Shown: positions 1 through 64,000 of the stretch, piece by piece
How the letters are laid out: every line of letters starts with the position of its first letter
How positions within the stretch are numbered: position 1 is the stretch's first letter
NCBI GenBank assembly: GCA_900016675.1
Contig: LN483072.1
Span: 372,001 to 436,000, forward strand
Length of the DNA: 64,000 bases
Direction: 5' to 3'
Source of the DNA: Arthrobacter saudimassiliensis
Lineage (GTDB): Bacteria; Actinomycetota; Actinomycetes; Actinomycetales; Micrococcaceae
Made by a program: the position numbers and the translations under genes
The notes under the pieces: generated by a model
What the model was told of the DNA's origin: nothing
The model's input: the letters and a program-made list of their open reading frames with translations, nothing else
The model's database searches: none

Positions 1-493
1 CGGCGTACGGCAGGGGCCCGACGTCGGGCACCGGCTCACCGTCGTACTCCTCCACCCGCGGGCTGGGCAGCCAGGCGAGGTCGTTGAAGCCGCGGTGCAG
101 GTAGCCGCCCTTGGAGAAGGACTCGCCCTCGTAGCCGAGCACCTGCCACACCTCGGGGTCGTCGTAGAGGTTCAGGACGGCGGTGCGGCGGATGAACCCG
201 AAGAACTCCAAGTCCGCGACGCGGCGCAGCACGGCCAGGGCGCGCTCCTCGGGCAGGTCCAGGAACGGTTCCTCCGACTCGGCGCCGAGGGCGATCAGGC
301 CCTGGGTGAGCACCACCCGGAACCAGGTGGACCCTTCGGCCTCGGTGACGATCCGGTCCGCCAGCCGCTCATAGGCGCTGTCCGGGAAGTTCGGATGCGG
401 AAACGCGACGCGGACGATCCGTTCCAGGATCCGGCGCGCCTCCGGCGTGAGCGTGGTCTGGTTCAGGGTGGGATATTTCGCTGGATAGGTCAC
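1..493 (-). CDS. Gluconate 2-dehydrogenase subunit 3-like protein (partial, C-terminus outside window)
   Basis: The gene reads on the minus strand from a GTG at 493-491, preceded by a GGAGGA ribosome site, and runs off the window start, so about 164 residues are visible. The visible part has an N-terminal helical segment with LTPEARRILERIV, then FFGFIRRTAVLNLYDDPEVWQVLGY, which fits the gluconate 2-dehydrogenase subunit 3 family. Members usually lack a signal peptide of their own and sit beside a GMC-type or Zn-binding oxidoreductase that does the catalysis. The partner would be expected just outside the window on the same strand. The alcohol dehydrogenase upstream of it may be in the same transcription unit, with a 129-base gap. 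The family call rests on pattern recognition only. Confidence 0.55.
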   Translation of the reverse strand, partial: MTYPAKYPTLNQTTLTPEARRILERIVRVAFPHPNFPDSAYERLADRIVTEAEGSTWFRVVLTQGLIALGAESEEPFLDLPEERALAVLRRVADLEFFGFIRRTAVLNLYDDPEVWQVLGYEGESFSKGGYLHRGFNDLAWLPSPRVEEYDGEPVPDVGPLPYA

Positions 494-622
494 GGTGTTC
501 TTCCTCCTGCGGGACGGGCCCCGCGCGACGGCGGGCGGGGCGTTCGGGAACGGCTGGTCAGGTGCGCACCTGGCCCGTGTGGTGCGGGCGGCCGGGACGG
601 TGTGGGCGGGTCGGCGGCCGGG

Positions 623-1687
623 TCAGCGGCGGGGCCAGGTCACGCTGTTCGGGGTCAGGACGGCGCGGCCGGTGATGGTGCCGGCAGTGAGGTCGTGCAT
701 GGCCTGCACCGCGTCGTCGAGCGGGTAGGGCACGGTGGTGAGGCTGATCTGTCCCTCGGCGGTGAGGGTCATCAGTTCGGCCAGGTCCTGGTAGGTGCCG
801 ACCAGGTTGCCGACGATGCTGATCTCCCGGGAGATCAGGTCGATGGTGGGGATGCTCAGGGTCCCGCCGTAGCCGATGGCGTAGTAGCTGCCGCCGTTGC
901 GCAGCATCGCCGGGCCGGTCTGCTCGGTGCCGTGCTCGCCGACAAAGTCGAACACCACGTGCGCTCCGCCGTCGGTGGCGCCCAGCACGGCGTTGACCAC
1001 GGCGCTGTCCTGGCCGTCGAACTCGCGCGGGTTGAGCACGGTGTCCGCGCCGAGCGCCGCGGCGAGGGCCAGTGCCTCGTCGCTGAAGTCGAGGACGGTG
1101 ATGTCGGCGTTGGTCAGCGCGCGCAGCGCCTGGACGCCGATGTGCCCGAGCCCGCCGGCGCCGATGACGACGGCGTGCGTGCCCGGTCCCAGCAGCGGTG
1201 CGGCCTTGCGGACCGCGTGGTAGGCGGTGACGCCGGCGTCGGCGAGCGCGGCGATGTCCACCGGATCAGTGCCGTCCTCCAGCTTGACGACGGCGCGGGC
1301 GTTGGTGCGCAGGTACTCGGCCATCCCGCCGTCGGCATTCAGGCCGGGGAAGGCGGAGTCCTGGCAGTGCGAGTCATTGCCGGTGCGGCACGGGTCGCAC
1401 ACCCCGCAGGTGACCACCGGGTGCATGATCACCGTGTCCCCGGGGGCGACGTTGGTGACCGCCGGACCGACGTCGACCACCCAGCCGGCGTTTTCGTGGC
1501 CCAGGATGTAGGGCAGCTGCGGGTGCTGGATCTGCTCCCACTGTCCCTCGACCACGTGCAGATCGGTGCGGCAGAGCCCGGCGGCGCCCACCTGTATCAG
1601 CACGTCCCACGGCCCGGCGACCACCGGCTCCGGAACCTCGTCGATCTGCGGATCCTCACCGTAGCGGTGCACCCGGACAGCCTTCAC
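623..1687 (-). CDS. Zinc-dependent alcohol dehydrogenase (MDR family)
   Basis: About 354 residues, the usual length for a medium-chain zinc alcohol dehydrogenase oxidising alcohols with NAD(P). Visible features in order: the catalytic-zinc cysteine in GLCRTDLH (about residue 35), GHENAG, the structural-zinc loop CGVCDPCRTGNDSHC (about 95-110), and the nucleotide-binding GAGGLGHIGVQ in the Rossmann domain. The open frame starts at a GTG at 1693, but GAAGGAG directly overlaps that codon; the in-frame GTG at 1687 has the same ribosome site at 5 bases, so I chose it (protein begins VKAVRVHRYG). It lies upstream of the gluconate-dehydrogenase-like gene on the same strand, suggesting a sugar or alcohol oxidation unit. 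The substrate cannot be read from the sequence. Confidence 0.88.
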   Translation of the reverse strand: MKAVRVHRYGEDPQIDEVPEPVVAGPWDVLIQVGAAGLCRTDLHVVEGQWEQIQHPQLPYILGHENAGWVVDVGPAVTNVAPGDTVIMHPVVTCGVCDPCRTGNDSHCQDSAFPGLNADGGMAEYLRTNARAVVKLEDGTDPVDIAALADAGVTAYHAVRKAAPLLGPGTHAVVIGAGGLGHIGVQALRALTNADITVLDFSDEALALAAALGADTVLNPREFDGQDSAVVNAVLGATDGGAHVVFDFVGEHGTEQTGPAMLRNGGSYYAIGYGGTLSIPTIDLISREISIVGNLVGTYQDLAELMTLTAEGQISLTTVPYPLDDAVQAMHDLTAGTITGRAVLTPNSVTWPRR

Positions 1688-1845
1688 GCCCACTCCTTCG
1701 TCAGCCCAGCAGTGGGGCCAGTCTCTTCCCGGTGACCGGCCGGGTCAACGGGTGGCGGCGAAGTCGCCGGGACCGGCCTCCGGGGCCGGCGCGACGATGT
1801 GCAGGGCGGAGAAACCCGACTATGCTTCTCCGGCCACCGGTGGCC

Positions 1846-2649
1846 TCAGCCCCGGGCGCTGCGCCGGTAGCCGCTGGGCGTGAAGCCCAGGACCTGGCGG
1901 AAGTCGGCGGTCAGGTGGGCGTGGTCCACGTACCCAAGGTCGGCGGCGACGTCGGCGATCGTCACCCCGGGATCGGTGCGCAGCCGTTCGGCCGCCTCCT
2001 GCAGCCGGTACCGGCGGATCATCGCCAGCGGCGGCAGCCCCACGTGGCGGCGGGCCAGCCGCTGCGCGGTCCGCACCGAGATGCCCAGCAGCTGCGCGGC
2101 CTGGTCCACCCGGGTCACCGCGGCCGTGAACTGGATCAGTTCCTCCAGCCGGTTCGCCAGGGCTCCGTCCGCGTCCGGCGGCGACACCGATGCGGTCAGC
2201 CAGGCAGCCGCCGCGGCAGCGGCCCGCTCCCGCCGCCCGGCGCCGTCGTCCGCGCCGGCTGCTGCGCTGTCCGCCATGGCGGCGCTGACCGCGGCGTGCA
2301 GCTCCGGTGCCGGGTAGGGCACCTCCCGGTCCCGCAGCGCCTGCGGATCGTCGGTGAGGTGCGGCACGGCGGCCGGACGCAGCAGCAGCCCGACCGCCCA
2401 CCCGGTTCCCGTGAGATCGCGGTGGGAGCGCCGGGTTGCCGGGCCGGACAGGCTCACCCCGCCGGGTTCCACCACCAGGTTCAGCGCCGGAAACGGCAGC
2501 ACCTCCTGGCGGGAGGCCCGCCCCGGGCCCAGGCTCCACTCGGGAATCCAGAACCAGCGGACCCGGTCCGCGAGCGCCGGGGGCGCGGGCAGCCGGTGGA
2601 AGGAGGGCAGCCGGGTCGGGTACAGCAGTCCGCGCCATTCCTGGTCCAC
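1846..2649 (-). CDS. AraC-family transcriptional regulator
   Basis: 267 residues from a GTG start with GAGGAG five bases upstream. The C-terminal third carries the two helix-turn-helix motifs of the AraC family: VDQAAQLLGISVRTAQRLARRHVGLPPLAMIRRYRLQEAAERL, then VTIADVAADLGYVDHAHLTADFRQVLGFTPS. The N-terminal part (VRWFWIPEW, FPALNLVVEPGG) resembles the DUF6597-type sensor domain common in actinobacterial AraC regulators. A run of alanines near residues 140-150 probably forms a linker. The gene is divergent from the VOC protein gene starting at 2784, and the 134-base intergenic region probably holds both promoters, so it may control that neighbour; this is inferred from position only. Confidence 0.85.
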   Translation of the reverse strand: MDQEWRGLLYPTRLPSFHRLPAPPALADRVRWFWIPEWSLGPGRASRQEVLPFPALNLVVEPGGVSLSGPATRRSHRDLTGTGWAVGLLLRPAAVPHLTDDPQALRDREVPYPAPELHAAVSAAMADSAAAGADDGAGRRERAAAAAAAWLTASVSPPDADGALANRLEELIQFTAAVTRVDQAAQLLGISVRTAQRLARRHVGLPPLAMIRRYRLQEAAERLRTDPGVTIADVAADLGYVDHAHLTADFRQVLGFTPSGYRRSARG

Positions 2650-2744
2650 CGTCGCTCCTCTTCGTTTTTCCGGCCCACCGACCCCGCCCGCAATTGGCGG
2701 CGGGCTGGGCGCCGTGCCGACGTCGGGCAGGCCGGTCGCTTTTT

Positions 2745-2783
2745 TCCTAGCCGCCGCCCGTCCGGCCCTCCTAGCCTGCTGTC
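2745..2783 (+). promoter_or_regulatory. Likely leaderless promoter of the VOC gene, with TCCTAGCC direct repeat
   Basis: TAGCCT (TANNNT -10 type) at 2772-2777 lies six bases before the ATG at 2784 and there is no Shine-Dalgarno sequence, as expected for a leaderless transcript. TCCTAGCC occurs twice, at 2745-2752 and 2769-2776, 24 bases apart, which could be a regulator binding site or chance in GC-rich DNA. Confidence 0.45.
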
Positions 2784-3293
2784 ATGACTACACATGAAAC
2801 CGGCACCCAGGGTGCCACCGGCAGGCACACCACCAACGGGATTCCCCACGGGGCCACCAGTCTGACACCGTTCATCGCGGTTCCCGATGCCCGGCAGGCC
2901 ATCGACTTCTACCGGACCGTGTTCGGTGCGCGGGTGATCGACGTGACCGAGATGGGCGGCGTCGTCGTGCACGCGGACCTGGACTTCGGGCAGGGGCATC
3001 TGCAGCTCGGCGAACCGAACCCGGACTTCGGGCTCGTCAGCCCGCCGGAGGGCGACGCGGACTGCTACTCGCTGGGACTGTACTGCAGCAGCGCGGACGA
3101 CGTCGTGGCCAGGGCGGAGGCAGCGGGCGCGACCATCCGTGAACCGCTGGACACCTTCGTCTCCGGCGACCGGTACGCCAGCATCCGGGACCCGTTCGGC
3201 GTGCGCTGGTCGGTGATGACCCGGGTCGAGGACCTTTCCGAGGAGGAAAGCGCCCGCCGGGTCGCGGAGTGGGCGGCGCAGCAGTCCTCGTAG
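2784..3293 (+). CDS. VOC (glyoxalase/bleomycin-resistance fold) family protein
   Basis: 169 residues. After a short polar N-terminus the protein shows the VOC pattern: LTPFIAVPDARQAIDFYRTVFGARVI, a central GHLQLGEPNPDFG, a second half with DDVVARAEAAGATIREPLDT and the typical end SIRDPFGVRWSVMTR. This family (YdcJ/PhnB-like glyoxalases) includes enzymes and drug-binding proteins, and the substrate is unknown here. It starts without a ribosome site directly after a -10-like TAGCCT, so the mRNA is probably leaderless. It is divergent from an AraC regulator, a common arrangement for an inducible gene, and convergent with another VOC protein gene 33 bases downstream. Confidence 0.85.
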   Translation: MTTHETGTQGATGRHTTNGIPHGATSLTPFIAVPDARQAIDFYRTVFGARVIDVTEMGGVVVHADLDFGQGHLQLGEPNPDFGLVSPPEGDADCYSLGLYCSSADDVVARAEAAGATIREPLDTFVSGDRYASIRDPFGVRWSVMTRVEDLSEEESARRVAEWAAQQSS

Positions 3294-3326
3294 CCGCGTG
3301 CCGGCGGGCTATCGGCGCTGGCTCGG

Positions 3327-3752
3327 TCAGCTTCCGGTGGACCCGTCGGACTCGATGCTGATCATCCAGTTGGTGCCGAACCGGTCCGTGACCATCCCGA
3401 AGACATCGCCCCAGGGCGCCTGTTCCAGCGGCAGGGTCATCTGGCCGCCGTCGAGCAGTTTGTCCCAGTAGGAGCGCAGGGCGTCGCCGTTGTTGCCGCT
3501 GAGCGAAATGGTGACCTTGTTGCCGGTATCGAGGTCCATCCCATTCGGCGTGTCCGAGGCCATCAGCACGAACCCCTCGTCGGTGGTCAGCGCCGAGTGC
3601 ATGATCTTGTCCCCCTCGGACGGATCCTCGCTGGCGTTCATGTCCGCGAACGTGCTGCTCTCCAGGGTTCCGCCGAAGACGCTCTGGTAGAACGCCATCG
3701 CCTCGGCGGCGTTGTCCCGGAAGCTGAGGTAGGGGTTCATGGCGGTGGGCAT
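3327..3752 (-). CDS. PhnB-like VOC family protein
   Basis: 141 residues, beginning MPTAMNPYLSFRDNAAEAMAFYQSVFGG, the standard start of the PhnB / 3-demethylubiquinone-methyltransferase-like VOC subfamily, and ending DRFGTNWMISI, the usual signature of these dimeric proteins. The ATG is preceded by AAGGAG six bases upstream. The catalytic role of this subfamily is mostly unknown despite the historical methyltransferase name. It converges on the other VOC gene; the two belong to different subgroups (this one has the KVTISLSGNNGD strand and a WDKLLDGG helix), so they are probably not a recent duplication. Confidence 0.88.
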   Translation of the reverse strand: MPTAMNPYLSFRDNAAEAMAFYQSVFGGTLESSTFADMNASEDPSEGDKIMHSALTTDEGFVLMASDTPNGMDLDTGNKVTISLSGNNGDALRSYWDKLLDGGQMTLPLEQAPWGDVFGMVTDRFGTNWMISIESDGSTGS

Positions 3753-3862
3753 AGCAGTCTCCTTAGGCGGTGAACGGACCGATGCTGATGCGCCACGAGT
3801 ATGCCCCCGAATCCGGCCGGTTGGAAGGCGGTAGCCGAAAGCCGGCCTGCCGGCGCCTGCCC

Positions 3863-4174
3863 TTACTCCCGGTTGAAGTCGAGCTTCAGCCGGGCGAAGA
3901 TCAGATCCGCTTCCCTGGCGAAATCGGCTTCAACTTTGGCTGTGGCGTACCGCCGGGCTGCGATCCGGAACACGGCGGTATTAATCATCAGCACCGCTGC
4001 AATTGCCGTGCCAAGCAGTGGATCTCCGATCGTGATGGCTAGAGGCAGGGTGCCCATTCCCACCAGCACGTTGAAGGCACACGCCCACGCGAGATAGCGC
4101 GACATCGCGAGTGACTTTGAGGGCCTGGAAAAGTAACGGCTGATGGCCTCCGACACGGCGTAGATTTTCCCCAT
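3863..4174 (-). CDS. Small two-helix membrane protein, unknown function
   Basis: 103 residues, not recognised. Two hydrophobic stretches (about residues 29-51, YLAWACAFNVLVGMGTLPLA, and 53-70, LLGTAIAAVLMINTAVF) are separated by a very short turn, giving a membrane hairpin with a charged, probably cytoplasmic, C-terminal helix (ATAKVEADFAREADLIFARLK). There is no Shine-Dalgarno site; TACAGT lies six bases upstream of the ATG, so the transcript is probably leaderless. The neighbours are not related in function and it is likely a single-gene unit. Confidence 0.65.
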   Translation of the reverse strand: MGKIYAVSEAISRYFSRPSKSLAMSRYLAWACAFNVLVGMGTLPLAITIGDPLLGTAIAAVLMINTAVFRIAARRYATAKVEADFAREADLIFARLKLDFNRE

Positions 4175-4186
4175 GCCCGGACTGTA
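4175..4186 (-). promoter_or_regulatory. Likely leaderless promoter (-10 TACAGT, six bases before ATG)
   Basis: On the minus strand TACAGT (4186-4181) is followed by CCGGGC and then the ATG at 4174, with no ribosome site. The geometry is identical to the TAGCCT-GCTGTC-ATG arrangement of the VOC gene at 2784. Confidence 0.4.
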
Positions 4187-4243
4187 ATGCGCGCCTCCGA
4201 CATTCCCGCCGGGAGCCGCTCGGCCCCCGCCGCAGGAGGTCCG

Positions 4244-6100
4244 TCAGGGAACCAGCGGCACGCCGTCGTACACCAGCCGCCAGTTCGACGCCGGATAGTC
4301 GGCCGGGTCCAGCCGGCCCTGAGCCCGGACGTGCTCGATCAGCAGCTGCCGGATCTCCAGCGGCGTCTGCGCCAGCAGCCGGGCGCCGGCGACGTGGGGA
4401 TAGTTTCCGGAGCCGGACTGCCGGTAGTTGTTGACGGCGAGCGCGAACCGCTGCCCGTCCCGCACCGGGTGCCCCTGGTGGGTGAGGTTCCGGATCCGCT
4501 CCCCAACCGGGCGGGCAAGGTCGATGTCGTACTCCAGCCCGGAGATCGCGTCGAAGTTGTAGTCCGCGATGCCCTCGGCGTTGGTCGGCGCCGCCGGGTC
4601 CAGCGCCGCCGGGTCGGGCACCGGGTCCGCGGCCGCACCGTCCGACACGGCCCCGACACCCGGCCGGAGGAAGTAGCGGGCGGCATGCTCGAGGTAGTCC
4701 CGCAGCTGCGCCCCGCTCAGTTCCACGCCGGAAAGCGTGTTGGGAAACAGGTACAGGCCGGCGAGGTCGCGGATGGTCACCTGCCCGGCCGGCAGCACGG
4801 CCCGCCGGCTGAACGGCGAGGCGGCCGAGAGCACCGGCAGCCCGGCGTCGGCCGTGCCGGCGAGCGCGCGGGACAGCGCGCCGGTCTGCACCCGGTGCAC
4901 CAGTTCCATGACCGGGGTGGGCTTCAGCCGCGCCTCGGCAGCGGACAGGGGCGCGACGGCGGTGCCCACGGGTGTGTTGACGTAGTCGCGGACCCGCTGG
5001 TGCGGCTCGTGGATGAGCGCGCTGACCTCCGGATCCGGGTCCGCCGTGTTGGCGTTCAGCAGCCGGGCCGACGCCGAGCGGACCCGCCAGCGGCCCGCGC
5101 GTCCGACGTCGGGCTCCGGGCCATCGGGGCCGGTCCCCTCACCGGCCCGGCTGACCGCCTCGTGCACCAGGTCGAAGGTCAGCACCGACAGCCGCATGCC
5201 GAAGCACAGCGGTTCGGTGAGCACCACCGGCCGCCCGGTGTGCCGGTTGATGACGATGTGTTCCTCGACTTCCCGGTGCGCGTGGCCCACCAGCACCGCG
5301 TCGATGCCCGGCACTTCGGCGGCCAGCTCCGCCGCCGCGTTCTCCGGCGGCGCGCCGTCGCCGTAGGAGGAGGCGCCGTCGAGCCCGGAGTGGGCGCTGA
5401 CCAGCACCAGGTCGGCCCCGGCGGCGCGCAGCTCGGGCACGTACCGTCGGGCCTGCTCGACCAGGCCCGGGAAGCGCAGCCGACCGGCCACGTGCGCCCG
5501 GTCCCAGACCGCGACGCCCGGATTGGTCAGGCCCAGGATGCCCACCCGCACCGGCGGTGCCCCGGCCGGGTGCAGGGTGGTGAGCAGGTACGGCGGGAAG
5601 GCCGGCTCGCCGGTGGCCTCGTCCACGGCGTTGGCGCCGAGCAGCGGGAAGTCCAGCTGCGCTTCGAAGGCCCGCAGCAGGTCCAGGCCGTAGTTGAATT
5701 CGTGGTTGCCCAGCGCCGCGGCGTCGTACCCGACGGCGTTCATGGCGGCGGCCAGCGGATGCAGCCCGCCGCCGGCGGTGATCGGCTCGACCGAGGCGAA
5801 GTAGTCGGTCAGCGGGGTGCCCTGGATGGTGTCGCCGGCGTCGATGAGCAACGTGGCGCCGCGCCCGCGCTCGGCCCGGATCCGGCGGATCAGCGTGGCC
5901 AGCCGGGCCAGGCCGACGGCGTTGCCCGCCTCGTCCCGGTACTCGGCGTCCTGGTAGTAGTTCCAGTTCTCGACGTGCCCGTGCAGGTCGGTGGTGCCCA
6001 GGACCGTGATGACGGCCGTCGCCGCGGCGTCTATTGGAAAGGCGGGCGCGGGAACGACGTCGGCATCGGCGGAGGCGCCGGATGGTGGCGGAACGGACAC
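4244..6100 (-). CDS. UshA-like metallophosphatase / 5'-nucleotidase family protein
   Basis: 618 residues with the two-domain layout of 5'-nucleotidases and 2',3'-cyclic-nucleotide phosphodiesterases. The N-terminal metallophosphoesterase domain shows the metal ligands in order: TTDLHGHVEN, DAGDTIQGTP, ALGNHEFNYG, VLVSAHSGLD, LVGHAHRE. The C-terminal half contains the substrate domain with FPNTLSGVELSGAQLRDYLEHAARYF and RFALAVNNYRQSGSGNY, typical of this family. The enzyme would hydrolyse nucleotides or related phosphate esters. Unlike UshA it has no recognisable signal peptide (start SVPPPSGASADADVV), so it may be cytoplasmic or the start may be misjudged; the GTG at 6100 has no clear ribosome site. 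It lies 26 bases after benE on the same strand and may be read through from the benE promoter. Confidence 0.88.
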   Translation of the reverse strand: MSVPPPSGASADADVVPAPAFPIDAAATAVITVLGTTDLHGHVENWNYYQDAEYRDEAGNAVGLARLATLIRRIRAERGRGATLLIDAGDTIQGTPLTDYFASVEPITAGGGLHPLAAAMNAVGYDAAALGNHEFNYGLDLLRAFEAQLDFPLLGANAVDEATGEPAFPPYLLTTLHPAGAPPVRVGILGLTNPGVAVWDRAHVAGRLRFPGLVEQARRYVPELRAAGADLVLVSAHSGLDGASSYGDGAPPENAAAELAAEVPGIDAVLVGHAHREVEEHIVINRHTGRPVVLTEPLCFGMRLSVLTFDLVHEAVSRAGEGTGPDGPEPDVGRAGRWRVRSASARLLNANTADPDPEVSALIHEPHQRVRDYVNTPVGTAVAPLSAAEARLKPTPVMELVHRVQTGALSRALAGTADAGLPVLSAASPFSRRAVLPAGQVTIRDLAGLYLFPNTLSGVELSGAQLRDYLEHAARYFLRPGVGAVSDGAAADPVPDPAALDPAAPTNAEGIADYNFDAISGLEYDIDLARPVGERIRNLTHQGHPVRDGQRFALAVNNYRQSGSGNYPHVAGARLLAQTPLEIRQLLIEHVRAQGRLDPADYPASNWRLVYDGVPLVP

Positions 6101-6126
6101 ACGGACAGGATAGCGGCCCCTCCCGC

Positions 6127-7359
6127 CTACCTGCGGCGCAGCAGCAGGTAGGCAAACAGCCCGGCCGCCGTGCCCCAGACCGGCGCAACGATGCCGAAGG
6201 GGGCGATGCCCGACGCGGTGACGGCCAGCGTGATCAGGGCCGCCTCCGGGGCGGCTTGCCCGCCTGCGCCGTGGCCGCCGCCGTTCGGTGCCAGCGTTCC
6301 GCTGACCGCCCCCTGCAGCGCTCCGAGCAGGGCAACGCCGGCCGCCGCAGTGATCAGTTCTCCCGGCACCGCGCCCAGCAGGGCCACGATCGGGCCACCC
6401 ATGGCGCCGAACAGCAGGAAGAAAGCACCGCAGGAGACGCCGGCGACATAGCGGCGTGCCGGGTCCTCATGGGCTTCCCGGCCGGAGCAGATGCCGGCGG
6501 TGATCGCGGCGAGGTTGATCGCATGCGCCCCGAACGGCGCGAACACCACCGACGCCGCCGACGACGCACCGAGCAGCAGCCGGTCGTTCGGCCGGTAGCC
6601 GCTGGACTGCATCATCGCCAGCCCGGGGCCATTCTGCCCGGCCATGGTCACCACCAGCAGCGGCACCGCGATGCCCAGGAAGGCCTGGACGGTGAACACC
6701 GGTGTCGTCCAGTGCACCGGGGAGAGATCCAGCACCAGCGGTATGGGGGTCATCTGCCCGGTCACCGCGGCGATCGCGACGCCTGCCAGCAGGGCCAGCA
6801 GCACCGCATACTTCGGGGCCGCGCGCCTCGCCACCAGATATGTTGCCACCAGGGCTCCGGCCACGAGCGGGGCCGCAACGACGGCGCCGGCGGCCTCGAG
6901 CACGAACGGCAGGAGAACCCCGGCCAGGACGGCGGACAGGATGGGACGGGGAATGAGCGCCATCAGCTTCCCGAACCAGCCGGTGGCGCCCAGGACCATC
7001 CCCAGCACTCCGGCGCCGATGTAGGCGCCGACCGCCTCGGCGTAGGAGTAGTCGCCCAGCGCGGTGATCAGCAGGGCGGCCCCCGGCACGGACCAGGCCA
7101 CCACCACCGGCATGCGGGTGAGCAGGCTCAGGACCAGGCACACTGTTCCGCTGCCCACGGAGATCGCCCAGACCCAGGAGGTGGTCTGCTCACCGCTCAG
7201 CCCGGCGGCGTCGGCCGCCCCCAGGACCACCAGCAGCGGCCCCGCGTAGGAGACCGCGACCGCCACGAGCCCGGCGGTTACGGCTGAGAGGGAGACGTCG
7301 GCGAACCGGATCCGGCGCCGTGTCGGCGAGGGATCGGCAAGGTTCTGCGGAGGCTGCAA
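6127..7359 (-). CDS. benE: Benzoate/H+ symporter BenE
   Basis: A BenE-family transporter of about 410 residues with 11-12 predicted membrane segments and characteristic pieces such as [47 protein letters not shown] and FGAHAINLAAITAGICSG. It brings benzoate into the cell for the BenABCD pathway encoded divergently. The frame is open from a GTG at 7398, but I prefer the in-frame TTG at 7359: AAGGA lies eight bases upstream, and a -10 box (TACGGT, 7402-7397) overlaps the GTG, which would leave it untranscribed. A shared ben/cat motif lies just upstream of that -10 box. With BenK this cluster has two separate benzoate importers. Confidence 0.92.
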   Translation of the reverse strand: MQPPQNLADPSPTRRRIRFADVSLSAVTAGLVAVAVSYAGPLLVVLGAADAAGLSGEQTTSWVWAISVGSGTVCLVLSLLTRMPVVVAWSVPGAALLITALGDYSYAEAVGAYIGAGVLGMVLGATGWFGKLMALIPRPILSAVLAGVLLPFVLEAAGAVVAAPLVAGALVATYLVARRAAPKYAVLLALLAGVAIAAVTGQMTPIPLVLDLSPVHWTTPVFTVQAFLGIAVPLLVVTMAGQNGPGLAMMQSSGYRPNDRLLLGASSAASVVFAPFGAHAINLAAITAGICSGREAHEDPARRYVAGVSCGAFFLLFGAMGGPIVALLGAVPGELITAAAGVALLGALQGAVSGTLAPNGGGHGAGGQAAPEAALITLAVTASGIAPFGIVAPVWGTAAGLFAYLLLRRR

Positions 7360-7396
7360 CGACGCCGTCCTTCTGATGGGGACCGGGAACCTGCCC

Positions 7397-7450
7397 ACCG
7401 TAGGCAGCAGGAATTGATGTGCACAAATACCGATTTCCAGCCCATTGAGA
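7397..7450 (-). promoter_or_regulatory. benE promoter with ben/cat shared operator motif
   Basis: On the minus strand TCTCAAT (7450-7444), 13 bases, GTATTT (7430-7425), 22 bases, then a -10 box TACGGT (7402-7397). The same arrangement is found upstream of catA and catR with 21 bases before the -10. No good -35 hexamer is present, so the motif would sit at an activator position. It may also serve the divergent benABCD unit. Confidence 0.6.
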
Positions 7451-7471
7451 CGCGCTGCCTCTCACCGGGTA

Positions 7472-7488
7472 CCTAGGTGGAGCCTAGG
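7472..7488. promoter_or_regulatory. Paired CCTAGG palindromes in the benE-benA intergenic region
   Basis: CCTAGG occurs at 7472-7477 and 7483-7488, 11 bases centre to centre, i.e. about one helical turn. A single CCTAGG followed by the same GGAG stands at 19702-19707-region upstream of catR. It may be a second regulator site or part of the benA promoter; the function is not shown. Confidence 0.3.
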
Positions 7489-7609
7489 CATTTGGCTGGT
7501 GTGACCGCAGACACACCCCGGCAGAGTGGAGGGAACGTTCTACGCCGGGCACGCCCCGGCCGGGGCACAGCCGCCCCACCCCGCCCCACAGCACCACGAG
7601 GAGCACAGC

Positions 7610-9031
7610 ATGACCGAGACCCTGGACCAGATCGAACACCAGCTGCGGGATGCCGTGGTTGAGGATGCGGACCACGGCATCCACCGCACCAAGCGGGAGA
7701 TCTTCACCGACGAGGAGATCTTCGAGCTGGAAATGAAGCACATCTTCGAGGGCAACTGGGTCTACCTCGCCCACGAGTCGCAAATCCCCAACGTGGGCGA
7801 CTACTTCACCACGTACATCGGACGCACTCCGGTGGTCATCTCCCGGTCCAAGGACGGGGAGCTGAACTGCCTGGTCAACGCCTGCAGCCACCGCGGCGCC
7901 ATGCTCTGCCGCCGCAAGACGGACAACCGTACCAACTTCACCTGCCCGTTCCATGGCTGGACGTTCAACAACAAGGGCAAGCTGCTCAAGGTCAAGGACT
8001 CCCGCGACGCCGGCTACCCGGAGCAGTTCAACAAGGACGGCTCGCATGACCTGACCAAGGTGGCCCGCTTCGAGAGCTACCGCGGCTTCCTTTTCGGCTC
8101 GCTGAAGGCCGACGTCAAGCCGCTCGAGGAGCATCTGGGGGAATCCGCCAAGATCATCGACATGATCGTGGACCAGTCCCCCGAGGGCCTGGAGGTGCTG
8201 CGTGGCTCCTCCACCTACACCTATGACGGCAACTGGAAGGTGCAGGCCGAGAACGGCGCCGACGGCTACCACGTCTCCGCCACCCACTGGAACTACGCGG
8301 CCACCACGGCCCGCCGCACGGTCGGCGAATCCGCCAACGAAACCAAGGCCATGGACGCCGGCAGCTGGGGCAAGCAGGGCGGCGGCTACTACTCCTTCGA
8401 GCACGGACACCTGCTGCTGTGGATGTGGTGGGGCAATCCGCAGGACCGGCCCAACTACGACAAGCTCGAGGAATGGTCCGCGCAGTTCGGCCAGGAGCGG
8501 GCCCGGTTCATGGTCGGCGCCTCCCGCAACCTGTGCGTCTATCCCAATGTCTACCTGATGGACCAGTTCTCCTCGCAGATCCGGCACTTCCGCCCCATCT
8601 CCGTGGATAAGACCGAGGTGACCATCTACTGCATCGCCCCAAAGGGCGAGTCGGCCGAAGCGAGGGCCAACCGGATCCGCCAGTACGAGGACTTCTTCAA
8701 CGCCACGGGCATGGCCACGCCGGATGACCTGGAGGAATTCCGCTCCTGCCAGAAGACCTATCTGGCCAGGACCGCCCCCTGGAACGACATGTCGCGGGGA
8801 GCCACCCACCAGATCAAGGGACCGGACGAGACGGCCCTGAAGATCGGGCTGAACCCCATCTCCAGCGGCGCCAAGACCGAGGACGAAGGCCTGTACCCGG
8901 TGCAGCACTCCTACTGGGCCGAAACCATGCGCGCCGCCGTCGCGGCCGAGGAACGCGAGGCCGCCGCCCGCGCCGCCGGCGGAAACGCGACAGCTGCCAC
9001 CTCCGGTGCGGGCTCCCCCTGCGGCCACTGA
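7610..9031 (+). CDS. benA: Benzoate 1,2-dioxygenase, large (alpha) subunit
   Basis: 473 residues from the ATG at 7610 (GAGGAG seven bases upstream); an open frame extends further 5' but has no ribosome site. This is the catalytic subunit of the enzyme that adds both atoms of O2 to benzoate to give a cis-1,2-dihydrodiol. The Rieske [2Fe-2S] ligands C92, H94, C112 and H115 have the standard C-x-H-x17-C-x2-H spacing. The mononuclear iron site shows [13 protein letters not shown] with H221 and H226, plus the bridging D218. The C-terminus is an alanine-rich tail ending GSPCGH. It is the first gene of benABCD, 30 bases before benB. Confidence 0.96.
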
Positions 9032-9061
9032 CCGCCTGATTCACGGAAGGACCATCCCCCA

Positions 9062-9598
9062 ATGACCACCACCGCAGTGCAGCGCCCGCCGCTGACCGAC
9101 GCCGAGCTCGCCGTCGAGCTCGAGAAGATCCGCCAGTTCCTCCACCGCGAGGCGGCCTTCCTCGACGACCGCGAATTCGAGCGCTGGGTGGACTGCTACC
9201 ACCCGGACGCCGAGTTCTGGATGCCCGCGTGGGACGACAACGGCGAGCTGACCGAAGACCCGCAGCGGGAAATCTCGCTCATTTACTACTCCAACCGCGG
9301 CGGCATCGAAGACCGGGTGTTCCGGATCCGCACCGACCGCTCCAGCGCCACGAGCCTGCCCGAACCGCGCACCGGGCACAACATCACCAACGTCGAAATC
9401 GTCGAGCACCGCGGTGACCAGGTGGACGTGCGGTTCAACTGGTTCACGCTCTACTACCGGTACGAGACCACCGACACCTACTTCGGCACCTCCTTCTACA
9501 CGATCGACCTCTCCGGCACGCAGCCGGTGATCCTCAAGAAGAAGGTTGTGCTCAAGAACGACTACATCCACCACGTCGTGGACGTCTACCACATCTAG
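9062..9598 (+). CDS. benB: Benzoate 1,2-dioxygenase, small (beta) subunit
   Basis: 178 residues, the normal size for the beta subunit of ring-hydroxylating dioxygenases. It has the SnoaL/cystatin-like fold markers: LHREAAFLDDREFERWVDCYHPDAEFWMP, EDRVFRIRTDRSSA and FNWFTLYYR. The beta subunit is structural, helping to form the alpha3-beta3 hexamer with BenA. GAAGGA precedes the ATG and the gene lies tightly between benA and benC (12 bases), so translation is probably coupled. Confidence 0.96.
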   Translation: MTTTAVQRPPLTDAELAVELEKIRQFLHREAAFLDDREFERWVDCYHPDAEFWMPAWDDNGELTEDPQREISLIYYSNRGGIEDRVFRIRTDRSSATSLPEPRTGHNITNVEIVEHRGDQVDVRFNWFTLYYRYETTDTYFGTSFYTIDLSGTQPVILKKKVVLKNDYIHHVVDVYHI

Positions 9599-9610
9599 GA
9601 AGGGCCACCC

Positions 9611-10660
9611 ATGACGCACAAAGTTGCACTCAGCTTCGAAGACGGGCTTACCCGGTTTATCGACGTCCTGCCCCATGAGACGGTGGCCGACGCCGCGTAC
9701 AAGGCCCGCATCAACATCCCGCTGGACTGCCGCGACGGCGCCTGCGGCACCTGCAAGGCGTTCTGCGAATCCGGCACCTACGACGGCGGTGACTACATCG
9801 ACGAGGCGCTGACCGATGACGAGGCCGACGCCGGGTACTGCCTGCCCTGCCAGATGTCCCCCGAGTCGGACCTGGTGCTGCGGATCTCCGGCACCGCGGA
9901 GATGGCCAAGACCGGCATCCAGAAGTTCACCGCCCGCATCGAGCGGCTGCACTGGTACGCCGACAACACGGCCGGGCTCACGCTCTCCGTCGAGAACCGG
10001 GACAAGCTGAACTTCCTGCCCGGCCAGTATATGAACGTGCTGGTGCCCGGCACCGGCATCGAGCGCAGCTACTCCTTCAGCTCCGGCCCGGAGGAGCGGG
10101 AGCTGCGGTTCCTGATCCGCACCGCCCCCGACGGCGTGATGACCACCTACCTCAAGGAACGCGCCGCCGTCGGGGACCAGCTGGTCCTGGAAGGGCCGGT
10201 GGGCAGCTTCTTCCTGCGCGAGGTCCGCCGCCCGGTGCTGATGCTCGCCGGCGGCACCGGCGTCGCGCCGCAGCTGGCCATGCTGGAAAAGCTGGCCTCC
10301 TCCGGCGTGCAGCCGGCCTTCCCCATCCACATGGCCTACGGCGTCACCTTCGACACCGACCTGGTGGAGGTGGAGGCGCTGGAGCGCTATGCCGAGCTGA
10401 TTCCCGGGTTCACCTTCGACACGATCGTGGCGGACCCGCAGTCGGCCGCACCGAAGAAGGGCTACGTCACCCAGCACCTGCTGCCCGCACACCTCAACGA
10501 CGGCGACGTGGACGTCTACCTGTGCGGTCCGCCGCCCATGGTCGACGCCGTCCGCCGTTACTGGGCCGACGCCGGCATCACCCCGGCGAACTTCTACTAC
10601 GAACGCTTCGCCGTCGGCGAGGTCCAGGAGCACAACGTGCACGCCGGAGCGGCGGCATGA
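9611..10660 (+). CDS. benC: Benzoate 1,2-dioxygenase electron-transfer component (ferredoxin-reductase)
   Basis: 349 residues in the class IB arrangement: an N-terminal plant-type [2Fe-2S] ferredoxin domain (C40, C45, C48, C80; C-x4-C-x2-C...C), then an FAD domain with RSYSFSSG and an NAD domain with VLMLAGGTGVAPQLAMLE and YLCGPPPMVDAV. It takes electrons from NADH and passes them to the Rieske centre of BenA. GGAAGGG precedes the start. The stop codon overlaps the benD ATG (ATGA at 10657-10660), the mark of coupled translation. Confidence 0.96.
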   Translation: MTHKVALSFEDGLTRFIDVLPHETVADAAYKARINIPLDCRDGACGTCKAFCESGTYDGGDYIDEALTDDEADAGYCLPCQMSPESDLVLRISGTAEMAKTGIQKFTARIERLHWYADNTAGLTLSVENRDKLNFLPGQYMNVLVPGTGIERSYSFSSGPEERELRFLIRTAPDGVMTTYLKERAAVGDQLVLEGPVGSFFLREVRRPVLMLAGGTGVAPQLAMLEKLASSGVQPAFPIHMAYGVTFDTDLVEVEALERYAELIPGFTFDTIVADPQSAAPKKGYVTQHLLPAHLNDGDVDVYLCGPPPMVDAVRRYWADAGITPANFYYERFAVGEVQEHNVHAGAAA

Positions 10661-11502
10661 GCACAGCTCCCGCTGAAGGCGCCGCCGTGCCCGGCGCCGC
10701 TCCGACGGACCGGCCCGCGTTCTTTGCGGGCCGGTTCGCCGGCCGGGTGGTGGTGGTCACCGGCTCGGCCCAGGGCATCGGCGAGGCGGTGGCCCGGCGG
10801 GTGGCCGCCGAGTCCGGCCAGGTGGTCCTGGTGGACCGGGCGGACCTGGTGCATGAGACCGCCGCGTCCGTCCGGGACGCCGGCGGGGAGGCGCTGGCCG
10901 TCACCGCCGACCTCGAGACCTACGCCGGAGCGGAGGCCTTTGTGGCCTCCGCCCTGGCCCGTTTCGGCCGGGTGGACGTGCTGATCAACAACGTGGGCGG
11001 CACCATCTGGGCCAAGCCGTACGAGCACTACACTCCGGAGGAAGTCACCCGGGAAATCAACCGGTCCCTCTTCCCCACCCTGTGGTCCTGCCGGGCCGCG
11101 CTGCCGGTGATGATCAGGCAGGGCGCCGGAACCATCGTGAACGTGTCCTCCGTGGCCACGCGCGGCGTCAACCGGGTCCCGTACGCCGCCGCCAAGGGCG
11201 GGGTCAAGGCCATCACCAGCGCCCTGGCGCTGGAGGCCGCCCCGCACGGCATCCGGGTGGTGGCCACCGCTCCCGGCGGCACCGAAGCCCCGGAACGGAA
11301 GGTCCGGCGCGGGCCCGCCCCGCAGGATGAACGCGAGCGCGCCTGGTACCGGCAGATCGTGGACCAGACCGTGGACTCCTCGCTGCTCAAGCGGTACGGC
11401 ACCCTGGCCGAGCAGGCAGCAGCGATCACCTTCCTGGCCTCCGACGAAGCCTCCTACATCACCGGCAGCGTGCTGCCCGTGGCCGGCGGCGACCTGGGCT
11501 GA
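10657..11502 (+). CDS. benD: Benzoate diol dehydrogenase (cis-1,2-dihydroxycyclohexadiene-carboxylate dehydrogenase)
   Basis: 281 residues of the short-chain dehydrogenase/reductase family. The cofactor motif VVVTGSAQGIGEAVARRV is at about residue 30, INNVGG at about 110, and the catalytic Y-x3-K as VPYAAAKGGVKA at about 170. It oxidises and decarboxylates the benzoate dihydrodiol to catechol, which is the substrate of catA encoded nearby. The start overlaps the benC stop. A ten-base-pair stem-loop follows the gene (11509-11531), which may reduce read-through into benK. Confidence 0.94.
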   Translation: MSTAPAEGAAVPGAAPTDRPAFFAGRFAGRVVVVTGSAQGIGEAVARRVAAESGQVVLVDRADLVHETAASVRDAGGEALAVTADLETYAGAEAFVASALARFGRVDVLINNVGGTIWAKPYEHYTPEEVTREINRSLFPTLWSCRAALPVMIRQGAGTIVNVSSVATRGVNRVPYAAAKGGVKAITSALALEAAPHGIRVVATAPGGTEAPERKVRRGPAPQDERERAWYRQIVDQTVDSSLLKRYGTLAEQAAAITFLASDEASYITGSVLPVAGGDLG

Positions 11503-11508
11503 CCGCCA

Positions 11509-11531
11509 CGCCGCCGGCGCTGCCGGCGGCG
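11509..11531 (+). terminator. Stem-loop after benD (possible attenuator or partial terminator)
   Basis: A ten-base-pair GC-rich stem (CGCCGCCGGC / GCCGGCGGCG) with loop GCT begins seven bases after the benD stop. There is no T-run, so it may stabilise the upstream mRNA or attenuate rather than end transcription. Confidence 0.4.
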
Positions 11532-11647
11532 CCGGCCCGGGCGCCTGCCCCGGCTAATCCATCTGCTCCACCGCTCCACCCGCTCTGTTGCTCCGCTGTC
11601 CCACCCGCGGCCAACCCCCGCGGTCCTCGCTGATCATGGAGTTCCTC

Positions 11648-13081
11648 ATGTCCTCATCCACGCCCGCTGCAACGGTGCAGCAGCGTTCCACCGTCCGCTG
11701 GGTGGTCACCATCGCCGCCCTCGCCCTGCTTTTCGACGGCTATGACCTGGTGGTCTACGGCACCGTCGTCTCCACCCTGCTCGCCGATCCGTCACATCTC
11801 GGCCCCTTGGACGCGGCGCAGGCCGGCGCCCTGGGCAGCTACGCCCTGGTCGGCGTCCTCGTCGGGGCGCTGACCACCGGCGCCGTCGGGGACTACCTGG
11901 GCCGGCGGCGGGTGATGATCACCGGCATTGTCTGGTTCTCCCTCGGCATGGCCCTGACCGCGCTGGCCTCCTCGGCCCTGGTCTTCGGAGTGTTCCGGTT
12001 CCTGACCGGCATCGGCGTGGGCGCGCTGGTGGCGACGGCGGGCGCCGTCGTGGCCGAGTTCGCTCCGGCCGGCAAACGCAACTTCTACAACGCCATCGTC
12101 TACTCCGGCATCCCGGCCGGCGGCGTGCTGGCTTCGCTGCTGGCGCTCGTGCTGCTGGAACCGCTCGGCTGGCGCGGACTGTTCCTCATCGGCGCCCTGC
12201 CGCTGCTGGTCCTGCTGCCGATGGCCCTGCTCCGGCTGCCTGAGTCTCCGCAGTGGCTGGCCGCCCGCGGCCGGCTCGCCGAGGCCCAGGCGCTGGCCGC
12301 GCGCACCGGCGTCGTCCTGGTGTTGCCCGCGGCCGCCCCGGCGGCACCCGCCGGTACCGTGCGGAAGGAATCCGCCGACGACGCCGCCGCCCGCCGGGTC
12401 GGGTTCGCTGCCCTGGCCACGAGGCGGTACGCCCTGCCGACGCTGCTGCTCGGGCTGATGAGCTTCTCGGGGCTGCTGCTCACCTACGGGCTGAACACCT
12501 GGCTGCCGGTGATCATGGGGCAGTTCGGCTACGGGCCGGAGTTCTCGCTGACGTTCCTGCTGGTACTCAATGCCGGGGCGATCGCCGGCGGGCTGATCGC
12601 TTCGGTCTCCGCGGACCGGCTGGGCCCGGGCCGGGTGGTGTCCTCCACCTTCTTCCTGGCCGCGGTGGCCATGGTCGCGCTGACCCTGCAGCTGCCGTTC
12701 GCGGTGCTGCTGGTGCTGGTCGCCGTGGCCGGCGTCGGCACCATCGGTACCCAGGTGCTGATCTACGGGCTGGTCTCCAACTACTACAGCGCCAACGCCC
12801 GCGGCGCGGGTGTCGCCTGGTGCGCCGGGTTCGGCCGGCTGGGCGGGATCTTCGGTCCGCTGATCGGCGGGTTCCTCATTGCTGCCGGAGTGGAAAACGA
12901 GACGGCGTTCTACGTCTTCGCCGGCGTGGCCGTGGTGGGCGCGCTGGTGACCATGTTCGTTCCCCGGCGGCGCGGGAGCGACGCCGGCTCCGGGCCGGGA
13001 GCGGGCACCGGTACGGGTGCGGGCTCCGTGGCCGGCGGCGCCGCCCCGGTTCAGGAGACGGAGAGCCCAGCCCCCGCCTGA
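11648..13081 (+). CDS. benK: Aromatic acid:H+ symporter, MFS family (BenK/PcaK type)
   Basis: About 477 residues with 12 predicted membrane segments in two halves joined by a loop (about residues 215-255). The first helix carries the FDGYD motif typical of the AAHS group of the major facilitator family, and GDYLGRRRVMITG is the MFS loop 2-3 motif. The ATG at 11648 has GGAG seven bases upstream; another ATG at 11636 is in frame. The protein is probably the second benzoate importer beside BenE. The last 31 bases overlap the end of the convergent regulator gene, so the two transcripts are antisense to each other at their 3' ends. Confidence 0.9.
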   Translation: MSSSTPAATVQQRSTVRWVVTIAALALLFDGYDLVVYGTVVSTLLADPSHLGPLDAAQAGALGSYALVGVLVGALTTGAVGDYLGRRRVMITGIVWFSLGMALTALASSALVFGVFRFLTGIGVGALVATAGAVVAEFAPAGKRNFYNAIVYSGIPAGGVLASLLALVLLEPLGWRGLFLIGALPLLVLLPMALLRLPESPQWLAARGRLAEAQALAARTGVVLVLPAAAPAAPAGTVRKESADDAAARRVGFAALATRRYALPTLLLGLMSFSGLLLTYGLNTWLPVIMGQFGYGPEFSLTFLLVLNAGAIAGGLIASVSADRLGPGRVVSSTFFLAAVAMVALTLQLPFAVLLVLVAVAGVGTIGTQVLIYGLVSNYYSANARGAGVAWCAGFGRLGGIFGPLIGGFLIAAGVENETAFYVFAGVAVVGALVTMFVPRRRGSDAGSGPGAGTGTGAGSVAGGAAPVQETESPAPA

Positions 13082-15906
13082 ACGGCGTCCGCCGCCGTGC
13101 CCGAGCCGGCCGCCCGAAACCGGGCGGCCAGCTCCGTGCGGGAGGTCAGCCCAAGCTTCGCGTAGACCCGGGTGAGGTGGTACTGCACGGTCTTCACGCT
13201 GACGAACAGCTCCTGTGCGGCCTGCTTGTTGCTCGCCCCGGCTGCGACCAGGCGGACGACGGCGCTCTCCTGTGCGGTGAGCGCGGACCAGTCTGCGGCC
13301 TCCCGGCGGGGTGCTCCGATGCCGGCGGCCAGCAGTTCCCGGTCGCAACGGTCGGTGAGCAGCCCGGCGCCGAGCGCGCTGAACGCCTCCCGGGCCCGCC
13401 GCAACGGCGCCACCGATTCACGGCGCTTGCCGGCACGGCGCAGGGTCTGCCCGTAGGCGAAGTCCACCCGGGCCCGTTCGTAGGGCAGGTTCACCCCGTG
13501 CAGGGCCGTAAGCGCGGCACCGAAGGCATCCTTGGCGGCGTCCAGCTCGCCGCGGCTGCCCAGCAGCCGGCCCCGGGCAGAGGCCAGCCGGGCGGTTGCG
13601 GAGCGGTGGCCGCGGGCGGCAGTCATCCGGGCCGGGCCCGTGAGGAAGGCCTCCGCCTCCGCCAGCTGATCGGTCATGACCAGTGCCTTGGCGTAGAGGT
13701 CGTGCCAGGGCCAGAACCCGGGTTCGTCGAGTCCGTGGCAGCGGTCCGAACCGACCACCGGTTCCAGGGCGCGCAGCACCGCCTCAAAGTCGGTGCGCGC
13801 TTCGGCGGCCTGTGCCTGCGCGATCCGATAGGGCAGCAGCATGATCGGATAGTCCCCTGCCCCGGCCCGGCCGAGGTGCAGGTGCTTCGCGGCCGCTTCC
13901 TCGTCTCCGCGCAGCGCGTGGATCTGCACCGCCGTCCAGTGCAGCAGCGGCCGGACCAGTTCCATGCCGGTGCTGCGCTGCAGCACCACGGCGCTGTCGA
14001 CCGTCCGCAGTGCCGCCGCCCAGTCCCCCAGCGCGAACTCGGACCGGGCCAGCCAGGCTCTGGCCCACAGTGAGATGCGGAAGGAACCGGCGCTGAAGTC
14101 CGTGGACACCGCCGAGGCCAGGTCCTCCCGGGCCGTCTCAGGACGGTCCAGCGCCAGCTGCAGCCAGCCGCGGCCCATCCGGACCCGCTGGGCCTGCGCA
14201 CCGCCGCCGGGACGGTCGGCCAGCATGGCGTAGGACGCCTCGGCCTCGCTGATCCGTCCCGCCGCCGCCAGCCCCAGGCCCCGGATGGCAGCCGACTCCA
14301 CGGCGGCCGGGCTGTCCGGTTCTGCCAGTGCACCGGCCCGTTCCGCCCACTGGAGCAGCGCGGAGCCGTTCCAGCGCGCCAGCGAGTCCAGCACCCGGCG
14401 CTGGGCGATGAGGGCCGCGGTGCCGGGGTCGGCGTCAGGATCCGCCAGGTTCCACGCCTGGGTCAGCTGCTGGTCCGCTTCGCTTTCCCGGCCCTGCAGG
14501 ATCGCCTGGTAGCCGGCGACGGCATCGCGCAGCGGGCTCGGCCTGTACTGGGCAATCTCGTCCGCGTAGGCCAGGGCCCGGGGCAGTTCCCCGGCGGCCA
14601 CGATGGCGTCGACGGCGCGCAGCAGCAGGTCCTCGTGCTGCCGGCCGCCGGGCAGCAGCCGGCTGGCGGTCACCAGGGCGTCGGCCGCAGTGGACCAGGC
14701 TCCGTCCCGGGCCCGGTCCGCGGCGTAGGCCTGCAGTTCAGCGGCCAGCCGGGCATCGGGCAGAAGAGCCGCGGCGGCGCGATGGCGCAGCGAGGCGCCG
14801 CGGTCGGTGAGCAGTCGCGCGGCGTCAAGGTGCAGTGCGGTGCGGCGGGCCAGGCAGAGCGAGTGATAGACCGCGTTGCGGCGCACCTCCGAGCCGAAGG
14901 ACAGGGTGAACCGGCCGCCCTCCCCGGCTGCGGTGAGCAGTCCCTGTTCCGCTGCCGATGTGAGTTCCGGCAGCGGGTCCGCGACGTCGGCGAGCGCCGC
15001 CGCCTCCGCCAGGGCCGACGTCGTGCCCAGGACAGCTGCCGCCTCCACCAGCCTGCGCGCGGAGGCCGGAAGGTCCCGCAGCCGCTGCCCGGCGTCGTGC
15101 ACCAGTTCGCGTGGGGCGGGAAGGTCCCGCTGCCACTGCTTCCACAGCTGCGGCGGATGCTCCCGGAGCAGCTGCAGAACGTGCCGGGGATTGCCGCCGC
15201 AGTATGCGGCCAGCCGGTGCGCGGCGGCGTCGGTGAGGCCCGCTGCCGGGCTGGTGGACGGTCCGGCGGCCGCGAGGTCAAGGATGTCGGCGGCGCTGAG
15301 CGGGCCCAAGGGCAGCAGCGATACCGCAGGGTCCTCCAGAAGCGCGCGGAACGGCTCCGGCAGCAGGTATGCGTCCTCGTCGCGCAGCAGCAGGATGATC
15401 AGCAGCCGCTGGTTCCGCAGCCGGCGGTGGGCGAAAAGCAGCGCCCGCAGGGAGGCTTCATCCACCCACTGCAGGTTGTCCACCACCAGCAGTGCCGGTC
15501 CCGCCGGAGCCGTCCCCGCCGCGAGCAGGCGCTCTCCTCCTGCACCGGAGAAGGCCTCCTCCGATGCAGGCAGGCCGGCGAGCAGCTGCTCCAGCACGCC
15601 GCCGTCGAGATCCTGTTCCCAGGCCGACCCGGTGGCCCGCAGGATGAGGGGCGTGTCCTGCTGCGCATCGGGCTGCCGGAGATCGGGCTGCCGGGCATCG
15701 GGCGTCGGGTTGTCCGGACCCGCGGCGTCGGGGCGGCCGCGCAAACCGGCGAGCAGCTGCTGCACCAGCCGGGTCTTGCCCGATCCGGCCGGACCGCGGA
15801 CCACTGCGACGCCCGGCCGGCCCTGTACGGCGGCCGCCAGGAGTCCGCGCAGGGATTCAAGTTCACATCGGCGGCCCGCAAAGGGCTGCGGACCGGCGGC
15901 CGTCAT
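13051..15906 (-). CDS. LuxR-family regulator with AAA ATPase domain (LAL type), probable benzoate regulator
   Basis: About 951 residues, typical of large ATP-binding LuxR regulators. An N-terminal AAA domain has Walker A RGPAGSGKTRL near residue 40 and ALLVVDNLQWVD as Walker B; a long helical TPR-like middle follows; the last 60 residues are a GerE helix-turn-helix (LTAQESAVVRLVAAGASNKQAAQELFVSVKTVQYHL). In Corynebacterium the ben operon is controlled by a LuxR-type regulator called BenR, so this is the likely equivalent, but no effector is shown here. I start at the ATG at 15906; its ribosome site is weak and a TTG eleven codons upstream, with GGGAGAAG before it, is an alternative. The frame stays open much further upstream only because of GC bias. 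Confidence 0.85.
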   Translation of the reverse strand: MTAAGPQPFAGRRCELESLRGLLAAAVQGRPGVAVVRGPAGSGKTRLVQQLLAGLRGRPDAAGPDNPTPDARQPDLRQPDAQQDTPLILRATGSAWEQDLDGGVLEQLLAGLPASEEAFSGAGGERLLAAGTAPAGPALLVVDNLQWVDEASLRALLFAHRRLRNQRLLIILLLRDEDAYLLPEPFRALLEDPAVSLLPLGPLSAADILDLAAAGPSTSPAAGLTDAAAHRLAAYCGGNPRHVLQLLREHPPQLWKQWQRDLPAPRELVHDAGQRLRDLPASARRLVEAAAVLGTTSALAEAAALADVADPLPELTSAAEQGLLTAAGEGGRFTLSFGSEVRRNAVYHSLCLARRTALHLDAARLLTDRGASLRHRAAAALLPDARLAAELQAYAADRARDGAWSTAADALVTASRLLPGGRQHEDLLLRAVDAIVAAGELPRALAYADEIAQYRPSPLRDAVAGYQAILQGRESEADQQLTQAWNLADPDADPGTAALIAQRRVLDSLARWNGSALLQWAERAGALAEPDSPAAVESAAIRGLGLAAAGRISEAEASYAMLADRPGGGAQAQRVRMGRGWLQLALDRPETAREDLASAVSTDFSAGSFRISLWARAWLARSEFALGDWAAALRTVDSAVVLQRSTGMELVRPLLHWTAVQIHALRGDEEAAAKHLHLGRAGAGDYPIMLLPYRIAQAQAAEARTDFEAVLRALEPVVGSDRCHGLDEPGFWPWHDLYAKALVMTDQLAEAEAFLTGPARMTAARGHRSATARLASARGRLLGSRGELDAAKDAFGAALTALHGVNLPYERARVDFAYGQTLRRAGKRRESVAPLRRAREAFSALGAGLLTDRCDRELLAAGIGAPRREAADWSALTAQESAVVRLVAAGASNKQAAQELFVSVKTVQYHLTRVYAKLGLTSRTELAARFRAAGSGTAADAVQAGAGLSVS

Positions 15907-16039
15907 CTGCTGCGGCCACGTGTTGTACTGCTCCAAGAACGCGCTCTTCTCCCGTCCGGGGCGGCCCCGGCCAGGCCGCCCCGGCAATCCGGCCGGGCGC
16001 ACGTTTCGCTGTCGCCGCGGCTCCGTTGCCAATGCAGCA

Positions 16040-16069
16040 GGGGGCGCAGGCATCACTGCCTGCGCCCCC
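16040..16069. terminator. Strong inverted repeat between catA and the LAL regulator
   Basis: A perfect 13-base-pair stem (GGGGGCGCAGGCA / TGCCTGCGCCCCC) with a TCAC loop, about 130 bases after the catA stop and 134 bases before the regulator start. There is no clear T-run on either strand. It most likely ends or processes the catA transcript. Confidence 0.6.
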
Positions 16070-16199
16070 CTTGATACGCACCGACCGCCTGCCGATCGGG
16101 CCGGTGCCCTGCGTTGTCCCCCGGCCGCCGGCTCCGTCCCCTGGACGTCCCCGCCGCCGGGCTGCTCAGGCCCGCCGGGGGCCGGAGCGGTGCGCTCCC

Positions 16200-17066
16200 C
16201 TAGTCCACGGGATCCAGGACGAAGTCGTAGGTGGTCTGCACCCCGTCGCCCGCCGCGGCCGGCTGGATGTCCAGCATCAGCTCCGGCTTGGTGGCGGTGG
16301 CGATGTCGTCCTCGTTGTGCGGATCGCCGGGGAAGTACAGCTGGGCGGTGAGCAGCTCGTGCCCGGGGGCGGAGACCTTCAGGTGCAGGTGGGCCGGGCG
16401 CCATGCGTGCCACCCCGCGGCGGCGATGAGCTGGCCGCAGGCCCCGTCGGTGGGGATCTGGTAGGGCGCCGGCTGGATGGTGTGGATCTCGAACCTGCCC
16501 TGCTCATCGGCGATGAAGCTGCCGCGCAGGTTCCACTCCGGGATGCCGGGGGCGAACTGCGAGTAGAAACCCTCCTCGTCCGCGTGCCACAGTTCGATCT
16601 TCGCGCCGGCCAGCGGCGCACCGTCGGTGTCCCGGACCTGCCCTTGGAACAGCAGCGGAGTGCCCGCCTCGTCGGGGCGCATTTCGATGGTCGCCGGGCA
16701 CTTCTGCTCCGGGGCGTCGGGAACGTAGTACGGGCCTTCGATGGAGCCCTTGTTGCCCTTGCGGTGGCTGGTGGCGACGTCCTCGACGGAGTGCTCGAGC
16801 CAGACATCAAGGAACAGCGGCCATTCGCCGTCCTCGCCGACCTTGATCAGCCACGCCTTCAGCGCGTTGTACTCGTCATAGCTCACCTTCTCCTCGAGCA
16901 CGATGTCATTGGCCGCCTTGATCAGCCGGCCGGCAAGCATGCTCACCCGCTCCTGCGCGGCTTCGACGTGGGCGAGCTTGCCGGACTGCCGGAACCGGTC
17001 GGTGGCGGCGTTGCCGGACGCCGCGGCGGAGGCGGCTTCAGTCTCGGTGATGGGTTCGGGGGTCAT
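16200..17066 (-). CDS. catA: Catechol 1,2-dioxygenase
   Basis: 288 residues from the ATG at 17066, with AGGAG six bases upstream. It cleaves catechol between the two hydroxyl carbons to cis,cis-muconate. The non-heme Fe(III) ligands are all present: Y168 (EEGFYSQF), Y202 (PAPYQIP), H226 and H228 (WRPAHLHLK). The N-terminal helical dimerisation domain (LAHVEAAQERVSMLAGRLIKAAND) and GPYYVPDAP are typical of intradiol dioxygenases. Catechol comes from benD. catA is downstream of catC on the same strand but separated by 247 bases that contain its own promoter with the shared ben/cat motif, so it can be expressed separately from catRBC. Confidence 0.96.
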   Translation of the reverse strand: MTPEPITETEAASAAASGNAATDRFRQSGKLAHVEAAQERVSMLAGRLIKAANDIVLEEKVSYDEYNALKAWLIKVGEDGEWPLFLDVWLEHSVEDVATSHRKGNKGSIEGPYYVPDAPEQKCPATIEMRPDEAGTPLLFQGQVRDTDGAPLAGAKIELWHADEEGFYSQFAPGIPEWNLRGSFIADEQGRFEIHTIQPAPYQIPTDGACGQLIAAAGWHAWRPAHLHLKVSAPGHELLTAQLYFPGDPHNEDDIATATKPELMLDIQPAAAGDGVQTTYDFVLDPVD

Positions 17067-17163
17067 GTCAGCTCCTGTCGTGATGGCCCGAGGACGCCGG
17101 AGCGGTCCGCGGGTGCGGCGCCGGGCGGCAGTGCCGGACGTCACAGTTTCTGTTCTGGTGGCA

Positions 17164-17216
17164 AATCTATGCGGCTGATTCAGTGGGGAGAAATACACGT
17201 TTGCCGCTCATTGAGA
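17164..17216 (-). promoter_or_regulatory. catA promoter with ben/cat shared operator motif
   Basis: On the minus strand TCTCAAT (17216-17210), 13 bases, GTATTT (17196-17191), 21 bases, then TAGATT (17169-17164) as the -10 box. The spacing is identical to that upstream of catR. The catA ATG is about 98 bases downstream of the -10. A further eight bases upstream ACTAGGAC matches ACTAAGAC in the catR region. Confidence 0.65.
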
Positions 17217-17313
17217 GCCTGGGCGTCCTAGTGCTTCCCCGGTGGTGTGGTGGGCGGCTCTCCGGAGGAAAGCCCGACGTCGGCCGCGGAAAACCGGGCT
17301 CGACGCTGCCGGC

Positions 17314-17592
17314 TCAGCGGATGGCGTTGGGGTGCCGGGCCAGCGGGGTAACCCGGATCCGCATGTACGGGTACATGGGGAAGCCGCTGAGCAGTCCGTG
17401 CAGTTCGTCGTTGGAGGCGACGTCGAATACCGAGTAGTTGGCGTATTCGCCGACCACCCGCCAGATGGAGGCGAGGCGGCCGTCCTCCTGGAGGCTGCGG
17501 GAGTACTTCTGCTCCTGCTCCTGCAGGCTGCGCACCTCCTCCGGAGACAGATGCGGCGGGAACGTGACATCCATGCGGGTCAGGAACAGCAT
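17314..17592 (-). CDS. catC: Muconolactone delta-isomerase
   Basis: 92 residues, the normal length for this small decameric isomerase, which converts muconolactone to 3-oxoadipate enol-lactone. Recognisable elements are MLFLTRMDVTFP at the start, QEQEQKYSRSLQEDGRLASIWRVVGEYANYSVFDV in the middle and PMYPYMRIRVTPLARHP at the end. GGAG lies upstream of the ATG at 17592. It follows catB by 67 bases on the same strand and is probably co-transcribed with it. Confidence 0.95.
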   Translation of the reverse strand: MLFLTRMDVTFPPHLSPEEVRSLQEQEQKYSRSLQEDGRLASIWRVVGEYANYSVFDVASNDELHGLLSGFPMYPYMRIRVTPLARHPNAIR

Positions 17593-17659
17593 GGTCTTCT
17601 CCTTTGAAGGGTCAGCTGGCGGGCGGGTCGGGGCCGGCCGCCGGCGCGGTGAGTCGGGG

Positions 17660-18760
17660 TCAGTCCAGGCGGTAGGCGGCGAGCTTGTCCTCGTCAACGG
17701 CGGCACCGACGCCGGGTACGTCGCGGACGGCGATGGTGCCGTCCACGATGCGCAGGGGGTCGGCGAGCAGATCGTCGGACATGTCGAGGAAGTTGGACAG
17801 TTCCCCCGCGCGCCGGCTGGTGGCCTCGTGGGCAGCGCCGAAGGTGACGGTGGCGAGGGAACCGATCTGGGCGTCGATCTGGTTGCCCATGGTCACGTCG
17901 ACGCCGAGCCCGGTGCACAGCCCGAGGATTTCGGTGGCCTCGGTGAAGCCGGAGCGGGCGGTCTTGATGCAGATGGCGTTGCAGCCGCCGGAGAGCAGCT
18001 CCCGGGATACGTCGCCGGCCGTGGGCACGGACTCGTCGCCGACCACCGGGATGGGCGATTTCTCCACCAGCCGGCGCCGGCTGAGCACTTCCTTGGCGTC
18101 GCAGGGTTCTTCAAGCAGCGTCAGGCCGAGGCCCTCGGTGCGACGCAGCACCTCCAGCGCCTCGTTGGCGGTCCAGCCGCGGTTGGCGTCCAGGTAGATC
18201 TCGACGTCGTCGCCGAGCCCGTCACGCAGGACCCGACAGGCCTCGATATCCAGGGCGAGCGGGCGGCGGCCCACCTTGAGCTTGAAGGTGGTGATTCCGT
18301 ACAGCTCGCCGAAGCGCAGGGCTTCTTCCAGCAGTTCCGCTGCAGGCCGGAAGCCGAGCATGTGGCTGACCCGCATCCGGTCCGTCCAGCCGCCGAGCAG
18401 CCGGTGCACCGGCTCGCCGACGGCCTGGCCGATGGCGTCCCAGACGGCGATATCCAGCGCGCCTTTGGCCACCTGGTTGTTGATGGTCCTGCGCAGCACG
18501 GCGTGGATCCGCTCCCGGTCCATGATGTCCAGACCGAGCAGCTGCGGGGCGAAGACCTGGTCGATGACGGCGGTGATGGACGCCTGCGTCTCGCCGTAGG
18601 TGTACGGGCGGGGCGGGGCGTCGGCGATGCCGACCACGCCGTCGTCGGTGTACACACGGATCAGGACGTGGTCCGCGGTGGCGACCTCGCCGCTGGCGAA
18701 CTTCAGCGGGTGGGTGTACGGGATGGCATAGGGGATCGCTTCGATCCGCTCGATTTTCAC
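17660..18760 (-). CDS. catB: Muconate cycloisomerase
   Basis: 366 residues of the enolase superfamily, turning cis,cis-muconate into muconolactone. The catalytic lysines are in TFKLKVG (K160, K162), the Mg/Mn ligands are D191 (YLDANRGWT), E217 or E218 (LLEEPCD) and D242 (VVGDESV), and the second-side lysine is K266 (ICIKTARSG). The start is a GTG whose last bases form the catR stop codon (GTGA overlap), so catB translation is coupled to that of its regulator. The 3-oxoadipate enol-lactone hydrolase needed next is not encoded in this window. Confidence 0.95.
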   Translation of the reverse strand: MKIERIEAIPYAIPYTHPLKFASGEVATADHVLIRVYTDDGVVGIADAPPRPYTYGETQASITAVIDQVFAPQLLGLDIMDRERIHAVLRRTINNQVAKGALDIAVWDAIGQAVGEPVHRLLGGWTDRMRVSHMLGFRPAAELLEEALRFGELYGITTFKLKVGRRPLALDIEACRVLRDGLGDDVEIYLDANRGWTANEALEVLRRTEGLGLTLLEEPCDAKEVLSRRRLVEKSPIPVVGDESVPTAGDVSRELLSGGCNAICIKTARSGFTEATEILGLCTGLGVDVTMGNQIDAQIGSLATVTFGAAHEATSRRAGELSNFLDMSDDLLADPLRIVDGTIAVRDVPGVGAAVDEDKLAAYRLD

Positions 18761-19656
18761 GGGGTGGTTCCTTCTGACGGGGTCAGGGTCTGGGCGTCGA
18801 AAAGGGAGAGGAAGTTCGCGATCAGCGGGCGGGCATCGCCTTTGCGGGAGGCCAGGGCGAGGTCGACTTCGGGGGCGTCTGTCAGGGCGCGGAAGACGAT
18901 GCCCTGCAGCCCGAAGGTGCTGCGCGGGGTGGGCACCAGTGCGATGCCCATTCCGGCTGCCACGAAGGAGAGCAGTGTGGAGGTTTCGCGGGCCTCCTGG
19001 ACGATGTCGGGACGGAAACCGGCGGATCTGGCGGCGTCGAGGAAAATGCCGCTGACCGCGGATTCGGCGGGATAGGAGATGAAGGGCTGGCCGGCGAGAT
19101 CGGCCAGCCGCAGTTCATCACGGATCGCGAGCGGGTGCTGCTCGGGCAGGGCAAGGACCAGCTCGTCCTGGCCCAGGCGCAGCAGGTCCAGTGCCTCCGA
19201 GCGCACCGGCGGGCGCAGCAGGGCCACATCGATGCGGTTCTCCTCCAGCGCCCGTTCCATCTGCGGGGTGAGCATTTCGCCGTGGACGTTCAGCCGCAGC
19301 CCGGGCATCCGGGTCCGGGCCGCTTCGACGATCCGGGGCATCAGCCGGTACATGGTGGATCCGGCCACCCCGATCCGGACCACGCCGCTGGCGCCCTGCC
19401 CGACCAGCTGCACGTCCTGGGCCACCTGGTCGAGGTCGGCGAGGATGCCGCGGGCACGGTCCAGGAGCAGCTCGCCGGCGGGTGTGAGTTCCACCTTGCG
19501 GGTGGTGCGGACCAGCAGCTGGGTCTTCAGCTGTTCCTCGAGCTGCTTGATCTGCTGGGAGAGCGGAGGTTGCGCCATGTGCAGGCGCTCGGCCGCGCGG
19601 CCGAAGTGCTTTTCCTCCGCCACGGCGACGAAATACCGCAGGTGCCGTGTTTCCAT
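18757..19656 (-). CDS. catR: LysR-family regulator of catechol degradation
   Basis: 299 residues. The first 60 form the LysR winged helix-turn-helix (METRHLRYFVAVAEEKHFGRAAERLHMAQPPLSQQIKQLEEQL); the rest is the two-lobed inducer-binding domain, which in CatR/CatM relatives binds cis,cis-muconate. In most relatives catR is divergent from its target, but here it is the first gene of the catRBC transcription unit and overlaps catB by four bases, so autoregulation would also set catB expression. A copy of the shared ben/cat motif lies in its own promoter, and CatR is the best candidate to bind all three copies. Confidence 0.9.
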   Translation of the reverse strand: METRHLRYFVAVAEEKHFGRAAERLHMAQPPLSQQIKQLEEQLKTQLLVRTTRKVELTPAGELLLDRARGILADLDQVAQDVQLVGQGASGVVRIGVAGSTMYRLMPRIVEAARTRMPGLRLNVHGEMLTPQMERALEENRIDVALLRPPVRSEALDLLRLGQDELVLALPEQHPLAIRDELRLADLAGQPFISYPAESAVSGIFLDAARSAGFRPDIVQEARETSTLLSFVAAGMGIALVPTPRSTFGLQGIVFRALTDAPEVDLALASRKGDARPLIANFLSLFDAQTLTPSEGTTP

Positions 19657-19698
19657 CTCCGCCTTTCGTTGATCCGGCGCGAATGTGCCGTGAATCTC

Positions 19699-19751
19699 AC
19701 CCTAGGCGGAGGAACTATGTGGGGGAAATACTCATATCTGCTGTATTGAGA
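19699..19751 (-). promoter_or_regulatory. catRBC promoter with ben/cat shared operator motif
   Basis: On the minus strand TCTCAAT (19751-19745), 13 bases, GTATTT (19731-19726), 21 bases, then TAGGGT (19704-19699) as the -10 box, 43 bases before the catR ATG. Only this copy also contains the dyad ATAC-N11-GTAT. Eight bases further upstream ACTAAGAC matches the catA copy. Confidence 0.65.
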
Positions 19752-19783
19752 CGTTGAAGGTCTTAGTAATACAGAGGCGGGGA

Positions 19784-19819
19784 GGGGCCGGGCGGATGTC
19801 CGTCTGTCCTCCCGGCCCC
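19784..19819 (-). terminator. Hairpin after the LRV-domain gene
   Basis: GGGGCCGGG (19784-19792) pairs with CCCGGCCCC (19811-19819), with a small CGGA/TCCG inner stem. It lies about 45 bases past the end of the minus-strand gene at 19863 and would separate it from the catR promoter. No long T-run follows. Confidence 0.45.
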
Positions 19820-19862
19820 CCGCTGGCTGCTGTTTTCCGGCAGCTCCCCGCTGCGAAAGCTG

Positions 19863-20258
19863 TCAGCCGGCGGTGCTGCGGCGGGCCAGCGCGGCGTCGA
19901 CCGCGGGGTCGCCGAGGCCGCGCAGCCAGGTGAGCAGGTCGGCGCTGGCGGCCGGGTTGGCGGCGATGGCCGGGCGGGCGTGCGGATGCTCCATGGCCAG
20001 CTCGCGCAGCCGGCGGGAGGAGACGCCGGGGTCCTCGGCCTGGGCGAGGATCGCAACTTCGGCCGGGTCGACCTTGGCGGCCGGGGCGGCGGAGGCGCCG
20101 GCGTCGACCACGTCGGCGGCGGGAATGTTCATCAGCGGGCCGTCCTGGCTGCTGCGGATGCTCTCCGGGCGGGCGGCCGGTGCGGCCTGCGCGGGTGCGT
20201 CCTCGGGGGTGTGGTCTGCAGCGGTTTCGGCCGGGTGCTCCTGGATTTCGTTCTGCAT
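19863..20258 (-). CDS. Leucine-rich-repeat-variant (LRV)-like domain protein, unknown function
   Basis: 131 residues from the ATG at 20258 (GGAGG nine bases upstream). The N-terminal half is acidic, alanine- and proline-rich and probably disordered. The C-terminal 65 residues (VDPAEVAILAQAEDPGVSSRRLRELAMEHPHARPAIAANPAASADLLTWL) match the helical LRV-type repeat found at the N-terminus of many actinobacterial membrane and stress proteins: a short helix, then the HPHARPAIAANP turn. Here the domain stands alone without the usual zinc-ribbon or membrane part. It is divergent from the coiled, membrane-anchored protein at 20515. Confidence 0.7.
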   Translation of the reverse strand: MQNEIQEHPAETAADHTPEDAPAQAAPAARPESIRSSQDGPLMNIPAADVVDAGASAAPAAKVDPAEVAILAQAEDPGVSSRRLRELAMEHPHARPAIAANPAASADLLTWLRGLGDPAVDAALARRSTAG

Positions 20259-20514
20259 GGCATCCTCCAATTCATCAGTAGCCTTGCCTTTATCCTTGCA
20301 GACGCGGCCCCGGGCGCCGAATCCGGCGCTACGCAGCGGCGGGCCGCGGTTTGCGGTTCGCCCCCGGTTTTCCAAGTAGTTGCGCTGGCGCGGACGCGTC
20401 GGGACTCGTAGTGTGCCGCCCGTCCGGCGCCGGCGCGCCGGCCGGTTGCCTCCTTGGATCGGGCGCCGGCGCCGGCCCCTGAGTCCGACAGTGCGTGCTG
20501 GGAAGGGTGCTGGG

Positions 20515-21579
20515 ATGAATTTGGACTGGTTGGAGTGGATTCTGCCCGCCCTGCTGGCGGTGGTGCTGGCCGTCGGCGGCACGGCCGCGGGCTGGGCCGG
20601 GTGCCTGCTGTGGCAGCGGCGGCGGGAACTCAGCGCCCTGCGCGAGCTGGTCACCCAGCTGCACCTGAAACGGGCGCTGGCGGCCGACGGGCCCGGCACG
20701 GTGGACCCGGTGCACGATCCGGTGCGCTGCCGCTCCGCGGTCGCCGACGTCCGCGGCCAGGTGCGCGAGGCGCTGGCCGAGCTGCGGCCCGGATCGGTGA
20801 AGGTCGCGGCCGTGCTGGTGGACATGGAGGCCGCCTGCGCCCGGTACCTGCAGGAGGTGTCCGCCGCACCGGGCAGCTACGCGGCCCGGCTGCCGGGGCT
20901 GCGCCTGGAGCTGCACGCCGGGCTGCGCCGACTGTGCAGCCTGCGCGAGGACCTGGAGTACCTGGCGCCGGGCCAGCGCGGCGATGCCCGCGCCGCCGAA
21001 CGCGAGGCGTCCGCGGCCCGGGTCGCGGAACAGCTCGCCCGACGGCGCGCTGCGGCCGACGCCGGCACCGGCCGCACTGGCCGGGCCGACAGTGCGGCGG
21101 ACCCGGGCAGCACCCGGATGGAACCCGTTGCGGCAGCGTCCGGCGCCGGCAAGGTTGCCCGGACCGGGGAGATGACCAGCCATACCCGCCCCGGGCAGGG
21201 GAAGGTCCCGGGGCAGCCGCGGCACCGTGCGCCGGTTGCCCCCGGCCCCGCCCGCCGCGGTTTGATCGGGCGGCGGCGCCGGGAGGACCGCGCCACAGCC
21301 GACGACGCCGCCCGCTGGCTGCCGCAGACCCCGGTGTCCGCGGCGACCGCGGCCCACACCGGAGCCGAGGGAAAGGTGAAGCAGCCGACGGCGGCGGCTC
21401 CCGCCGTCGTCGTGCCCGCCGCTCCGGTGACCGTGGCGGCGCCTGCCGTCACGGAAACGGCCCTGATTCCGCCGCCCGTGCCGGTGGCGGCCGTACCGGC
21501 GCCGTCCCCGCCGGCCGTGCGCGGCGGCAAGAGCAGCATCAACAAGGCCGCGCGGAACCGGCGCCGGCAAAAGGTCTAG
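20515..21579 (+). CDS. Membrane-anchored Ala/Pro-rich protein, unknown function
   Basis: 354 residues from the ATG at 20515, with GGAAGGG upstream. One N-terminal membrane helix (about residues 8-30, WILPALLAVVLAVGGTAAGW) is followed by basic WQRRRE, placing the rest in the cytoplasm. Residues about 35-160 are helical and partly coiled, and include a single CRSAVADVRGQVREALAELRPGSVKVAAVLVDMEAACARYL segment. The last 200 residues are low-complexity (Ala, Pro, Arg, Gly) and end in a basic KAARNRRRQKV tail that might bind nucleic acid or acidic lipids. I do not recognise the family. Confidence 0.65.
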   Translation: MNLDWLEWILPALLAVVLAVGGTAAGWAGCLLWQRRRELSALRELVTQLHLKRALAADGPGTVDPVHDPVRCRSAVADVRGQVREALAELRPGSVKVAAVLVDMEAACARYLQEVSAAPGSYAARLPGLRLELHAGLRRLCSLREDLEYLAPGQRGDARAAEREASAARVAEQLARRRAAADAGTGRTGRADSAADPGSTRMEPVAAASGAGKVARTGEMTSHTRPGQGKVPGQPRHRAPVAPGPARRGLIGRRRREDRATADDAARWLPQTPVSAATAAHTGAEGKVKQPTAAAPAVVVPAAPVTVAAPAVTETALIPPPVPVAAVPAPSPPAVRGGKSSINKAARNRRRQKV

Positions 21580-21643
21580 GCGGTACCGTGCTGCCCCGCT
21601 CCCCCGAAGGCAGGAGAATGCGGGGCGGCGCGGCAGCCGGCGG

Positions 21644-22084
21644 CTACCGGGTCCAGCCGATGATGAACGCGACCGTGAAGAAGAGCAGCAGCGACAGCAG
21701 CGGGGCGACGACGGCGCCGACGATCGCGCTGAGGCCGGGACGGTGGCCGGCCGGGCGCTGCACCGCGACGATGCCCAGGATGAACGCCGTGATCCCCAGG
21801 GCGCCCCAGAGCAGCTGGCTGCCCAGCAGCCCGTAGGCGAGGCCGGTGAGCGGGTTGGGATTCCCCGGGTTGCTGGACAGGTCCCAGGTGCTGACGATGG
21901 TGCCGGCGACGGCGGAGGCCAGCAGGGACCCGGCGGCGGCGGTGATCATCAGGCGCAGGCCCGCTCTTGCGGCCCGGCCCGGCTCCGTCGGGGCCGCCGG
22001 CGCGGGCGGCTGGGCAGGCTGGCCGGCTGTGTGCCAGGCGGGCTGGTGGGGCGACGGCGGATTCGCGGGCGGCGGCATGCTCAT
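21644..22084 (-). CDS. Small integral membrane protein, unknown function
   Basis: 146 residues. A proline-rich cytoplasmic N-terminus (about 40 residues) precedes three membrane segments: LMITAAAGSLLASAVAGTIV, LLWGALGITAFILGIVAVQR and LSAIVGAVVAPLLSLLLFFTVAFIIG. The layout resembles actinobacterial DUF4190-like proteins. It lies 59 bases downstream of the Pel-like operon on the same strand and might be co-transcribed, but nothing links it to polysaccharide export. Confidence 0.6.
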   Translation of the reverse strand: MSMPPPANPPSPHQPAWHTAGQPAQPPAPAAPTEPGRAARAGLRLMITAAAGSLLASAVAGTIVSTWDLSSNPGNPNPLTGLAYGLLGSQLLWGALGITAFILGIVAVQRPAGHRPGLSAIVGAVVAPLLSLLLFFTVAFIIGWTR

Positions 22085-22143
22085 CGGATCAGCGTAGGAA
22101 AAGGCCTTCGCTGTTCCGAGTTATGACGTGCCTGCTCGGCCGC

Positions 22144-23220
22144 TCAGCCCGCCCGGCGGAAGATCACACCCCGCTGCGCCGGCAGCACCACCGACGACGG
22201 TGCCGGCCGGCCCGCGGCGTCGACCATGCCCGCCGGGACACGCACCTTCCGCCGGCGCCGGCCGTCCCGGTTGAAGTTCACGGCCGCGAAGCCGGCGTCG
22301 AACTCCCGCCACCAGGTGTGGCCGCGGCCCTGCGGGGCGGCGCGTGGGCCACCCAGCTGCCAGTCCAGTTCGGGGGCGTGCTGGAGGCGGCTGTAGTCGT
22401 CGTGCGCGGTCGCCGAGTAGGCTCCCCGGCCGCCGCCGAAGATCCAGAACGCGGACAGCCCGTAGGTGACGTTCGGGTGCCGGTCGTCGCCGTCGGTCGG
22501 CACCCGCAGGATGGACAGCCCCGGCCCGGCGGCCTGCGGCAGCTGCGCCTCCGCGGTGACGGGGTCGAACAGGTGCACCGGGCTGTAGCCGAGCCAGACC
22601 TCCTCGAACCCGCCGCCGTACGCGGCGTGCGCGTTCCACCGGCCGGGTTCGCGGCGGGATTCGGCGATGTTCGGGACCAGGAGCTTCCCGACGGCGTTCA
22701 GCGCGGCCCCGGCGGCGTGCACCAGCTCGCCCACGGCGCTGCGGATCCCTGCCATGTCGGCGGCACCGGTGATGGGCAGGCGCAGGCCGTAGTAGTCGTC
22801 GAACACGTCGTTGTCCGCCATCACCCCGTCGAAGGGCGAGCCGCGCAGCTCCGCGGTCACGTTCTCCACCCAGCGCCGCCGGTATCCCGGATCCCAGACC
22901 CGCATCTGCCAGTGCCCCGGATACCGCTCCCACTCGATCCGGGTGCCGTCCAGGCGGGTGGCGAACCACCCGCCGTCGTCCGCCTCCGCCTCCGCAAACG
23001 AGACCCCTGAACTGTAGACCGGGCCCGGTTCGTAGCTGCGGGTGGAGGACAGGCACTTGTAGCAGAGGACCGTCATGTCCGGGCGCAGCCGCTTCAGCTC
23101 GCGGGCGGCGTCGGTCTCCCAGGGCTGCAGGATCGCCGCCCGGTAGTGCGCGGCCGCGAAGTCGAGCTCGCCCGGTTGCAGCGGCCCGCCGTAGCGGATC
23201 CAGGCGCCGACGCCGGTCAC
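22144..23220 (-). CDS. GHL15-like putative glycoside hydrolase of the Pel-like operon
   Basis: 358 residues from a GTG that shares bases with the pelF stop codon (GTGA at 23220-23217). The sequence suggests a TIM-barrel hydrolase: WIRYGGPLQPGELDFAAAHYRAAILQPWE at the start, VLCYKCLSSTR, WQMRVWDPGYRRRWVENVTAEL, FDGVMADNDVFDDYYGL (acidic residues likely in the active site) and a late beta domain with GFAAVNFNRDG. This pattern fits the putative GHL15/GH114-like group. No signal peptide is visible. In classical Pel systems a hydrolase domain of PelA trims the polymer; this protein may play a comparable role, though from position and fold type only. Confidence 0.6.
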   Translation of the reverse strand: MTGVGAWIRYGGPLQPGELDFAAAHYRAAILQPWETDAARELKRLRPDMTVLCYKCLSSTRSYEPGPVYSSGVSFAEAEADDGGWFATRLDGTRIEWERYPGHWQMRVWDPGYRRRWVENVTAELRGSPFDGVMADNDVFDDYYGLRLPITGAADMAGIRSAVGELVHAAGAALNAVGKLLVPNIAESRREPGRWNAHAAYGGGFEEVWLGYSPVHLFDPVTAEAQLPQAAGPGLSILRVPTDGDDRHPNVTYGLSAFWIFGGGRGAYSATAHDDYSRLQHAPELDWQLGGPRAAPQGRGHTWWREFDAGFAAVNFNRDGRRRRKVRVPAGMVDAAGRPAPSSVVLPAQRGVIFRRAG

Positions 23221-24914
23221 TGCACCTCCGGCAGCAGGTAGTCCAGTTCGGTGGTGGAGAGGTTGCGCAGCTCGGAGATGTCGCCGACGGTGCGGTAGAT
23301 CTCGTTGTAGGAGGACATGATTTCGTGCATCTGGAAGAACTCCTCCACCCGGGTGCGCGCGTTGTCGGCGTACTCGGCGTAGCGGTCCAGGTCGCCGATG
23401 ACGGCGCGGATCCGCTCGGCCATCTGCTGCACGTCGCCGGCGGCCACCAGCTCGCCGCAGGGGCCCACGGTCCGCCCGTCCGCCGTCGGCAGCGGATCGC
23501 CGACCAGCTGGCGCATGCCGCCGACGTCGGTGCCCACGGTCGGGATGCCGGCGGCCATCGCCTCGAGCACCACGATCGGCTGGCCCTCGTTGTAGCTGGG
23601 CAGCACCAGCAGGTCGAACTCGTCCAGCCGCTCCCGGACGTGGACGGTGCCGTGCACGGTCACGTGGTCCTGCAGGCCCAGGCTCTCGATCTTCGCCAGG
23701 CACGCCTCGTAGTAGTCCGGCACGTGCTCGGTGGGGCCGAGCACGTCCAGGTGCACGTTGGGGAAGCCGTGCCGGCGCAGCAGGTCGAGGCTGGAGAGCA
23801 GGTCCAGCAGGCCCTTGATCGGCACCACCCGGGCGATGTACGCGAGGTGCCAGGTGTGGTTGTCGCCCTGCTTGGCCAGCCGGGTCCGGGCGGCGAGCCG
23901 GGCCCGGTACTTCTCCTCGAACTCGGCGATGACCATGCCGTTGGGCACCACCACGGACTTGTCGATGTCGGTGCCCAGCCGGGCGGCCTCGGTGATCGCC
24001 GACGGGTAGAGGTAGGTGATCAGCGCCGCGCTCGGGTAGCAGAAGTGGCCCATTTCGATCCACCAGGCCATCCAGGCCCGCTGCTCGGCGGTGACGTCGT
24101 CGAAGGTGCGGTAGTCCTCGGAGGTGATGGACAGCGCCATGTTGCGCTCCAGCAGGGTATTCACCGTGTCGCGGACGTACAGGTTGTGTTCGGTGAGCAG
24201 GAACGAGGTGCCGTGGTCGCGGGCGGCGGCGGCGCCGAGCAGCGAGGCGTAGCCGGTGGTGTGCGCGTGGTAGACGCGGGCCCGGGGCATGGTTTCGCCC
24301 AGTACGGCGTAGGCGAGGGAGAAGAAGTTGCGCAGTGTCCAGAACGAGTCGGCCAGGGACAGGTTCAGCTGCGGCATCCGCTCCCCCAGTGCCTGCATGA
24401 ACTCGCGGGTGCCCAGCAGCGCCCAGAGCGGGTAGCGGCGGGTGCGGGCATTGAACCCCTCGTCGATCAGCTGCCAGAGCGGGTCCACGTCGCGGTCCTC
24501 GGACAGTGCGTAGAGCGCGTCGAACAGCCGGTGCGCCAGTGCGGTGCGTTCGGCCGGGCCCAGCCCCAGGTCCTTGGCGGTGGCGGCCATGAAGTCGTGC
24601 CGGTGTTCCTGTAGGGACAGGTAGACGGTGCGCACCCACAGCACGTTCTCCGGCATTCCGTACAGGTCCTCGCTGGGCGCGTCCGAGTCCCAGGCGATGT
24701 GGATGATGCCGTAGCTCAGGTCCGGGTTGTGGGTGACGATGTCGTGCACCACTGCCGACACGCCGCCCTTGAGGTAGGGGTAGGTGGACTCCATGACAAT
24801 GGCGACGTCCACGTCGGGGTAGTCGGCCTGCGCGGCCTGCACGGCGGCGGGCACGACGGCGCGGTCCTGGCTGAGGGCGGACCGGCGGGCCTTGGTCTTT
24901 TTGGTTCCGTACAT
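23217..24914 (-). CDS. pelF: PelF-type GT4 glycosyltransferase
   Basis: 565 residues. The opening VDVAIVMESTYPYLKGGVSAVVHDIV is the hallmark of PelF, the cytoplasmic UDP-sugar glycosyltransferase of Pel-type polysaccharides. The C-terminal GT-B lobe shows VPNGMVIAEFE, VPIKGLLDLLSSLDLL, VHGTVHVRERLDEFDLLVLPSYNEGQPIVVLEAMAAGIPTVGTDVGGMRQLV, including the acidic ExxxxxE region that binds the nucleotide sugar. GAAGGA precedes the ATG. It lies between the PelG-like gene (89 bases upstream) and the hydrolase gene (overlapping), forming a three-gene operon. PelD and PelE equivalents are not present in the window. Confidence 0.9.
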   Translation of the reverse strand: MYGTKKTKARRSALSQDRAVVPAAVQAAQADYPDVDVAIVMESTYPYLKGGVSAVVHDIVTHNPDLSYGIIHIAWDSDAPSEDLYGMPENVLWVRTVYLSLQEHRHDFMAATAKDLGLGPAERTALAHRLFDALYALSEDRDVDPLWQLIDEGFNARTRRYPLWALLGTREFMQALGERMPQLNLSLADSFWTLRNFFSLAYAVLGETMPRARVYHAHTTGYASLLGAAAARDHGTSFLLTEHNLYVRDTVNTLLERNMALSITSEDYRTFDDVTAEQRAWMAWWIEMGHFCYPSAALITYLYPSAITEAARLGTDIDKSVVVPNGMVIAEFEEKYRARLAARTRLAKQGDNHTWHLAYIARVVPIKGLLDLLSSLDLLRRHGFPNVHLDVLGPTEHVPDYYEACLAKIESLGLQDHVTVHGTVHVRERLDEFDLLVLPSYNEGQPIVVLEAMAAGIPTVGTDVGGMRQLVGDPLPTADGRTVGPCGELVAAGDVQQMAERIRAVIGDLDRYAEYADNARTRVEEFFQMHEIMSSYNEIYRTVGDISELRNLSTTELDYLLPEVQ

Positions 24915-25003
24915 GGCGGTGTCCTTCTGCGGAGGAGGTCAGCGGGATGGCGGGGGGCCGACGGCGCCGGTGCGGCCGACGTCGGCGGGTTCCGGGAAGC
25001 GGG

Positions 25004-26455
25004 CTACCAGGACGTGGCGTGGCGCCAGAACAGGGTGTATTCCGGCTGGGTCCAGTGCCGCTTGTAGAGCACCCAGGCGGCGGCGACCAGGGCCAGGTCC
25101 GCGGCGGCGAGCGCCGCGTAGGCCAGCGCCGCTGCGGCGGTGCCGGCGCCGATGAGCAGGAACGCCGCCGCGCAGAGCATCAGGTGGACCCCGCCGAGGA
25201 TCTGCGGCAGGAGCTTCTCGCCGATGTAATCCAGTTCGTAGCTGAGCAGGGTCAGGACCATGAAGGCCCAGGAGGCCACGCCCACGGCGGCGGCCAGCAG
25301 CACCTGGGCCGGCTGCAGGCCTTCCATCAGTAGGCAGACGGCGAGGGTGAGCAGCATGCCGGCCGCTCCGGTGGTGAGGATCGCGCGGTCCGCGGTGCGG
25401 CTGAGCGTCCTGGAGCGTTGGGCCAGCAGGGTCAGCGGCTCCTGGGCGATGGCCTGGTGCAGGGAGGCGACGGCGCGGTCCACCTGCGGGGCCAGGTTCA
25501 CAAAGTAGTAGTTGTAGGCCAGGACGGCCGGCAGCATGGCGAGGAAGACCACCACCACCTGGAAGTCGCCGTCGGTGACCAGGAAGAGGACGAACTTGTC
25601 GGCCCAGAGCACGGCGCCCAGCAGCAGGCCGCGCAGCAGGTCCGCGCTGAAGTGACGCGGGTCCAGTCCGCGGAGCCGGACGGCGGCCAGGCCGCGGCCC
25701 ATGGCGGCGATCTGGGTGAGCGCGCCGAGCAGCGGCGGCAGCCACCAGAGGGTGGGGCCCAGGAACAGGGCGGCGGCGTAGGCGGCCCAGGCGGCGGCCC
25801 AGAGGCCGCGCCGGTTGGCGACGTTCGCCATGATGAGGGCCTGGACGAACAGCAGGTGCAGGGCGACCAGCGCGGCGTAGGTGCCCAGGGCGGTCAGGGA
25901 CCAGCCGGTGGCCAGCCACAGCGGGACCGCGAAGACCACAACCAGCGGCAGGGCGAAGACGAACATCGCCGGCCAGGTGCTGCAGAACCGGCGGACAATG
26001 GCAGCCATGTGCCGCTCGGCCATCAGGTCGCCGATGGCGCGGTAGGCCGGCAGGCAGGCCGCCTGCGCCAGCCACGGCACGGTGATGGAGGAGGCGAGCA
26101 CCACGTGGGTCAGCTGCACTCCCCCGACCTGCACGGCGGCCATCGCGGGGCTGACCAGCGGATAGACCAGGTTCAGCAGGATCACGGGCGATAGGTAGAG
26201 CAGCAGCCCGGCGCCGGGCCGGGAGGCGTCTTCGGCCCGCGCGCCCCGGCTGCCGGCGCCCGGGCGGACGTTCCGGAGCAGGGCGATCATGGCCAGCAGC
26301 GCGCCGGCGGCGAGCAGGGCCAGAGACCATCCGGCGGGCAGCAGGGTAGTGGCGCCTGCCAGGGGCACCAGGGCCGTGAGGACGAGTGCGGCGAGGATCA
26401 GCAGGGTCCGCCGCCGGGTGAAGGAGTCGTGGAAAAGAGACCGGATCGATGTCAT
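25004..26455 (-). CDS. PelG-like polytopic membrane protein (polysaccharide flippase/exporter)
   Basis: About 483 residues from the ATG at 26455, with GGGGGGA upstream. About 12 hydrophobic segments are visible. The central part AVLWADKFVLFLVTDGDFQVVVVFLAMLPAVLAYNYYFVNLAPQVDRAV resembles the conserved W-x-DKF...F-x-A-x-L-x-x-I-P region of PelG, the inner-membrane MOP-superfamily exporter that works with PelF. Another family trait is the long soluble piece LHQAIAQEPLTLLAQRSRTLSRTADRAI before the last group of helices. The start region has a basic N-terminus (RRRTLLIL) before the first helix. Assignment as PelG rests on this motif and on operon position. Confidence 0.7.
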   Translation of the reverse strand: MTSIRSLFHDSFTRRRTLLILAALVLTALVPLAGATTLLPAGWSLALLAAGALLAMIALLRNVRPGAGSRGARAEDASRPGAGLLLYLSPVILLNLVYPLVSPAMAAVQVGGVQLTHVVLASSITVPWLAQAACLPAYRAIGDLMAERHMAAIVRRFCSTWPAMFVFALPLVVVFAVPLWLATGWSLTALGTYAALVALHLLFVQALIMANVANRRGLWAAAWAAYAAALFLGPTLWWLPPLLGALTQIAAMGRGLAAVRLRGLDPRHFSADLLRGLLLGAVLWADKFVLFLVTDGDFQVVVVFLAMLPAVLAYNYYFVNLAPQVDRAVASLHQAIAQEPLTLLAQRSRTLSRTADRAILTTGAAGMLLTLAVCLLMEGLQPAQVLLAAAVGVASWAFMVLTLLSYELDYIGEKLLPQILGGVHLMLCAAAFLLIGAGTAAAALAYAALAAADLALVAAAWVLYKRHWTQPEYTLFWRHATSW

Positions 26456-26809
26456 GGTTCCCCCCGGGGCTCCGCCGCGCATGAATGTGGCTGGCGGCCG
26501 GAGCCCTAGATGTGAGACGTAAAGATGGCTGGGAGTGCCCCTGGCTGGGGGTCGCAGCTTGTCTTTGCCCGGGAGGTAGGCCCTACGGGAAAGTGCGTCG
26601 CCGCTACTCAGCAACGAGCACCGGCATCACCATAGGTCGGGCGTGGAGGCCGGCGCCCAAGTAGTTCCTACGCATTTTTTGCGGGCAGCTACTGGTCCTA
26701 TGCCTGCTACCTGTTGCCAGCTTCGGAGGGGTATGGGACGCTCCGCTGCCGCCTCCACCGGCTGGAGGCAGTACGGGAGCTGGCGGGTGCGGGGGGGGTG
26801 GAACGTGCT
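26456..26809. other. 354-base non-coding region upstream of the Pel-like operon
   Basis: No gene is supported here; the open frames lack ribosome sites and coding character. It must hold the promoter of the minus-strand Pel-like operon and the 3' end of the PAP2-like gene transcript. Visible features are a run of eight G at about 26791 and a T6 run at about 26677 after the small GTAG-TTC-CTAC hairpin. I found no convincing riboswitch. Confidence 0.5.
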
Positions 26810-27421
26810 CTAGGGAAGCAGCAGGGCCGTGGCAAAGGCCAGGCATCCGGCGATGTGGCCGGCCAGGACCTGGGTGGGTGTGTGGTCGCCGATCTTGACC
26901 CGCGACCAGCCCGTGGCGCTGGCCAGCAGCAGGGCGAGTCCTGCACCGACCGCCGGGATCGGGGCCAGCAGGGCCAAACCGACGTAGGCGGCGACGGCGG
27001 AATGAACCGACAGCTTCCAGACCAGGTTCGCGGCCAGACACAGCATCATGCCGATGAAGACGCCGCCGATCTCGCCGAACATGGCGGCCGGGGCGTCCAG
27101 CAGGATGAGGACCAGCGCGCCGATGCCCATCGACACTGCGGATGCGGCCAAGATGGGAGCCCGCTGGGTCCGCACACCCACGTGGTGGTCCGTCACCGAA
27201 CCGCGCTGCTTCAGCCAGAGAATTCCGGCAAAGGGCAGCCCCACGGTGAAGACCGCCGCCATCACACCCTGCAGCCACGTCACCCCCGGGGTGAGCAGGG
27301 GCTGCAGCAGCAGCAGGATCCCTACGAGCACAGTCGGTGCGGAGATTTCGGTGACGACGCGTGCCAGGCGGAGGGACACGGCGGAAGGGCGGGATGCGGC
27401 GAGCTGCAGGGGTTGAGGCAT
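26810..27421 (-). CDS. PAP2-like integral membrane protein
   Basis: 203 residues with six or so membrane segments. Pieces in the PAP2 phosphatase order are TDHHVGVRTQRAP, LSVHSAVAAYVG (central SxH-like motif) and SRVKIGDHTPTQVLAGHIAG (third motif with the catalytic-type histidine). PAP2 enzymes hydrolyse lipid phosphates such as phosphatidic acid or undecaprenyl pyrophosphate on the outer face of the membrane. The first motif is degenerate (no clear KxxxxxxRP), so activity is not certain. It lies on the same strand as the polysaccharide operon but is separated by 354 bases. Confidence 0.7.
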   Translation of the reverse strand: MPQPLQLAASRPSAVSLRLARVVTEISAPTVLVGILLLLQPLLTPGVTWLQGVMAAVFTVGLPFAGILWLKQRGSVTDHHVGVRTQRAPILAASAVSMGIGALVLILLDAPAAMFGEIGGVFIGMMLCLAANLVWKLSVHSAVAAYVGLALLAPIPAVGAGLALLLASATGWSRVKIGDHTPTQVLAGHIAGCLAFATALLLP

Positions 27422-27543
27422 CAGATGATTTTACGGGGACCGCGGCGTGGGCTTGGCCCTCGGCGCATCCGCTTCGGGCAGCTCCCGTCGTCACGGTAGA
27501 GGGCTTGGGTGCGGTTCGCCGGTCCCATGTCTGCCAGCGGCTT

Positions 27544-28047
27544 CTAGAACTCGCCCCGAATGGATTCGTCCTCCGGCCAGGGGAAGCACTCCGAACCGGA
27601 CGCAATGCGGATTGTCTGGGGCTCAACCCCGGCACCGATGATGTAATTTTCGGCGACGTCCGGCGAGAGCAGCTGGACTTCGAAGTGTCCGGCCGGGGCG
27701 GGGTCACGCACCTTGAGATCGAACCGGTTGTCCCGGTACTTCTCCTCGAGGGCCCGGACCACCGGGTCGGGCTCCGCTCCCGCTGTCAAAGTGACAGTGG
27801 TTACACCGTTCCAATTAACCGTGGAACCGCCGCAGTCGATCAGCATGCCGGTCGGCATCTGGGCGACGTCGGCCACTTCGTCTCGGGGAATCGAATCAGC
27901 GACTTCCAGTTCCATGGCCTGTGTTCGGGCCTTTGCTTCCTGCCACGTCAACTCGTCCGCTGCGGACGCCTCAGGCTCAGCACTGGCACACCCAACAAGA
28001 CCCAACAGCAACACCAAACCTGCTGCAACTCCTCGGGCTTGAGTCAT
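27544..28047 (-). CDS. Tandem lipoprotein paralogue 7 (putative immunity protein)
   Basis: 167 residues, the last of seven tandem paralogues. A lipoprotein signal (lipobox LGLVGC, cysteine at about residue 20) predicts attachment to the outer face of the membrane. The mature part follows the family plan: TWQEAKARTQAMELE helix, a cysteine in LIDCGG, VNWNGVTTVTL, EEKYRDNRF, PAGHFEVQL and the end IASGSECFPWPEDESIRGEF. The two cysteines may form a disulphide. Its last 120 residues are almost identical to paralogue 1 at the opposite end of the array, while the signal regions differ, which points to gene conversion. It is 41 bases from paralogue 6. Confidence 0.8.
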   Translation of the reverse strand: MTQARGVAAGLVLLLGLVGCASAEPEASAADELTWQEAKARTQAMELEVADSIPRDEVADVAQMPTGMLIDCGGSTVNWNGVTTVTLTAGAEPDPVVRALEEKYRDNRFDLKVRDPAPAGHFEVQLLSPDVAENYIIGAGVEPQTIRIASGSECFPWPEDESIRGEF

Positions 28048-28088
28048 CCATTCACCCCCATCCCACCGCCTCCCGATGGCAACGGACC

Positions 28089-28598
28089 CTAGAACTTTCC
28101 TCCCATGTACTCGCCCTCAAGCCAAGGAAAGCACGCAGAACCAGAGGCAATACGAATGGTATAGGGCTCCTCGGCCCCTCGCTTGATGATGTACATCTCC
28201 GCATCGTCAGGAGAGCGCAGCTGGACTTCGTAGTGTCCCGCCGGAGCAGGATCACGCACCTTAATGGCGAATCGGCTGTCCTGATACTTCTCCTCCAGCT
28301 CGCGGACAAGAGGCTCCGGATCAGTCCCCTCAATCAAGGTAACGGTGGTCGCGCCATGCCAGTTGACAGAAGAGTCACTGCATCTGATCAGCAAACCCGT
28401 CAATTCCTGATCGACATTGGCCAGCTTATCCTGCGGGAGCGATTCGGCGATTTCCAGTTCCATGGCCTGCGTTCGGGCTTTTGCTTCCTGCCACGTCAGC
28501 TCGTCGCCGTCTCCGGCTGCCTTGGACGATTCCTTGGCGCAGCCGACGAGACCCAACACGAGCACCAGGCCAGTGACAGCCGCTCGCCTCCGATTCAT
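28089..28598 (-). CDS. Tandem lipoprotein paralogue 6 (putative immunity protein)
   Basis: 169 residues from the ATG at 28598, with GAGGTGG upstream. The signal peptide MNRRRAAVTGLVLVLGLVGC ends in a lipobox cysteine. It shares with paralogue 2 the pieces LIRCSDSSVNWHG, DDAEMYIIKRGAEEPYTI and CFPWLEGEYMGGKF, and the 25 bases before both start codons are nearly the same, so these two are recent copies of one another although three other paralogues lie between them. A leucine replaces the proline found in CFPWP of the other six copies. Confidence 0.8.
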   Translation of the reverse strand: MNRRRAAVTGLVLVLGLVGCAKESSKAAGDGDELTWQEAKARTQAMELEIAESLPQDKLANVDQELTGLLIRCSDSSVNWHGATTVTLIEGTDPEPLVRELEEKYQDSRFAIKVRDPAPAGHYEVQLRSPDDAEMYIIKRGAEEPYTIRIASGSACFPWLEGEYMGGKF

Positions 28599-28623
28599 TC
28601 CGCCACCTCGAAGACCAAGGCTT

Positions 28624-29127
28624 CTAGAACTCGCCGCCGATATACTCGCCCTCCGGCCAGGGGAAGCACTCAGAACCAGAGGCGATCCGGATCGTATTCG
28701 GATCGAACCCCTCACCGATGAGATAGCTTTCGCCGCCGTCCGGCGAGCGTAGCTGGATATCGTAGTGGCCTGCCGGCGCGGGATCACGCACCTCGATATC
28801 GAACCGGCTGTCCCGGTATTTCTCCTCGAGCGCACGCACCAGCGGATCGGGCTCGGTTCCAGCAGGCAACGTGACAGTGGTTGCCCCGTTCCAATTGACC
28901 CTGGAATCATCGCACCTGATCAGCATGCCGGTCGGCATCTGGGCAACCTCGACCACTTGGTCCGGTGGAAGCGATTCAACGATTTCCAGCTCCATAGCCT
29001 GCGTGCGGGCCTTTGCTTCCTGCCAGGTCAGCTCGACGCTTCCGGCCGCCTCAGACGAGTTGTCAGCGCAACCCACAAGGCTGAGACACAGACTCACGCA
29101 AGCGACAGCTGCTCGCCACCGAATCAC
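28624..29127 (-). CDS. Tandem lipoprotein paralogue 5 (putative immunity protein)
   Basis: About 167 residues from a GTG at 29127, with GAGAGG seven bases upstream; another in-frame GTG at 29148 has no good site. The signal peptide is IRWRAAVACVSLCLSLVGC. It is the most different signal region of the array. The mature part has LIRCDDSRVNWNG, EEKYRDSRFDIEVRD, and ends YLIGEGFDPNTIRIASGSECFPW, nearly the same C-terminal block as paralogue 3, with the EYIGGEF end. This mixture of blocks suggests recombination between copies. Confidence 0.8.
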   Translation of the reverse strand: MIRWRAAVACVSLCLSLVGCADNSSEAAGSVELTWQEAKARTQAMELEIVESLPPDQVVEVAQMPTGMLIRCDDSRVNWNGATTVTLPAGTEPDPLVRALEEKYRDSRFDIEVRDPAPAGHYDIQLRSPDGGESYLIGEGFDPNTIRIASGSECFPWPEGEYIGGEF

Positions 29128-29154
29128 CCCGCCGCCTCTCGATGGCACAGGATT

Positions 29155-29655
29155 CTAGAACTTTCCGCCCATGTACTCGCCCTCGGGCCAGTGGAAGCAG
29201 TCAGAGCCGGACGCAACTCGAATCGTATGGGGTTCCAGTCCTTCCGCGACCAGATAGATTTCGGCGCTGTTCGGAGAGACCAACCCGACTTCATAATGTC
29301 CAGCCGGAGCTGTTCGTGTTTCGATGTCGAACCTGCTTCCTTGGTACTTCGTTTCTAGCTCCCTCACCAGAGGCTCCGGCTCAACCCCCTCATTCAGAGT
29401 GACCGTGGTTGCCCCTTTCCAGTTCACGGATTCAGGACCGCAGCCCATGAGAACACCGGTTGACCCCTGATCGATGGCGGCCACTTTATCTTTGGGGAAG
29501 GAATTGGCAATCTCCAGCTCCACGGCCTGCGCACGGGCCTTCGCTTCCTGCCAGGGCAGCCCGTCGACTGCGGCTGCCTCGGACGAATCCTCGGCGCAGC
29601 CGGTAAGGCCCAGCAGCAGCACCAGGGGCACTGCAGCGGATCGTACTCGAGTCAT
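29155..29655 (-). CDS. Tandem lipoprotein paralogue 4 (putative immunity protein)
   Basis: About 166 residues from the ATG at 29655, with GAGAGG seven bases upstream (an earlier start five codons upstream would place the ribosome site inside the gene). The lipobox is LGLTGC. The signal region and leader DNA are nearly identical to paralogue 3, but the mature part is the most divergent of the seven: DKVAAIDQGSTGVLMGCGPESVNWKG, a deleted residue in ETRTAPAGHYEVGL, and CFHWPEGEYMGGKF with H in place of P. The divergent mature part would fit an immunity protein matching a different toxin variant. Confidence 0.8.
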   Translation of the reverse strand: MTRVRSAAVPLVLLLGLTGCAEDSSEAAAVDGLPWQEAKARAQAVELEIANSFPKDKVAAIDQGSTGVLMGCGPESVNWKGATTVTLNEGVEPEPLVRELETKYQGSRFDIETRTAPAGHYEVGLVSPNSAEIYLVAEGLEPHTIRVASGSDCFHWPEGEYMGGKF

Positions 29656-29682
29656 CTCGTTGCCTCTCAAAGACCTGAGATT

Positions 29683-30183
29683 CTAGAACTTTCCGCCCAT
29701 ATATTCGCCCTCAGGCCAGGGGAAGCACTCAGAACCGGATGCTATACGAACCGTGTAGGGATCAAACCCTTCGCCGACGATGTAGATTTCGGCGGTCTCA
29801 GGAGAGCGCAGCTGGACTTCGTAGTGTCCCGCCGGCGCGGGATCCCGTACCTTAATCTCGAATCGGCTGTCCTGATACTTCGCCTCCAACGCCCGAACGA
29901 GAGGCTCCGGATCCGTCCCTTCACTCAAAGCCACAGTGGTCGCCCCATGCCAGTTGACCGAAGAGCCACCGCACTCAATCAGAACGCCGTCCGGCATTTG
30001 CTCGATCTCGGCCACTTGGTCCTGCGGAAGCGAATCAGCGATTTCCAGTTCCATGGCCTGTGTACGGGCCTTCGCTTCCTGCCAGGGCAGCCCGTCGACT
30101 GCGGCTGCCTCGGACGGATCCTCGGCGCAGCCGGTAAGGCCCAGCAGCAGCACCAGGGGCACTGCAGATCGTACTCGAGTCAT
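29683..30183 (-). CDS. Tandem lipoprotein paralogue 3 (putative immunity protein)
   Basis: About 166 residues from the ATG at 30183, with the same GAGAGG ribosome site as paralogue 4. The signal peptide MTRVRSAVPLVLLLGLTGC is one alanine shorter than in that copy. The mature part is a mosaic: DQVAEIEQMPDGVLIECGGSSVNWHG in the middle resembles paralogue 1 for the MPxGxLI piece and paralogue 2 for VNWHG and TDPEPLVR, and its end EGFDPYTVRIASGSECFPW resembles paralogue 5. This supports past gene conversion. Confidence 0.8.
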   Translation of the reverse strand: MTRVRSAVPLVLLLGLTGCAEDPSEAAAVDGLPWQEAKARTQAMELEIADSLPQDQVAEIEQMPDGVLIECGGSSVNWHGATTVALSEGTDPEPLVRALEAKYQDSRFEIKVRDPAPAGHYEVQLRSPETAEIYIVGEGFDPYTVRIASGSECFPWPEGEYMGGKF

Positions 30184-30210
30184 CTCGTTGCCTCTCAAAG
30201 ACCTGAGATT

Positions 30211-30717
30211 CTAGAACTTTCCGCCCATATATTCGCCCTCAGGCCACGGAAAGCACGCAGAACCAGAGGCAATACGAATGGTATAGGGTTCCTCGGCCCC
30301 TCGCTTGATGATGTACATCTCCGCATCGTCAGGAGATCGCAGCTGAACTTCGTAGTGTCCCGCCGGGGCAGGGTCACGCACTTTAATGTCGAAGCGGCTG
30401 TTTTCGTATTTCGCCTCCAGGTCTCGGACAAGAGGCTCCGGATCAGTTCCCTCAGTTAAGGTAACGGTGGTCGCGCCATGCCAGTTGACAGAAGTGTCGC
30501 TGCACCTGATCAGCAGACCAGTCAATGCCTGATCGACACTGGCCAGCTTATCCTGCGGTAGCGATTCGGCAATTTCCAATTCCATGGCCTGCGCACGGGC
30601 CTTCGCTTCCTGCCACGTCAGCACGTCGCCTCCGGCTGCCTCGGACGAATCCTCGGCGCAGCCGACGAGGCCGAACACAAGGACCAGGCCAGTGGCAGCC
30701 GCTCGCCTGCGATTCAT
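30211..30717 (-). CDS. Tandem lipoprotein paralogue 2 (putative immunity protein)
   Basis: 168 residues with signal peptide MNRRRAAATGLVLVFGLVGC. It is the close twin of paralogue 6: both contain LIRCSD, VNWHGATTVTL, EGTDPEPLVR and the unusual YIIKRGAEEPYTI insert-like block. The leader sequence (GAGGTGG, then the TTCTAGAA box around the stop codon of the preceding gene) is also shared. It starts 25 bases after paralogue 1. Confidence 0.8.
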   Translation of the reverse strand: MNRRRAAATGLVLVFGLVGCAEDSSEAAGGDVLTWQEAKARAQAMELEIAESLPQDKLASVDQALTGLLIRCSDTSVNWHGATTVTLTEGTDPEPLVRDLEAKYENSRFDIKVRDPAPAGHYEVQLRSPDDAEMYIIKRGAEEPYTIRIASGSACFPWPEGEYMGGKF

Positions 30718-30742
30718 TCCGCCACCTCAAAGACCAAGGCTT

Positions 30743-31279
30743 CTAGAATTCGCCCCGAATGGATTCGTCCTCCGGCCAGGGGAAGCACTCCGAACCGGAC
30801 GCAATTCGGATTGTCTGGGGCTCAACCCCGGCACCGATGATGTAGTTTTCGGCGGCGTCCGGCGAGCGCAGCTGGACTTCGAAGTGTCCTGCCGGGGCGG
30901 GGTCACGCACCTTGAGTTCGAACCGGCTCTCCCGGTACTTCTCCTCGAGGGCCCGGACCACCGGGTCGGGCTCCGTTCCAGCTGTCAAAGTGACAGTGGT
31001 GACCCCGTTCCAATTAACCGTGGACCCGCCGCAGTCGATCAGCATGCCGGTCGGCATCTGGGCGACGTCGGCTACCTGGTCCTGAGGAATTGATTCAGCG
31101 ATTTCCAGCTCCATGGCCTGTGTGCGCGCCTTGGCTTCCTGCCAGGTCAACTCCGTCATCATGGACGGTTCCCCCTCCTTAGTGGTCGTTTGTGTCGGCG
31201 CCTGTGACGAGTCCGTTGCGCATCCAGCGAGGCCGAGCAGCAGGACCAAACCTGCGGCGGCACTTCGTGCTCGAATCAT
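30743..31279 (-). CDS. Tandem lipoprotein paralogue 1 (putative cognate immunity protein)
   Basis: 178 residues, the first lipoprotein and the one directly coupled to the putative effector gene: its ATG overlaps the effector stop codon (ATGA at 31279-31276). The signal peptide is IRARSAAAGLVLLLGLAGC. After the lipid-modified cysteine it has an extra linker rich in Thr, Gln and Lys (TDSSQAPTQTTTKEGEPSMM) not found in the others. The rest is nearly identical to paralogue 7. Toxin-immunity pairs are usually made from coupled genes in this order, so this copy is the best candidate for the cognate inhibitor. Confidence 0.82.
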   Translation of the reverse strand: MIRARSAAAGLVLLLGLAGCATDSSQAPTQTTTKEGEPSMMTELTWQEAKARTQAMELEIAESIPQDQVADVAQMPTGMLIDCGGSTVNWNGVTTVTLTAGTEPDPVVRALEEKYRESRFELKVRDPAPAGHFEVQLRSPDAAENYIIGAGVEPQTIRIASGSECFPWPEDESIRGEF

Positions 31280-33168
31280 TTCAGGACCTCTCGAACGACG
31301 TCTTCCAGCAGTTGCTTATTATCCGCACTGTCGGTGGTGGGAAGAGAATGGTCTTCGAGCGGGGTGCTGTCGGGCCAAAAGCTTCCTTCGTTGGGCACGG
31401 TGTATTCGTGGTTGGTAAACGACTCGTGGTCGCTGGGCACCTTGCCGTCCCAGACCTGCCCCGTTTTCTGTGCCCAGAGCAGGGCGTCGCTCTCGTAGAC
31501 GAAGTTCGAGTACCGCGTGTCCTTATCCGGCTCCCATTCTTCATGCATGCCCGCCCCGGACAGGGAGATGGATTTGTCATAGTCGACACCGTGGATTTCG
31601 GAGCTGGTGAGGTTCTGATACCCCCAGCTGTGCCCGATGCCGATTTGCTCCGTGCCCTGAAGCACCGGGTCGGTGCGCATCCCTTCATGGAAGCCTGCCA
31701 GCTGCCTGCCGGCATCGTAGCCGAGCTGCGGGTCGTTGGCTTCCAGGAGGCGTCGGAGGTCCTCCCCGCCTTCCTTCTGGTTCTCCCCCGGAAACAGCCC
31801 ATCCTTGTACACGAAGGCCACCGTGCCGGGAACCGTACGCACCAGGTAGTCGGAGAACGTCTGCACGCTGTCGTCATAGAAACTCTTCGGGCTGGTGAAC
31901 GTGCCGGGCACGTACGTGACCGTGCGCTGCGTGTCCGGGCCCGGGACGCCGATCATTTCGATGATCCGCGACTCGTCGCGGTTGTACAGGTACAGCTGCA
32001 CCTGCCCGGCCTCGACTCTCTTGAGGTAGTCGATTTCCTTCTCCAGCATCGCCCGCCGGGCCTCGGAGTCGTCGGACCCGATCTCCCGAAGCTTGGCGAG
32101 CTCCGCCTCGGCGGCCGCGATGTCCTCGATCGCGGCGAGGCTGTTGGCATGCACGCGGGCCGTTGCGGGCACCCCGTCGAGGGACCCGAAGACCTTCGGC
32201 GCCGATTCCAGCAGCACCAGCTGCTGGGCGGTGAAGCCGTTGGCAGCGCCCCCGGAGGCCTGCAGCCCGGCCCACCACTCGGCGATCCGTTCCGGAGAGA
32301 TGGCTGCCAGGTGCGTGAGCAGTCCGGGGTTCGTCGACGCCACTGCCAGGTCCACCGGCGTGGCGGTTTCCAAGAACTTCAGGAGGGCTTCCCCGCGCAC
32401 CTGGCCGGGGGAAACCGCCAGGGCCAGCGCTGTCGACGACAGTTCCACCGCCCGGGTCAGGTCCCCCTGCCCCGCGGCGCTGAAGGCCTGTCCGATCTGC
32501 GAGAGCTTTCCTGCATCGTCACGGTCATCCTGGTTGTACTGGGAGGCCGCCGGAGCGAAGCTCCCCACGTCGGTGACGGCCCAGGTACATGCCTCCTGAA
32601 ACCGGGCCAGCGCACGGACGACGTCCTGGCATACCGGATCAGCCGCGTCCGCCTGGTCGGAGATGGAGGAGGCTGCCTTCGTCAGGGCGTCCGGCACGGC
32701 GGAACTGGTCTCCGCTGCACCGCCGGCCGCCCAGTTGTGAGGTTCGAGGACCAGCGGCGGGACGGACACTTCCGGGCGGCGCACCTCCGACTCGGATAGC
32801 TCCCCGGGCGTCGACAACCCGGGAATCAGGTCCCGCAGGTAGTCGGCGCCGGCCGCCACGATGCCCTCCTCGAGCATCTTCCACAGGTTCCTCGCCTGCT
32901 GTTCCTTGAGGTCCTGGCGGGCCTGTTCGGCCTGGCTCTTCGCGAACCGGACCTGCTGGGCGACATCCTCCAGGGCGTTGATCAGCGTGGTCCGTGCAGC
33001 GGACTGCGCTGACACGTTCCGCCGGAAGAGGTCGGCAAACGGCCCCCGGAACTCGGCGAGTGCCTCCCCCGTGACCGATGCCCGAGGCCCGCGCTGTCCA
33101 CGCAGCGCGCCGGCTGCCTTATCGCAGGCAGCGATGAGCTGATCGGCCGCACCATCGTCAAAGTCCAT
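31276..33168 (-). CDS. WXG100/LXG-like protein with C-terminal GHSWG alpha/beta-hydrolase domain (putative secreted effector)
   Basis: About 630 residues from the ATG at 33168 (GGGGGA upstream; a TTG nine codons earlier is less likely). Residues 1-95 are helical and begin MDFDDGAADQLIAACDKAAGALRGQ, followed by FRGPFADLFRRN, which is like the WXG100/LXG-type targeting domains of actinobacterial type VII substrates. A helical middle follows. The C-terminal 200 residues fit a DUF1023-like alpha/beta hydrolase: nucleophile S514 in GHSWG, likely acid in VYESDALLW, likely histidine in LEDHSLP. No signal peptide is visible, as expected for type VII export. The lipoprotein genes downstream fit an effector-immunity operon. 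The substrate (lipid or other ester) is inferred, and an ordinary cytoplasmic esterase is possible. Confidence 0.7.
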   Translation of the reverse strand: MDFDDGAADQLIAACDKAAGALRGQRGPRASVTGEALAEFRGPFADLFRRNVSAQSAARTTLINALEDVAQQVRFAKSQAEQARQDLKEQQARNLWKMLEEGIVAAGADYLRDLIPGLSTPGELSESEVRRPEVSVPPLVLEPHNWAAGGAAETSSAVPDALTKAASSISDQADAADPVCQDVVRALARFQEACTWAVTDVGSFAPAASQYNQDDRDDAGKLSQIGQAFSAAGQGDLTRAVELSSTALALAVSPGQVRGEALLKFLETATPVDLAVASTNPGLLTHLAAISPERIAEWWAGLQASGGAANGFTAQQLVLLESAPKVFGSLDGVPATARVHANSLAAIEDIAAAEAELAKLREIGSDDSEARRAMLEKEIDYLKRVEAGQVQLYLYNRDESRIIEMIGVPGPDTQRTVTYVPGTFTSPKSFYDDSVQTFSDYLVRTVPGTVAFVYKDGLFPGENQKEGGEDLRRLLEANDPQLGYDAGRQLAGFHEGMRTDPVLQGTEQIGIGHSWGYQNLTSSEIHGVDYDKSISLSGAGMHEEWEPDKDTRYSNFVYESDALLWAQKTGQVWDGKVPSDHESFTNHEYTVPNEGSFWPDSTPLEDHSLPTTDSADNKQLLEDVVREVLK

Positions 33169-33303
33169 ATCCAGGATCCCCCAATCCCCCGGCAAGCACT
33201 CCCATTTCTGGGCTGCAGGATAGAGGGTACACCGATGCGCTCATGTGGGCCGGAGAAATTCCGTCGGCGGCGGAAGCTGGCGGGCCGTGGGCTCACACAA
33301 AGA

Positions 33304-33338
33304 GTCCGGGCCGCCCGCCAGCGGCGGACGGCCCGGAC
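33304..33338 (-). terminator. Terminator-like hairpin after the OYE-type oxidoreductase gene
   Basis: GTCCGGGCCG (33304-33313) pairs with CGGCCCGGAC (33329-33338), extended by an inner CCGCC/GGCGG stem. On the minus strand it is followed by TCTTTGTGTG, a weak T-rich tail. It lies 15 bases beyond the end of the gene whose stop is at 33353. Confidence 0.65.
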
Positions 33339-33352
33339 CTGTGCGTCGGCAG

Positions 33353-35464
33353 CTAGAGCGCCGTCGTCACCTTCCACGAGGAATGAATGGCGCCGTGGAT
33401 GTAGTTCACCGCGCCGGCGTCGCCGACGACGTCGCAGCTGATGCCCGCCTCCCGCAGCTCGTCCGAGAGCGGGGCGGCCGACGTCGTGCCGTCCGCGTAG
33501 ACCACCATCGCGGCCGGGGCGGTGAAGGACTGCTCCCCCACCGTCCATTCCACGGACTTCTCGGTGATGCGGGTGATCGTCGCGTTGCGGTGGATGTCCA
33601 CGCCGTGGCTGGTGGCGTCCTTGACCGCGGTCCAGCGGCGCGGCATGGCCAGCGGCAGGCCCAGCTGCTGCTTTTCGTGCAGCAGGGTGACCCGGCGGCC
33701 GCGTTCGGCGAGGAACTCGGCGAGCTCCAAACCGACCAGGGAGCCGCCGATCACCACCACGTCCTTGCCCATCGGCAGCCAGAACTTGGTGAACTGGCGG
33801 ACGAACTCCGGGCTCTTGGTGACCCCGGAGAGCCGGCCGAGCCTGCCCAGGGTGCTGAGCACGGCGCCGGCCTCCCCGGCGGTGGCGGTGCCGAGCATCA
33901 TCGCGCGCAGCGTGTCGCCGGTCTGCACGATGGGCAGGTCCCCGCCCGGGAAGTCCGGCTTGGGCCGCACCGCGCCGGTGGCCACGATGACGTGGTCCGG
34001 GTTCAGGGCGCGGATGGTCTCCACGGTGGCCGGGGTGTTCAGCTTCACCGCGATCCGCAGCCGCTTGATTTCGGCCTTGAACCAGCGCAGCAGCCGCTCG
34101 TTATCCGGGGTGGTCATGGTGGAGAACCACATGGTGCCGCCGAGCCGGTCGGACTTGTCCAGCACGGTGACCCGGTGCCCGCGTTCGGTGAGCACCCGCG
34201 CCGATTCCAGCCCGGCCGGGCCGGCGCCGACGACGACCACGTGCTTGGCGGCCGACGCCGGCTTCAGCGGCAGCAGCGCCTCGTTGCCGAGTGCCGGGTT
34301 CACGGCGCAGAAGGGGGTGTCGTCGAAGAAGTTTTCCGCCACGCACAGGTAGCAGTTGATGCAGGGCCGGACTTCGGCGAACCGGCCTTCGCGCAGCTTG
34401 TTCGGCAGCTCCGGGTCGGCCAGCAGCTGCCGGCCCATGGCGGCGAAGTCGATCTGCCCGGCGGCCAGCGCCTTCTCGGAGATCTCCGGGAGCATGCGCC
34501 CGACGGCGATCACCGGGACATTCACGGCTCGCTTGATGGCGGCGGCGTTGTCCAGGTAGGCGCCGACCTTGTTCGGCAGCGGCCCGTCGGTGAAGTTGTC
34601 GAACGGGTTCCGGCCCCAGCCGGTGACGTGGATGGCGTCCGCGCCGGCCTGCTCGAACAGCTTGGAGGCTTCGATGGCCTCCTCGAGGGTGAGCCCGCCG
34701 TCCTGCCCGTACTCCTGCCCCGCAACGCGGACCAGGATCGCCAGCCGGTCCCCGACCCGGTCCTTGACGGCGCGGATGACCTCGCAGGCCAGCCGGGCCC
34801 GGTTGGCCAGCGAGCCGCCGTAGGCATCGGTGCGCTGGTTGTCCCGCTGGTTCAGGAACACGCCGAGGATGTAGCCGTGCGCGGCGTGGATTTCGATGGC
34901 GTCGGCGCCGGCCTTGGCGATGCGTTCGGCGGCGTCGGCCCAGGTGTTCACCAGCCAGGTGATGTCCTCGGCCGTCATGTCCTTGTAGGTGGTCTGCTTG
35001 CCGGCGGTGGCGGCGCCCATCTTGCCGAGTTCCTCGCGGGTGCTGTCGGCCAGGGCGGACATGTCGTAGCTGTAGTCCGGCTGGTTGGGGGCGAGCACGG
35101 GGCGGTCGTTGGCGACGTCGACGCGGGCCACCTTGCCGTGGTGGGTGGACTGGATGCAGAGCCGGCTGCCGGCGGCGTGCACGGCGTCGGCGAGGGCCTT
35201 CAGGCCGGGGATGTACTTGTCATCGGACAGGCCCGGCTCCTTCATGGACGCGGCGCCGTAGGGGAAGGCGATGGCGCAGGCGCCGGTGATGATCAGGCCG
35301 GCGCCGCCCTTGGCGCGGGCGACGTAGTGGTCGATCTCGGTCTGTTCGATCTCTCCGTGTTCGGAGACGTTCATGTCCATGGCCGGCAGGACGATGCGGT
35401 TGGGGGTTTCCATCGGGCCGATGCGGCCGGCGGCCATCAGCCGGGGAAAGGTCTTGGTGTTCAC
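33353..35464 (-). CDS. Old yellow enzyme/2,4-dienoyl-CoA reductase-type FMN-FeS-FAD oxidoreductase
   Basis: 703 residues with the three-part layout of NADH:flavin oxidoreductases such as 2,4-dienoyl-CoA reductase and trimethylamine dehydrogenase. Residues 1-350 form the FMN TIM barrel (IEIHAAHGYILGVFLN, RTDAYGGSLANRARL). The [4Fe-4S] motif is CINCYLCVAENFFDDTPFC. The C-terminal half holds an FAD-binding VVVVGAGPAGLESARVLTERGHRVTVLD and an NAD-binding VVVIGGSLVGLELAEFLAERG. It probably reduces an unsaturated acyl or other enone; the exact substrate is not predictable. It starts from a GTG and is followed by a hairpin. The D-2-hydroxyacid dehydrogenase gene lies upstream by 57 bases on the same strand. 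Confidence 0.88.
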   Translation of the reverse strand: MNTKTFPRLMAAGRIGPMETPNRIVLPAMDMNVSEHGEIEQTEIDHYVARAKGGAGLIITGACAIAFPYGAASMKEPGLSDDKYIPGLKALADAVHAAGSRLCIQSTHHGKVARVDVANDRPVLAPNQPDYSYDMSALADSTREELGKMGAATAGKQTTYKDMTAEDITWLVNTWADAAERIAKAGADAIEIHAAHGYILGVFLNQRDNQRTDAYGGSLANRARLACEVIRAVKDRVGDRLAILVRVAGQEYGQDGGLTLEEAIEASKLFEQAGADAIHVTGWGRNPFDNFTDGPLPNKVGAYLDNAAAIKRAVNVPVIAVGRMLPEISEKALAAGQIDFAAMGRQLLADPELPNKLREGRFAEVRPCINCYLCVAENFFDDTPFCAVNPALGNEALLPLKPASAAKHVVVVGAGPAGLESARVLTERGHRVTVLDKSDRLGGTMWFSTMTTPDNERLLRWFKAEIKRLRIAVKLNTPATVETIRALNPDHVIVATGAVRPKPDFPGGDLPIVQTGDTLRAMMLGTATAGEAGAVLSTLGRLGRLSGVTKSPEFVRQFTKFWLPMGKDVVVIGGSLVGLELAEFLAERGRRVTLLHEKQQLGLPLAMPRRWTAVKDATSHGVDIHRNATITRITEKSVEWTVGEQSFTAPAAMVVYADGTTSAAPLSDELREAGISCDVVGDAGAVNYIHGAIHSSWKVTTAL

Positions 35465-35521
35465 ATTTCGTAATTTACTCCTCGGTTTCGCTCCGAGCTA
35501 AACCGAAAGAGGTTGCTTAAA

Positions 35522-36502
35522 TCACGCAGGCTGGCCACTCGAGGGTACGAAGCCGAGCCGCTTGTCCACCACGTTGACCAGCGGCTGTCCGGCGAGGTAG
35601 CGGCGCAGGTTGTCCTCGAACTGGGCGGCCATCGCGGGCAGGTGGGTCTGCGAGTCGCCGGACAGGTGCGGGGTGATCAGCACGTTCTCCAGGGTCCAGA
35701 GCGGGTTTGACGCCGGCAGCGGCTCCGGGTGCGTGACGTCCAGGACGGCGCCGGCGATGGCCTGGTTCTGCAGGGCGTCGGTGAGGGCGGCCTGGTCCAC
35801 GAGCTGGCCGCGGCCCATGTTCACCAGCACCGCCGTCGGGCGCATCGCGGCGAGCACATCGGCGCTGAGCATCCCGCGGGTGGCGTCGGTGAGCGGGGCG
35901 GCGAGGACGATGTAGTCGTAGTTCCCGGCGACGGCGGCGAAGTCGGTGCTGGCATGGACGGCGCCGAAGTCGGCGTAGCCGGGGCGGGCGGTGCGGCCGA
36001 GCCCGTCGGCGGTGATGCCGACGGCGCGCAGCATCCGGGCGGTGGTGCGGCCGATGCTGCCGGTGCCGGCGATCAGGGCGCGGGTGCCGGCGAGGTTTCC
36101 GGTGCGGAAGTACTCCCAGCGCCGGTCCTGCTGGTTGCGCAGGGCCTGCGGGATGTTCTTGGTGAAGTGCAGGATGCCGGTGAGGGCGTATTCGGCCATG
36201 GCCTGGTCGAAGATGCCGCGGGCGTTGGTGACGGTGACGTCGGAGGCGGCCAGTTCCGGGAAGAGCAGCTTGTCGACACCGGCGGCCGGGACGTGGATCC
36301 AGCGCAGGGCGTCGGCGGCGGGCCAGGCGGTGCGGAGTCCGTCGGCGAAGTAGTCCCAGAGGTAGAGGATTTCGGCGCCGTCCAGGGCGGCGGGGAGGTC
36401 CCCGGGTTCGGTGACGAGGCGAACGTCGGCCAGATTCTGGAGAGCGTCGAAGCCGACGACGGGACGGGAGCCGGCGTAGATGGTGAGGTTGGTGCGGGGC
36501 AT
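35522..36502 (-). CDS. D-2-hydroxyacid dehydrogenase family protein
   Basis: 326 residues. The NAD-binding GTGSIGRTTARML lies at about residues 145-157. The catalytic residues of the family are present: Arg in NMGRGQLVDQAAL (about 230), Glu in DVTHPEPLPASNPLW (about 258) and His in ITPHLSGD (about 278). Such enzymes interconvert 2-oxoacids and D-2-hydroxyacids or act on glyoxylate-like substrates. The ATG at 36502 lies 35 bases past the end of mcrC on the same strand, so its promoter may be within or just after mcrC. Confidence 0.9.
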   Translation of the reverse strand: MPRTNLTIYAGSRPVVGFDALQNLADVRLVTEPGDLPAALDGAEILYLWDYFADGLRTAWPAADALRWIHVPAAGVDKLLFPELAASDVTVTNARGIFDQAMAEYALTGILHFTKNIPQALRNQQDRRWEYFRTGNLAGTRALIAGTGSIGRTTARMLRAVGITADGLGRTARPGYADFGAVHASTDFAAVAGNYDYIVLAAPLTDATRGMLSADVLAAMRPTAVLVNMGRGQLVDQAALTDALQNQAIAGAVLDVTHPEPLPASNPLWTLENVLITPHLSGDSQTHLPAMAAQFEDNLRRYLAGQPLVNVVDKRLGFVPSSGQPA

Positions 36503-36537
36503 GGGCCCAGCTTATTGAGCCATGCAAGGCCCAATGT

Positions 36538-37767
36538 CTAAGCAAATCCGAGCCGAGGTATTGCGTGAAGAGGCCCAACTGCCAACCCAGCCAACTGCCG
36601 CACGCGGTCCAATACCACGTCGGGGTGTTGGGAGAGGTCCAGAGGATACTCGTTGACGGTTACTTCGGTATTCACGATCCGCAACGACCGGTGCTGACCG
36701 GCGCCGGCGAATACCAGCCAGGCGGTGGAAGCCTTGAGCGCGGTGCAGTACGCGAGCATTTGGTAGTGGTCCGCGTTCGCGTAATTGTTGTTGTTCGAGG
36801 CCACCTTGTACTTGGCGTCGAACACCACCGGTGAAACGTCCTTGCCTGTCCGGTAGACGGCATCGATGTTCATCCGAATGCGATGATTACCTGCTGGGTC
36901 CGCTTGGTCCAGCTTGGCCGGGAACTGCCGTTCGATGCCGCCGGGCGCCCCCAGATCCGCGACAGCTTCGCTCAGGGCCACTTCGACGAAGTCTTCAAAT
37001 ATCTTGGCCATGTTGACCCTGAAGGACGCGACGCGGATGCCCCCGACGCCGGTTTCCGCTGCCGAGTTGCGAAGGATGATTTCGGCCAGCCGCAGCGCCG
37101 GGATATACCGCTGGTTGTGCCGGGTCTCCTGCCAACGGGGCAGCGGCGCACCGCCCTGAAGGAGCGTGACACCGTCGAGCCGACGGTCCAGGTGCGCCAG
37201 CCGCTTCCGGGCCGCAGAGGACACGCGGTTGAGGCCAAGAAGCCGCCGCAGGGCGGTCCTCAGGAGGCGGTTCTCGGCGATGTCGGCTGTGTGGTCGTCG
37301 TAGGTGACCTCCAGCGGCAGCAGCATACCGGGGCGGCGGGATATCTGGTCTGCCATCCGTATGCGCCCCCGCACGGTCCGCAGCGCGTCATCGACACTGA
37401 GGTATCCGTGCAGCACACCCCGGGACAGGGCCACCTCACATTGCCTGGCGAAGGACTCCGCCAGGGCCGACCACAGGTCCGAGGCCCGCTCCCCGGCATT
37501 GTCGTCCGGACGGAATCCGGGATCCCGGGCATAGCCCAGCAGGAACAGCAGTTGGCTGACACCGATCTTGTCCTTGGGATGGACCTGGAGCAAAACGTCA
37601 CCGGCTTCCGCGGCGCCGACCAGGCCGGACGGGGTCAACTGCCACTCGCCGTTGCCGCGTGGCTGGACCAGGACCAGGCCGGTCCGGGCCAGCGCTGCAG
37701 CCTGGGCGTCGGAAAGCGCTTCGGGACGGTGGTCCTTTTCCAGCTCCCCCAGATCGATGTGCCTCAC
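36538..37767 (-). CDS. mcrC: McrC-family component of a type IV restriction system
   Basis: 409 residues starting at a GTG that overlaps the mcrB stop (GTGA, 37767-37764). McrC supplies the nuclease of McrBC, which cuts DNA with modified cytosine after GTP-driven translocation by McrB. An N-terminal recognition part (LVQPRGNGEWQLTPSGLVGAAEAGDVLLQVHPKDKIGVSQLLFLLGYA) is standard in McrC. The PD-(D/E)xK core is seen as PVVFDAKYKVASNNN (about residue 310-325) with an upstream acidic strand. There are no frameshifts, and the pair looks functional. Confidence 0.9.
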   Translation of the reverse strand: MRHIDLGELEKDHRPEALSDAQAAALARTGLVLVQPRGNGEWQLTPSGLVGAAEAGDVLLQVHPKDKIGVSQLLFLLGYARDPGFRPDDNAGERASDLWSALAESFARQCEVALSRGVLHGYLSVDDALRTVRGRIRMADQISRRPGMLLPLEVTYDDHTADIAENRLLRTALRRLLGLNRVSSAARKRLAHLDRRLDGVTLLQGGAPLPRWQETRHNQRYIPALRLAEIILRNSAAETGVGGIRVASFRVNMAKIFEDFVEVALSEAVADLGAPGGIERQFPAKLDQADPAGNHRIRMNIDAVYRTGKDVSPVVFDAKYKVASNNNNYANADHYQMLAYCTALKASTAWLVFAGAGQHRSLRIVNTEVTVNEYPLDLSQHPDVVLDRVRQLAGLAVGPLHAIPRLGFA

Positions 37768-40667
37768 CAGTCGGCCGTAGGGGTCCCGTTGATCCGGCGT
37801 TCGATCGCTTCCAGCCCGAACCTGGCGTGGAGGTCCTCACGGCTCAGCGCGCCATAATAGTGCTCTTCCAGCAGCGGCAGCAGCTCATACTTCCAGATCC
37901 GTTCAAGGCCGGCGCGTGTCTCGGACTCCGCCCTCATGAAGTAGGACGGGCCGATCATCAGGTCCCGCTTTTCGACGTCGATGACCTGGTTAAGTGCGTC
38001 GAGCAGCCTCGCCGGCTTTAGGTCCCTGCCCTTGGCCGCCAGGAACCGGTCCAGCATGCCTTTGGTCATTCCGTCCTGCGGGTGCAGTTCCACAAAGGCA
38101 AATCGACGCCGGATGGCCGCGTCTACCGTGGCAATAGACCGGTCCGCGGTATTCATGGTGCCGATGATGAACAGGTTGGGCGGCAGCACGAACTTTTCGT
38201 CTGAGTTGTACTGCAGATCGATGCTCTGGTCCCGGTACTCGAGCAGGAAATAGAGCTCGCCGAAAACCTTCGCCAGGTTGCCGCGGTTCATCTCGTCGAT
38301 GATCAGGAAGAAAGGCTTATCACGCTCGGCGGCGGCTGCTCCGGCGATTCGCCTCAGCGGGCCGTCGACCAGGGCGAAACCGACCTGACCGTCGGAGCCC
38401 TTCACCGGGCGATACCCCTCGAAAAAGTCCTCATACGCGTAGGACGGGTGGAACTGCACGGTGGTCACATGATTCGGGTGTTCCTCACCTGCGAGATAGC
38501 GGGCGAGCCTGCCGGCCAGGAACGTCTTGCCTGTTCCTGGCGGGCCGTAGAAGACAACCTGGTTCCGGGACTGCAGCAGGCCGATGATTTCCTGGAGTTC
38601 ATCCCGGCCCACAAAAAGCTTCGCGGCCAGCTCGTCGCTGGCTTCCCGGAGCTCGGGAACGCCGCCGGCGAAGAATGCGGGAACCGCGGAGGGCTCCGGG
38701 GCACCCGGCTCCACGTCCTCCACCCAGGGGCGTATCAGGGGCAGTGCCTCGGTCATGTCTATTACTGTTCCTTGTTCTTCAAGAAGCCGCGGAAAGGGTG
38801 CGGAAAGGCCCTCCGTAGGAACCTCCGTATCCTGCCACACGACGTCGCGAGTTAGGACGGCGGTGTCTCCGTCGCGCTCGTAGGCAGGGTCGCCGGTGAT
38901 GACGCCCGGCCTCAGGCGTCCGCCCACTACAGTCACGATCAGATCGTCCGGCCTCATCTGGGCCAGGAAGAGGTGGTAGGAGCGCGCCCGCAGTCGACGT
39001 TCCGAATAATCCAGGTGGCTGTAACCGGCGTCAACGGCCGCCTGCAGCTCGGCCAGCCCGGCGTCGGGGTCCACGCTGTCCAGGTGCCGGGCTTCCAGGG
39101 TGACGACGCCGTCCTCAATCCATTGCCCGGCCAGGGATATTCCGGACTGCGACTGGCGGACCAGCCACGCACGAGGTGCCCGCTCGGCAGCTGGACGCCA
39201 CTGGCTGACGTACGGCTCCTCATACCACTCAACACGCGTCCCCGTCCTTGCTTCCTGGGCCTTGCGGATCAGGTACAGGTCCTTGGCGGTGGAGTATTCG
39301 TCGTCGCCTGAGGCGCCTTCGATTTCGTGGGCAAAGGCGTTGCGGATTTTCTTCCGGTGTCCCCAGCTAACGATCGGTTCAAAGAACCCGGGCCAGCTCA
39401 GGTATTCCAAGGAGTACCGAATGGAGGGGAGGTTGCCGGGGATTGCTTCGGCGACGTCATGGAAGCCCTGCGGGCTTGCGGCAGCGCGGGCGGCGGTGTC
39501 CTCGCTGCTTCGCAGGCTGGCTACCAGCTCGGCCAGCCAGCACAGGTGGCGCCATTGCTGCTGGTTGAATCCGGTGCCTCCGTGGAACGCCCCGGTCCCG
39601 AGGAGTCCGGCCTTCAGGACCTCGGGGATGTCCGGCACCTCTTCCAGCCAGGACAGCACAGTCGAGACGCGGGCCATTTTGGTGTCGGGCTTCAGATTGA
39701 CAAGCGGCAAGCACTGCAGGGCGAGGAGCTCTGCGGTGAGGAGCACGACGCCACGGTCCGCCCCGGCAAGCTGTTTCTCCAGTTTCCCCATGAAGGTGCC
39801 TGAGCCGGCGTCGTAATTCTCATGGACCCGCCGGTAGAGTTCCCTAGCGTTCGCTTCGGACCAGGAGACAACGGCGGGGTCAAAAGGCGAGGCAAGGCCA
39901 GCGATGCCAGGAGTCAAAATGGCCGCGGCGGCCCGCTCCAGCACCGGATAGGGGCCTTGGCGAAGATCGGCTTCGTCGGCCGGAACGGTCTCCTGGTTGC
40001 GCCAGGCCAGGAACTCTCGTTTGCGGGCCGGGCTCCAGGCGTCGGGCGGCGAGTAGTTGGTGACGAGCCAGACAAGGCCTTGAGCGTCCAGCCTGTCGGC
40101 CAGGCCTATGCCGGAGCCGGGTGCTGTTTCCAGCAGGGCGTCGAGGCCAGCGAGGAAGGCTTCATACCGTTCCGTGGCCTGAGCGCGGTTCGATGGCACT
40201 TCGGAGGCCCCGAGCAGTTTCAGGAACCGGGTGGCAGACTCCGCCCGGAACGGCGGGAATGCCGCAGGATCCACTGCCATCAGCAGCACCGACCCGAAAG
40301 CCAGCACGTTGCCCGGGGCAAACTCGGCGTCGAGGGCCCGGAACTCCTCGACGAACGGCGTGAGGCCGGCGGGAGACGGATCTTTTTTCCATAGCTGCGC
40401 GACGGCGGCCTGCAGCTCGTCGCGGTGTCCGGCGGCGGTGGTCCGCAGGTTGCCGAGGAACCGCCAGTTAAGGAGGTTTGCTTCAGCAGAGATTGCGAGG
40501 AGCCCATCGAACCAGCCTGGCTCACCGTCCGCCAGTTCCTGCCGGATGCCAGCCAGCTTGTTAGCGAAGGCGATCTTGTACGGGCGTTCCTCCTCCTTCC
40601 AAGCGATCTCGGAGGAAAGATCCGCTGCCCACTGCATGAAGGTGCTTACGTCTGCATATTCCGCCAC
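37764..40667 (-). CDS. mcrB: McrB-like AAA+ GTPase with N-terminal reader region
   Basis: 967 residues, much longer than E. coli McrB (about 460). The AAA+ motor is at the C-terminus: Walker A GPPGTGKT with K714, Walker B FFLIIDEMNRGNLAK and the McrB signature GTMNTADRSI, which gives GTP preference in this family. The first 650 residues are a long helical region (MAEYADVSTFMQWAADLSSEI) followed at about 565-640 by LAQMRPDDLIVTVVGGRLRPGVITGDP...RDVVWQDTEV, which resembles an EVE/PUA-like modified-base reader. Thus the DNA modification recognised may not be plain 5-methylcytosine. The start is a GTG. The pair mcrB-mcrC is probably an operon of two genes. Confidence 0.9.
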   Translation of the reverse strand: MAEYADVSTFMQWAADLSSEIAWKEEERPYKIAFANKLAGIRQELADGEPGWFDGLLAISAEANLLNWRFLGNLRTTAAGHRDELQAAVAQLWKKDPSPAGLTPFVEEFRALDAEFAPGNVLAFGSVLLMAVDPAAFPPFRAESATRFLKLLGASEVPSNRAQATERYEAFLAGLDALLETAPGSGIGLADRLDAQGLVWLVTNYSPPDAWSPARKREFLAWRNQETVPADEADLRQGPYPVLERAAAAILTPGIAGLASPFDPAVVSWSEANARELYRRVHENYDAGSGTFMGKLEKQLAGADRGVVLLTAELLALQCLPLVNLKPDTKMARVSTVLSWLEEVPDIPEVLKAGLLGTGAFHGGTGFNQQQWRHLCWLAELVASLRSSEDTAARAAASPQGFHDVAEAIPGNLPSIRYSLEYLSWPGFFEPIVSWGHRKKIRNAFAHEIEGASGDDEYSTAKDLYLIRKAQEARTGTRVEWYEEPYVSQWRPAAERAPRAWLVRQSQSGISLAGQWIEDGVVTLEARHLDSVDPDAGLAELQAAVDAGYSHLDYSERRLRARSYHLFLAQMRPDDLIVTVVGGRLRPGVITGDPAYERDGDTAVLTRDVVWQDTEVPTEGLSAPFPRLLEEQGTVIDMTEALPLIRPWVEDVEPGAPEPSAVPAFFAGGVPELREASDELAAKLFVGRDELQEIIGLLQSRNQVVFYGPPGTGKTFLAGRLARYLAGEEHPNHVTTVQFHPSYAYEDFFEGYRPVKGSDGQVGFALVDGPLRRIAGAAAAERDKPFFLIIDEMNRGNLAKVFGELYFLLEYRDQSIDLQYNSDEKFVLPPNLFIIGTMNTADRSIATVDAAIRRRFAFVELHPQDGMTKGMLDRFLAAKGRDLKPARLLDALNQVIDVEKRDLMIGPSYFMRAESETRAGLERIWKYELLPLLEEHYYGALSREDLHARFGLEAIERRINGTPTADW

Positions 40668-41057
40668 TTGGGCATCCTATCGGGCCAGTTCGAGGGCCGT
40701 CCGGTCCGGGCCGAGATGAAGTTCGAACCCCGCGAAGGCAGCCTGAGGGCTCCCACTGGAGCGTTGCTCGGCGATCGCCTGACGCCAGCTCCCTCGTCAT
40801 CTCTTTCGAGGAACGTTCGCTCGGACATCGTTCGCTTGTTCCTCGTCCAGCACCCAGCTGGTACTTCGGGTAATCGAGATACTTTGCCCGGAGGTAATCG
40901 CGGACGACTTTGCCCGGCCTCATCTCATTTTTGTAGCCTAGCTCCAGGGCAGCCGGGAGGTGTCCACCGTCGGCGGATACCACGAATTGGTCCGGACGCT
41001 CGGCAAGAATCGATCACCCGTGCTCAGCGCAGTTTGTAGAACGACTCTTGCTCTGGG
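40668..41057. other. 390-base region without an intact gene; possible gene remnant
   Basis: No intact gene is supported. On the minus strand, about 41010-40820, the frame reads ILAERPDQFVVSADGGHLP, then continues through EMRPGKVVRDYLRAKYLDYPKYQLGAG. This is protein-like in composition but begins after an in-frame stop and soon loses character. It may be a fragment of a lost gene at the edge of the defence island. The promoter of mcrB must also lie here. Confidence 0.35.
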
Positions 41058-41579
41058 CTAATGGGCATCCACCAACCCATCCAACTCCGACGCAATTTCT
41101 AGGGCGAATTCTTCACCGGGAGTCGGCTCTGAATCGCTAGCCCGCTGCAGAATGAAAAGAACAGTCGTCATACTGCCCGGAATGCAGGTTACGGCACAAT
41201 TCTCACCCCAAGCAGTTTTTGAACCGAGATGACTTTCCACAGTCTCCTGAAATCCGTCGACTCCATCGGCGACTACGGCAGTGAAGGACTCCCACTGCGT
41301 CCCACAGTCGCAGTGCACAATCTGCGAGGTTAGTTCTTTGGAGATGCGAGTGGATCGTGCGAGTTCACACACAGCAGACGACGAGCCCCGTGCTGCTGAC
41401 AAGACGTACGACAGCGATAGAAGCTCGGGCTCTTCCGCTGCCACCGGAGTACAGCCAGCCGTCAGGGCAGTGCTCATCAGGAGCATGCCCGCCGGCCTTC
41501 GCCGTCCTGCATCACCCACCCTCCGGGGCGTACTACGACCACAAACGAGCCGAAAGCAACACCACAACCCAGCAATCAT
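41058..41579 (-). CDS. Putative lipoprotein, unknown function
   Basis: Up to 173 residues. A basic stretch (RRVGDAGRRRPAG) is followed by hydrophobic MLLMSTALTAGC, which looks like a lipoprotein signal with the cysteine at about residue 43 if the first ATG is used; a GTG at 41519 would give a more usual signal-peptide length. The mature part has four further cysteines (CELARST, CDCGTQWESF, ENCAVTC) and a helical end. I recognise no family. It lies between two defence modules, but such single lipoproteins are also common in genomic islands. The start is uncertain. Confidence 0.5.
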   Translation of the reverse strand: MIAGLWCCFRLVCGRSTPRRVGDAGRRRPAGMLLMSTALTAGCTPVAAEEPELLSLSYVLSAARGSSSAVCELARSTRISKELTSQIVHCDCGTQWESFTAVVADGVDGFQETVESHLGSKTAWGENCAVTCIPGSMTTVLFILQRASDSEPTPGEEFALEIASELDGLVDAH

Positions 41580-41723
41580 TGCCGTCGCCCCGATTCCTCG
41601 GATGTCCTCTTCGCTATGCTCTGCGACGGGAACCCTCTACAAAGGCCCAAGTCCCAGACAGCTGCCCTCAGCGGCCTGACCAAAACCATAGAGGCACTCC
41701 CACTCGTTCCCGGGCCGGTATCC

Positions 41724-41738
41724 TGTAGTAGCACTACA
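41724..41738 (+). promoter_or_regulatory. TGTAGT-AGC-ACTACA palindrome upstream of the defence cassette
   Basis: Six-base arms with a three-base centre, 25 bases upstream of the ATG of the small leader gene and just before its AAGGAG ribosome site. Its position near the expected transcript start fits an operator or a small 5'-UTR hairpin. Confidence 0.4.
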
Positions 41739-41763
41739 AGCCTCCTAAGGAGCAAGCTCTCCC

Positions 41764-42087
41764 ATGCAACAGAACGAACTCGGACTCTTTGACTTGGGAC
41801 ATGAGCCTCACCAGACGCCGTCCTTCGAAGAGCCTTTGGTCACGGACCAGCAAGTCCAGGCGATCCGCGAGGCCTTCCAAATCGCCGGCATCAGTTCCAT
41901 GAGAGAAAGCCAAGAGCTGATCGTGTCCTGCACAGCGCGTCGAGTATCCAGCATCCGTGAGCTTCAAGGCCGCGACTTTCGCCGGGTCCTTAGGCGCATC
42001 AGCGAACGCCAGCAAGTGGCAAAAGCTGGAAGTACAGGATCCTCGTGGGACAACAGGGACGAAGACACATGGATCGACAAGCTCTAG
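41764..42087 (+). CDS. Small helical leader protein of the DUF1156/DUF499 cassette
   Basis: 107 residues; AAGGAG lies eleven bases before the ATG. The start is polar (MQQNELGLFDLGHEPHQ) and the core VTDQQVQAIREAFQIAGISSMRESQELIVSCTARRVSSIRELQGRDFRRVLRRISE resembles the short helical domain found at the end of many phage and actinobacterial replication and recombination proteins, where it is thought to aid DNA or protein contacts. As the first gene on the plus strand of the cassette, behind a palindrome, it could be a regulator or accessory factor. A 353-base gap separates it from the helicase gene, so co-transcription is not certain. Confidence 0.6.
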   Translation: MQQNELGLFDLGHEPHQTPSFEEPLVTDQQVQAIREAFQIAGISSMRESQELIVSCTARRVSSIRELQGRDFRRVLRRISERQQVAKAGSTGSSWDNRDEDTWIDKL

Positions 42088-42440
42088 CCGGGCTAACGTT
42101 TTCGTCCAGGAAACATACGCCCTACCCATGAACCAGTCGCCTTTCAGCGAAGCGGATAGCGAGGATCGGTACCTTTGCAGTGGGTGTGGCGATGTCGTTC
42201 TGCAATGGATGTCGGCTGCCAGCCGCCCTCACCACGACCCGACCATCGCGTGGGTCCCAGAAGCTGCTGACCCTTTCAATCCGGACCGACCCCTGAAATT
42301 GTGCGCGAACCTGTGGACTACTGTGCTGCTGTGCTCTATGAGGCAAGAACACGTGGTCTTCGAGCTGCCGGTAGCCTTCCTGTTAATCTCACCAGCTACT
42401 GGTATTTTGAGCTTTTGCCCAAACCCGGAAGGAGACGCTC
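42088..42440 (+). other. 353-base gap between leader gene and helicase; possible frameshifted small gene
   Basis: On the plus strand an ATG at 42128 opens MNQSPFSEADSEDRYLCSGCGDVVLQW, with a C-x2-C knuckle, and stays protein-like until about 42290. From there a different frame (42271-42440) looks better, with PEIVREPVDYCAAVLYEARTRGLRAAGSLP. This fits a gene with one frameshift, but no ribosome site is visible before 42128. The helicase ribosome site GGAAGGAG lies at 42428-42435. Confidence 0.3.
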
Positions 42441-45400
42441 ATGTCAGATGCAACCTCTTCTCTTGCGGCGCTGCGCTCTGGCCAGCGTCTTCGAGGTCTT
42501 GTGCCTGGACAGACGGTCACTCTTATAGCCATCGATCCGATCGATGCTGAAATTTTCGAAGTCTTTTACCGCGATGACGCAGGGCGCAGCGGCGCTCGGG
42601 CAATCACCGACGCCGATGCCGCCAAGTTTGAAATCGAGGGTGATCTTGAATCTGCGCCGCTGTTTGACGGTGACCCCGATGACTTTCGCCTCGCTGCCGA
42701 GGCGCTGCGCATCAAGCACGCCGCGCTCTATGATCCGATGGCGGCGGTCAACAGTTCAGAAGTAGATCCCCTGCCGCATCAGATCCGTGCCGTGTACGAG
42801 GAGTTGCTCCCACGCATCCCACTGAGGTTCCTCCTCGCCGACGATCCTGGCGCGGGCAAGACAATCATGGCGGGACTTTATCTTAAAGAGCTGATCCTCC
42901 GCTCAGACTGCGATCGCGCAATCATTGTTGCCCCCGGTGGACTAGTCGAGCAATGGCGTGAGGAACTCTCGCAGAAGTTCGACCTCCGCTTCGAAGTTTT
43001 CAGCCGCCAGATGGTGGACGATGCGGAGGGCAGTAACGTCTTTTCCCAGCATCCGTACCTGATAGTGCGCATGGACCAGGTTTCCCGAAGCGAAGACCTT
43101 ATGGAACAGCTCTCGGACGTCACCTGGGATGTCGCCGTGGTCGACGAAGCTCACCGCATGTCGGCTCACTATTCATCATGGGCGGGTGAGGTTGATGAAA
43201 CCAAACGCTTCCGCCTTGGTAGGCTACTCTCGGAAACGGCCCACAACTTCCTTCTGATGACGGCAACTCCCCATGCGGGTAAGGAGGAAGACTTCCAGCT
43301 CTTCATGTCACTGTTGGACCGCGACCGTTTCGAGGGGCAGTTCCGCCAAGGCGTCCACCGCACTGATACCAACGGATTAATGCGCCGCATGGTAAAGGAA
43401 AATCTGCTCACCTTCGAGGGCAAGCCCCTTTTCCCCGAGCGACGGGCCTATACGGTGGAGTATGACCTGAGCCCTGCCGAACGCGACCTCTACGAACAAG
43501 TCACAGAGTACGTTCGCACCGAGATGGGCCGCGCGGATCGCATTGCAGCGGAGGGTGACAAGAAGCGCGGTAACAATGTTGGCTTCGCGCTCACCGTACT
43601 CCAGCGTCGGCTTGCTTCCAGCCCTGAGGCGATCCTGCGCTCCTTGGAGCGCCGCCAGCAGCGACTCGAAAGTAAGCTCCGCGAAATGCGGCGTGCCACG
43701 GATGGTGCAGGGCGTCTTCCGGAGCAGGCTTTGCCGTCGCTACCTCTGTCACTGTCGATGGACGATCTCGATCAGTTGGACGATGAGATCACCGAAGAAG
43801 AGCGGGCGGTCTTCGAAGAGCAGATAGATACCGTCGTTGATCTCGCTACCGCAGCCCGGACCATCCCCGAGCTGAGCGCGGAAATCTCAATCCTTGAAGA
43901 CTTGATCCGCAGCGCCCGCCTTGTCCGCCTAACGAATGAGGACAAGAAGTGGGCCGAGCTGCGCACCATCCTCGACACGCAAATTCTCACCCACGCGGAA
44001 AGCGGCGAGACCCGAAAAATAATCATCTTTACCGAGCACCGTGACACGCTCGATTACCTCCAGGAGAGGATCTCGGGTTTACTGGGCCGCGCTGACTCGG
44101 TGGTCACTATTCATGGTGGTACGCGCCGAGAGGACCGCAAAGTGATTCGGGAACGGTTCACCCACGACCCGGATACAGTCGTTCTGCTCGCGACCGATGC
44201 CGCTGGAGAAGGCCTGAATCTTCAACGTGCCCACCTTATGGTGAACTACGATCTGCCGTGGAACCCAAACCGTATAGAGCAACGTTTCGGGCGAATCCAC
44301 CGCATAGGCCAGCGCGAGGTTTGTCACCTATGGAACATGGTCGCCAAAGACACCCGCGAAGGTGACGTTTTCATCCGGCTTCTTGCTAAGATCGAGCAGA
44401 TGTCGGTCGCCTACAACGGCAACCTTTTCAATGTCCTCGGCGACGCCGACGCGTTCCACGAACGCCCACTGCGTGACCTGCTCATCGATGCGATCCGGTA
44501 CGGTGACCAGCCCGGGGTCAAGGCCAAGCTCGACGACATCATCGATGCCGGGGTCTCGCACGGGCTCGACGACATGGTTCAGGAACGAGCGCTTCATCCG
44601 GAGGTGTTTGGTGCGCTCGACCTCGAAGATGTCCGCCACCGCATGGAGATGGCCCGCGAGCGCCGCCTCCAGCCCGGTTACATCGCCGCGTTCTTTATTC
44701 CTGCGTTCGAACGGCTCGGTGGTCGGATCAGACGCAGGGAAAAAGGCCGCTACGAGATCACGCGCGTCCCCAACCGAGTGATTGCATCCGCGCGTCGGCT
44801 GAACAGCTGGGCACCGGTCGCTGAGCAGTACGAGCGAGTCACGTTCGAACTTTCTAAGAAGCATCCAAAGGCTCAGATTGAAGCGGCGCTGATTGCACCG
44901 GGGCATCCGCTCCTTCAATCGGTCATCGAAGCGACAGTAGAGGATCTCGGACCAGTGCTCAAGCGCGGCACCATCCTAGTAGATCGGCGCAACAAGCAGT
45001 CGCCCGAACCAACACTGATGTACACCGTGGAGCAGCGGATCCACAATACCGCCATCGAGCCCGCGACTATCTCCCACCACTTCGATTATCCGTTGTACGC
45101 ACAGGATGGAACCGTCACTGTGTCGCCCACGCCGCCGTACCTAGAATATGATCGGCCCCAGCCGGATGAAGCAGAAGCAATCGAGGAGATTGCCGCTAGT
45201 CAATGGGCTCGAGAGAACCACGAAAAGGGCGTCCGCGCCCAGGTATTCCGTCATGGACTTCAACCTCGCATAGATGAGCTGAAGGCCAGGCTCGACATCG
45301 AGATTGCGCGAACTCGTACCCAGATCCGAGAGCGCCTATTAGCGGAGATCAACCATTGGGACCGCGAACACAATCGTCTCGATGCGCTCGAACGTGGAGG

Positions 45401-45980
45401 CACAGTCGGGCGGCTCCGTGCCGAGACCGCATACACCCGGGCACGTCGGCTTGACGATCGCTTGGATCAGCGACTTCGCGAACTTGACGAAGCGAGGAAT
45501 GTGGTCGCTGCGCCATCGCAGATTCGTGGCATGGCACTCGTGGTGCCCAGCATCATGCTCGTCCCCGGCGACGGGCGGCACGCTTTCGCTCGCGATACCG
45601 AGGTCGTCGAACGCCGCGCCGTTGAAGCCACCCTAGCCGCTGAGCGCTCCCTCGGACGTGCCCCTGAGGAAATGGCGCGCAACAATCCCGGCTACGATAT
45701 CCGGTCGACCGACTCTGATGGTCGGCTATTTTACATCGAAGTGAAGGGCAGAATCGACGGCTCCGATACATTCACCATCACCACGAACGAAGTCACGTTC
45801 GCACAAACACAGGAAGACCGACACCGCCTCGCACTGGTCAGTGTATCCACTGAAGGGTCAGAGCATGACCAATTGAAGTACGTGCTGGATGCCTTCGGCC
45901 ATATGGAGCCGTCCGCCACCACGCGTTCATACAACGAAGACTGGCACGACTACTGGCACCGCGGCGGAGCGCCGCGATGA
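42441..45980 (+). CDS. SNF2-type helicase with C-terminal DUF3883 domain (defence system)
   Basis: 1179 residues. The N-terminal LRSGQRLRGLVPGQTVTLIAI domain leads into the SF2 motor: PHQIRAVYEELL (Q-motif), LADDPGAGKTIMAG (Walker A at about residue 134), VAVVDEAHRM (DEAH at about 235), LMTATPHAGKEED, and in the second lobe IIFTEHRDTLDYL, LLATDAAGEGLNLQ, RIEQRFGRIHRIGQ. The last 100 residues (GYDIRSTDSDGRLFYIEVKGRIDGSDTFTITTNEV) are a DUF3883 domain with a nuclease-like EVKG motif near residue 1100. It is related to the DrmD type of DISARM class 1 systems. It overlaps the methylase gene (ATGA), so the two products are made together. Confidence 0.88.
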   Translation: MSDATSSLAALRSGQRLRGLVPGQTVTLIAIDPIDAEIFEVFYRDDAGRSGARAITDADAAKFEIEGDLESAPLFDGDPDDFRLAAEALRIKHAALYDPMAAVNSSEVDPLPHQIRAVYEELLPRIPLRFLLADDPGAGKTIMAGLYLKELILRSDCDRAIIVAPGGLVEQWREELSQKFDLRFEVFSRQMVDDAEGSNVFSQHPYLIVRMDQVSRSEDLMEQLSDVTWDVAVVDEAHRMSAHYSSWAGEVDETKRFRLGRLLSETAHNFLLMTATPHAGKEEDFQLFMSLLDRDRFEGQFRQGVHRTDTNGLMRRMVKENLLTFEGKPLFPERRAYTVEYDLSPAERDLYEQVTEYVRTEMGRADRIAAEGDKKRGNNVGFALTVLQRRLASSPEAILRSLERRQQRLESKLREMRRATDGAGRLPEQALPSLPLSLSMDDLDQLDDEITEEERAVFEEQIDTVVDLATAARTIPELSAEISILEDLIRSARLVRLTNEDKKWAELRTILDTQILTHAESGETRKIIIFTEHRDTLDYLQERISGLLGRADSVVTIHGGTRREDRKVIRERFTHDPDTVVLLATDAAGEGLNLQRAHLMVNYDLPWNPNRIEQRFGRIHRIGQREVCHLWNMVAKDTREGDVFIRLLAKIEQMSVAYNGNLFNVLGDADAFHERPLRDLLIDAIRYGDQPGVKAKLDDIIDAGVSHGLDDMVQERALHPEVFGALDLEDVRHRMEMARERRLQPGYIAAFFIPAFERLGGRIRRREKGRYEITRVPNRVIASARRLNSWAPVAEQYERVTFELSKKHPKAQIEAALIAPGHPLLQSVIEATVEDLGPVLKRGTILVDRRNKQSPEPTLMYTVEQRIHNTAIEPATISHHFDYPLYAQDGTVTVSPTPPYLEYDRPQPDEAEAIEEIAASQWARENHEKGVRAQVFRHGLQPRIDELKARLDIEIARTRTQIRERLLAEINHWDREHNRLDALERGGTVGRLRAETAYTRARRLDDRLDQRLRELDEARNVVAAPSQIRGMALVVPSIMLVPGDGRHAFARDTEVVERRAVEATLAAERSLGRAPEEMARNNPGYDIRSTDSDGRLFYIEVKGRIDGSDTFTITTNEVTFAQTQEDRHRLALVSVSTEGSEHDQLKYVLDAFGHMEPSATTRSYNEDWHDYWHRGGAPR

Positions 45981-48817
45981 GCCAGCCGACACCGGATTTG
46001 CCCAGAAATAACGAAAGACGTCATATGACCAGCACGTATAAGAAGAAGCTCATCGAGACCTCACTTCCGCTCGAAGCGATCAATGAGCATTCGGCTCGGG
46101 AAAAGTCCGTCCGACAAGGCCACCCTTCGACTCTGCACCTTTGGTGGTCTCGTAAACCTCTTGCAACTGCCCGAGGAATCCTCTTTGCACAGCTGGTTGA
46201 TGACCCCTCCGCCCGGCCCGAACAGTTCCCCACGATCGAGGAGCAAGACGCTGAGCGCGTCCGCCTGCACAACTTATTGGAAAGACTCATCCAGTGGGAG
46301 AACAGCAGCGACGAGAATCTCCTAGAGCAGGCGCGTGCAGAGATCCGAAAGTCGAATAATGGTGAACTGCCCGTGGTACTTGATCCCTTCGCGGGCGGTG
46401 GTTCCATTCCGCTTGAGGCTCAGCGTCTGGGTCTCAAAGCACATGCGAGCGACCTGAATCCACTGTCGGTCCTCATTAACAAGGCCCTTATCGAGATCCC
46501 ACCTAAGTTCGCAGGCTGCCCTCCTGTGTTCCCAGGTGCCGCCGGATCTCGAATGGGATGGAACCGGTCGGAAGGTCTAGCCGAGGATGTCCGCCGCTAT
46601 GGAGAATGGATTCGGGACGAGGCCCAAGCCAGGATCGGGCGTCTGTACCCCAAGGTCACAGCGCCTGGCGGTACCGAGCACACGGTGATCGCTTGGCTGT
46701 GGGCGCGGACGGTGAAGAGTCCCAACCCTGCAAACCCCATCGAAGTACCCCTCGTCAACTCTTGGTGGTTGGGCAAGAAGAAAGGCAAGGAGGCGTGGGT
46801 CCAGGCGTCTGTCGTCAATGGTGAGGTCCGCTACGAGGTCAGGCACGATGCAGAGGGCCCGAAAGGTGATGCGGACGGGACGGTAACCAGGAAGGGTGCC
46901 GTGTCGATCGCCGACGGCACCCCGATGGACTTCAACTACATACGAGAAGAGGGCCGGGCGGGGCGCATCGGTGCGCATCTCATCGCCGTGGTTGGCGAAG
47001 GCAAGCGGGGACGTCTCTACGTCACGCCGACGGACGAACACATTGAAGCAGCAGCTGTGGAGCGACCTTTGGATATTCCCCAAGGTGACATCCCCGAGAA
47101 TCCTCGCAACTTCAATACCCCAAACTACGGACTGAAGAAGTTCTCTGACCTCTTTACCAACCGGCAACTCGTAGCTCTCACGACGCTGGGTGATTTGGTG
47201 TCCGAGGCCCGTAAGAACGCCTTGGAAGATGCATTTGCTGCTGGCCTCCCCTCGGGCAAGCGTTTGGAAGACGGCGGCACCGGAGCCGAGGCTTACGCAG
47301 ATGCCGTAGCAACTTATCTCGCTCTCAGCATTAGCCGAACTACTGATAGACACTCGGCTGTATCCACCTGGGATAACAGCACAAGCAAGGAACAGATTCG
47401 AGGGGTTTTTGCTCGACAAGCGATTCCCATGACCTGGGGCTACGCGGAAGGAAATCCTTTCGTTAAGTCCAGTGGATCCCTGCTAGAGACTTTTGAATTT
47501 GTTGCGAAGGCATTGGAGCGGCTTCCTTCGAACACACCAGGGGTCGCTGAGCAGAAAAATGCTGAAGATGCTCCTTTCCCCGGAGTTGTCATATCCACTG
47601 ACCCTCCGTACTACGACATGATCGGGTACGCCGACCTTTCGGACTATTTCTATGTTTGGATTCGGCGAACACTCCGTGAAGTCCAAAGCAAGACCGTCGG
47701 CACCATGCTTACCCCGAAGGCTGAAGAACTCGTCGCCAATCCATACCGGCACGAGGGCAAAGCCGGTGCTGAAAAGTTCTTCGTCGATGGCTTCAACTCC
47801 GTTTTTGCCAAGTTCAGGGAGAGCGCAAGTCTCACCGTCCCCATGACGGTGTATTACGCATACAAACAGCAAGACACGCGCGATGCGGGTGCCGCGTCCA
47901 CTGGTTGGCACACGATTCTCAGTGGTCTCATCAATGCGGGTTGGGAAGTCACCGCTACGTGGCCTATCCGTAGTGAGCTCTCTAACCGCATGCTTGCGAG
48001 TGGTACTAATGCCCTTGCGTCTTCCATCGTCCTTGCTTGCCGTCCTCGTCCAGAAACCGCACCGTCTACCACGCGCCGTGCTTTCGTCGCTGCACTTAGA
48101 TCCGAACTAGCAGAAGCTCTACGCACCTTGCTACAAGGCTCAATTGCTCCGGTGGACCTCGCACAGGCAGCCATTGGTCCGGGAATTGCAGTCTTCTCCC
48201 GTTTCTCCCGTGTCCGTGAAGCAGATGGCTCAGACATGTCGGTGAAGGACGCACTTGTTCTCGTGAACGCGACGCTTGACGAGGTCCTCAACGACCAGGA
48301 GTCCGACTTCGATTCAGATACGCGGTTCGCGATCAAGTGGTATCGGCAGTACGGGTGGGAGCAGGACAATTCTGGGATCGCAGACCAACTCGCACGATCT
48401 TCGGACACCTCTATCGGCGCACTCGAACGAGGTGGCATCTTTGAAGCAAAGGGAGGTAAGGCTCGCTTGATCGCGCCGCCGCAACTCGAAGGAGCTTGGG
48501 AAACTGCCACTGACGATCGTATGAGTGTGTGGGAGGCGACTATTCGTCTCGCTGCAGTGATGGCGAAGGACGGCGCCGACAATGTTGCAGAGCTACTCCC
48601 GACAGTGCAGACCCGCGTCAACCTCGACGCGGTCAAGGAGCTGGGCTTCCTCCTCTTCCACGAGGCGGAGAAGAAGAAGGACACGAAGGACGCGCTCCTC
48701 TTCAACGGCCTCGTAAGCGCCTGGAGTGACCTCAATGAGCGGGCCCGTGAGTTTGCGGCGGCAACGCCGCATATAGGGTCCCAGCAGTCATTCGACTTCG
48801 ACGATATGGAGGACTGA
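45977..48817 (+). CDS. DUF1156-family adenine-specific DNA methyltransferase
   Basis: 946 residues, with two possible starts: 45977, which overlaps the helicase stop, and 46025 (MTSTYKKKLIETSLPLEAIN, the usual beginning of the family). SAM-binding motif I is DPFAGGGSIPLEAQRLG at D136, and catalytic motif IV is DPPYYDMIGYADLSDYFYVW at D542-Y545, predicting N6-adenine methylation. The family normally has a zinc ribbon in the middle; here the usual TVxCPNPxC motif reads TVKSPNPAN, with S248 and N253 in place of the cysteines, so the zinc site is probably lost. In such cassettes methylation marks self DNA and the helicase and ATPase attack unmodified DNA. Confidence 0.88.
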   Translation: MSQPTPDLPRNNERRHMTSTYKKKLIETSLPLEAINEHSAREKSVRQGHPSTLHLWWSRKPLATARGILFAQLVDDPSARPEQFPTIEEQDAERVRLHNLLERLIQWENSSDENLLEQARAEIRKSNNGELPVVLDPFAGGGSIPLEAQRLGLKAHASDLNPLSVLINKALIEIPPKFAGCPPVFPGAAGSRMGWNRSEGLAEDVRRYGEWIRDEAQARIGRLYPKVTAPGGTEHTVIAWLWARTVKSPNPANPIEVPLVNSWWLGKKKGKEAWVQASVVNGEVRYEVRHDAEGPKGDADGTVTRKGAVSIADGTPMDFNYIREEGRAGRIGAHLIAVVGEGKRGRLYVTPTDEHIEAAAVERPLDIPQGDIPENPRNFNTPNYGLKKFSDLFTNRQLVALTTLGDLVSEARKNALEDAFAAGLPSGKRLEDGGTGAEAYADAVATYLALSISRTTDRHSAVSTWDNSTSKEQIRGVFARQAIPMTWGYAEGNPFVKSSGSLLETFEFVAKALERLPSNTPGVAEQKNAEDAPFPGVVISTDPPYYDMIGYADLSDYFYVWIRRTLREVQSKTVGTMLTPKAEELVANPYRHEGKAGAEKFFVDGFNSVFAKFRESASLTVPMTVYYAYKQQDTRDAGAASTGWHTILSGLINAGWEVTATWPIRSELSNRMLASGTNALASSIVLACRPRPETAPSTTRRAFVAALRSELAEALRTLLQGSIAPVDLAQAAIGPGIAVFSRFSRVREADGSDMSVKDALVLVNATLDEVLNDQESDFDSDTRFAIKWYRQYGWEQDNSGIADQLARSSDTSIGALERGGIFEAKGGKARLIAPPQLEGAWETATDDRMSVWEATIRLAAVMAKDGADNVAELLPTVQTRVNLDAVKELGFLLFHEAEKKKDTKDALLFNGLVSAWSDLNERAREFAAATPHIGSQQSFDFDDMED

Positions 48818-48820
48818 TCA

Positions 48821-51800
48821 GTGGCGATCAACAACCAGGAACGACTCTTTAAGGCCTTTGGACTCCTCGCCGAGGGGCTTGAAGACATCGTCGATGAGGT
48901 GATGACGCAGGCGCTTGGCACGCCCGAGTGGCCTACCCAGTGGTCGTTGGAGGAGGCGGCCAAGAGCGGCCGGGCACCGCAGATCCTTGCCAAGAACGAC
49001 GTCCAGGTGCAGCTGCGGGCGATCACTGAGAAGGGTTACTACTTCAAGGACGTCCTGTCTCGAGCCCAGCAGGGGTATGGGTCTGAATTAAAGGAGGTCC
49101 GCAATGCCGTTATGCACGGGCAGGCGGGTCAGCTAAGCTCCGACGATACTGCACGTGCCCTCGACACCATGGAGCGACTTCTCACCGCGGTGGGGGCCGT
49201 TGACTCTGCGAAGGACATTCGAAACCTCCGCATCGACCTTCAACGAACGGTGTTTGAAGACCAGACGCGCAAGCAAGCTAAGCGATTCGTCGTCTCGAAT
49301 GCCCCCGACTCCGGGCTGCGTCCTTGGCGCGAGGTAATCCGCCCCCACGATGATGTCGCGCGCGGTGAATTCACTGCCTCCGAGTTCGCTGCTGACCTCC
49401 ACCTAGTTCACAGTGGGCAGGCGTTGGGCTCGGAGTACAACGACCCAATTGAATTCTTCAACCGTACGTATTTAACTGAGGGTCTCCGCGATTTGCTCGC
49501 GCGTGCCCTCCTCCGACTCAACGGTGACGACAATGCCAGTCCGGTCGTAAACCTTCAGACAAACTTCGGTGGCGGCAAGACTCACGCCATGCTCGCTCTC
49601 TACCATTTGTTCGGTGGCTCCGATGCAAAGCATATGCCCCAAGAGATACAGGAGCTCGTTGCTGCTAACGGTGGCCCTGACCTCTCAGCGCTGAAGGTTA
49701 ATCGTGTTGCGCTCGTTGGCACCTATCTCAAGGCTGGTTCACCGAGTATCAAGGGTGACGGTACCGAGGTTTATACCCTTTGGGGTGAAATGGCCTGGCA
49801 GCTTGGTGGGCGAGAGGCTTACGATCTGATAGCCGCTGATGACAAGGCTGGGACCAACCCGGGAGACGCGTTACTCAAGCTCTTCCAGAAGTACGGTCCC
49901 GCGCTGATATTGATCGACGAATGGGTGGCCTACGCACGCCAGCTTGTCGACAAGGACTTGCCCGCAGGCTCATTTGAGACACAGTTCACGTTTGCTCAGT
50001 CACTGACCGAGGTTGTAAAGGCTGCCCCGGGTGTCATGCTCGTAGTCTCAATCCCCGCTTCCGACAACGGCACTGGTAGTCACGGCAACGATATCGAGAT
50101 CGGTGGCGCAAACGGCCAGGCTGCGCTTGAACGTTTACAGAATGTGATCCGCCGAGTTGCCGACCAGTGGCGACCGTCCAGTAAGGACGAAGCTTTCGAA
50201 ATTGTTCGCCGTCGCCTGTTCCAGGCGCCGAATGCCGAAGGCCTGACGGCGATTGCGGCAACCGCGAGGAGCTTCGTCACGATGTATCGAAACAATCGCG
50301 AGTTGTTCCCGCGTGACGCGACCACCCCTGGCGAAGAATACGAAAACAGAATACGAGCGTCGTACCCTCTGCATCCTGAGCTGCTTGACCGTCTCTATGA
50401 GGACTGGTCAACGCTGGAGCGTTTCCAGCGCACCCGTGGCGTGTTGAAGCTCGTGTCTTCCATTGTCCATGAGCTTTGGATATCGGACGATGCCGCGCCG
50501 CTGATCATGCCAGGGTATGTGCCGCTGGACGCTAGTACAGTCAACACTGATTTGACCCAGTATTTGGAAGACCAATGGAAGCCGATTATTGACTCGGACA
50601 TCGATGGACCCGGATCAACTGCGGCGGAGATTGATAAGAGTCGCCCCAACCTTCAAGCTCGCCACGTCACCCAGCGCATCGCTCGGGCTATTTTCATGGG
50701 CGCGGCGCCGCGTAGTAAGTCCAGCCGCAAGGGCCTGGACAAGCAATACGTGTGGTTAGGGACGGTGACGCCAGGAGATACCCTCGGCAACTTCGGCAGT
50801 GCGGTGGATCTGCTCGGTCAGCGATCGACGTACTTCTATGAGGAACAGGGACATTACTGGTTCGACACCCAACCTTCGGTCACGAAGACCGCTAGTGACT
50901 ACGCAGAGCGACTTCGTGAAGACGTCGAGACGGTCTGGAACGAGATCACCCAGCGCCTCCGCAGTGAGGAGCGGTCACGTGGCGTCTTCGACCGAGTTCA
51001 TATTGCTCCTGAGTCCAGCGCTGATGTGCCGGACCTGGAGAACACTCGTCTTGTAATCGTGCACCCGCGGCACTCTCGGCGCAAACAGGACGGACCTGAC
51101 GCTGCTCCGCACGTTTGGGTGCGCGAGACGATTGAATCGAAGGGCTCAAGTCAACGAATTCACCGCAACACACTCGTCTTCCTTATCGCGGACAAGAGCG
51201 AACTAGAGAGCCTGGAAGCCGCGACGCGTAGCTACCTTGGGTGGAGACGAGTGCAAGCCACGTCCGACTCGCTCAACCTTTCCGTTCAGCAGCGCAAGCA
51301 AACCGATGACTGGGTCGGACGCCTCAATCAGACGGTGACCGATCGGATCCGTGCAACCTTTGTGTGGGCGCTCTATCCCGAGCAGTTTGACCCGACCAGG
51401 CAGTTCGAGCTGATCGCGGACAGAGTGCCGGACAGCTCGGGCGACTCTCTCGCGGAACGGGTCGCCGCAAAACTCGGACGTGAAGACCAGCTCGTTACTG
51501 ACCTGGGTGCGCAGATTCTCGGAGCGACACTCCAGCAAGAGCTGGCGCCGTTCTGGGCGGACAAAGGCGAGATTACAGTAGGCGAGCTGTGGGGTTATTT
51601 CACGCGGTATGTCTACTTGCCGCGCCTTGTAAACCGTGACGTCCTCGACACCGCGATTCAAAAATCGCTCCATACTGTGCTGGTTGAGGGTGAGCGCTTC
51701 GCGATCGCAACAAGCAAGGACCCCGAGACTGGTCGATACCGTGAGCTATTGGTGCCGCCTGAGCAGGGTACGTCGATCCAAGTCACCGATAGCACTCTGC

Positions 51801-52246
51801 TCATCGAAGCTGGCAAGGCGCACGCTCAGATTCAAGCTGACCAGGAAGCCGCCCGCGAAGCTGCCATTCCAGCCGGTACATCTACGTCCACTCCAGCGAC
51901 GGACGGTAATATTACTAGCAGTAGCGTTACAGATTCCGCTTCAGACACGAATTCTGACGTCACGTCTTCGGATACCGGCCGGGCATCATCGGCAGAGCGC
52001 GAGTTCGAAGCGGTGCTTGGGCGATACTTCGGTACGGTGAAGATCGATCCCGAGCGGTACGCCCGAGACATCGGAAACGTGACGCGGGAGGTTATCGAGC
52101 GCCTAGCGGGCACGGGTGCAAAGCTGCAGATCACGATTGACATCCAAGCTTCCAAATCGGAAGGATTCGATGAGGCTGAGCGCCGTACTATCTCCGAGAA
52201 CGCCCGTGTACTGAAGTTCAACGACTCGACTTTCGAGCAGCATTGA
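48821..52246 (+). CDS. Swt1-like HEPN + DUF499 ATPase, defence effector candidate
   Basis: 1141 residues from a GTG with GGAGG eight bases upstream, three bases after the methylase stop. The first 125 residues resemble a Swt1-like HEPN domain, with the RNase motif R-x4-H intact as R94-NAVM-H99. The DUF499 AAA+ domain follows: Walker A NFGGGKTH with K253, Walker B ALILIDEW at about 365, and a VVSIPASD sensor strand. The rest is long and helical; a low-complexity Thr/Ser/Asp linker at about residues 1025-1055 precedes a C-terminal alpha-beta domain (AEREFEAVLGRYFGTVKIDPERYARDIGNVTREVIE). HEPN RNases are typical abortive-infection effectors, so the ATPase may sense attack and release RNA cleavage. 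Confidence 0.82.
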   Translation: MAINNQERLFKAFGLLAEGLEDIVDEVMTQALGTPEWPTQWSLEEAAKSGRAPQILAKNDVQVQLRAITEKGYYFKDVLSRAQQGYGSELKEVRNAVMHGQAGQLSSDDTARALDTMERLLTAVGAVDSAKDIRNLRIDLQRTVFEDQTRKQAKRFVVSNAPDSGLRPWREVIRPHDDVARGEFTASEFAADLHLVHSGQALGSEYNDPIEFFNRTYLTEGLRDLLARALLRLNGDDNASPVVNLQTNFGGGKTHAMLALYHLFGGSDAKHMPQEIQELVAANGGPDLSALKVNRVALVGTYLKAGSPSIKGDGTEVYTLWGEMAWQLGGREAYDLIAADDKAGTNPGDALLKLFQKYGPALILIDEWVAYARQLVDKDLPAGSFETQFTFAQSLTEVVKAAPGVMLVVSIPASDNGTGSHGNDIEIGGANGQAALERLQNVIRRVADQWRPSSKDEAFEIVRRRLFQAPNAEGLTAIAATARSFVTMYRNNRELFPRDATTPGEEYENRIRASYPLHPELLDRLYEDWSTLERFQRTRGVLKLVSSIVHELWISDDAAPLIMPGYVPLDASTVNTDLTQYLEDQWKPIIDSDIDGPGSTAAEIDKSRPNLQARHVTQRIARAIFMGAAPRSKSSRKGLDKQYVWLGTVTPGDTLGNFGSAVDLLGQRSTYFYEEQGHYWFDTQPSVTKTASDYAERLREDVETVWNEITQRLRSEERSRGVFDRVHIAPESSADVPDLENTRLVIVHPRHSRRKQDGPDAAPHVWVRETIESKGSSQRIHRNTLVFLIADKSELESLEAATRSYLGWRRVQATSDSLNLSVQQRKQTDDWVGRLNQTVTDRIRATFVWALYPEQFDPTRQFELIADRVPDSSGDSLAERVAAKLGREDQLVTDLGAQILGATLQQELAPFWADKGEITVGELWGYFTRYVYLPRLVNRDVLDTAIQKSLHTVLVEGERFAIATSKDPETGRYRELLVPPEQGTSIQVTDSTLLIEAGKAHAQIQADQEAAREAAIPAGTSTSTPATDGNITSSSVTDSASDTNSDVTSSDTGRASSAEREFEAVLGRYFGTVKIDPERYARDIGNVTREVIERLAGTGAKLQITIDIQASKSEGFDEAERRTISENARVLKFNDSTFEQH

Positions 52247-52273
52247 TAGTGCTCTCTTGATAGCTGAGCGGCC

Positions 52274-52305
52274 GGTCCTGTCTGCTGGGCCCAGCAGACA
52301 GGACC
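52274..52305. terminator. Perfect 32-base palindrome between convergent genes
   Basis: A perfect inverted repeat beginning GGTCCTGTCTGCTGGG whose second half is its exact complement, 27 bases after the DUF499 gene. It can form a 14-base-pair stem with a four-base loop in RNA from either strand. No T-run follows, but the position fits a bidirectional terminator. Confidence 0.6.
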
Positions 52306-52430
52306 CTTGCTCTAAGGCACCGTGAACCGACGTGCCACGAGCTCAACTCTGCCTGTTGATGATCATCTGTGATTCTGTCTAGGGCCTGCAGCCGGCGGCC
52401 TGCATTGGGCCGTGCGGAGTAGCGGTCTTG

Positions 52431-54326
52431 TTAATTCGTTTGGGTATTGGGCAGGTGGGGCCCGATATACCCGACGATAATGTGACCTGTCGCTCCAGTT
52501 GCATCGAGGTAATGCAAGCGTGGGGATATCAGCCCATGCTTAGCGATGCGGAAATGTGCCCCCATGAAAGCCTCGCCTGAAGAATCCACGTCAAGCGGAA
52601 CGGGAAGCACCCGGGGCTTGCGAAACGTGGGGTTGTTCTTGACTGACTCACTCTCATCCCGCGCATGCCGGCCCGGCGGATACGTTCGTCCGCCAGCGGG
52701 CGCTGACTCGAGGTAGCTGTGCACCCCAGGACTATCTATCCCCTCAGCCTTCATCCGTGCGTAATCGTTGAGCGCAAGAAGTATGCTCCAGGTCATGGCG
52801 CACCATCGACCCACTGCATCGTGGTCGTCTAAGGCTGCCGTCACGTCCTTATTACCCGTGAAGACCAGATACGGGAGATCAGTGACTAGTTCGACCAAGC
52901 TGTTGAAGTTGGATGGGGCAGGGAAAGCGGGTGATTCCGGGACGTCTAGACTGGCCCAGTCAGTATCAGCACCTGCACTCGCTAGAAGGGCACGCAGCCT
53001 GAGCTCGGCTTCTTGAGCCGCCTGGGTTCGCTCATACTGCGCTTCCAGTAGCTCCCATGTCTCGCCTGAGTCCAATTCCAGGTCCTCGATCAAATGACGC
53101 AGCCTCGCCTGCTCCACCGCTGCTTCATCGAGGGCAGCCGACTTTTGATCCACAATCGATAAAAGGCGCGTGCTCAGAGCAGAAGCTCCGCGCCCGGCCT
53201 CGAGCAGATCCGTAAGAGTATTGACCGAGTCCACCGAAGCGGGCCTACCACTGTATTCCTCCACGAGTGACCGGAGGCTCAAGTAGATTTCTGCTTCCTC
53301 CGCCAAGTGAGCCTGGCTGGCTTCACCGTGGGAATCCGGCACCCGATCCATTGGTTCGCCCGGCGAGCCGCTGACTTCGCCGGGTACAACGGGAGTGTTG
53401 TTCGTCGGCGCTTTATCGGCTCCGGCTGTCTCGGTTCTCTGCACAGGTTTTACGCCCGCTTGCCTGATCGGCAGGGGCAAGCGAACGGCGAAGTCATCCA
53501 ACCGCCGATCAATTAGGCGCACGTTCTCGTCCAACAGTGTTTCCTGAGCGACTTCACGAGCCTTGTAGCTAAGCGTCTTTCCTAGCCGCCGAGAATCCTG
53601 CCCGGCGATCGAACTGGCAGTCACAAAGCGGTGACGTGCAGCATCTTGTTGATCATCAACGTCAAGTTCCGGAAGAAAAGTTCTCAGCATCCCCGGCCGC
53701 ACTGCAAAGGCTGGACCCACCTTGGAATTAAACAGGTCAGTAGCAGACGGATCAAGGACGTACCCGGAGGCTTGCCCCACTGTCTGGCGCAGGATTCTTC
53801 CTACAAATTCCTGCCATGACTTGAGCGGAAGTTCTGGGCTGCTTCCGGCGATGAAAGAGAGAGTGCGCCGACCATGTCTAGTCAATACCCGTATGAGATC
53901 ATCCACCTGCTGTGCCTGTACCACGACAGGCTTTTGGGTGAGTTTTACGCCGCGGTCAAAACAGCTGTACTCATCTATAAGTGCCCGCACGATCCTGGGT
54001 GCGCCTGCCCATTTGGTGCCGTCCACGTCCATCCAGAACCAGGGTGCCCCGTCCACCGGATCGCGGACCGTTAGCGTGGACGTCCAGTCGCCCTGAGGGC
54101 TCTTCTCAGTGAGGATCAGGCGCTGGGTGCCTGCAAGATCACCAGTATCTGGAACGAGCCATTTCACGGTCGCGTTTTCTGAGACAACCGTTTCTTGATT
54201 GGGCTTTACCGCCCCGCTCTCGAGCCCCTTTTCGTCCAGCCACCTGAAGAAATGCTGGGTTATCTCCTCAACGACTGCGCCCGGTTGGCGGGGGTGCATT
54301 GTGAACAAGGTTCTATAAGTCAGCAT
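52431..54326 (-). CDS. 631-residue protein of unknown function in the defence island
   Basis: I do not recognise a named family. It starts MLTYRTLFTMHPRQPGAVVEEITQHFFRWLDEKG and has an alpha-beta N-terminal region (to about 240) with GQASGYVLDPSATDLFNSKVGPAFAVRPGMLRTFLPELDVDDQQDAARHRF, a conserved-looking block. A long disordered linker (about 285-335, rich in P, T, G) follows, then a coiled-coil region (AALDEAAVEQARLRHLIEDLELDSGETWELLEAQYERTQAAQEAELRLRALL). It ends with a compact beta-rich domain (FRIAKHGLISPRLHYLDATGATGHIIVGYIGPHLPN). No signal peptide or membrane helix is seen. It lies tail-to-tail with the DUF499 gene and 94 bases before the end of the PLD-helicase gene on the same strand. 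Confidence 0.7.
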   Translation of the reverse strand: MLTYRTLFTMHPRQPGAVVEEITQHFFRWLDEKGLESGAVKPNQETVVSENATVKWLVPDTGDLAGTQRLILTEKSPQGDWTSTLTVRDPVDGAPWFWMDVDGTKWAGAPRIVRALIDEYSCFDRGVKLTQKPVVVQAQQVDDLIRVLTRHGRRTLSFIAGSSPELPLKSWQEFVGRILRQTVGQASGYVLDPSATDLFNSKVGPAFAVRPGMLRTFLPELDVDDQQDAARHRFVTASSIAGQDSRRLGKTLSYKAREVAQETLLDENVRLIDRRLDDFAVRLPLPIRQAGVKPVQRTETAGADKAPTNNTPVVPGEVSGSPGEPMDRVPDSHGEASQAHLAEEAEIYLSLRSLVEEYSGRPASVDSVNTLTDLLEAGRGASALSTRLLSIVDQKSAALDEAAVEQARLRHLIEDLELDSGETWELLEAQYERTQAAQEAELRLRALLASAGADTDWASLDVPESPAFPAPSNFNSLVELVTDLPYLVFTGNKDVTAALDDHDAVGRWCAMTWSILLALNDYARMKAEGIDSPGVHSYLESAPAGGRTYPPGRHARDESESVKNNPTFRKPRVLPVPLDVDSSGEAFMGAHFRIAKHGLISPRLHYLDATGATGHIIVGYIGPHLPNTQTN

Positions 54327-54420
54327 GCTGGAACTTCTTTCATCATCGAATCAAGATTGAGCAGGGCCGGAACGGATTAGCACAAGGTATGGACGTTGCC
54401 GCATAACCTCGAGAAGCACA

Positions 54421-57400
54421 TCACAAAGCAACAGCACTAGCGTCCACGTAGACGTCGCCAGGCATCGGCCGGTGCAGCTTCCAGGTGATGGCGATGGGCT
54501 TCGATCCCGTGTGCGACATGTAGTCCATCTGTCCCAGACAGGTGTATGGCATCGTCAGCCCCGAATCGTCATTCTCACGAGGACGGGTGAACAGCAGAAC
54601 CTGGCTACCTGCCTTCTTATGGTCGAGATACCGCTTACCGGTAGGGCTTTCGGGGAACGTGGCGTTCTGGGATTCCCAGTGGAATACCTCAGGGCTCATC
54701 GCGTAGTCCTTATACATAATTGACGCCGCCCTGTCCTTGGCATCCTTCTCGAGCGTGACGAAGAAGGCATCCGTCTTTGTATCCTCGCACCAGGCAACAC
54801 CTTCACGGTGCCGCGCCCGGCGCCCCTCCAGGGAGAGATAGCCCAGAGCCGCCAGAACTTCCTCCCGCCGGTAGGTGGCGTGCGAGTACAGCGGCACATA
54901 CTGAAGTTCCCGGCCCAGGCCCTTCGGCGAGTAGCGGGACCGCTGGATACCCAATTCCATAAGCTGCTGGATTTCGGAAACGACCGGAGGCAGTGCGCGC
55001 ACAAAGTCCAGTCCGGCGTCGTAATCCTCAAAACCGCCACCTTCCGGCCAGAGAGCGAAAAAGAGCATTCGAGCCAGCGTCTGTTCCCGGTCCCCCAACT
55101 GGTCATAACGAAGAGTCTCATCGGACACCAGCCGGGCATACGTTTCAGCCCGTTCGGGATCGTCCACGCACAGGAAGGTCGTCATGCGGCGAAGCAGGAG
55201 TGCCTCCTCCGCCACGGACACAGTCGGTTTTCCGGCGACGACGGTCTCCGGCCCATAGGCCAGATCCACAAGGCCGGCGCCACGGAGCAGTGCCGTCCAT
55301 GAGTCACCGGTCTTCCGGTATATGTCTTCCGAGCTCAGTCCCGATGCCTGCAGGAAGCCCTCCAGCCTCAGTTCACCGTGGGACTTGACGTCCGCAATTA
55401 GCTGACGCTTGTTGAAGCGAAGCTGGGCGCGGATATTGTCGAGAATGATCTTCTGCGCCACCCGATCCAGCACAATCTGCGAACCCGACGGCAGATGCGG
55501 GAATTCATCTTCCACGGCCTTAGCGAGCGGTTTCCGGCCCAGCCCCGTTAGTGCCCGGAGCTTGGTCTCGAAACGGAACTCGCGATGCTGCTGGCCGATA
55601 TAGTCCAGCACGGTCAGCACTGATTTGTCCTTCGCCCGGCGCAGCCCACGGCCAAGCTGTTGCAGGAAGACGGTTGAACTCTGCGTCGGGCGGAGCAGCA
55701 TGATCGTGTCAACTTCGGGCAGGTCCAGTCCTTCGTTGAAGAGGTCGACCGCGAAGATGCAGTTCAGTTCCCGGTTCCGGAGTCGCCTGAGCGCATCGGC
55801 CCGCTCATTGCCCGGGGTGTCCCCCGAAACGGCAACAGAGGGAATTCCGGCCCTGTTGAAGACCTTCGCCATGTATTCCGCGTGCTGAACCGAAACGCAG
55901 AACCCCAGGGCGCGCATCTGCTGCGTGGAGGACACCTTGTCCCGCAGTTCAGTGATCACTTTCGCCGCCCGTGCGTCGTTGCCTGTGTACAGGTTGCTGA
56001 GTTGGCCGACGTCGTAATTGCCGCGCTTCCATTCAACCTGCGAGAGATCGACGTCGTCGGCTACGCCGAAGTAGTGGAAGGGCACAAGGAGATCGGCGTC
56101 CAGCGCGTCCCACAAACGGAGTTCACTGGCGACGCGGCCGTCAAAGAACTGCTCCGCGACGTTGACGCCGTCGCCTCGCTCCGGGGTGGCGGTCAGTCCC
56201 AGCAGTTCCTGAGGACGCAGGTGGTCGATCAGCCGCCGATACGTTGGCGCCTGGGCGTGATGGAACTCGTCAATAACGACGACGTCGAACGCGTCGGCGT
56301 CGAGCTGTCCGACGCCGAGGGCGGCCAGGGACTGGACGCTGGCGAACACCTGCTTCCATTGCGCCGGCTTGTTGTCACCGACGAATAACTCGCCAAAGGA
56401 GCCGCTCTGCATTACGTCGCGGTAGGTGCGCAGCGACTGCTCCAGGATCTCTTTCCTGTGGGCCACGAAGAGCAGGGAAAGCGGCCGTCCAGCTGCTTCG
56501 CACAGGCGCTTGTAATCCAGCGCGGCGATCACCGTTTTCCCGGTTCCCGTGGCAGCAACGAGGAGATTGCGGTGATGGCCCTGGACTTCCCGGGCTGCGT
56601 CCAATTCCTCCAGCATTTCCTGCTGGTGGACGTAGGGCTGGATTTCCAGCCCGGTAACTGCCGCCGGAAGAGACGTGATGCTGCCGCCGTTGCGAGCCAG
56701 GGCGGCGTCAAGTTTGTCACCGTCCCGGGCCGGGTCGTAAGTCTGAAACGCGGGCTGCTGCCAGTAGCTGTCGAAGGTGATTTCGAATTTCTGCAGCAGC
56801 TCAGGCGTGCCGACCGAGGAAAGCCGAACGTTCCATTCCAATCCGTCGAGCATGGCCGGCGCGCTGAGGTTGGAGCTGCCGACATAGGCGGTGTCGAACC
56901 CGGTGTTCCGCCGGAAGAGCCAAGCTTTGGCATGGAGCCGGGTGGCGTGGGTTTCGTAGTTGATCCGCACCTCGGCGCCGTACTTCACGACCAGCTCGTC
57001 GATGGCGCGCCGTTCCGTGGCGCCCATGTAGGTGCTGGTGATGACCCGGATGGGGATGCCGCGGTCCCGCAGGTCCTCAAGGGCAGGCTCGAGGAGGCGG
57101 AGGCCGGTCCAGCGAATGAAGGCGCAGAGCAGGTCGACCCGGTCTGCCGATCCCATTTCGGCGCGGAGCTCGGCTGCGAGGTTGGGGTCGTCCTTGCCGT
57201 TGGTGAGCAGCGCTGATTTGCGCAGCGGGGTCGTCGGGCGGCGCAGCTGACGCCGTTTGAGCGTGTCTGCGGGGAAGGCGGACAGGAGCTGGTGTGGCCC
57301 GGGCTGGACGGTGTCTGACGAGAGCTGTTGCAGGATGTTGTTGGTGAGAGAAACGCGGTCCTCGGGCTTTGTTCCTGCCAAAACCTCACGCACTCGGGCC

Positions 57401-57561
57401 GCGACGTGTTCCGCCAGGAGAGCCGGAGATTCGTCGTCGGAGACTGATTCAAACACTGCCTGCAGCGTCGGATGCAGGTCCAGCTGGTCCTGGAGTTGCC
57501 GGGTGTGCAGTGTTTCGTACAGGCCGTGGACCAGGCCGCCGTCTCCCCCAGGTTTGTTCAC
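54421..57561 (-). CDS. PLD-nuclease/DEAD helicase/DUF3427 fusion protein
   Basis: 1046 residues, three domains. Residues 120-260 are a phospholipase-D-type nuclease domain with HAKAWLF (HxK at about 210) and GSSNLSAPAML (about 229). The SF2 helicase follows with AATGTGKTVIAALDY (about 340), VVIDEFHHA (about 432), LGLTATPER and FAVDLFNEGLDLPEVDTIMLLRPTQSSTVFLQQLGRGLRR. The C-terminal DUF3427 region ends with YMSHTGSKPIAITWKLHRPMPGDVYVDAS. Such fusions are widespread in defence islands and act alone or with a partner. The gene is divergent from the GIY-YIG nuclease gene at 57787, with 225 bases between them for two promoters. Confidence 0.9.
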   Translation of the reverse strand: MNKPGGDGGLVHGLYETLHTRQLQDQLDLHPTLQAVFESVSDDESPALLAEHVAARVREVLAGTKPEDRVSLTNNILQQLSSDTVQPGPHQLLSAFPADTLKRRQLRRPTTPLRKSALLTNGKDDPNLAAELRAEMGSADRVDLLCAFIRWTGLRLLEPALEDLRDRGIPIRVITSTYMGATERRAIDELVVKYGAEVRINYETHATRLHAKAWLFRRNTGFDTAYVGSSNLSAPAMLDGLEWNVRLSSVGTPELLQKFEITFDSYWQQPAFQTYDPARDGDKLDAALARNGGSITSLPAAVTGLEIQPYVHQQEMLEELDAAREVQGHHRNLLVAATGTGKTVIAALDYKRLCEAAGRPLSLLFVAHRKEILEQSLRTYRDVMQSGSFGELFVGDNKPAQWKQVFASVQSLAALGVGQLDADAFDVVVIDEFHHAQAPTYRRLIDHLRPQELLGLTATPERGDGVNVAEQFFDGRVASELRLWDALDADLLVPFHYFGVADDVDLSQVEWKRGNYDVGQLSNLYTGNDARAAKVITELRDKVSSTQQMRALGFCVSVQHAEYMAKVFNRAGIPSVAVSGDTPGNERADALRRLRNRELNCIFAVDLFNEGLDLPEVDTIMLLRPTQSSTVFLQQLGRGLRRAKDKSVLTVLDYIGQQHREFRFETKLRALTGLGRKPLAKAVEDEFPHLPSGSQIVLDRVAQKIILDNIRAQLRFNKRQLIADVKSHGELRLEGFLQASGLSSEDIYRKTGDSWTALLRGAGLVDLAYGPETVVAGKPTVSVAEEALLLRRMTTFLCVDDPERAETYARLVSDETLRYDQLGDREQTLARMLFFALWPEGGGFEDYDAGLDFVRALPPVVSEIQQLMELGIQRSRYSPKGLGRELQYVPLYSHATYRREEVLAALGYLSLEGRRARHREGVAWCEDTKTDAFFVTLEKDAKDRAASIMYKDYAMSPEVFHWESQNATFPESPTGKRYLDHKKAGSQVLLFTRPRENDDSGLTMPYTCLGQMDYMSHTGSKPIAITWKLHRPMPGDVYVDASAVAL

Positions 57562-57786
57562 CGTTCCAGGGTAATGGCCACTAGTGGCGGTCTACGCCTT
57601 TGACACAGGTCGCGCGCCAGGTAGTCAAAGCCCTTTAGGCCTTGGAGGCGGAGAACTCGGCCGAACCGCGCACCTATCGAGGAAATACGACCTCCGATAT
57701 GGTTATCCAACCCGGCATTGGTCCGACTGGCACGCCTCTCTTGCCTGTTGGTAACCGGCCTAACGACAACTCGTCAGATTGGGAAC

Positions 57787-58305
57787 ATGGCTAAACTCAA
57801 GCGCTTCACCGTTCCGGAACTTATTGAGTTCGGATTCAGAGGCTTTTTGTCTTTCCAAGACATCCGACGGCAGTACTCCCAGAATGATGGTGGTATCCCT
57901 GAATCTCCCGGCGTCTATATAGTGCTGCGCACGGGCAGCTCGACCCCCACCTTTCTTGTCAAGGGTTATGGAGGCACGCACAAAGCGCGGAAGGCCAACG
58001 TCCCGGTTCAAATTCTGAAAGAAAATTGGGTTGCCGATGCTCCTGTCCTCTACATCGGAAAGGCAAGCCAACGCAAGAACGGTGGCGGGCTGTACAGCCG
58101 GATAAATGAATACGCGGTCGCTGGCCAGGGCCGCTCGCACGGGCATAGCGGAGGCGAATTTATCTGGCAGCTGGCCGATGCGAGAGAGCTATTGGTGGCA
58201 TGGAAGCCCGTGCCCAGCGGGACGGAGAGGCGACTGGAAGAGTCACTCATCTTGGCCTTCCGAGATACGTACGGCAAGATTCCCTTCGCTAACCGTCAGG
58301 GGTAG
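57787..58305 (+). CDS. GIY-YIG-type nuclease-fold protein
   Basis: About 172 residues from the ATG at 57787; an upstream extension of 23 codons looks non-coding. The GIY-YIG signature appears as PGVYIVLRTG (about residue 41) and VLYIGKASQ (about 88) with GGGLYSRINEYA and the later acid in RRLEESLILAFRDTYGKIPFANRQG. The spacing between the two halves is longer than usual because of a FLVKGYGGTHKARKANVPVQILKENW insert. A small stand-alone GIY-YIG protein facing a PLD-helicase may be its nuclease partner. The ribosome site is weak. Confidence 0.75.
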   Translation: MAKLKRFTVPELIEFGFRGFLSFQDIRRQYSQNDGGIPESPGVYIVLRTGSSTPTFLVKGYGGTHKARKANVPVQILKENWVADAPVLYIGKASQRKNGGGLYSRINEYAVAGQGRSHGHSGGEFIWQLADARELLVAWKPVPSGTERRLEESLILAFRDTYGKIPFANRQG

Positions 58306-58480
58306 CTTCCTCCTACCGTCTTCCCACATGTGGTCGGCCGACACTCAGGTCAATATCTCAGCGCTGCGCCCTAAGCTCGACCATGAGATTGAAACTGGGC
58401 CCGACACTGACGTGGCGAACACCGACAACCCACAGCGGGAGGACTGAGAACCGTTGCCCGCGGTCGGACAATGCGCCGCC

Positions 58481-60856
58481 TCACCCTGCGGAGATAATTC
58501 GACCAAGCTCCCGCAGCACTGCCTGGCGAAGGTTTGGTTGCACTGATCTGGTCATTTCCTCCGCGAAAATCTGCGCCGTGGCAACAACCATCCGCTGCTC
58601 GATCGGGCCGAGAGCCTCGACCGCTTCAGTTGGCGCATCTGTAGCGCCAGACTGCGGCATCGGTGCTGCCGACACCGGCGCGAGAGCAGGGCCCAATGGT
58701 TGTGCGGGCTCCGCTACTGGAACCCGCAGAAGGGGAGCCGGCAGAGGCAAGGTGTGCTGCACTGGTGCGCCCACGTCCATGAGCGTCAGCTGTCCAGGTT
58801 CGCCTTCGACATAGTCGGGGCTGGCGGTTCCACCCAAGAGCCCAGGTAAGGTGCCCGTTGGGTAGACAATGTCCAGTCTGGTGGTGGTCCTTGTCAGCGC
58901 AATATATAGCAGCCGTTCACCGTGCGGGCGATCCAGAATGCTCTGCGGGTCGACAACAATGACCGCGTCGAATTCCAGGCCTTTAGACGCTTCCGGGCTG
59001 ACCAGATTAATAGCGTTGCTCAGCCCGCCGGAAGAGGACTCGCTCCACTGAATATCCTCGTGTCGGAATGCCGCTCGGATCTCATCCCACTTTTCCTCTA
59101 CGGCGATCACTCCGACAAATCTACCCCGGCCGCTGTGGTGCAGAACTATCTTCGCGAGCTCTGCTGGCAGGTTTTCAGGGTCCTCAGCCGTGAATTGCGG
59201 CCCATCCCCGGCAGAACGGATCACTTTAGGCGGTGCTACGGACGGTGCGGCAACCTTCAGAACAGGTTCCGCCAGAGCGAAAACTTCCCGCGGTACCCGG
59301 TACCCATGTTCCAGTTCAACGACGTCCGCCGGCAGGCTCGAACGGAGAAAGTCTTTCACCCTGCTCCACGAATCCATTGCTGTAGGGCCGGTGGACTGGG
59401 CGATGTCGCCCACTATGGTCATGGATCCTTTCCTCGAACGTCGTCTGATAGCCATCAGCTGCATCTCGGAAAGGTCCTGTGCTTCGTCGACAACGATGTG
59501 ATGGAACAGCTCCTGCTCGCCATGCATGGCCTCTGCCGCCTCGTCAATCAGCGCGAGATCAGCCAACGTCCACGGTTCCGCAGAGATACTTCCCGCCATG
59601 GGCCTATGTAGGAGACTGACTTCCGACGCCCGAAGATCAGTTCCTGCCGCTGCTCGGATAATTCTGTCTCTGGACCCCAGGAGTTCGCGAATGTACTGCG
59701 GCGGTGAGAGCTGCGGCCACATTCCGCTCAGGACCGATTCAAGGCTCTTTGGATCCAGCAGATCAGCAGAGGCCGACTTGCCCGGCACCCGCAGTTCCGC
59801 GTTCGCAAGTTCCACGAGCGCCGCCCGCAGCCTCATCCTTCCCTCCAAATACGGTTCGCTGCGGAAGTGCCGAATCAATTCGGCTATGGCTGCCACGGGA
59901 ATATCTACGAGTCGACCGCTTCCCCTGAGCTGAATTCGTACCGGCGCCTTCGGCTCACGGATGCGGTCGTTCAAGCCAACCACGATCAAATCGGCCATGA
60001 CAGCCGATCCCTTCACCGCCGCGACTTCGTCTGGTTCGGTTCCAGAAACTTTCACGCCGTGCGCCAACAGTTCGGGTAATGCTTTCTGCACGACGTCGTT
60101 ATCTCCCAGATCAGGGAGAACACGCTTAATATATCTAGTGAAGGTGGGATTGGGGCCAACAACCAGGACGTCCTGAGGCTTGACCTGCTCCTGATAGTTG
60201 AACAGGATCCAGGAGACACGATGAAGAGCAACCGCTGTCTTTCCGGTTCCCGGCCCGCCCTGAACAATGAGAAGACGGTCCTTATCCATGCGGACGACTT
60301 TGTCCTGCGCAGCCTGAATTGTGCGCACGATGTCTGTCATTTGTCCGCTTCGCTTGAGAGCCATGGCATCAAGCAAGGCATCGTCGGGCGACTCCCACTG
60401 CTCAAGCTCAGCGACCGCTTCGGCGAGTTCCTTGAAAACCGTGTCCTGAAAATCCAGAATTCGGTTGTTTTCGGCGGTGAAGGCCCTCTTGCGCAGCAAG
60501 CCCTGAGGGTCTCGGGCTGTTGCTTGGTTGTATGCGGCAGCAGCCGGAGCTTGCCAGTTCAGAACGAGGAGCTGCTTTTCTTCGTCATGCACCCTCTGCC
60601 GCCCGATGTAGTAAACCTCACCGTCTTCAAGATCCATCCGCCCAAAAGCGACGTTCGCGTCGGGGAAGCTCGGCTCTGCGGCGTCAAAGACGCGCTGAAA
60701 TGCACGGCGTTCGGCGGCGGTGCCAGCAGACCAATTGGCTGCGGTCCTGGAGCTGACTGTGGCCTGACGCGCTTCCGCCGCTGTATCGAAATATGCCTGT
60801 TCGACGGCAAGTTCTTCCGACTTGCTCATCTTTGCGTCCATTGACTCGATGGTCAT
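58481..60856 (-). CDS. HelD-like UvrD/Rep-family (SF1) helicase
   Basis: About 791 residues from the ATG at 60856, with GGGGGAG four bases upstream. The layout is that of actinobacterial HelD: an N-terminal coiled-coil arm (KSEELAVEQAYFDTAAEARQA), a small beta domain with VYYIGRQRVHDEEKQLLVLNWQAPAAAAYNQA, Walker A IVQGGPGTGKTAVALHR (about 205), VVDEAQDLSEMQL (about 457), HGYRVPREVFALAEP, and the final motifs GLEFDAVIVVDP and LLYIALTRTTTRLDIVYP. HelD-type proteins recycle stalled RNA polymerase, and some give rifamycin resistance; a defence role is possible by location. It is divergent from the NERD-helicase gene (245 bases between). Confidence 0.85.
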   Translation of the reverse strand: MTIESMDAKMSKSEELAVEQAYFDTAAEARQATVSSRTAANWSAGTAAERRAFQRVFDAAEPSFPDANVAFGRMDLEDGEVYYIGRQRVHDEEKQLLVLNWQAPAAAAYNQATARDPQGLLRKRAFTAENNRILDFQDTVFKELAEAVAELEQWESPDDALLDAMALKRSGQMTDIVRTIQAAQDKVVRMDKDRLLIVQGGPGTGKTAVALHRVSWILFNYQEQVKPQDVLVVGPNPTFTRYIKRVLPDLGDNDVVQKALPELLAHGVKVSGTEPDEVAAVKGSAVMADLIVVGLNDRIREPKAPVRIQLRGSGRLVDIPVAAIAELIRHFRSEPYLEGRMRLRAALVELANAELRVPGKSASADLLDPKSLESVLSGMWPQLSPPQYIRELLGSRDRIIRAAAGTDLRASEVSLLHRPMAGSISAEPWTLADLALIDEAAEAMHGEQELFHHIVVDEAQDLSEMQLMAIRRRSRKGSMTIVGDIAQSTGPTAMDSWSRVKDFLRSSLPADVVELEHGYRVPREVFALAEPVLKVAAPSVAPPKVIRSAGDGPQFTAEDPENLPAELAKIVLHHSGRGRFVGVIAVEEKWDEIRAAFRHEDIQWSESSSGGLSNAINLVSPEASKGLEFDAVIVVDPQSILDRPHGERLLYIALTRTTTRLDIVYPTGTLPGLLGGTASPDYVEGEPGQLTLMDVGAPVQHTLPLPAPLLRVPVAEPAQPLGPALAPVSAAPMPQSGATDAPTEAVEALGPIEQRMVVATAQIFAEEMTRSVQPNLRQAVLRELGRIISAG

Positions 60857-61101
60857 GGCTCTCCCCCATCCTCGTGCTCTCTGCCGTGAGAGCCTAATGC
60901 CTGCGCTCAGGCTATCCGTGACTACGGACACTGTCCGAAAAGACAGGTATGGCGTGAGACACACGTGGGTTCTGATTTCGTGCTGCCGGAGTCCCGAAGT
61001 TTCCCCGTGACGGCCATGAGACCGCAAGTGACCACTGTCGTCCTCCTACTCAGCGGTAACCTGCTCACGTAAGGTCTCAGACCGCCGGATATGGGGGAAC
61101 C

Positions 61102-62790
61102 ATGCACTGCATTCCAGAAGAGCCCGAGTTCCCGGACGGCCATCAGGCCGAGAAAGCCGTCTGGGATGCCCTGCGCGCTCAGCTGCCCGATGACGTCGTG
61201 CTGGTCCACTCGGTTCAGCTCCGGAATGTCGGTCGAGAGTACGAGATCGACCTCCTCATCTTGTGCCCCGGCGTCGGCCTGGCCGCCATCGAGGTCAAGG
61301 GCGGCCAGGTCTCGGTTACCAACGGCCAGTGGTACCAGTCGGACCGTTCAGGAAAGCGCAAAATCCAGAGCCCTACTGCACAGTGCCAAAGCGCGGCGCA
61401 TGCCTTCAAAAAGTGGCTTCTGCCCCGGCTTGGCACCCAGCTCGTCAGCAGGTTCGCCCACATCGCCGCTCTGCCCTACACGGATGTTCCGCAGGACTGG
61501 GAAATGGCTGGAACGCCGCGCAGCCTGATCCTCGACCGCTCCGACCTCGCGAATAGCCGGGAGCTCATTCGGGCGGCCATCGAAGACGAGGGCCACAGCG
61601 GCAGCCCGCTGGCGCCGTCGTTCCTGCAACGCATTCTGCCGCATCTTTCCGGCGACCTGGACACAGAGGCAACACCGTCTCTCGGCGCGGCCGAGCTCGA
61701 GGACCTGCAGCAGCAGCTCACCGAACGGCAGAAGGTGCTGTTGGATTCCACCCGGTCCATTCCACGGGCCCGGTTTGTCGGTGGCGCCGGCAGCGGGAAG
61801 ACCTGGCTTGCCGTCGAAAAGGCCCGGCGGCTCGCCAAGGAGGGCAAACGGGTGGGCCTGTTCTGCTACAACAAGGGCCTGGCCGAGCACCTGCGCCGGC
61901 AGACGGCCGGCTGGCGGCACGCCGGCCCGGTGTTCGTCGGCGAGTTCCACGAATACGCCAAGCTACTGGGCGTTCCCGACGGCCTGGGCCAGGCCTACTT
62001 CGACCGGGACATGCCGCAGCAGCTCAAGGACCTGGCCGCTTCCCTGGCAGTCGAGGAGAAGCTGGACGCCGTCGTCGTCGATGAGGCGCAGGACTTCGCG
62101 CCGCTGTGGTGGGAAGCCCTGATGACCTGCCTCAAGAAGCCCGACGACGGCGAGGTCTACGCCTTCACGGATGAGCGGCAGAACGTGTACGGCCGGTGGG
62201 ACGCCGGCAGCGCCGGCTCGGCCATGGACCCGACGGCTGGACTGGTCACCCTGCACATTGACGAAAATTTGCGCAACACCAAGCGGATCGCGCTGACGTT
62301 CAAGGGGTTCGCCGGAGAGCATCTGACTCCGCGAGGCGGCGACGGGGAGCCCGTTCGGCTGGTCGACTGCGCCACCGAAGACGCTTTGGATCTCGCGAGC
62401 GACTGCGTCGACGCGCTCATCGGCGAGGGCTGGGCGCCCAACCAGATCGCCCTACTCACCACGAACAAGCGCCACCCAATCCATCAGGAAGCCTTTGAAA
62501 CGGACAGCATCCCCCAGTACTGGCAGGAATTCCACGACGACGGAGCCGAGTTCTACGGACACGTCCTCGGCTTCAAGGGCCTGGAGCGCTCCGTGGTGAT
62601 CCTGTGCGTCAACGGCTTCAAGGACATGGCGCGCGCCGCGGAGCAGCTCTACGTCGGGTTGTCTCGCGCCCGGTGCCTGTTGGTCGTCGTGGGAGACACG
62701 GAGCTCATTGCTGAAGGCGGCGGGCGGGAGCTTGAGCTCGCGCTGTCCAAGGCGCGGCTTTGGATGCCGATTTTGGGCGAAGAGGTGTGA
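61102..62790 (+). CDS. NERD-domain nuclease / UvrD-like helicase fusion
   Basis: 562 residues; GGGGGAA precedes the ATG. Residues 10-130 form a NERD nuclease-related domain with the acidic site EYEIDLLILCPGVGLAAIEVKGGQV (EVKGG at about 64). A short SF1 helicase follows with FVGGAGSGKTWLAVEKARRLA (about 229-236), AVVVDEAQDFAPLWWEAL (about 326), DERQNVYGR and the final VLGFKGLERSVVILCV and LYVGLSRARCLLVVVGD. NERD-helicase fusions often lie in defence islands and act on foreign DNA. A strong hairpin follows seven bases after the stop codon. Confidence 0.88.
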   Translation: MHCIPEEPEFPDGHQAEKAVWDALRAQLPDDVVLVHSVQLRNVGREYEIDLLILCPGVGLAAIEVKGGQVSVTNGQWYQSDRSGKRKIQSPTAQCQSAAHAFKKWLLPRLGTQLVSRFAHIAALPYTDVPQDWEMAGTPRSLILDRSDLANSRELIRAAIEDEGHSGSPLAPSFLQRILPHLSGDLDTEATPSLGAAELEDLQQQLTERQKVLLDSTRSIPRARFVGGAGSGKTWLAVEKARRLAKEGKRVGLFCYNKGLAEHLRRQTAGWRHAGPVFVGEFHEYAKLLGVPDGLGQAYFDRDMPQQLKDLAASLAVEEKLDAVVVDEAQDFAPLWWEALMTCLKKPDDGEVYAFTDERQNVYGRWDAGSAGSAMDPTAGLVTLHIDENLRNTKRIALTFKGFAGEHLTPRGGDGEPVRLVDCATEDALDLASDCVDALIGEGWAPNQIALLTTNKRHPIHQEAFETDSIPQYWQEFHDDGAEFYGHVLGFKGLERSVVILCVNGFKDMARAAEQLYVGLSRARCLLVVVGDTELIAEGGGRELELALSKARLWMPILGEEV

Positions 62791-62796
62791 AAAGGC

Positions 62797-62832
62797 AAGG
62801 ATGCTGGTGCCTCTCGAGGCACCAGCATCCTT
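62797..62832. terminator. Strong bidirectional hairpin between convergent genes
   Basis: A perfect 16-base-pair stem (AAGGATGCTGGTGCCT and its complement) with loop CTCG. It lies six bases after the NERD-helicase stop and eight bases before the end of the minus-strand gene at 62841, the position of a shared terminator. The T-runs are short. Confidence 0.75.
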
Positions 62833-62840
62833 GGCCGCCC

Positions 62841-63407
62841 CTACCCCTGCGGCACGACTGTCGCTTGCTGCAAAGAGCCAAGCTTGTCACGCACCCAGCG
62901 CTGGCCGTTGGCGTCTGTAAACGTAAGCGATGCGGCATAGTCGCCATTCCCGACAATGGGATGGGTGACGTGCTCATCCGAGAGCACCTCAAGGTACTGC
63001 CCTCCTCCGGCAAAATACCGGCCGGGCGCCAATACCGCCGCCCGGTTCTCCAGCTTGGGAATCTTCGCCTTGCTGGCTGCCACGCCGGCGTCCCGGGTGA
63101 TTTGGAGGTCGTATACGGAAGTATTCGAGCTATTACGGATCTCGACTCCCCACGCTTTACCGGCGTCGGAATGGCGGATCACCGGCCAACAGGCTATCTG
63201 GGAGGCGTGGACCTGCGCCGCTTCCTGGAGCGCACGTTCCTCGCGCTGCATTTCTATGTTTGTGAGCTCCTGGCTGTGCTGCATCGAAGCAGTGGAAGCC
63301 TTCGTCTGCTTTGCCAAATACAACAGCGCGCCAATCGTGGCAACTGCCGCCAGGATTTCGAATATGTTTACTACGCTCTCCACTGTTTCCCCCATGGTCA
63401 TACGCAT
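62841..63407 (-). CDS. Single-pass membrane protein, unknown function
   Basis: About 188 residues. The frame opens at a TTG at 63431, but the ATGs at 63407, 63401 or 63395 are more likely starts (MRMTMGETVESVVN). One membrane helix (NIFEILAAVATIGALLYLAKQT) is followed by a coiled region (MQHSQELTNIEMQREERALQEAAQVHASQIACWPVI) and a beta-sandwich-like C-terminal domain with WGVEIRNSSNTSVYDLQITRD and YAASLTFTDANGQRWVRD. Such proteins, with one helix and a C-terminal small domain resembling DUF4760-like, are found near mobile or defence genes. No family was recognised. Confidence 0.65.
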   Translation of the reverse strand: MRMTMGETVESVVNIFEILAAVATIGALLYLAKQTKASTASMQHSQELTNIEMQREERALQEAAQVHASQIACWPVIRHSDAGKAWGVEIRNSSNTSVYDLQITRDAGVAASKAKIPKLENRAAVLAPGRYFAGGGQYLEVLSDEHVTHPIVGNGDYAASLTFTDANGQRWVRDKLGSLQQATVVPQG

Positions 63408-63616
63408 ACTGTCTAGAAATAGATTGACCAAACGCCCTTGGGCACAGTCAGCCAGCTAAATATAGCCGCCCCGAACCGCTGATCTGCCCCTTGTGGTCAA
63501 CCGTTGCCAAAGCGAAATCTGAGAGCAGCAAACGCGGCAACTCCCCCGAGCGTCATTGGCGACATTGTCTGCGCCTGGTGCTAGGTTGAAGTCGCTTGAT
63601 AACAAGGGGGAGTTAA

Positions 63617-64000
63617 TTGAGTATTGAGTTTGTGGAAGGTACGGCGGCACGTTCGCTGAAACTTTCGGACATGCAGTCCGCTTTGAGGGCGCTTGCGGAT
63701 GCCGTAGCCGATGCCCAGGGTGATCGTACGCTCCAGCCCGTGACGATTATCGCGCCCAGTCGCGCGTCGGCCCGGGACCTGGCCCACTATCTGGGCCGGG
63801 TCCTCAATGAGGGCAGAGGCAGCGCAGCCGTTCGAACAACCACCCTGCGCGATTTGGCCGAAGAACTGGCGGCGTTGAGCAGCCATCTGTCAGGCCGCGC
63901 TCCGCTTCCGGCGATGGTCCGGGAAGGTGCGGTCAGAGCTGTACTCACCGATGCTCCCGGACTGTTTGCAGAGGTCGCAGACCAGCCGGCAACCGCCCGC
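63617..64000 (+). CDS. AddB/PD-(D/E)XK-type exonuclease-helicase subunit (partial, N-terminus only)
   Basis: The first 128 codons are visible from a TTG at 63617 with GGGGGAG upstream; the gene runs off the window. The sequence SIEFVEGTAARSLKLSDMQSAL, TLQPVTIIAPSRASARDLAHYLGRVL and VRTTTLRDLAEELAAL is the usual beginning of actinobacterial AddB-like proteins, whose C-terminal RecB-type nuclease works in double-strand break repair with a UvrD-type helicase. The start region has IAPS, the degenerate Walker-like segment of this family. The partner helicase would be expected just downstream. Confidence 0.65.
   Translation, partial: MSIEFVEGTAARSLKLSDMQSALRALADAVADAQGDRTLQPVTIIAPSRASARDLAHYLGRVLNEGRGSAAVRTTTLRDLAEELAALSSHLSGRAPLPAMVREGAVRAVLTDAPGLFAEVADQPATAR

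Follow-up and report, generated by a model that had tools for sequence, protein, structure and literature searches.

The Gram-positive pelDEADAFG operon of the Bacillus cereus type, as described in PMC7112168, encodes a PelF-family transferase and a multi-spanning exporter, with galE, a hydrolase and DUF4832 proteins as accessories. According to the accounts given in PMC7112168 and PMC12345266, PelD and PelE are needed in P. aeruginosa, B. cereus and S. intermedius; the dispensability of PelD in streptococci is raised as a question in the former. Operons containing agd3, which the loci called Streptomyces-type here resemble, are described in PMC7229062 as encoding a cytoplasmic DUF3492 transferase, a multi-spanning membrane protein and GH114, some of them with Spherulin-4.

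The locus studied here lies on the minus strand of a 64,000-nucleotide stretch of contig LN483072.1 of Arthrobacter saudimassiliensis (the window). Exporter, PelF and GHL15 genes follow one another and the last two overlap by GTGA, in agreement with the original prediction for this DNA. The features are:

25004..26455, minus strand: predicted MOP-fold membrane exporter, possibly a remote PelG relative (ATG start, 483 aa; model similar to WzxE, MATE and MurJ; weak collinear profile match to PelG, above that to MurJ; no match to Pfam PelG or transporter models)
23217..24914, minus strand: PelF-family GT4 glycosyltransferase (ATG start, 565 aa; NF038011; DUF3492 and GT4 domains)
23562..23588, minus strand: EX7E motif of PelF, E443 to E451 (identical in every row compared: 20 from trios, 8 canonical, 8 of Streptomyces type)
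23217..23220, minus strand: start/stop overlap of PelF and GHL15, GTGA, 4 nt
22144..23220, minus strand: GHL15/GH168-like glycoside hydrolase without signal peptide (GTG start, 358 aa; PF14885)
22813..22815, minus strand: codon of GHL15 Asp136, predicted nucleophile (aligns with Asp167 of MeGH168)
22600..22602, minus strand: codon of GHL15 Glu207, predicted acid/base (aligns with Glu237 of MeGH168)

An Rfam scan of the window gave no match. Between positions 21500 and 27600 we found no promoter-like site and two terminator-like sites, about the same number as in shuffled sequences. A defence role was rejected, as PADLOC matched none of the three proteins. Among the matches listed in the literature on PelF/PelG, GHL15, DUF3492 and Arthrobacter PelF, no paper is titled on such a trio. 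In some soil actinobacteria, these three genes probably serve to produce and export a Pel-like sugar polymer, in the absence of most known Pel parts and together with a seemingly intracellular sugar-cutting enzyme.

Distribution and maintenance of the trio

The trio, which the original prediction proposed to seek in other Actinobacteria, does recur there. The GHL15 family model is positive in 15 of 396 genomes of the order, spread over three families, and reading the loci revealed the full trio in 14 of these 15; the last one (G030) holds a decayed remnant, made of fragments only and with an internal stop. Searching 148 related genomes with the exporter gave 11 matches, ten of which have all three genes together; the remaining match is again G030. 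The linkage of the trio is far beyond chance, and its flanking genes vary between genera. Both the PelF and the GHL15 families have a single member over cut-off in the window's genome; an additional GHL15 gene occurs without PelF in genome G976 (locus L076).

The trio is present in few genomes. Its PelF clade was found in 3 of 394 genomes of the class (E<=1e-80), and exporter matches are patchy within the genus, with 5 of 25 same-genus genomes among the matches listed. Named relatives found with the exporter amount to eight records: seven of Arthrobacter, and one whose title reads Vibrio cholerae 35D and which is probably mislabelled or contaminated. A wider sample of the phylum added five GHL15-bearing genomes out of 296; the loci in these five genomes outside the order, read on partly short stretches, have no adjoining exporter, and PelF is matched there weakly, by generic GT4 genes only.

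Detailed comparisons used 20 trio loci, a set of limited size that excludes L025, L031, L034 and L080, as well as L032, L033 and L075 (taken as duplicates of L022, L021 and L036), L037 (exporter split in gene calling) and the decayed L029. The GHL15 sequence of L035 was cut at a run of N. Ten stretches were also taken around other PelF genes, one of which (L120) yielded no called genes. PelF and GHL15 overlap by 4 nt in 15 of the 20 loci and by 14 nt in one; they are separated by a 92-base gap in another and lie on opposite strands in three. All 12 pairwise comparisons of trio genes gave dN/dS values of about 0.07-0.30, and pairwise distances, though not independent data, are correlated among the three proteins (Spearman 0.87, 0.92 and 0.94). 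We read the trio as a maintained functional module.

PelF and the Pel components sought around it

The second gene, already recognized as a clear PelF in the original prediction, encodes a protein that matches NCBIfam NF038011 at 249.9 bits (cut-off 100) and has the Pfam domains DUF3492 and GT4. In a tree of 36 proteins, the 20 trio rows form a single group with 100/100 support, and a further 100/100 branch leaves the trio and 8 canonical PelF on one side and 8 Streptomyces-type rows on the other. With 2.94 changes per column, the trio group has a long stem, and a warning issued by the tree program says that long branches meet. Four residues, R362, K367, E443 and E451, are invariant in 36 of 36 rows; we take them to be the donor-site and EX7E residues of GT4, a family of retaining transferases. 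By profile, tree and residues, the window protein is a true PelF-family transferase with its catalytic residues intact. The single deep PelF group suggests that it has existed for long without PelD, PelE and PelA.

As originally noted, no PelA, PelD or PelE was detected at the locus. Seventeen tblastn probes (PelD, PelE, PelA, CE18-like, GH114, Spherulin4 and the Streptomyces-type membrane protein) found no match in 24 trio loci and the window; in 15 known loci the same probes gave 68 matches, self-hits included, and 16 of the 17 found non-self relatives. The four PelD probes behind this negative result each detect another PelD in known loci, and three of the four PelE probes detect another PelE. 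PelE names, and PelD in L055, were assigned by position; we know of no family model for PelE. The CE18-like, GH114 and Spherulin4 probes, also unmatched in the 24 loci and the window, find matches in 8, 5 and 7, respectively, of nine Streptomyces-type loci (self-hits included). The CE18-like label of the large, secreted-looking Streptomyces-type protein is taken from the description in PMC7229062, since Pfam has no match to it.

Homologues elsewhere in the genome, named in the original prediction as a refuting finding, were not detected for PelD or for the DUF2194-type PelA deacetylase. The PelD model PF16963 is over cut-off in none of 10 trio genomes, a sample without a positive genome, with one match below it at 11.9 bits. 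DUF2194 (PF09960), the PelA deacetylase family of two genuine actinobacterial-phylum Pel loci that we compared, is likewise over cut-off in none of the 10 (one match below, at 12.0 bits); as a control, four genomes carrying a genuine PelG were searched, and two of them gave clear matches.

The exporter and the hydrolase

The exporter is predicted to adopt a MOP-flippase fold: its model (mean pLDDT 73.3, pTM 0.75) has WzxE (Z 22.3, rmsd 4.0, 362 aligned) and MATE1 (Z 21.7, rmsd 4.1, 375 aligned) as tied best structural matches. The original prediction called this protein PelG-like, which stands in part: the Pfam PelG model (PF16933) matches neither the protein at E<=1 nor the six-frame translated genome at E<=10, whereas a weak collinear profile match links it to genuine PelG. 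Fifteen exporter members searched against Pfam at E<=10 likewise gave no PelG or transporter model, only six unrelated families at chance level.

The collinear match comes from a profile-profile comparison of 15 trio exporters with 9 genuine PelG, over a 193-column stretch running from a common W-x-D-K motif to a C-terminal E-Y-x-x-F motif. It scores 40.0 in one direction (P 5e-4, probability 30%) and 27.2 in the other (P 0.026, 1.9%). In control comparisons, the trio exporters score 18.5 and 18.8 with 20 MurJ proteins and 16.7 and 17.9 with the Streptomyces-type membrane protein, and genuine PelG scores 23.4 and 24.9 with MurJ. MurJ, taken as untrimmed open frames, is the sole MOP control, because a tblastn search for Wzx in plasmids gave zero matches. 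A shared origin of the trio exporter and the Streptomyces-type membrane protein was rejected, as profiles give no signal for it. However, in a single-profile search with 9 PelG rows the trio exporters could not be told apart from reversed decoys (lowest E values 0.04 and 0.13 for trio exporters and 1.5 for decoys, the window's exporter at the floor with 66), global alignment with genuine PelG failed to support a relation, and no match emerged when profiles were first compared using five genuine PelG rows (probability 0.1). Setting the local match against the negative single-profile search and global alignment, we consider the exporter a remote relative of PelG at best, and this relation is not proven.

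The GHL15-like hydrolase reaches 164.5 bits on PF14885 (cut-off 27), in line with its original assignment, and the structure prediction then proposed as a check points to a GH168 fold. GH168 structures are the top matches of the model (mean pLDDT 74.4, pTM 0.71), at Z 20.4-22.3 (9f9v_B first, rmsd 3.8, 306 aligned), the next structural matches being at Z 17.7 and below. Assignment as a GH191 galactosaminidase was rejected: GH191 entries, at Z 16.5, do no better than alpha-amylases and further unrelated TIM barrels, well below GH168. When solved structures were searched with the GHL15 sequence alone, there was no match; a profile of 15 sequences (14 from trios and that of L076) picks up 9f9v (E 3.7e-6) as well as 9nhf, the GH168 enzyme of Muricauda (E 6.6e-6). 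Asp136 and Glu207, invariant in all 15 rows, fall on chain positions 170 and 240 of the structure in the profile alignment (counted by hand), that is, on Asp167 and Glu237 after an offset of 3 (chain length 378 versus last modelled residue 375). These are the residues predicted as nucleophile and acid/base of MeGH168 in the part of PMC12210190 that treats this enzyme. Judging from model and alignment, GHL15 is similar to the retaining endo-alpha-glycosidases of GH168, with both catalytic carboxylates kept. The GH168 endo-fucanases MeGH168 and Fun168A (PMC12210190) have in common with it a TIM barrel with a C-terminal beta domain and the catalytic Asp/Glu. It differs from them in having 11-19% structural-alignment identity, no signal peptide and a place in a biosynthetic operon; moreover, the substrates described for GH168 enzymes are sulfated fucans, a point against the Pel-type reading of the trio given below.

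Can such an enzyme replace PelA, as first suggested? The lack of a signal peptide extends to all trios compared: the N-terminus is non-hydrophobic in 20 of 20 proteins, with a best 12-residue mean of 0.41-1.18, compared with 2.39-2.87 in four secreted-looking proteins (two of which are GHL15 of other lineages). Upstream in-frame starts, sought over up to 450 bases, leave this unchanged, and in L078, whose GHL15 row starts inside the frame, an ATG 15 bases upstream alters nothing. GHL15 seems to remain inside the cell, a location that would be the unusual feature of the trio. Replacement of PelA is doubtful, since PMC12345266 places PelA in the periplasm, GHL15 has no hydrophobic N-terminus and no deacetylase was found.

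Neighbouring genes and possible product

When PelF was compared with 72,556 plasmid records (E<=1e-30), the sole match above 60% identity was on pTC2, a plasmid that belongs to Paenarthrobacter aurescens TC1 and has been typed as conjugative. There, the order is exporter-PelF-GHL15-galE, with GHL15 overlapping PelF by 4 nt and galE by 5 nt, and galU is divergent upstream. A galE gene also adjoins the trio in L026, making 2 of 27 sequences with a close adjacent galE (26 loci, including one decayed and one duplicate, plus the window); L078 has a more distant epimerase (25% identity), farther from the trio. A DUF4832-type protein adjoins the trio in three loci (L129, L026 and L078). In the window itself, neither a close galE nor a DUF4832 protein was detected. 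Both are known Pel accessories (PMC7112168), and DUF4832 is found in streptococcal Pel loci, as reported in PMC12345266. According to the same source, the purified DUF4832 protein SIR_1591 of S. intermedius is an active hydrolase that breaks Pel aggregates, and deletion of its gene gave no phenotype. Six other loci of Arthrobacter type (L020, L030, L031, L034, L036 and L037) have beside the trio a secreted-looking protein of unassigned family, which A. agilis UMCV2 (L035) lacks; it has no solved-structure match at E<=1 and no Pfam match in the six loci, and an NCBIfam lipoprotein model stays below cut-off. DUF4832-type or other secreted-looking neighbours could take over the work outside the cell in some loci.

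Compared with the B. cereus-type operon (as described in PMC7112168), the trio has the PelF-family transferase and a multi-spanning exporter in common and, in some loci, galE, hydrolase and DUF4832 accessories. It differs in that PelD, PelE and the PelA deacetylase are not detected, the exporter is missed by the PelG model, and its GH168-like hydrolase has no signal peptide and overlaps the preceding gene in most loci. Its order, exporter-PelF, is the reverse of the PelF-PelG of the canonical loci compared, three of the four annotated ones having an endo-alpha-1,4-polygalactosaminidase gene. With the Agd3/CE18 operons described in PMC7229062, it shares a cytoplasmic DUF3492 transferase, a multi-spanning membrane protein and, for several of those loci, a small hydrolase that by eye has no signal peptide. 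In contrast, its PelF is split off by the 100/100 branch, the membrane proteins have no detectable similarity, and the hydrolases of those operons are GH114 and Spherulin4, which together with CE18-like proteins are unmatched in trio loci. In two Streptomyces-type loci, L115 and L118, the small Spherulin4 protein, read by eye, also starts without an obvious signal peptide, so that a hydrolase working inside the cell may be a recurrent feature.

The best interpretation of this tight linkage of a PelF-type transferase with a MOP-fold exporter and a GH168-like glycosidase is a module that synthesises an alpha-linked polymer. The galE (pTC2, L026) and DUF4832 neighbours point to a galacto-configured sugar and a Pel-like product, Pel itself being a partly deacetylated polymer of alpha-1,4 GalNAc. 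PelF, in the cytoplasm, would build the alpha-linked chain, most likely from UDP-GalNAc or UDP-Gal, and the possibly PelG-derived MOP-fold protein would move it across the membrane. The GH168-like endo-alpha-glycosidase, if cytoplasmic, suggests trimming or clearing of nascent chains, or possibly their release; production of this protein may be coupled to that of PelF. Control by PelD/PelE and c-di-GMP, and deacetylation by PelA, would lie outside the module. Speaking for this reading are the strict linkage, the dN/dS values, the canonical placement of PelF with its residues, the galE and DUF4832 neighbours and the GH168 fold and catalytic pair; speaking against it are the weak link of the exporter to PelG, the small number of loci with galE, the need for PelD and PelE in the known systems and the lack of a phenotype on DUF4832 deletion in S. 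intermedius. Trimming has an objection of its own: unless it is regulated, a hydrolase in the cytosol that attacks what its partner makes would be a waste. As a whole, we find this self-contained and at times plasmid-borne Pel-type module without PelD, PelE and PelA, with cytosolic trimming of an alpha-linked galacto-configured polymer, slightly more credible than not. A bolder version would make the trio the smallest Pel-type synthase, a plug-in cassette able to move on a conjugative plasmid, in which two proteins suffice for polymerisation and export, PelD, PelE and c-di-GMP being dispensed with, under the control of an obligatory, cytosolic, co-translated endo-glycosidase; we put this forward tentatively, as it has a distinctly lower than even chance of being right.

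The tie of the exporter model between WzxE and MATE1, together with the weakness of its relation to PelG, would also fit a system making a lipid-linked or short glycan, in which PelF attaches a single sugar, or several, to a carrier, the MOP protein serves as an ordinary Wzx-type flippase of a wall glycan and GHL15 edits or transfers this glycan. Outside the order, indeed, GHL15 lies near generic GT4 genes and, by eye, Wzx-like and sulfotransferase-like genes. Against this, the neighbour clusters contain no extra transferase, polymerase or carrier-priming gene that accompanies the trio from one genus to another, PelF groups with the transferases of Pel loci, and the exporter profile match favours PelG over MurJ; we regard such a glycan as unlikely. 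GHL15 might instead leave the cell by non-classical export and replace the PelA hydrolase, freeing the polymer from the surface, much as the polygalactosaminidase gene in most annotated canonical loci might suggest, and a signal-like N-terminus is possible outside the order (L157, L158). The uniformly non-hydrophobic N-termini of the trio proteins, upstream starts included, and the presence of a separate secreted-looking protein in some loci make this improbable. Least probable of all, in our estimation, is that the trio is a remnant of a fuller Pel operon that lost PelD, PelE and PelA, with the rest decaying or repurposed: the patchy distribution and the decayed G030 copy are what this would predict, but the dN/dS values, the intact trio in 14 of 15 genomes of three families and the one deep PelF group, which suggests a long life without the other parts, all argue against it.

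A conserved module without PelD and PelE asks which parts polymerisation and export need. The Pel-type module preferred here would also give one branch of GHL15 proteins a possible function, and Arthrobacter and its relatives a polysaccharide that is as yet uncharacterised.

Trio loci in relatives

Loci of relatives carrying the trio of MOP-fold exporter, PelF-family transferase and GHL15/GH168-like hydrolase included the following features:

L036 (Arthrobacter ruber MDB1-42), 14387-15841: secreted-looking protein of 484 aa, adjoining the trio
L020 (genome G059), 8026-9717: open exporter frame

The 484-aa protein is conserved, with relatives adjoining the trio in five further loci, and no Pfam family was found for it or for these relatives. 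The exporter frame in L020 runs deep into the start of pelF, and this long overlap (about 180 bases) contrasts with the other trio loci; it is either a real extension or a sequencing slip. In L029 (G030:C11) the trio has decayed to a remnant, in which pieces of all three genes remain. A trio locus of Arthrobacter-like type also appears in a record titled Vibrio cholerae 35D (L037), probably through contamination or mislabelling.

GHL15 and PelF-like genes in other settings

Genome G976 holds a second GHL15 gene:

L076, 9415-10548: GHL15 gene

Its product is 40% identical to the GHL15 protein of the window, and the gene is surrounded by glycosyltransferase genes, without PelF. In several of the Streptomyces-type loci (L114-L119, L121-L123), the DUF3492 (PelF-like) transferase is accompanied by GH114, by a Spherulin4 protein and by a CE18-like protein of large size. 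The Spherulin4 protein shows no signal peptide on inspection by eye; the CE18-like protein was not recognised in the Pfam search.

Other genes and base composition of the window

Two further groups of genes lie in the window:

16200-19656 (-): intradiol dioxygenase, muconate cycloisomerase-like enzyme and LysR regulator, consecutive
27544-31279 (-): seven tandem paralogous lipoprotein genes, each of about 170 aa

The former is a catechol-type degradation operon. The seven lipoproteins share 58-90% identity, and the two that were scanned gave no Pfam match; they possibly constitute an expanding surface or immunity-type array. No tRNA genes were found within the 64-kb window. The G+C content drops from about 0.70 to 0.57-0.63 at about 28000-32000 and 40000-64000, which suggests that these stretches are acquired DNA.
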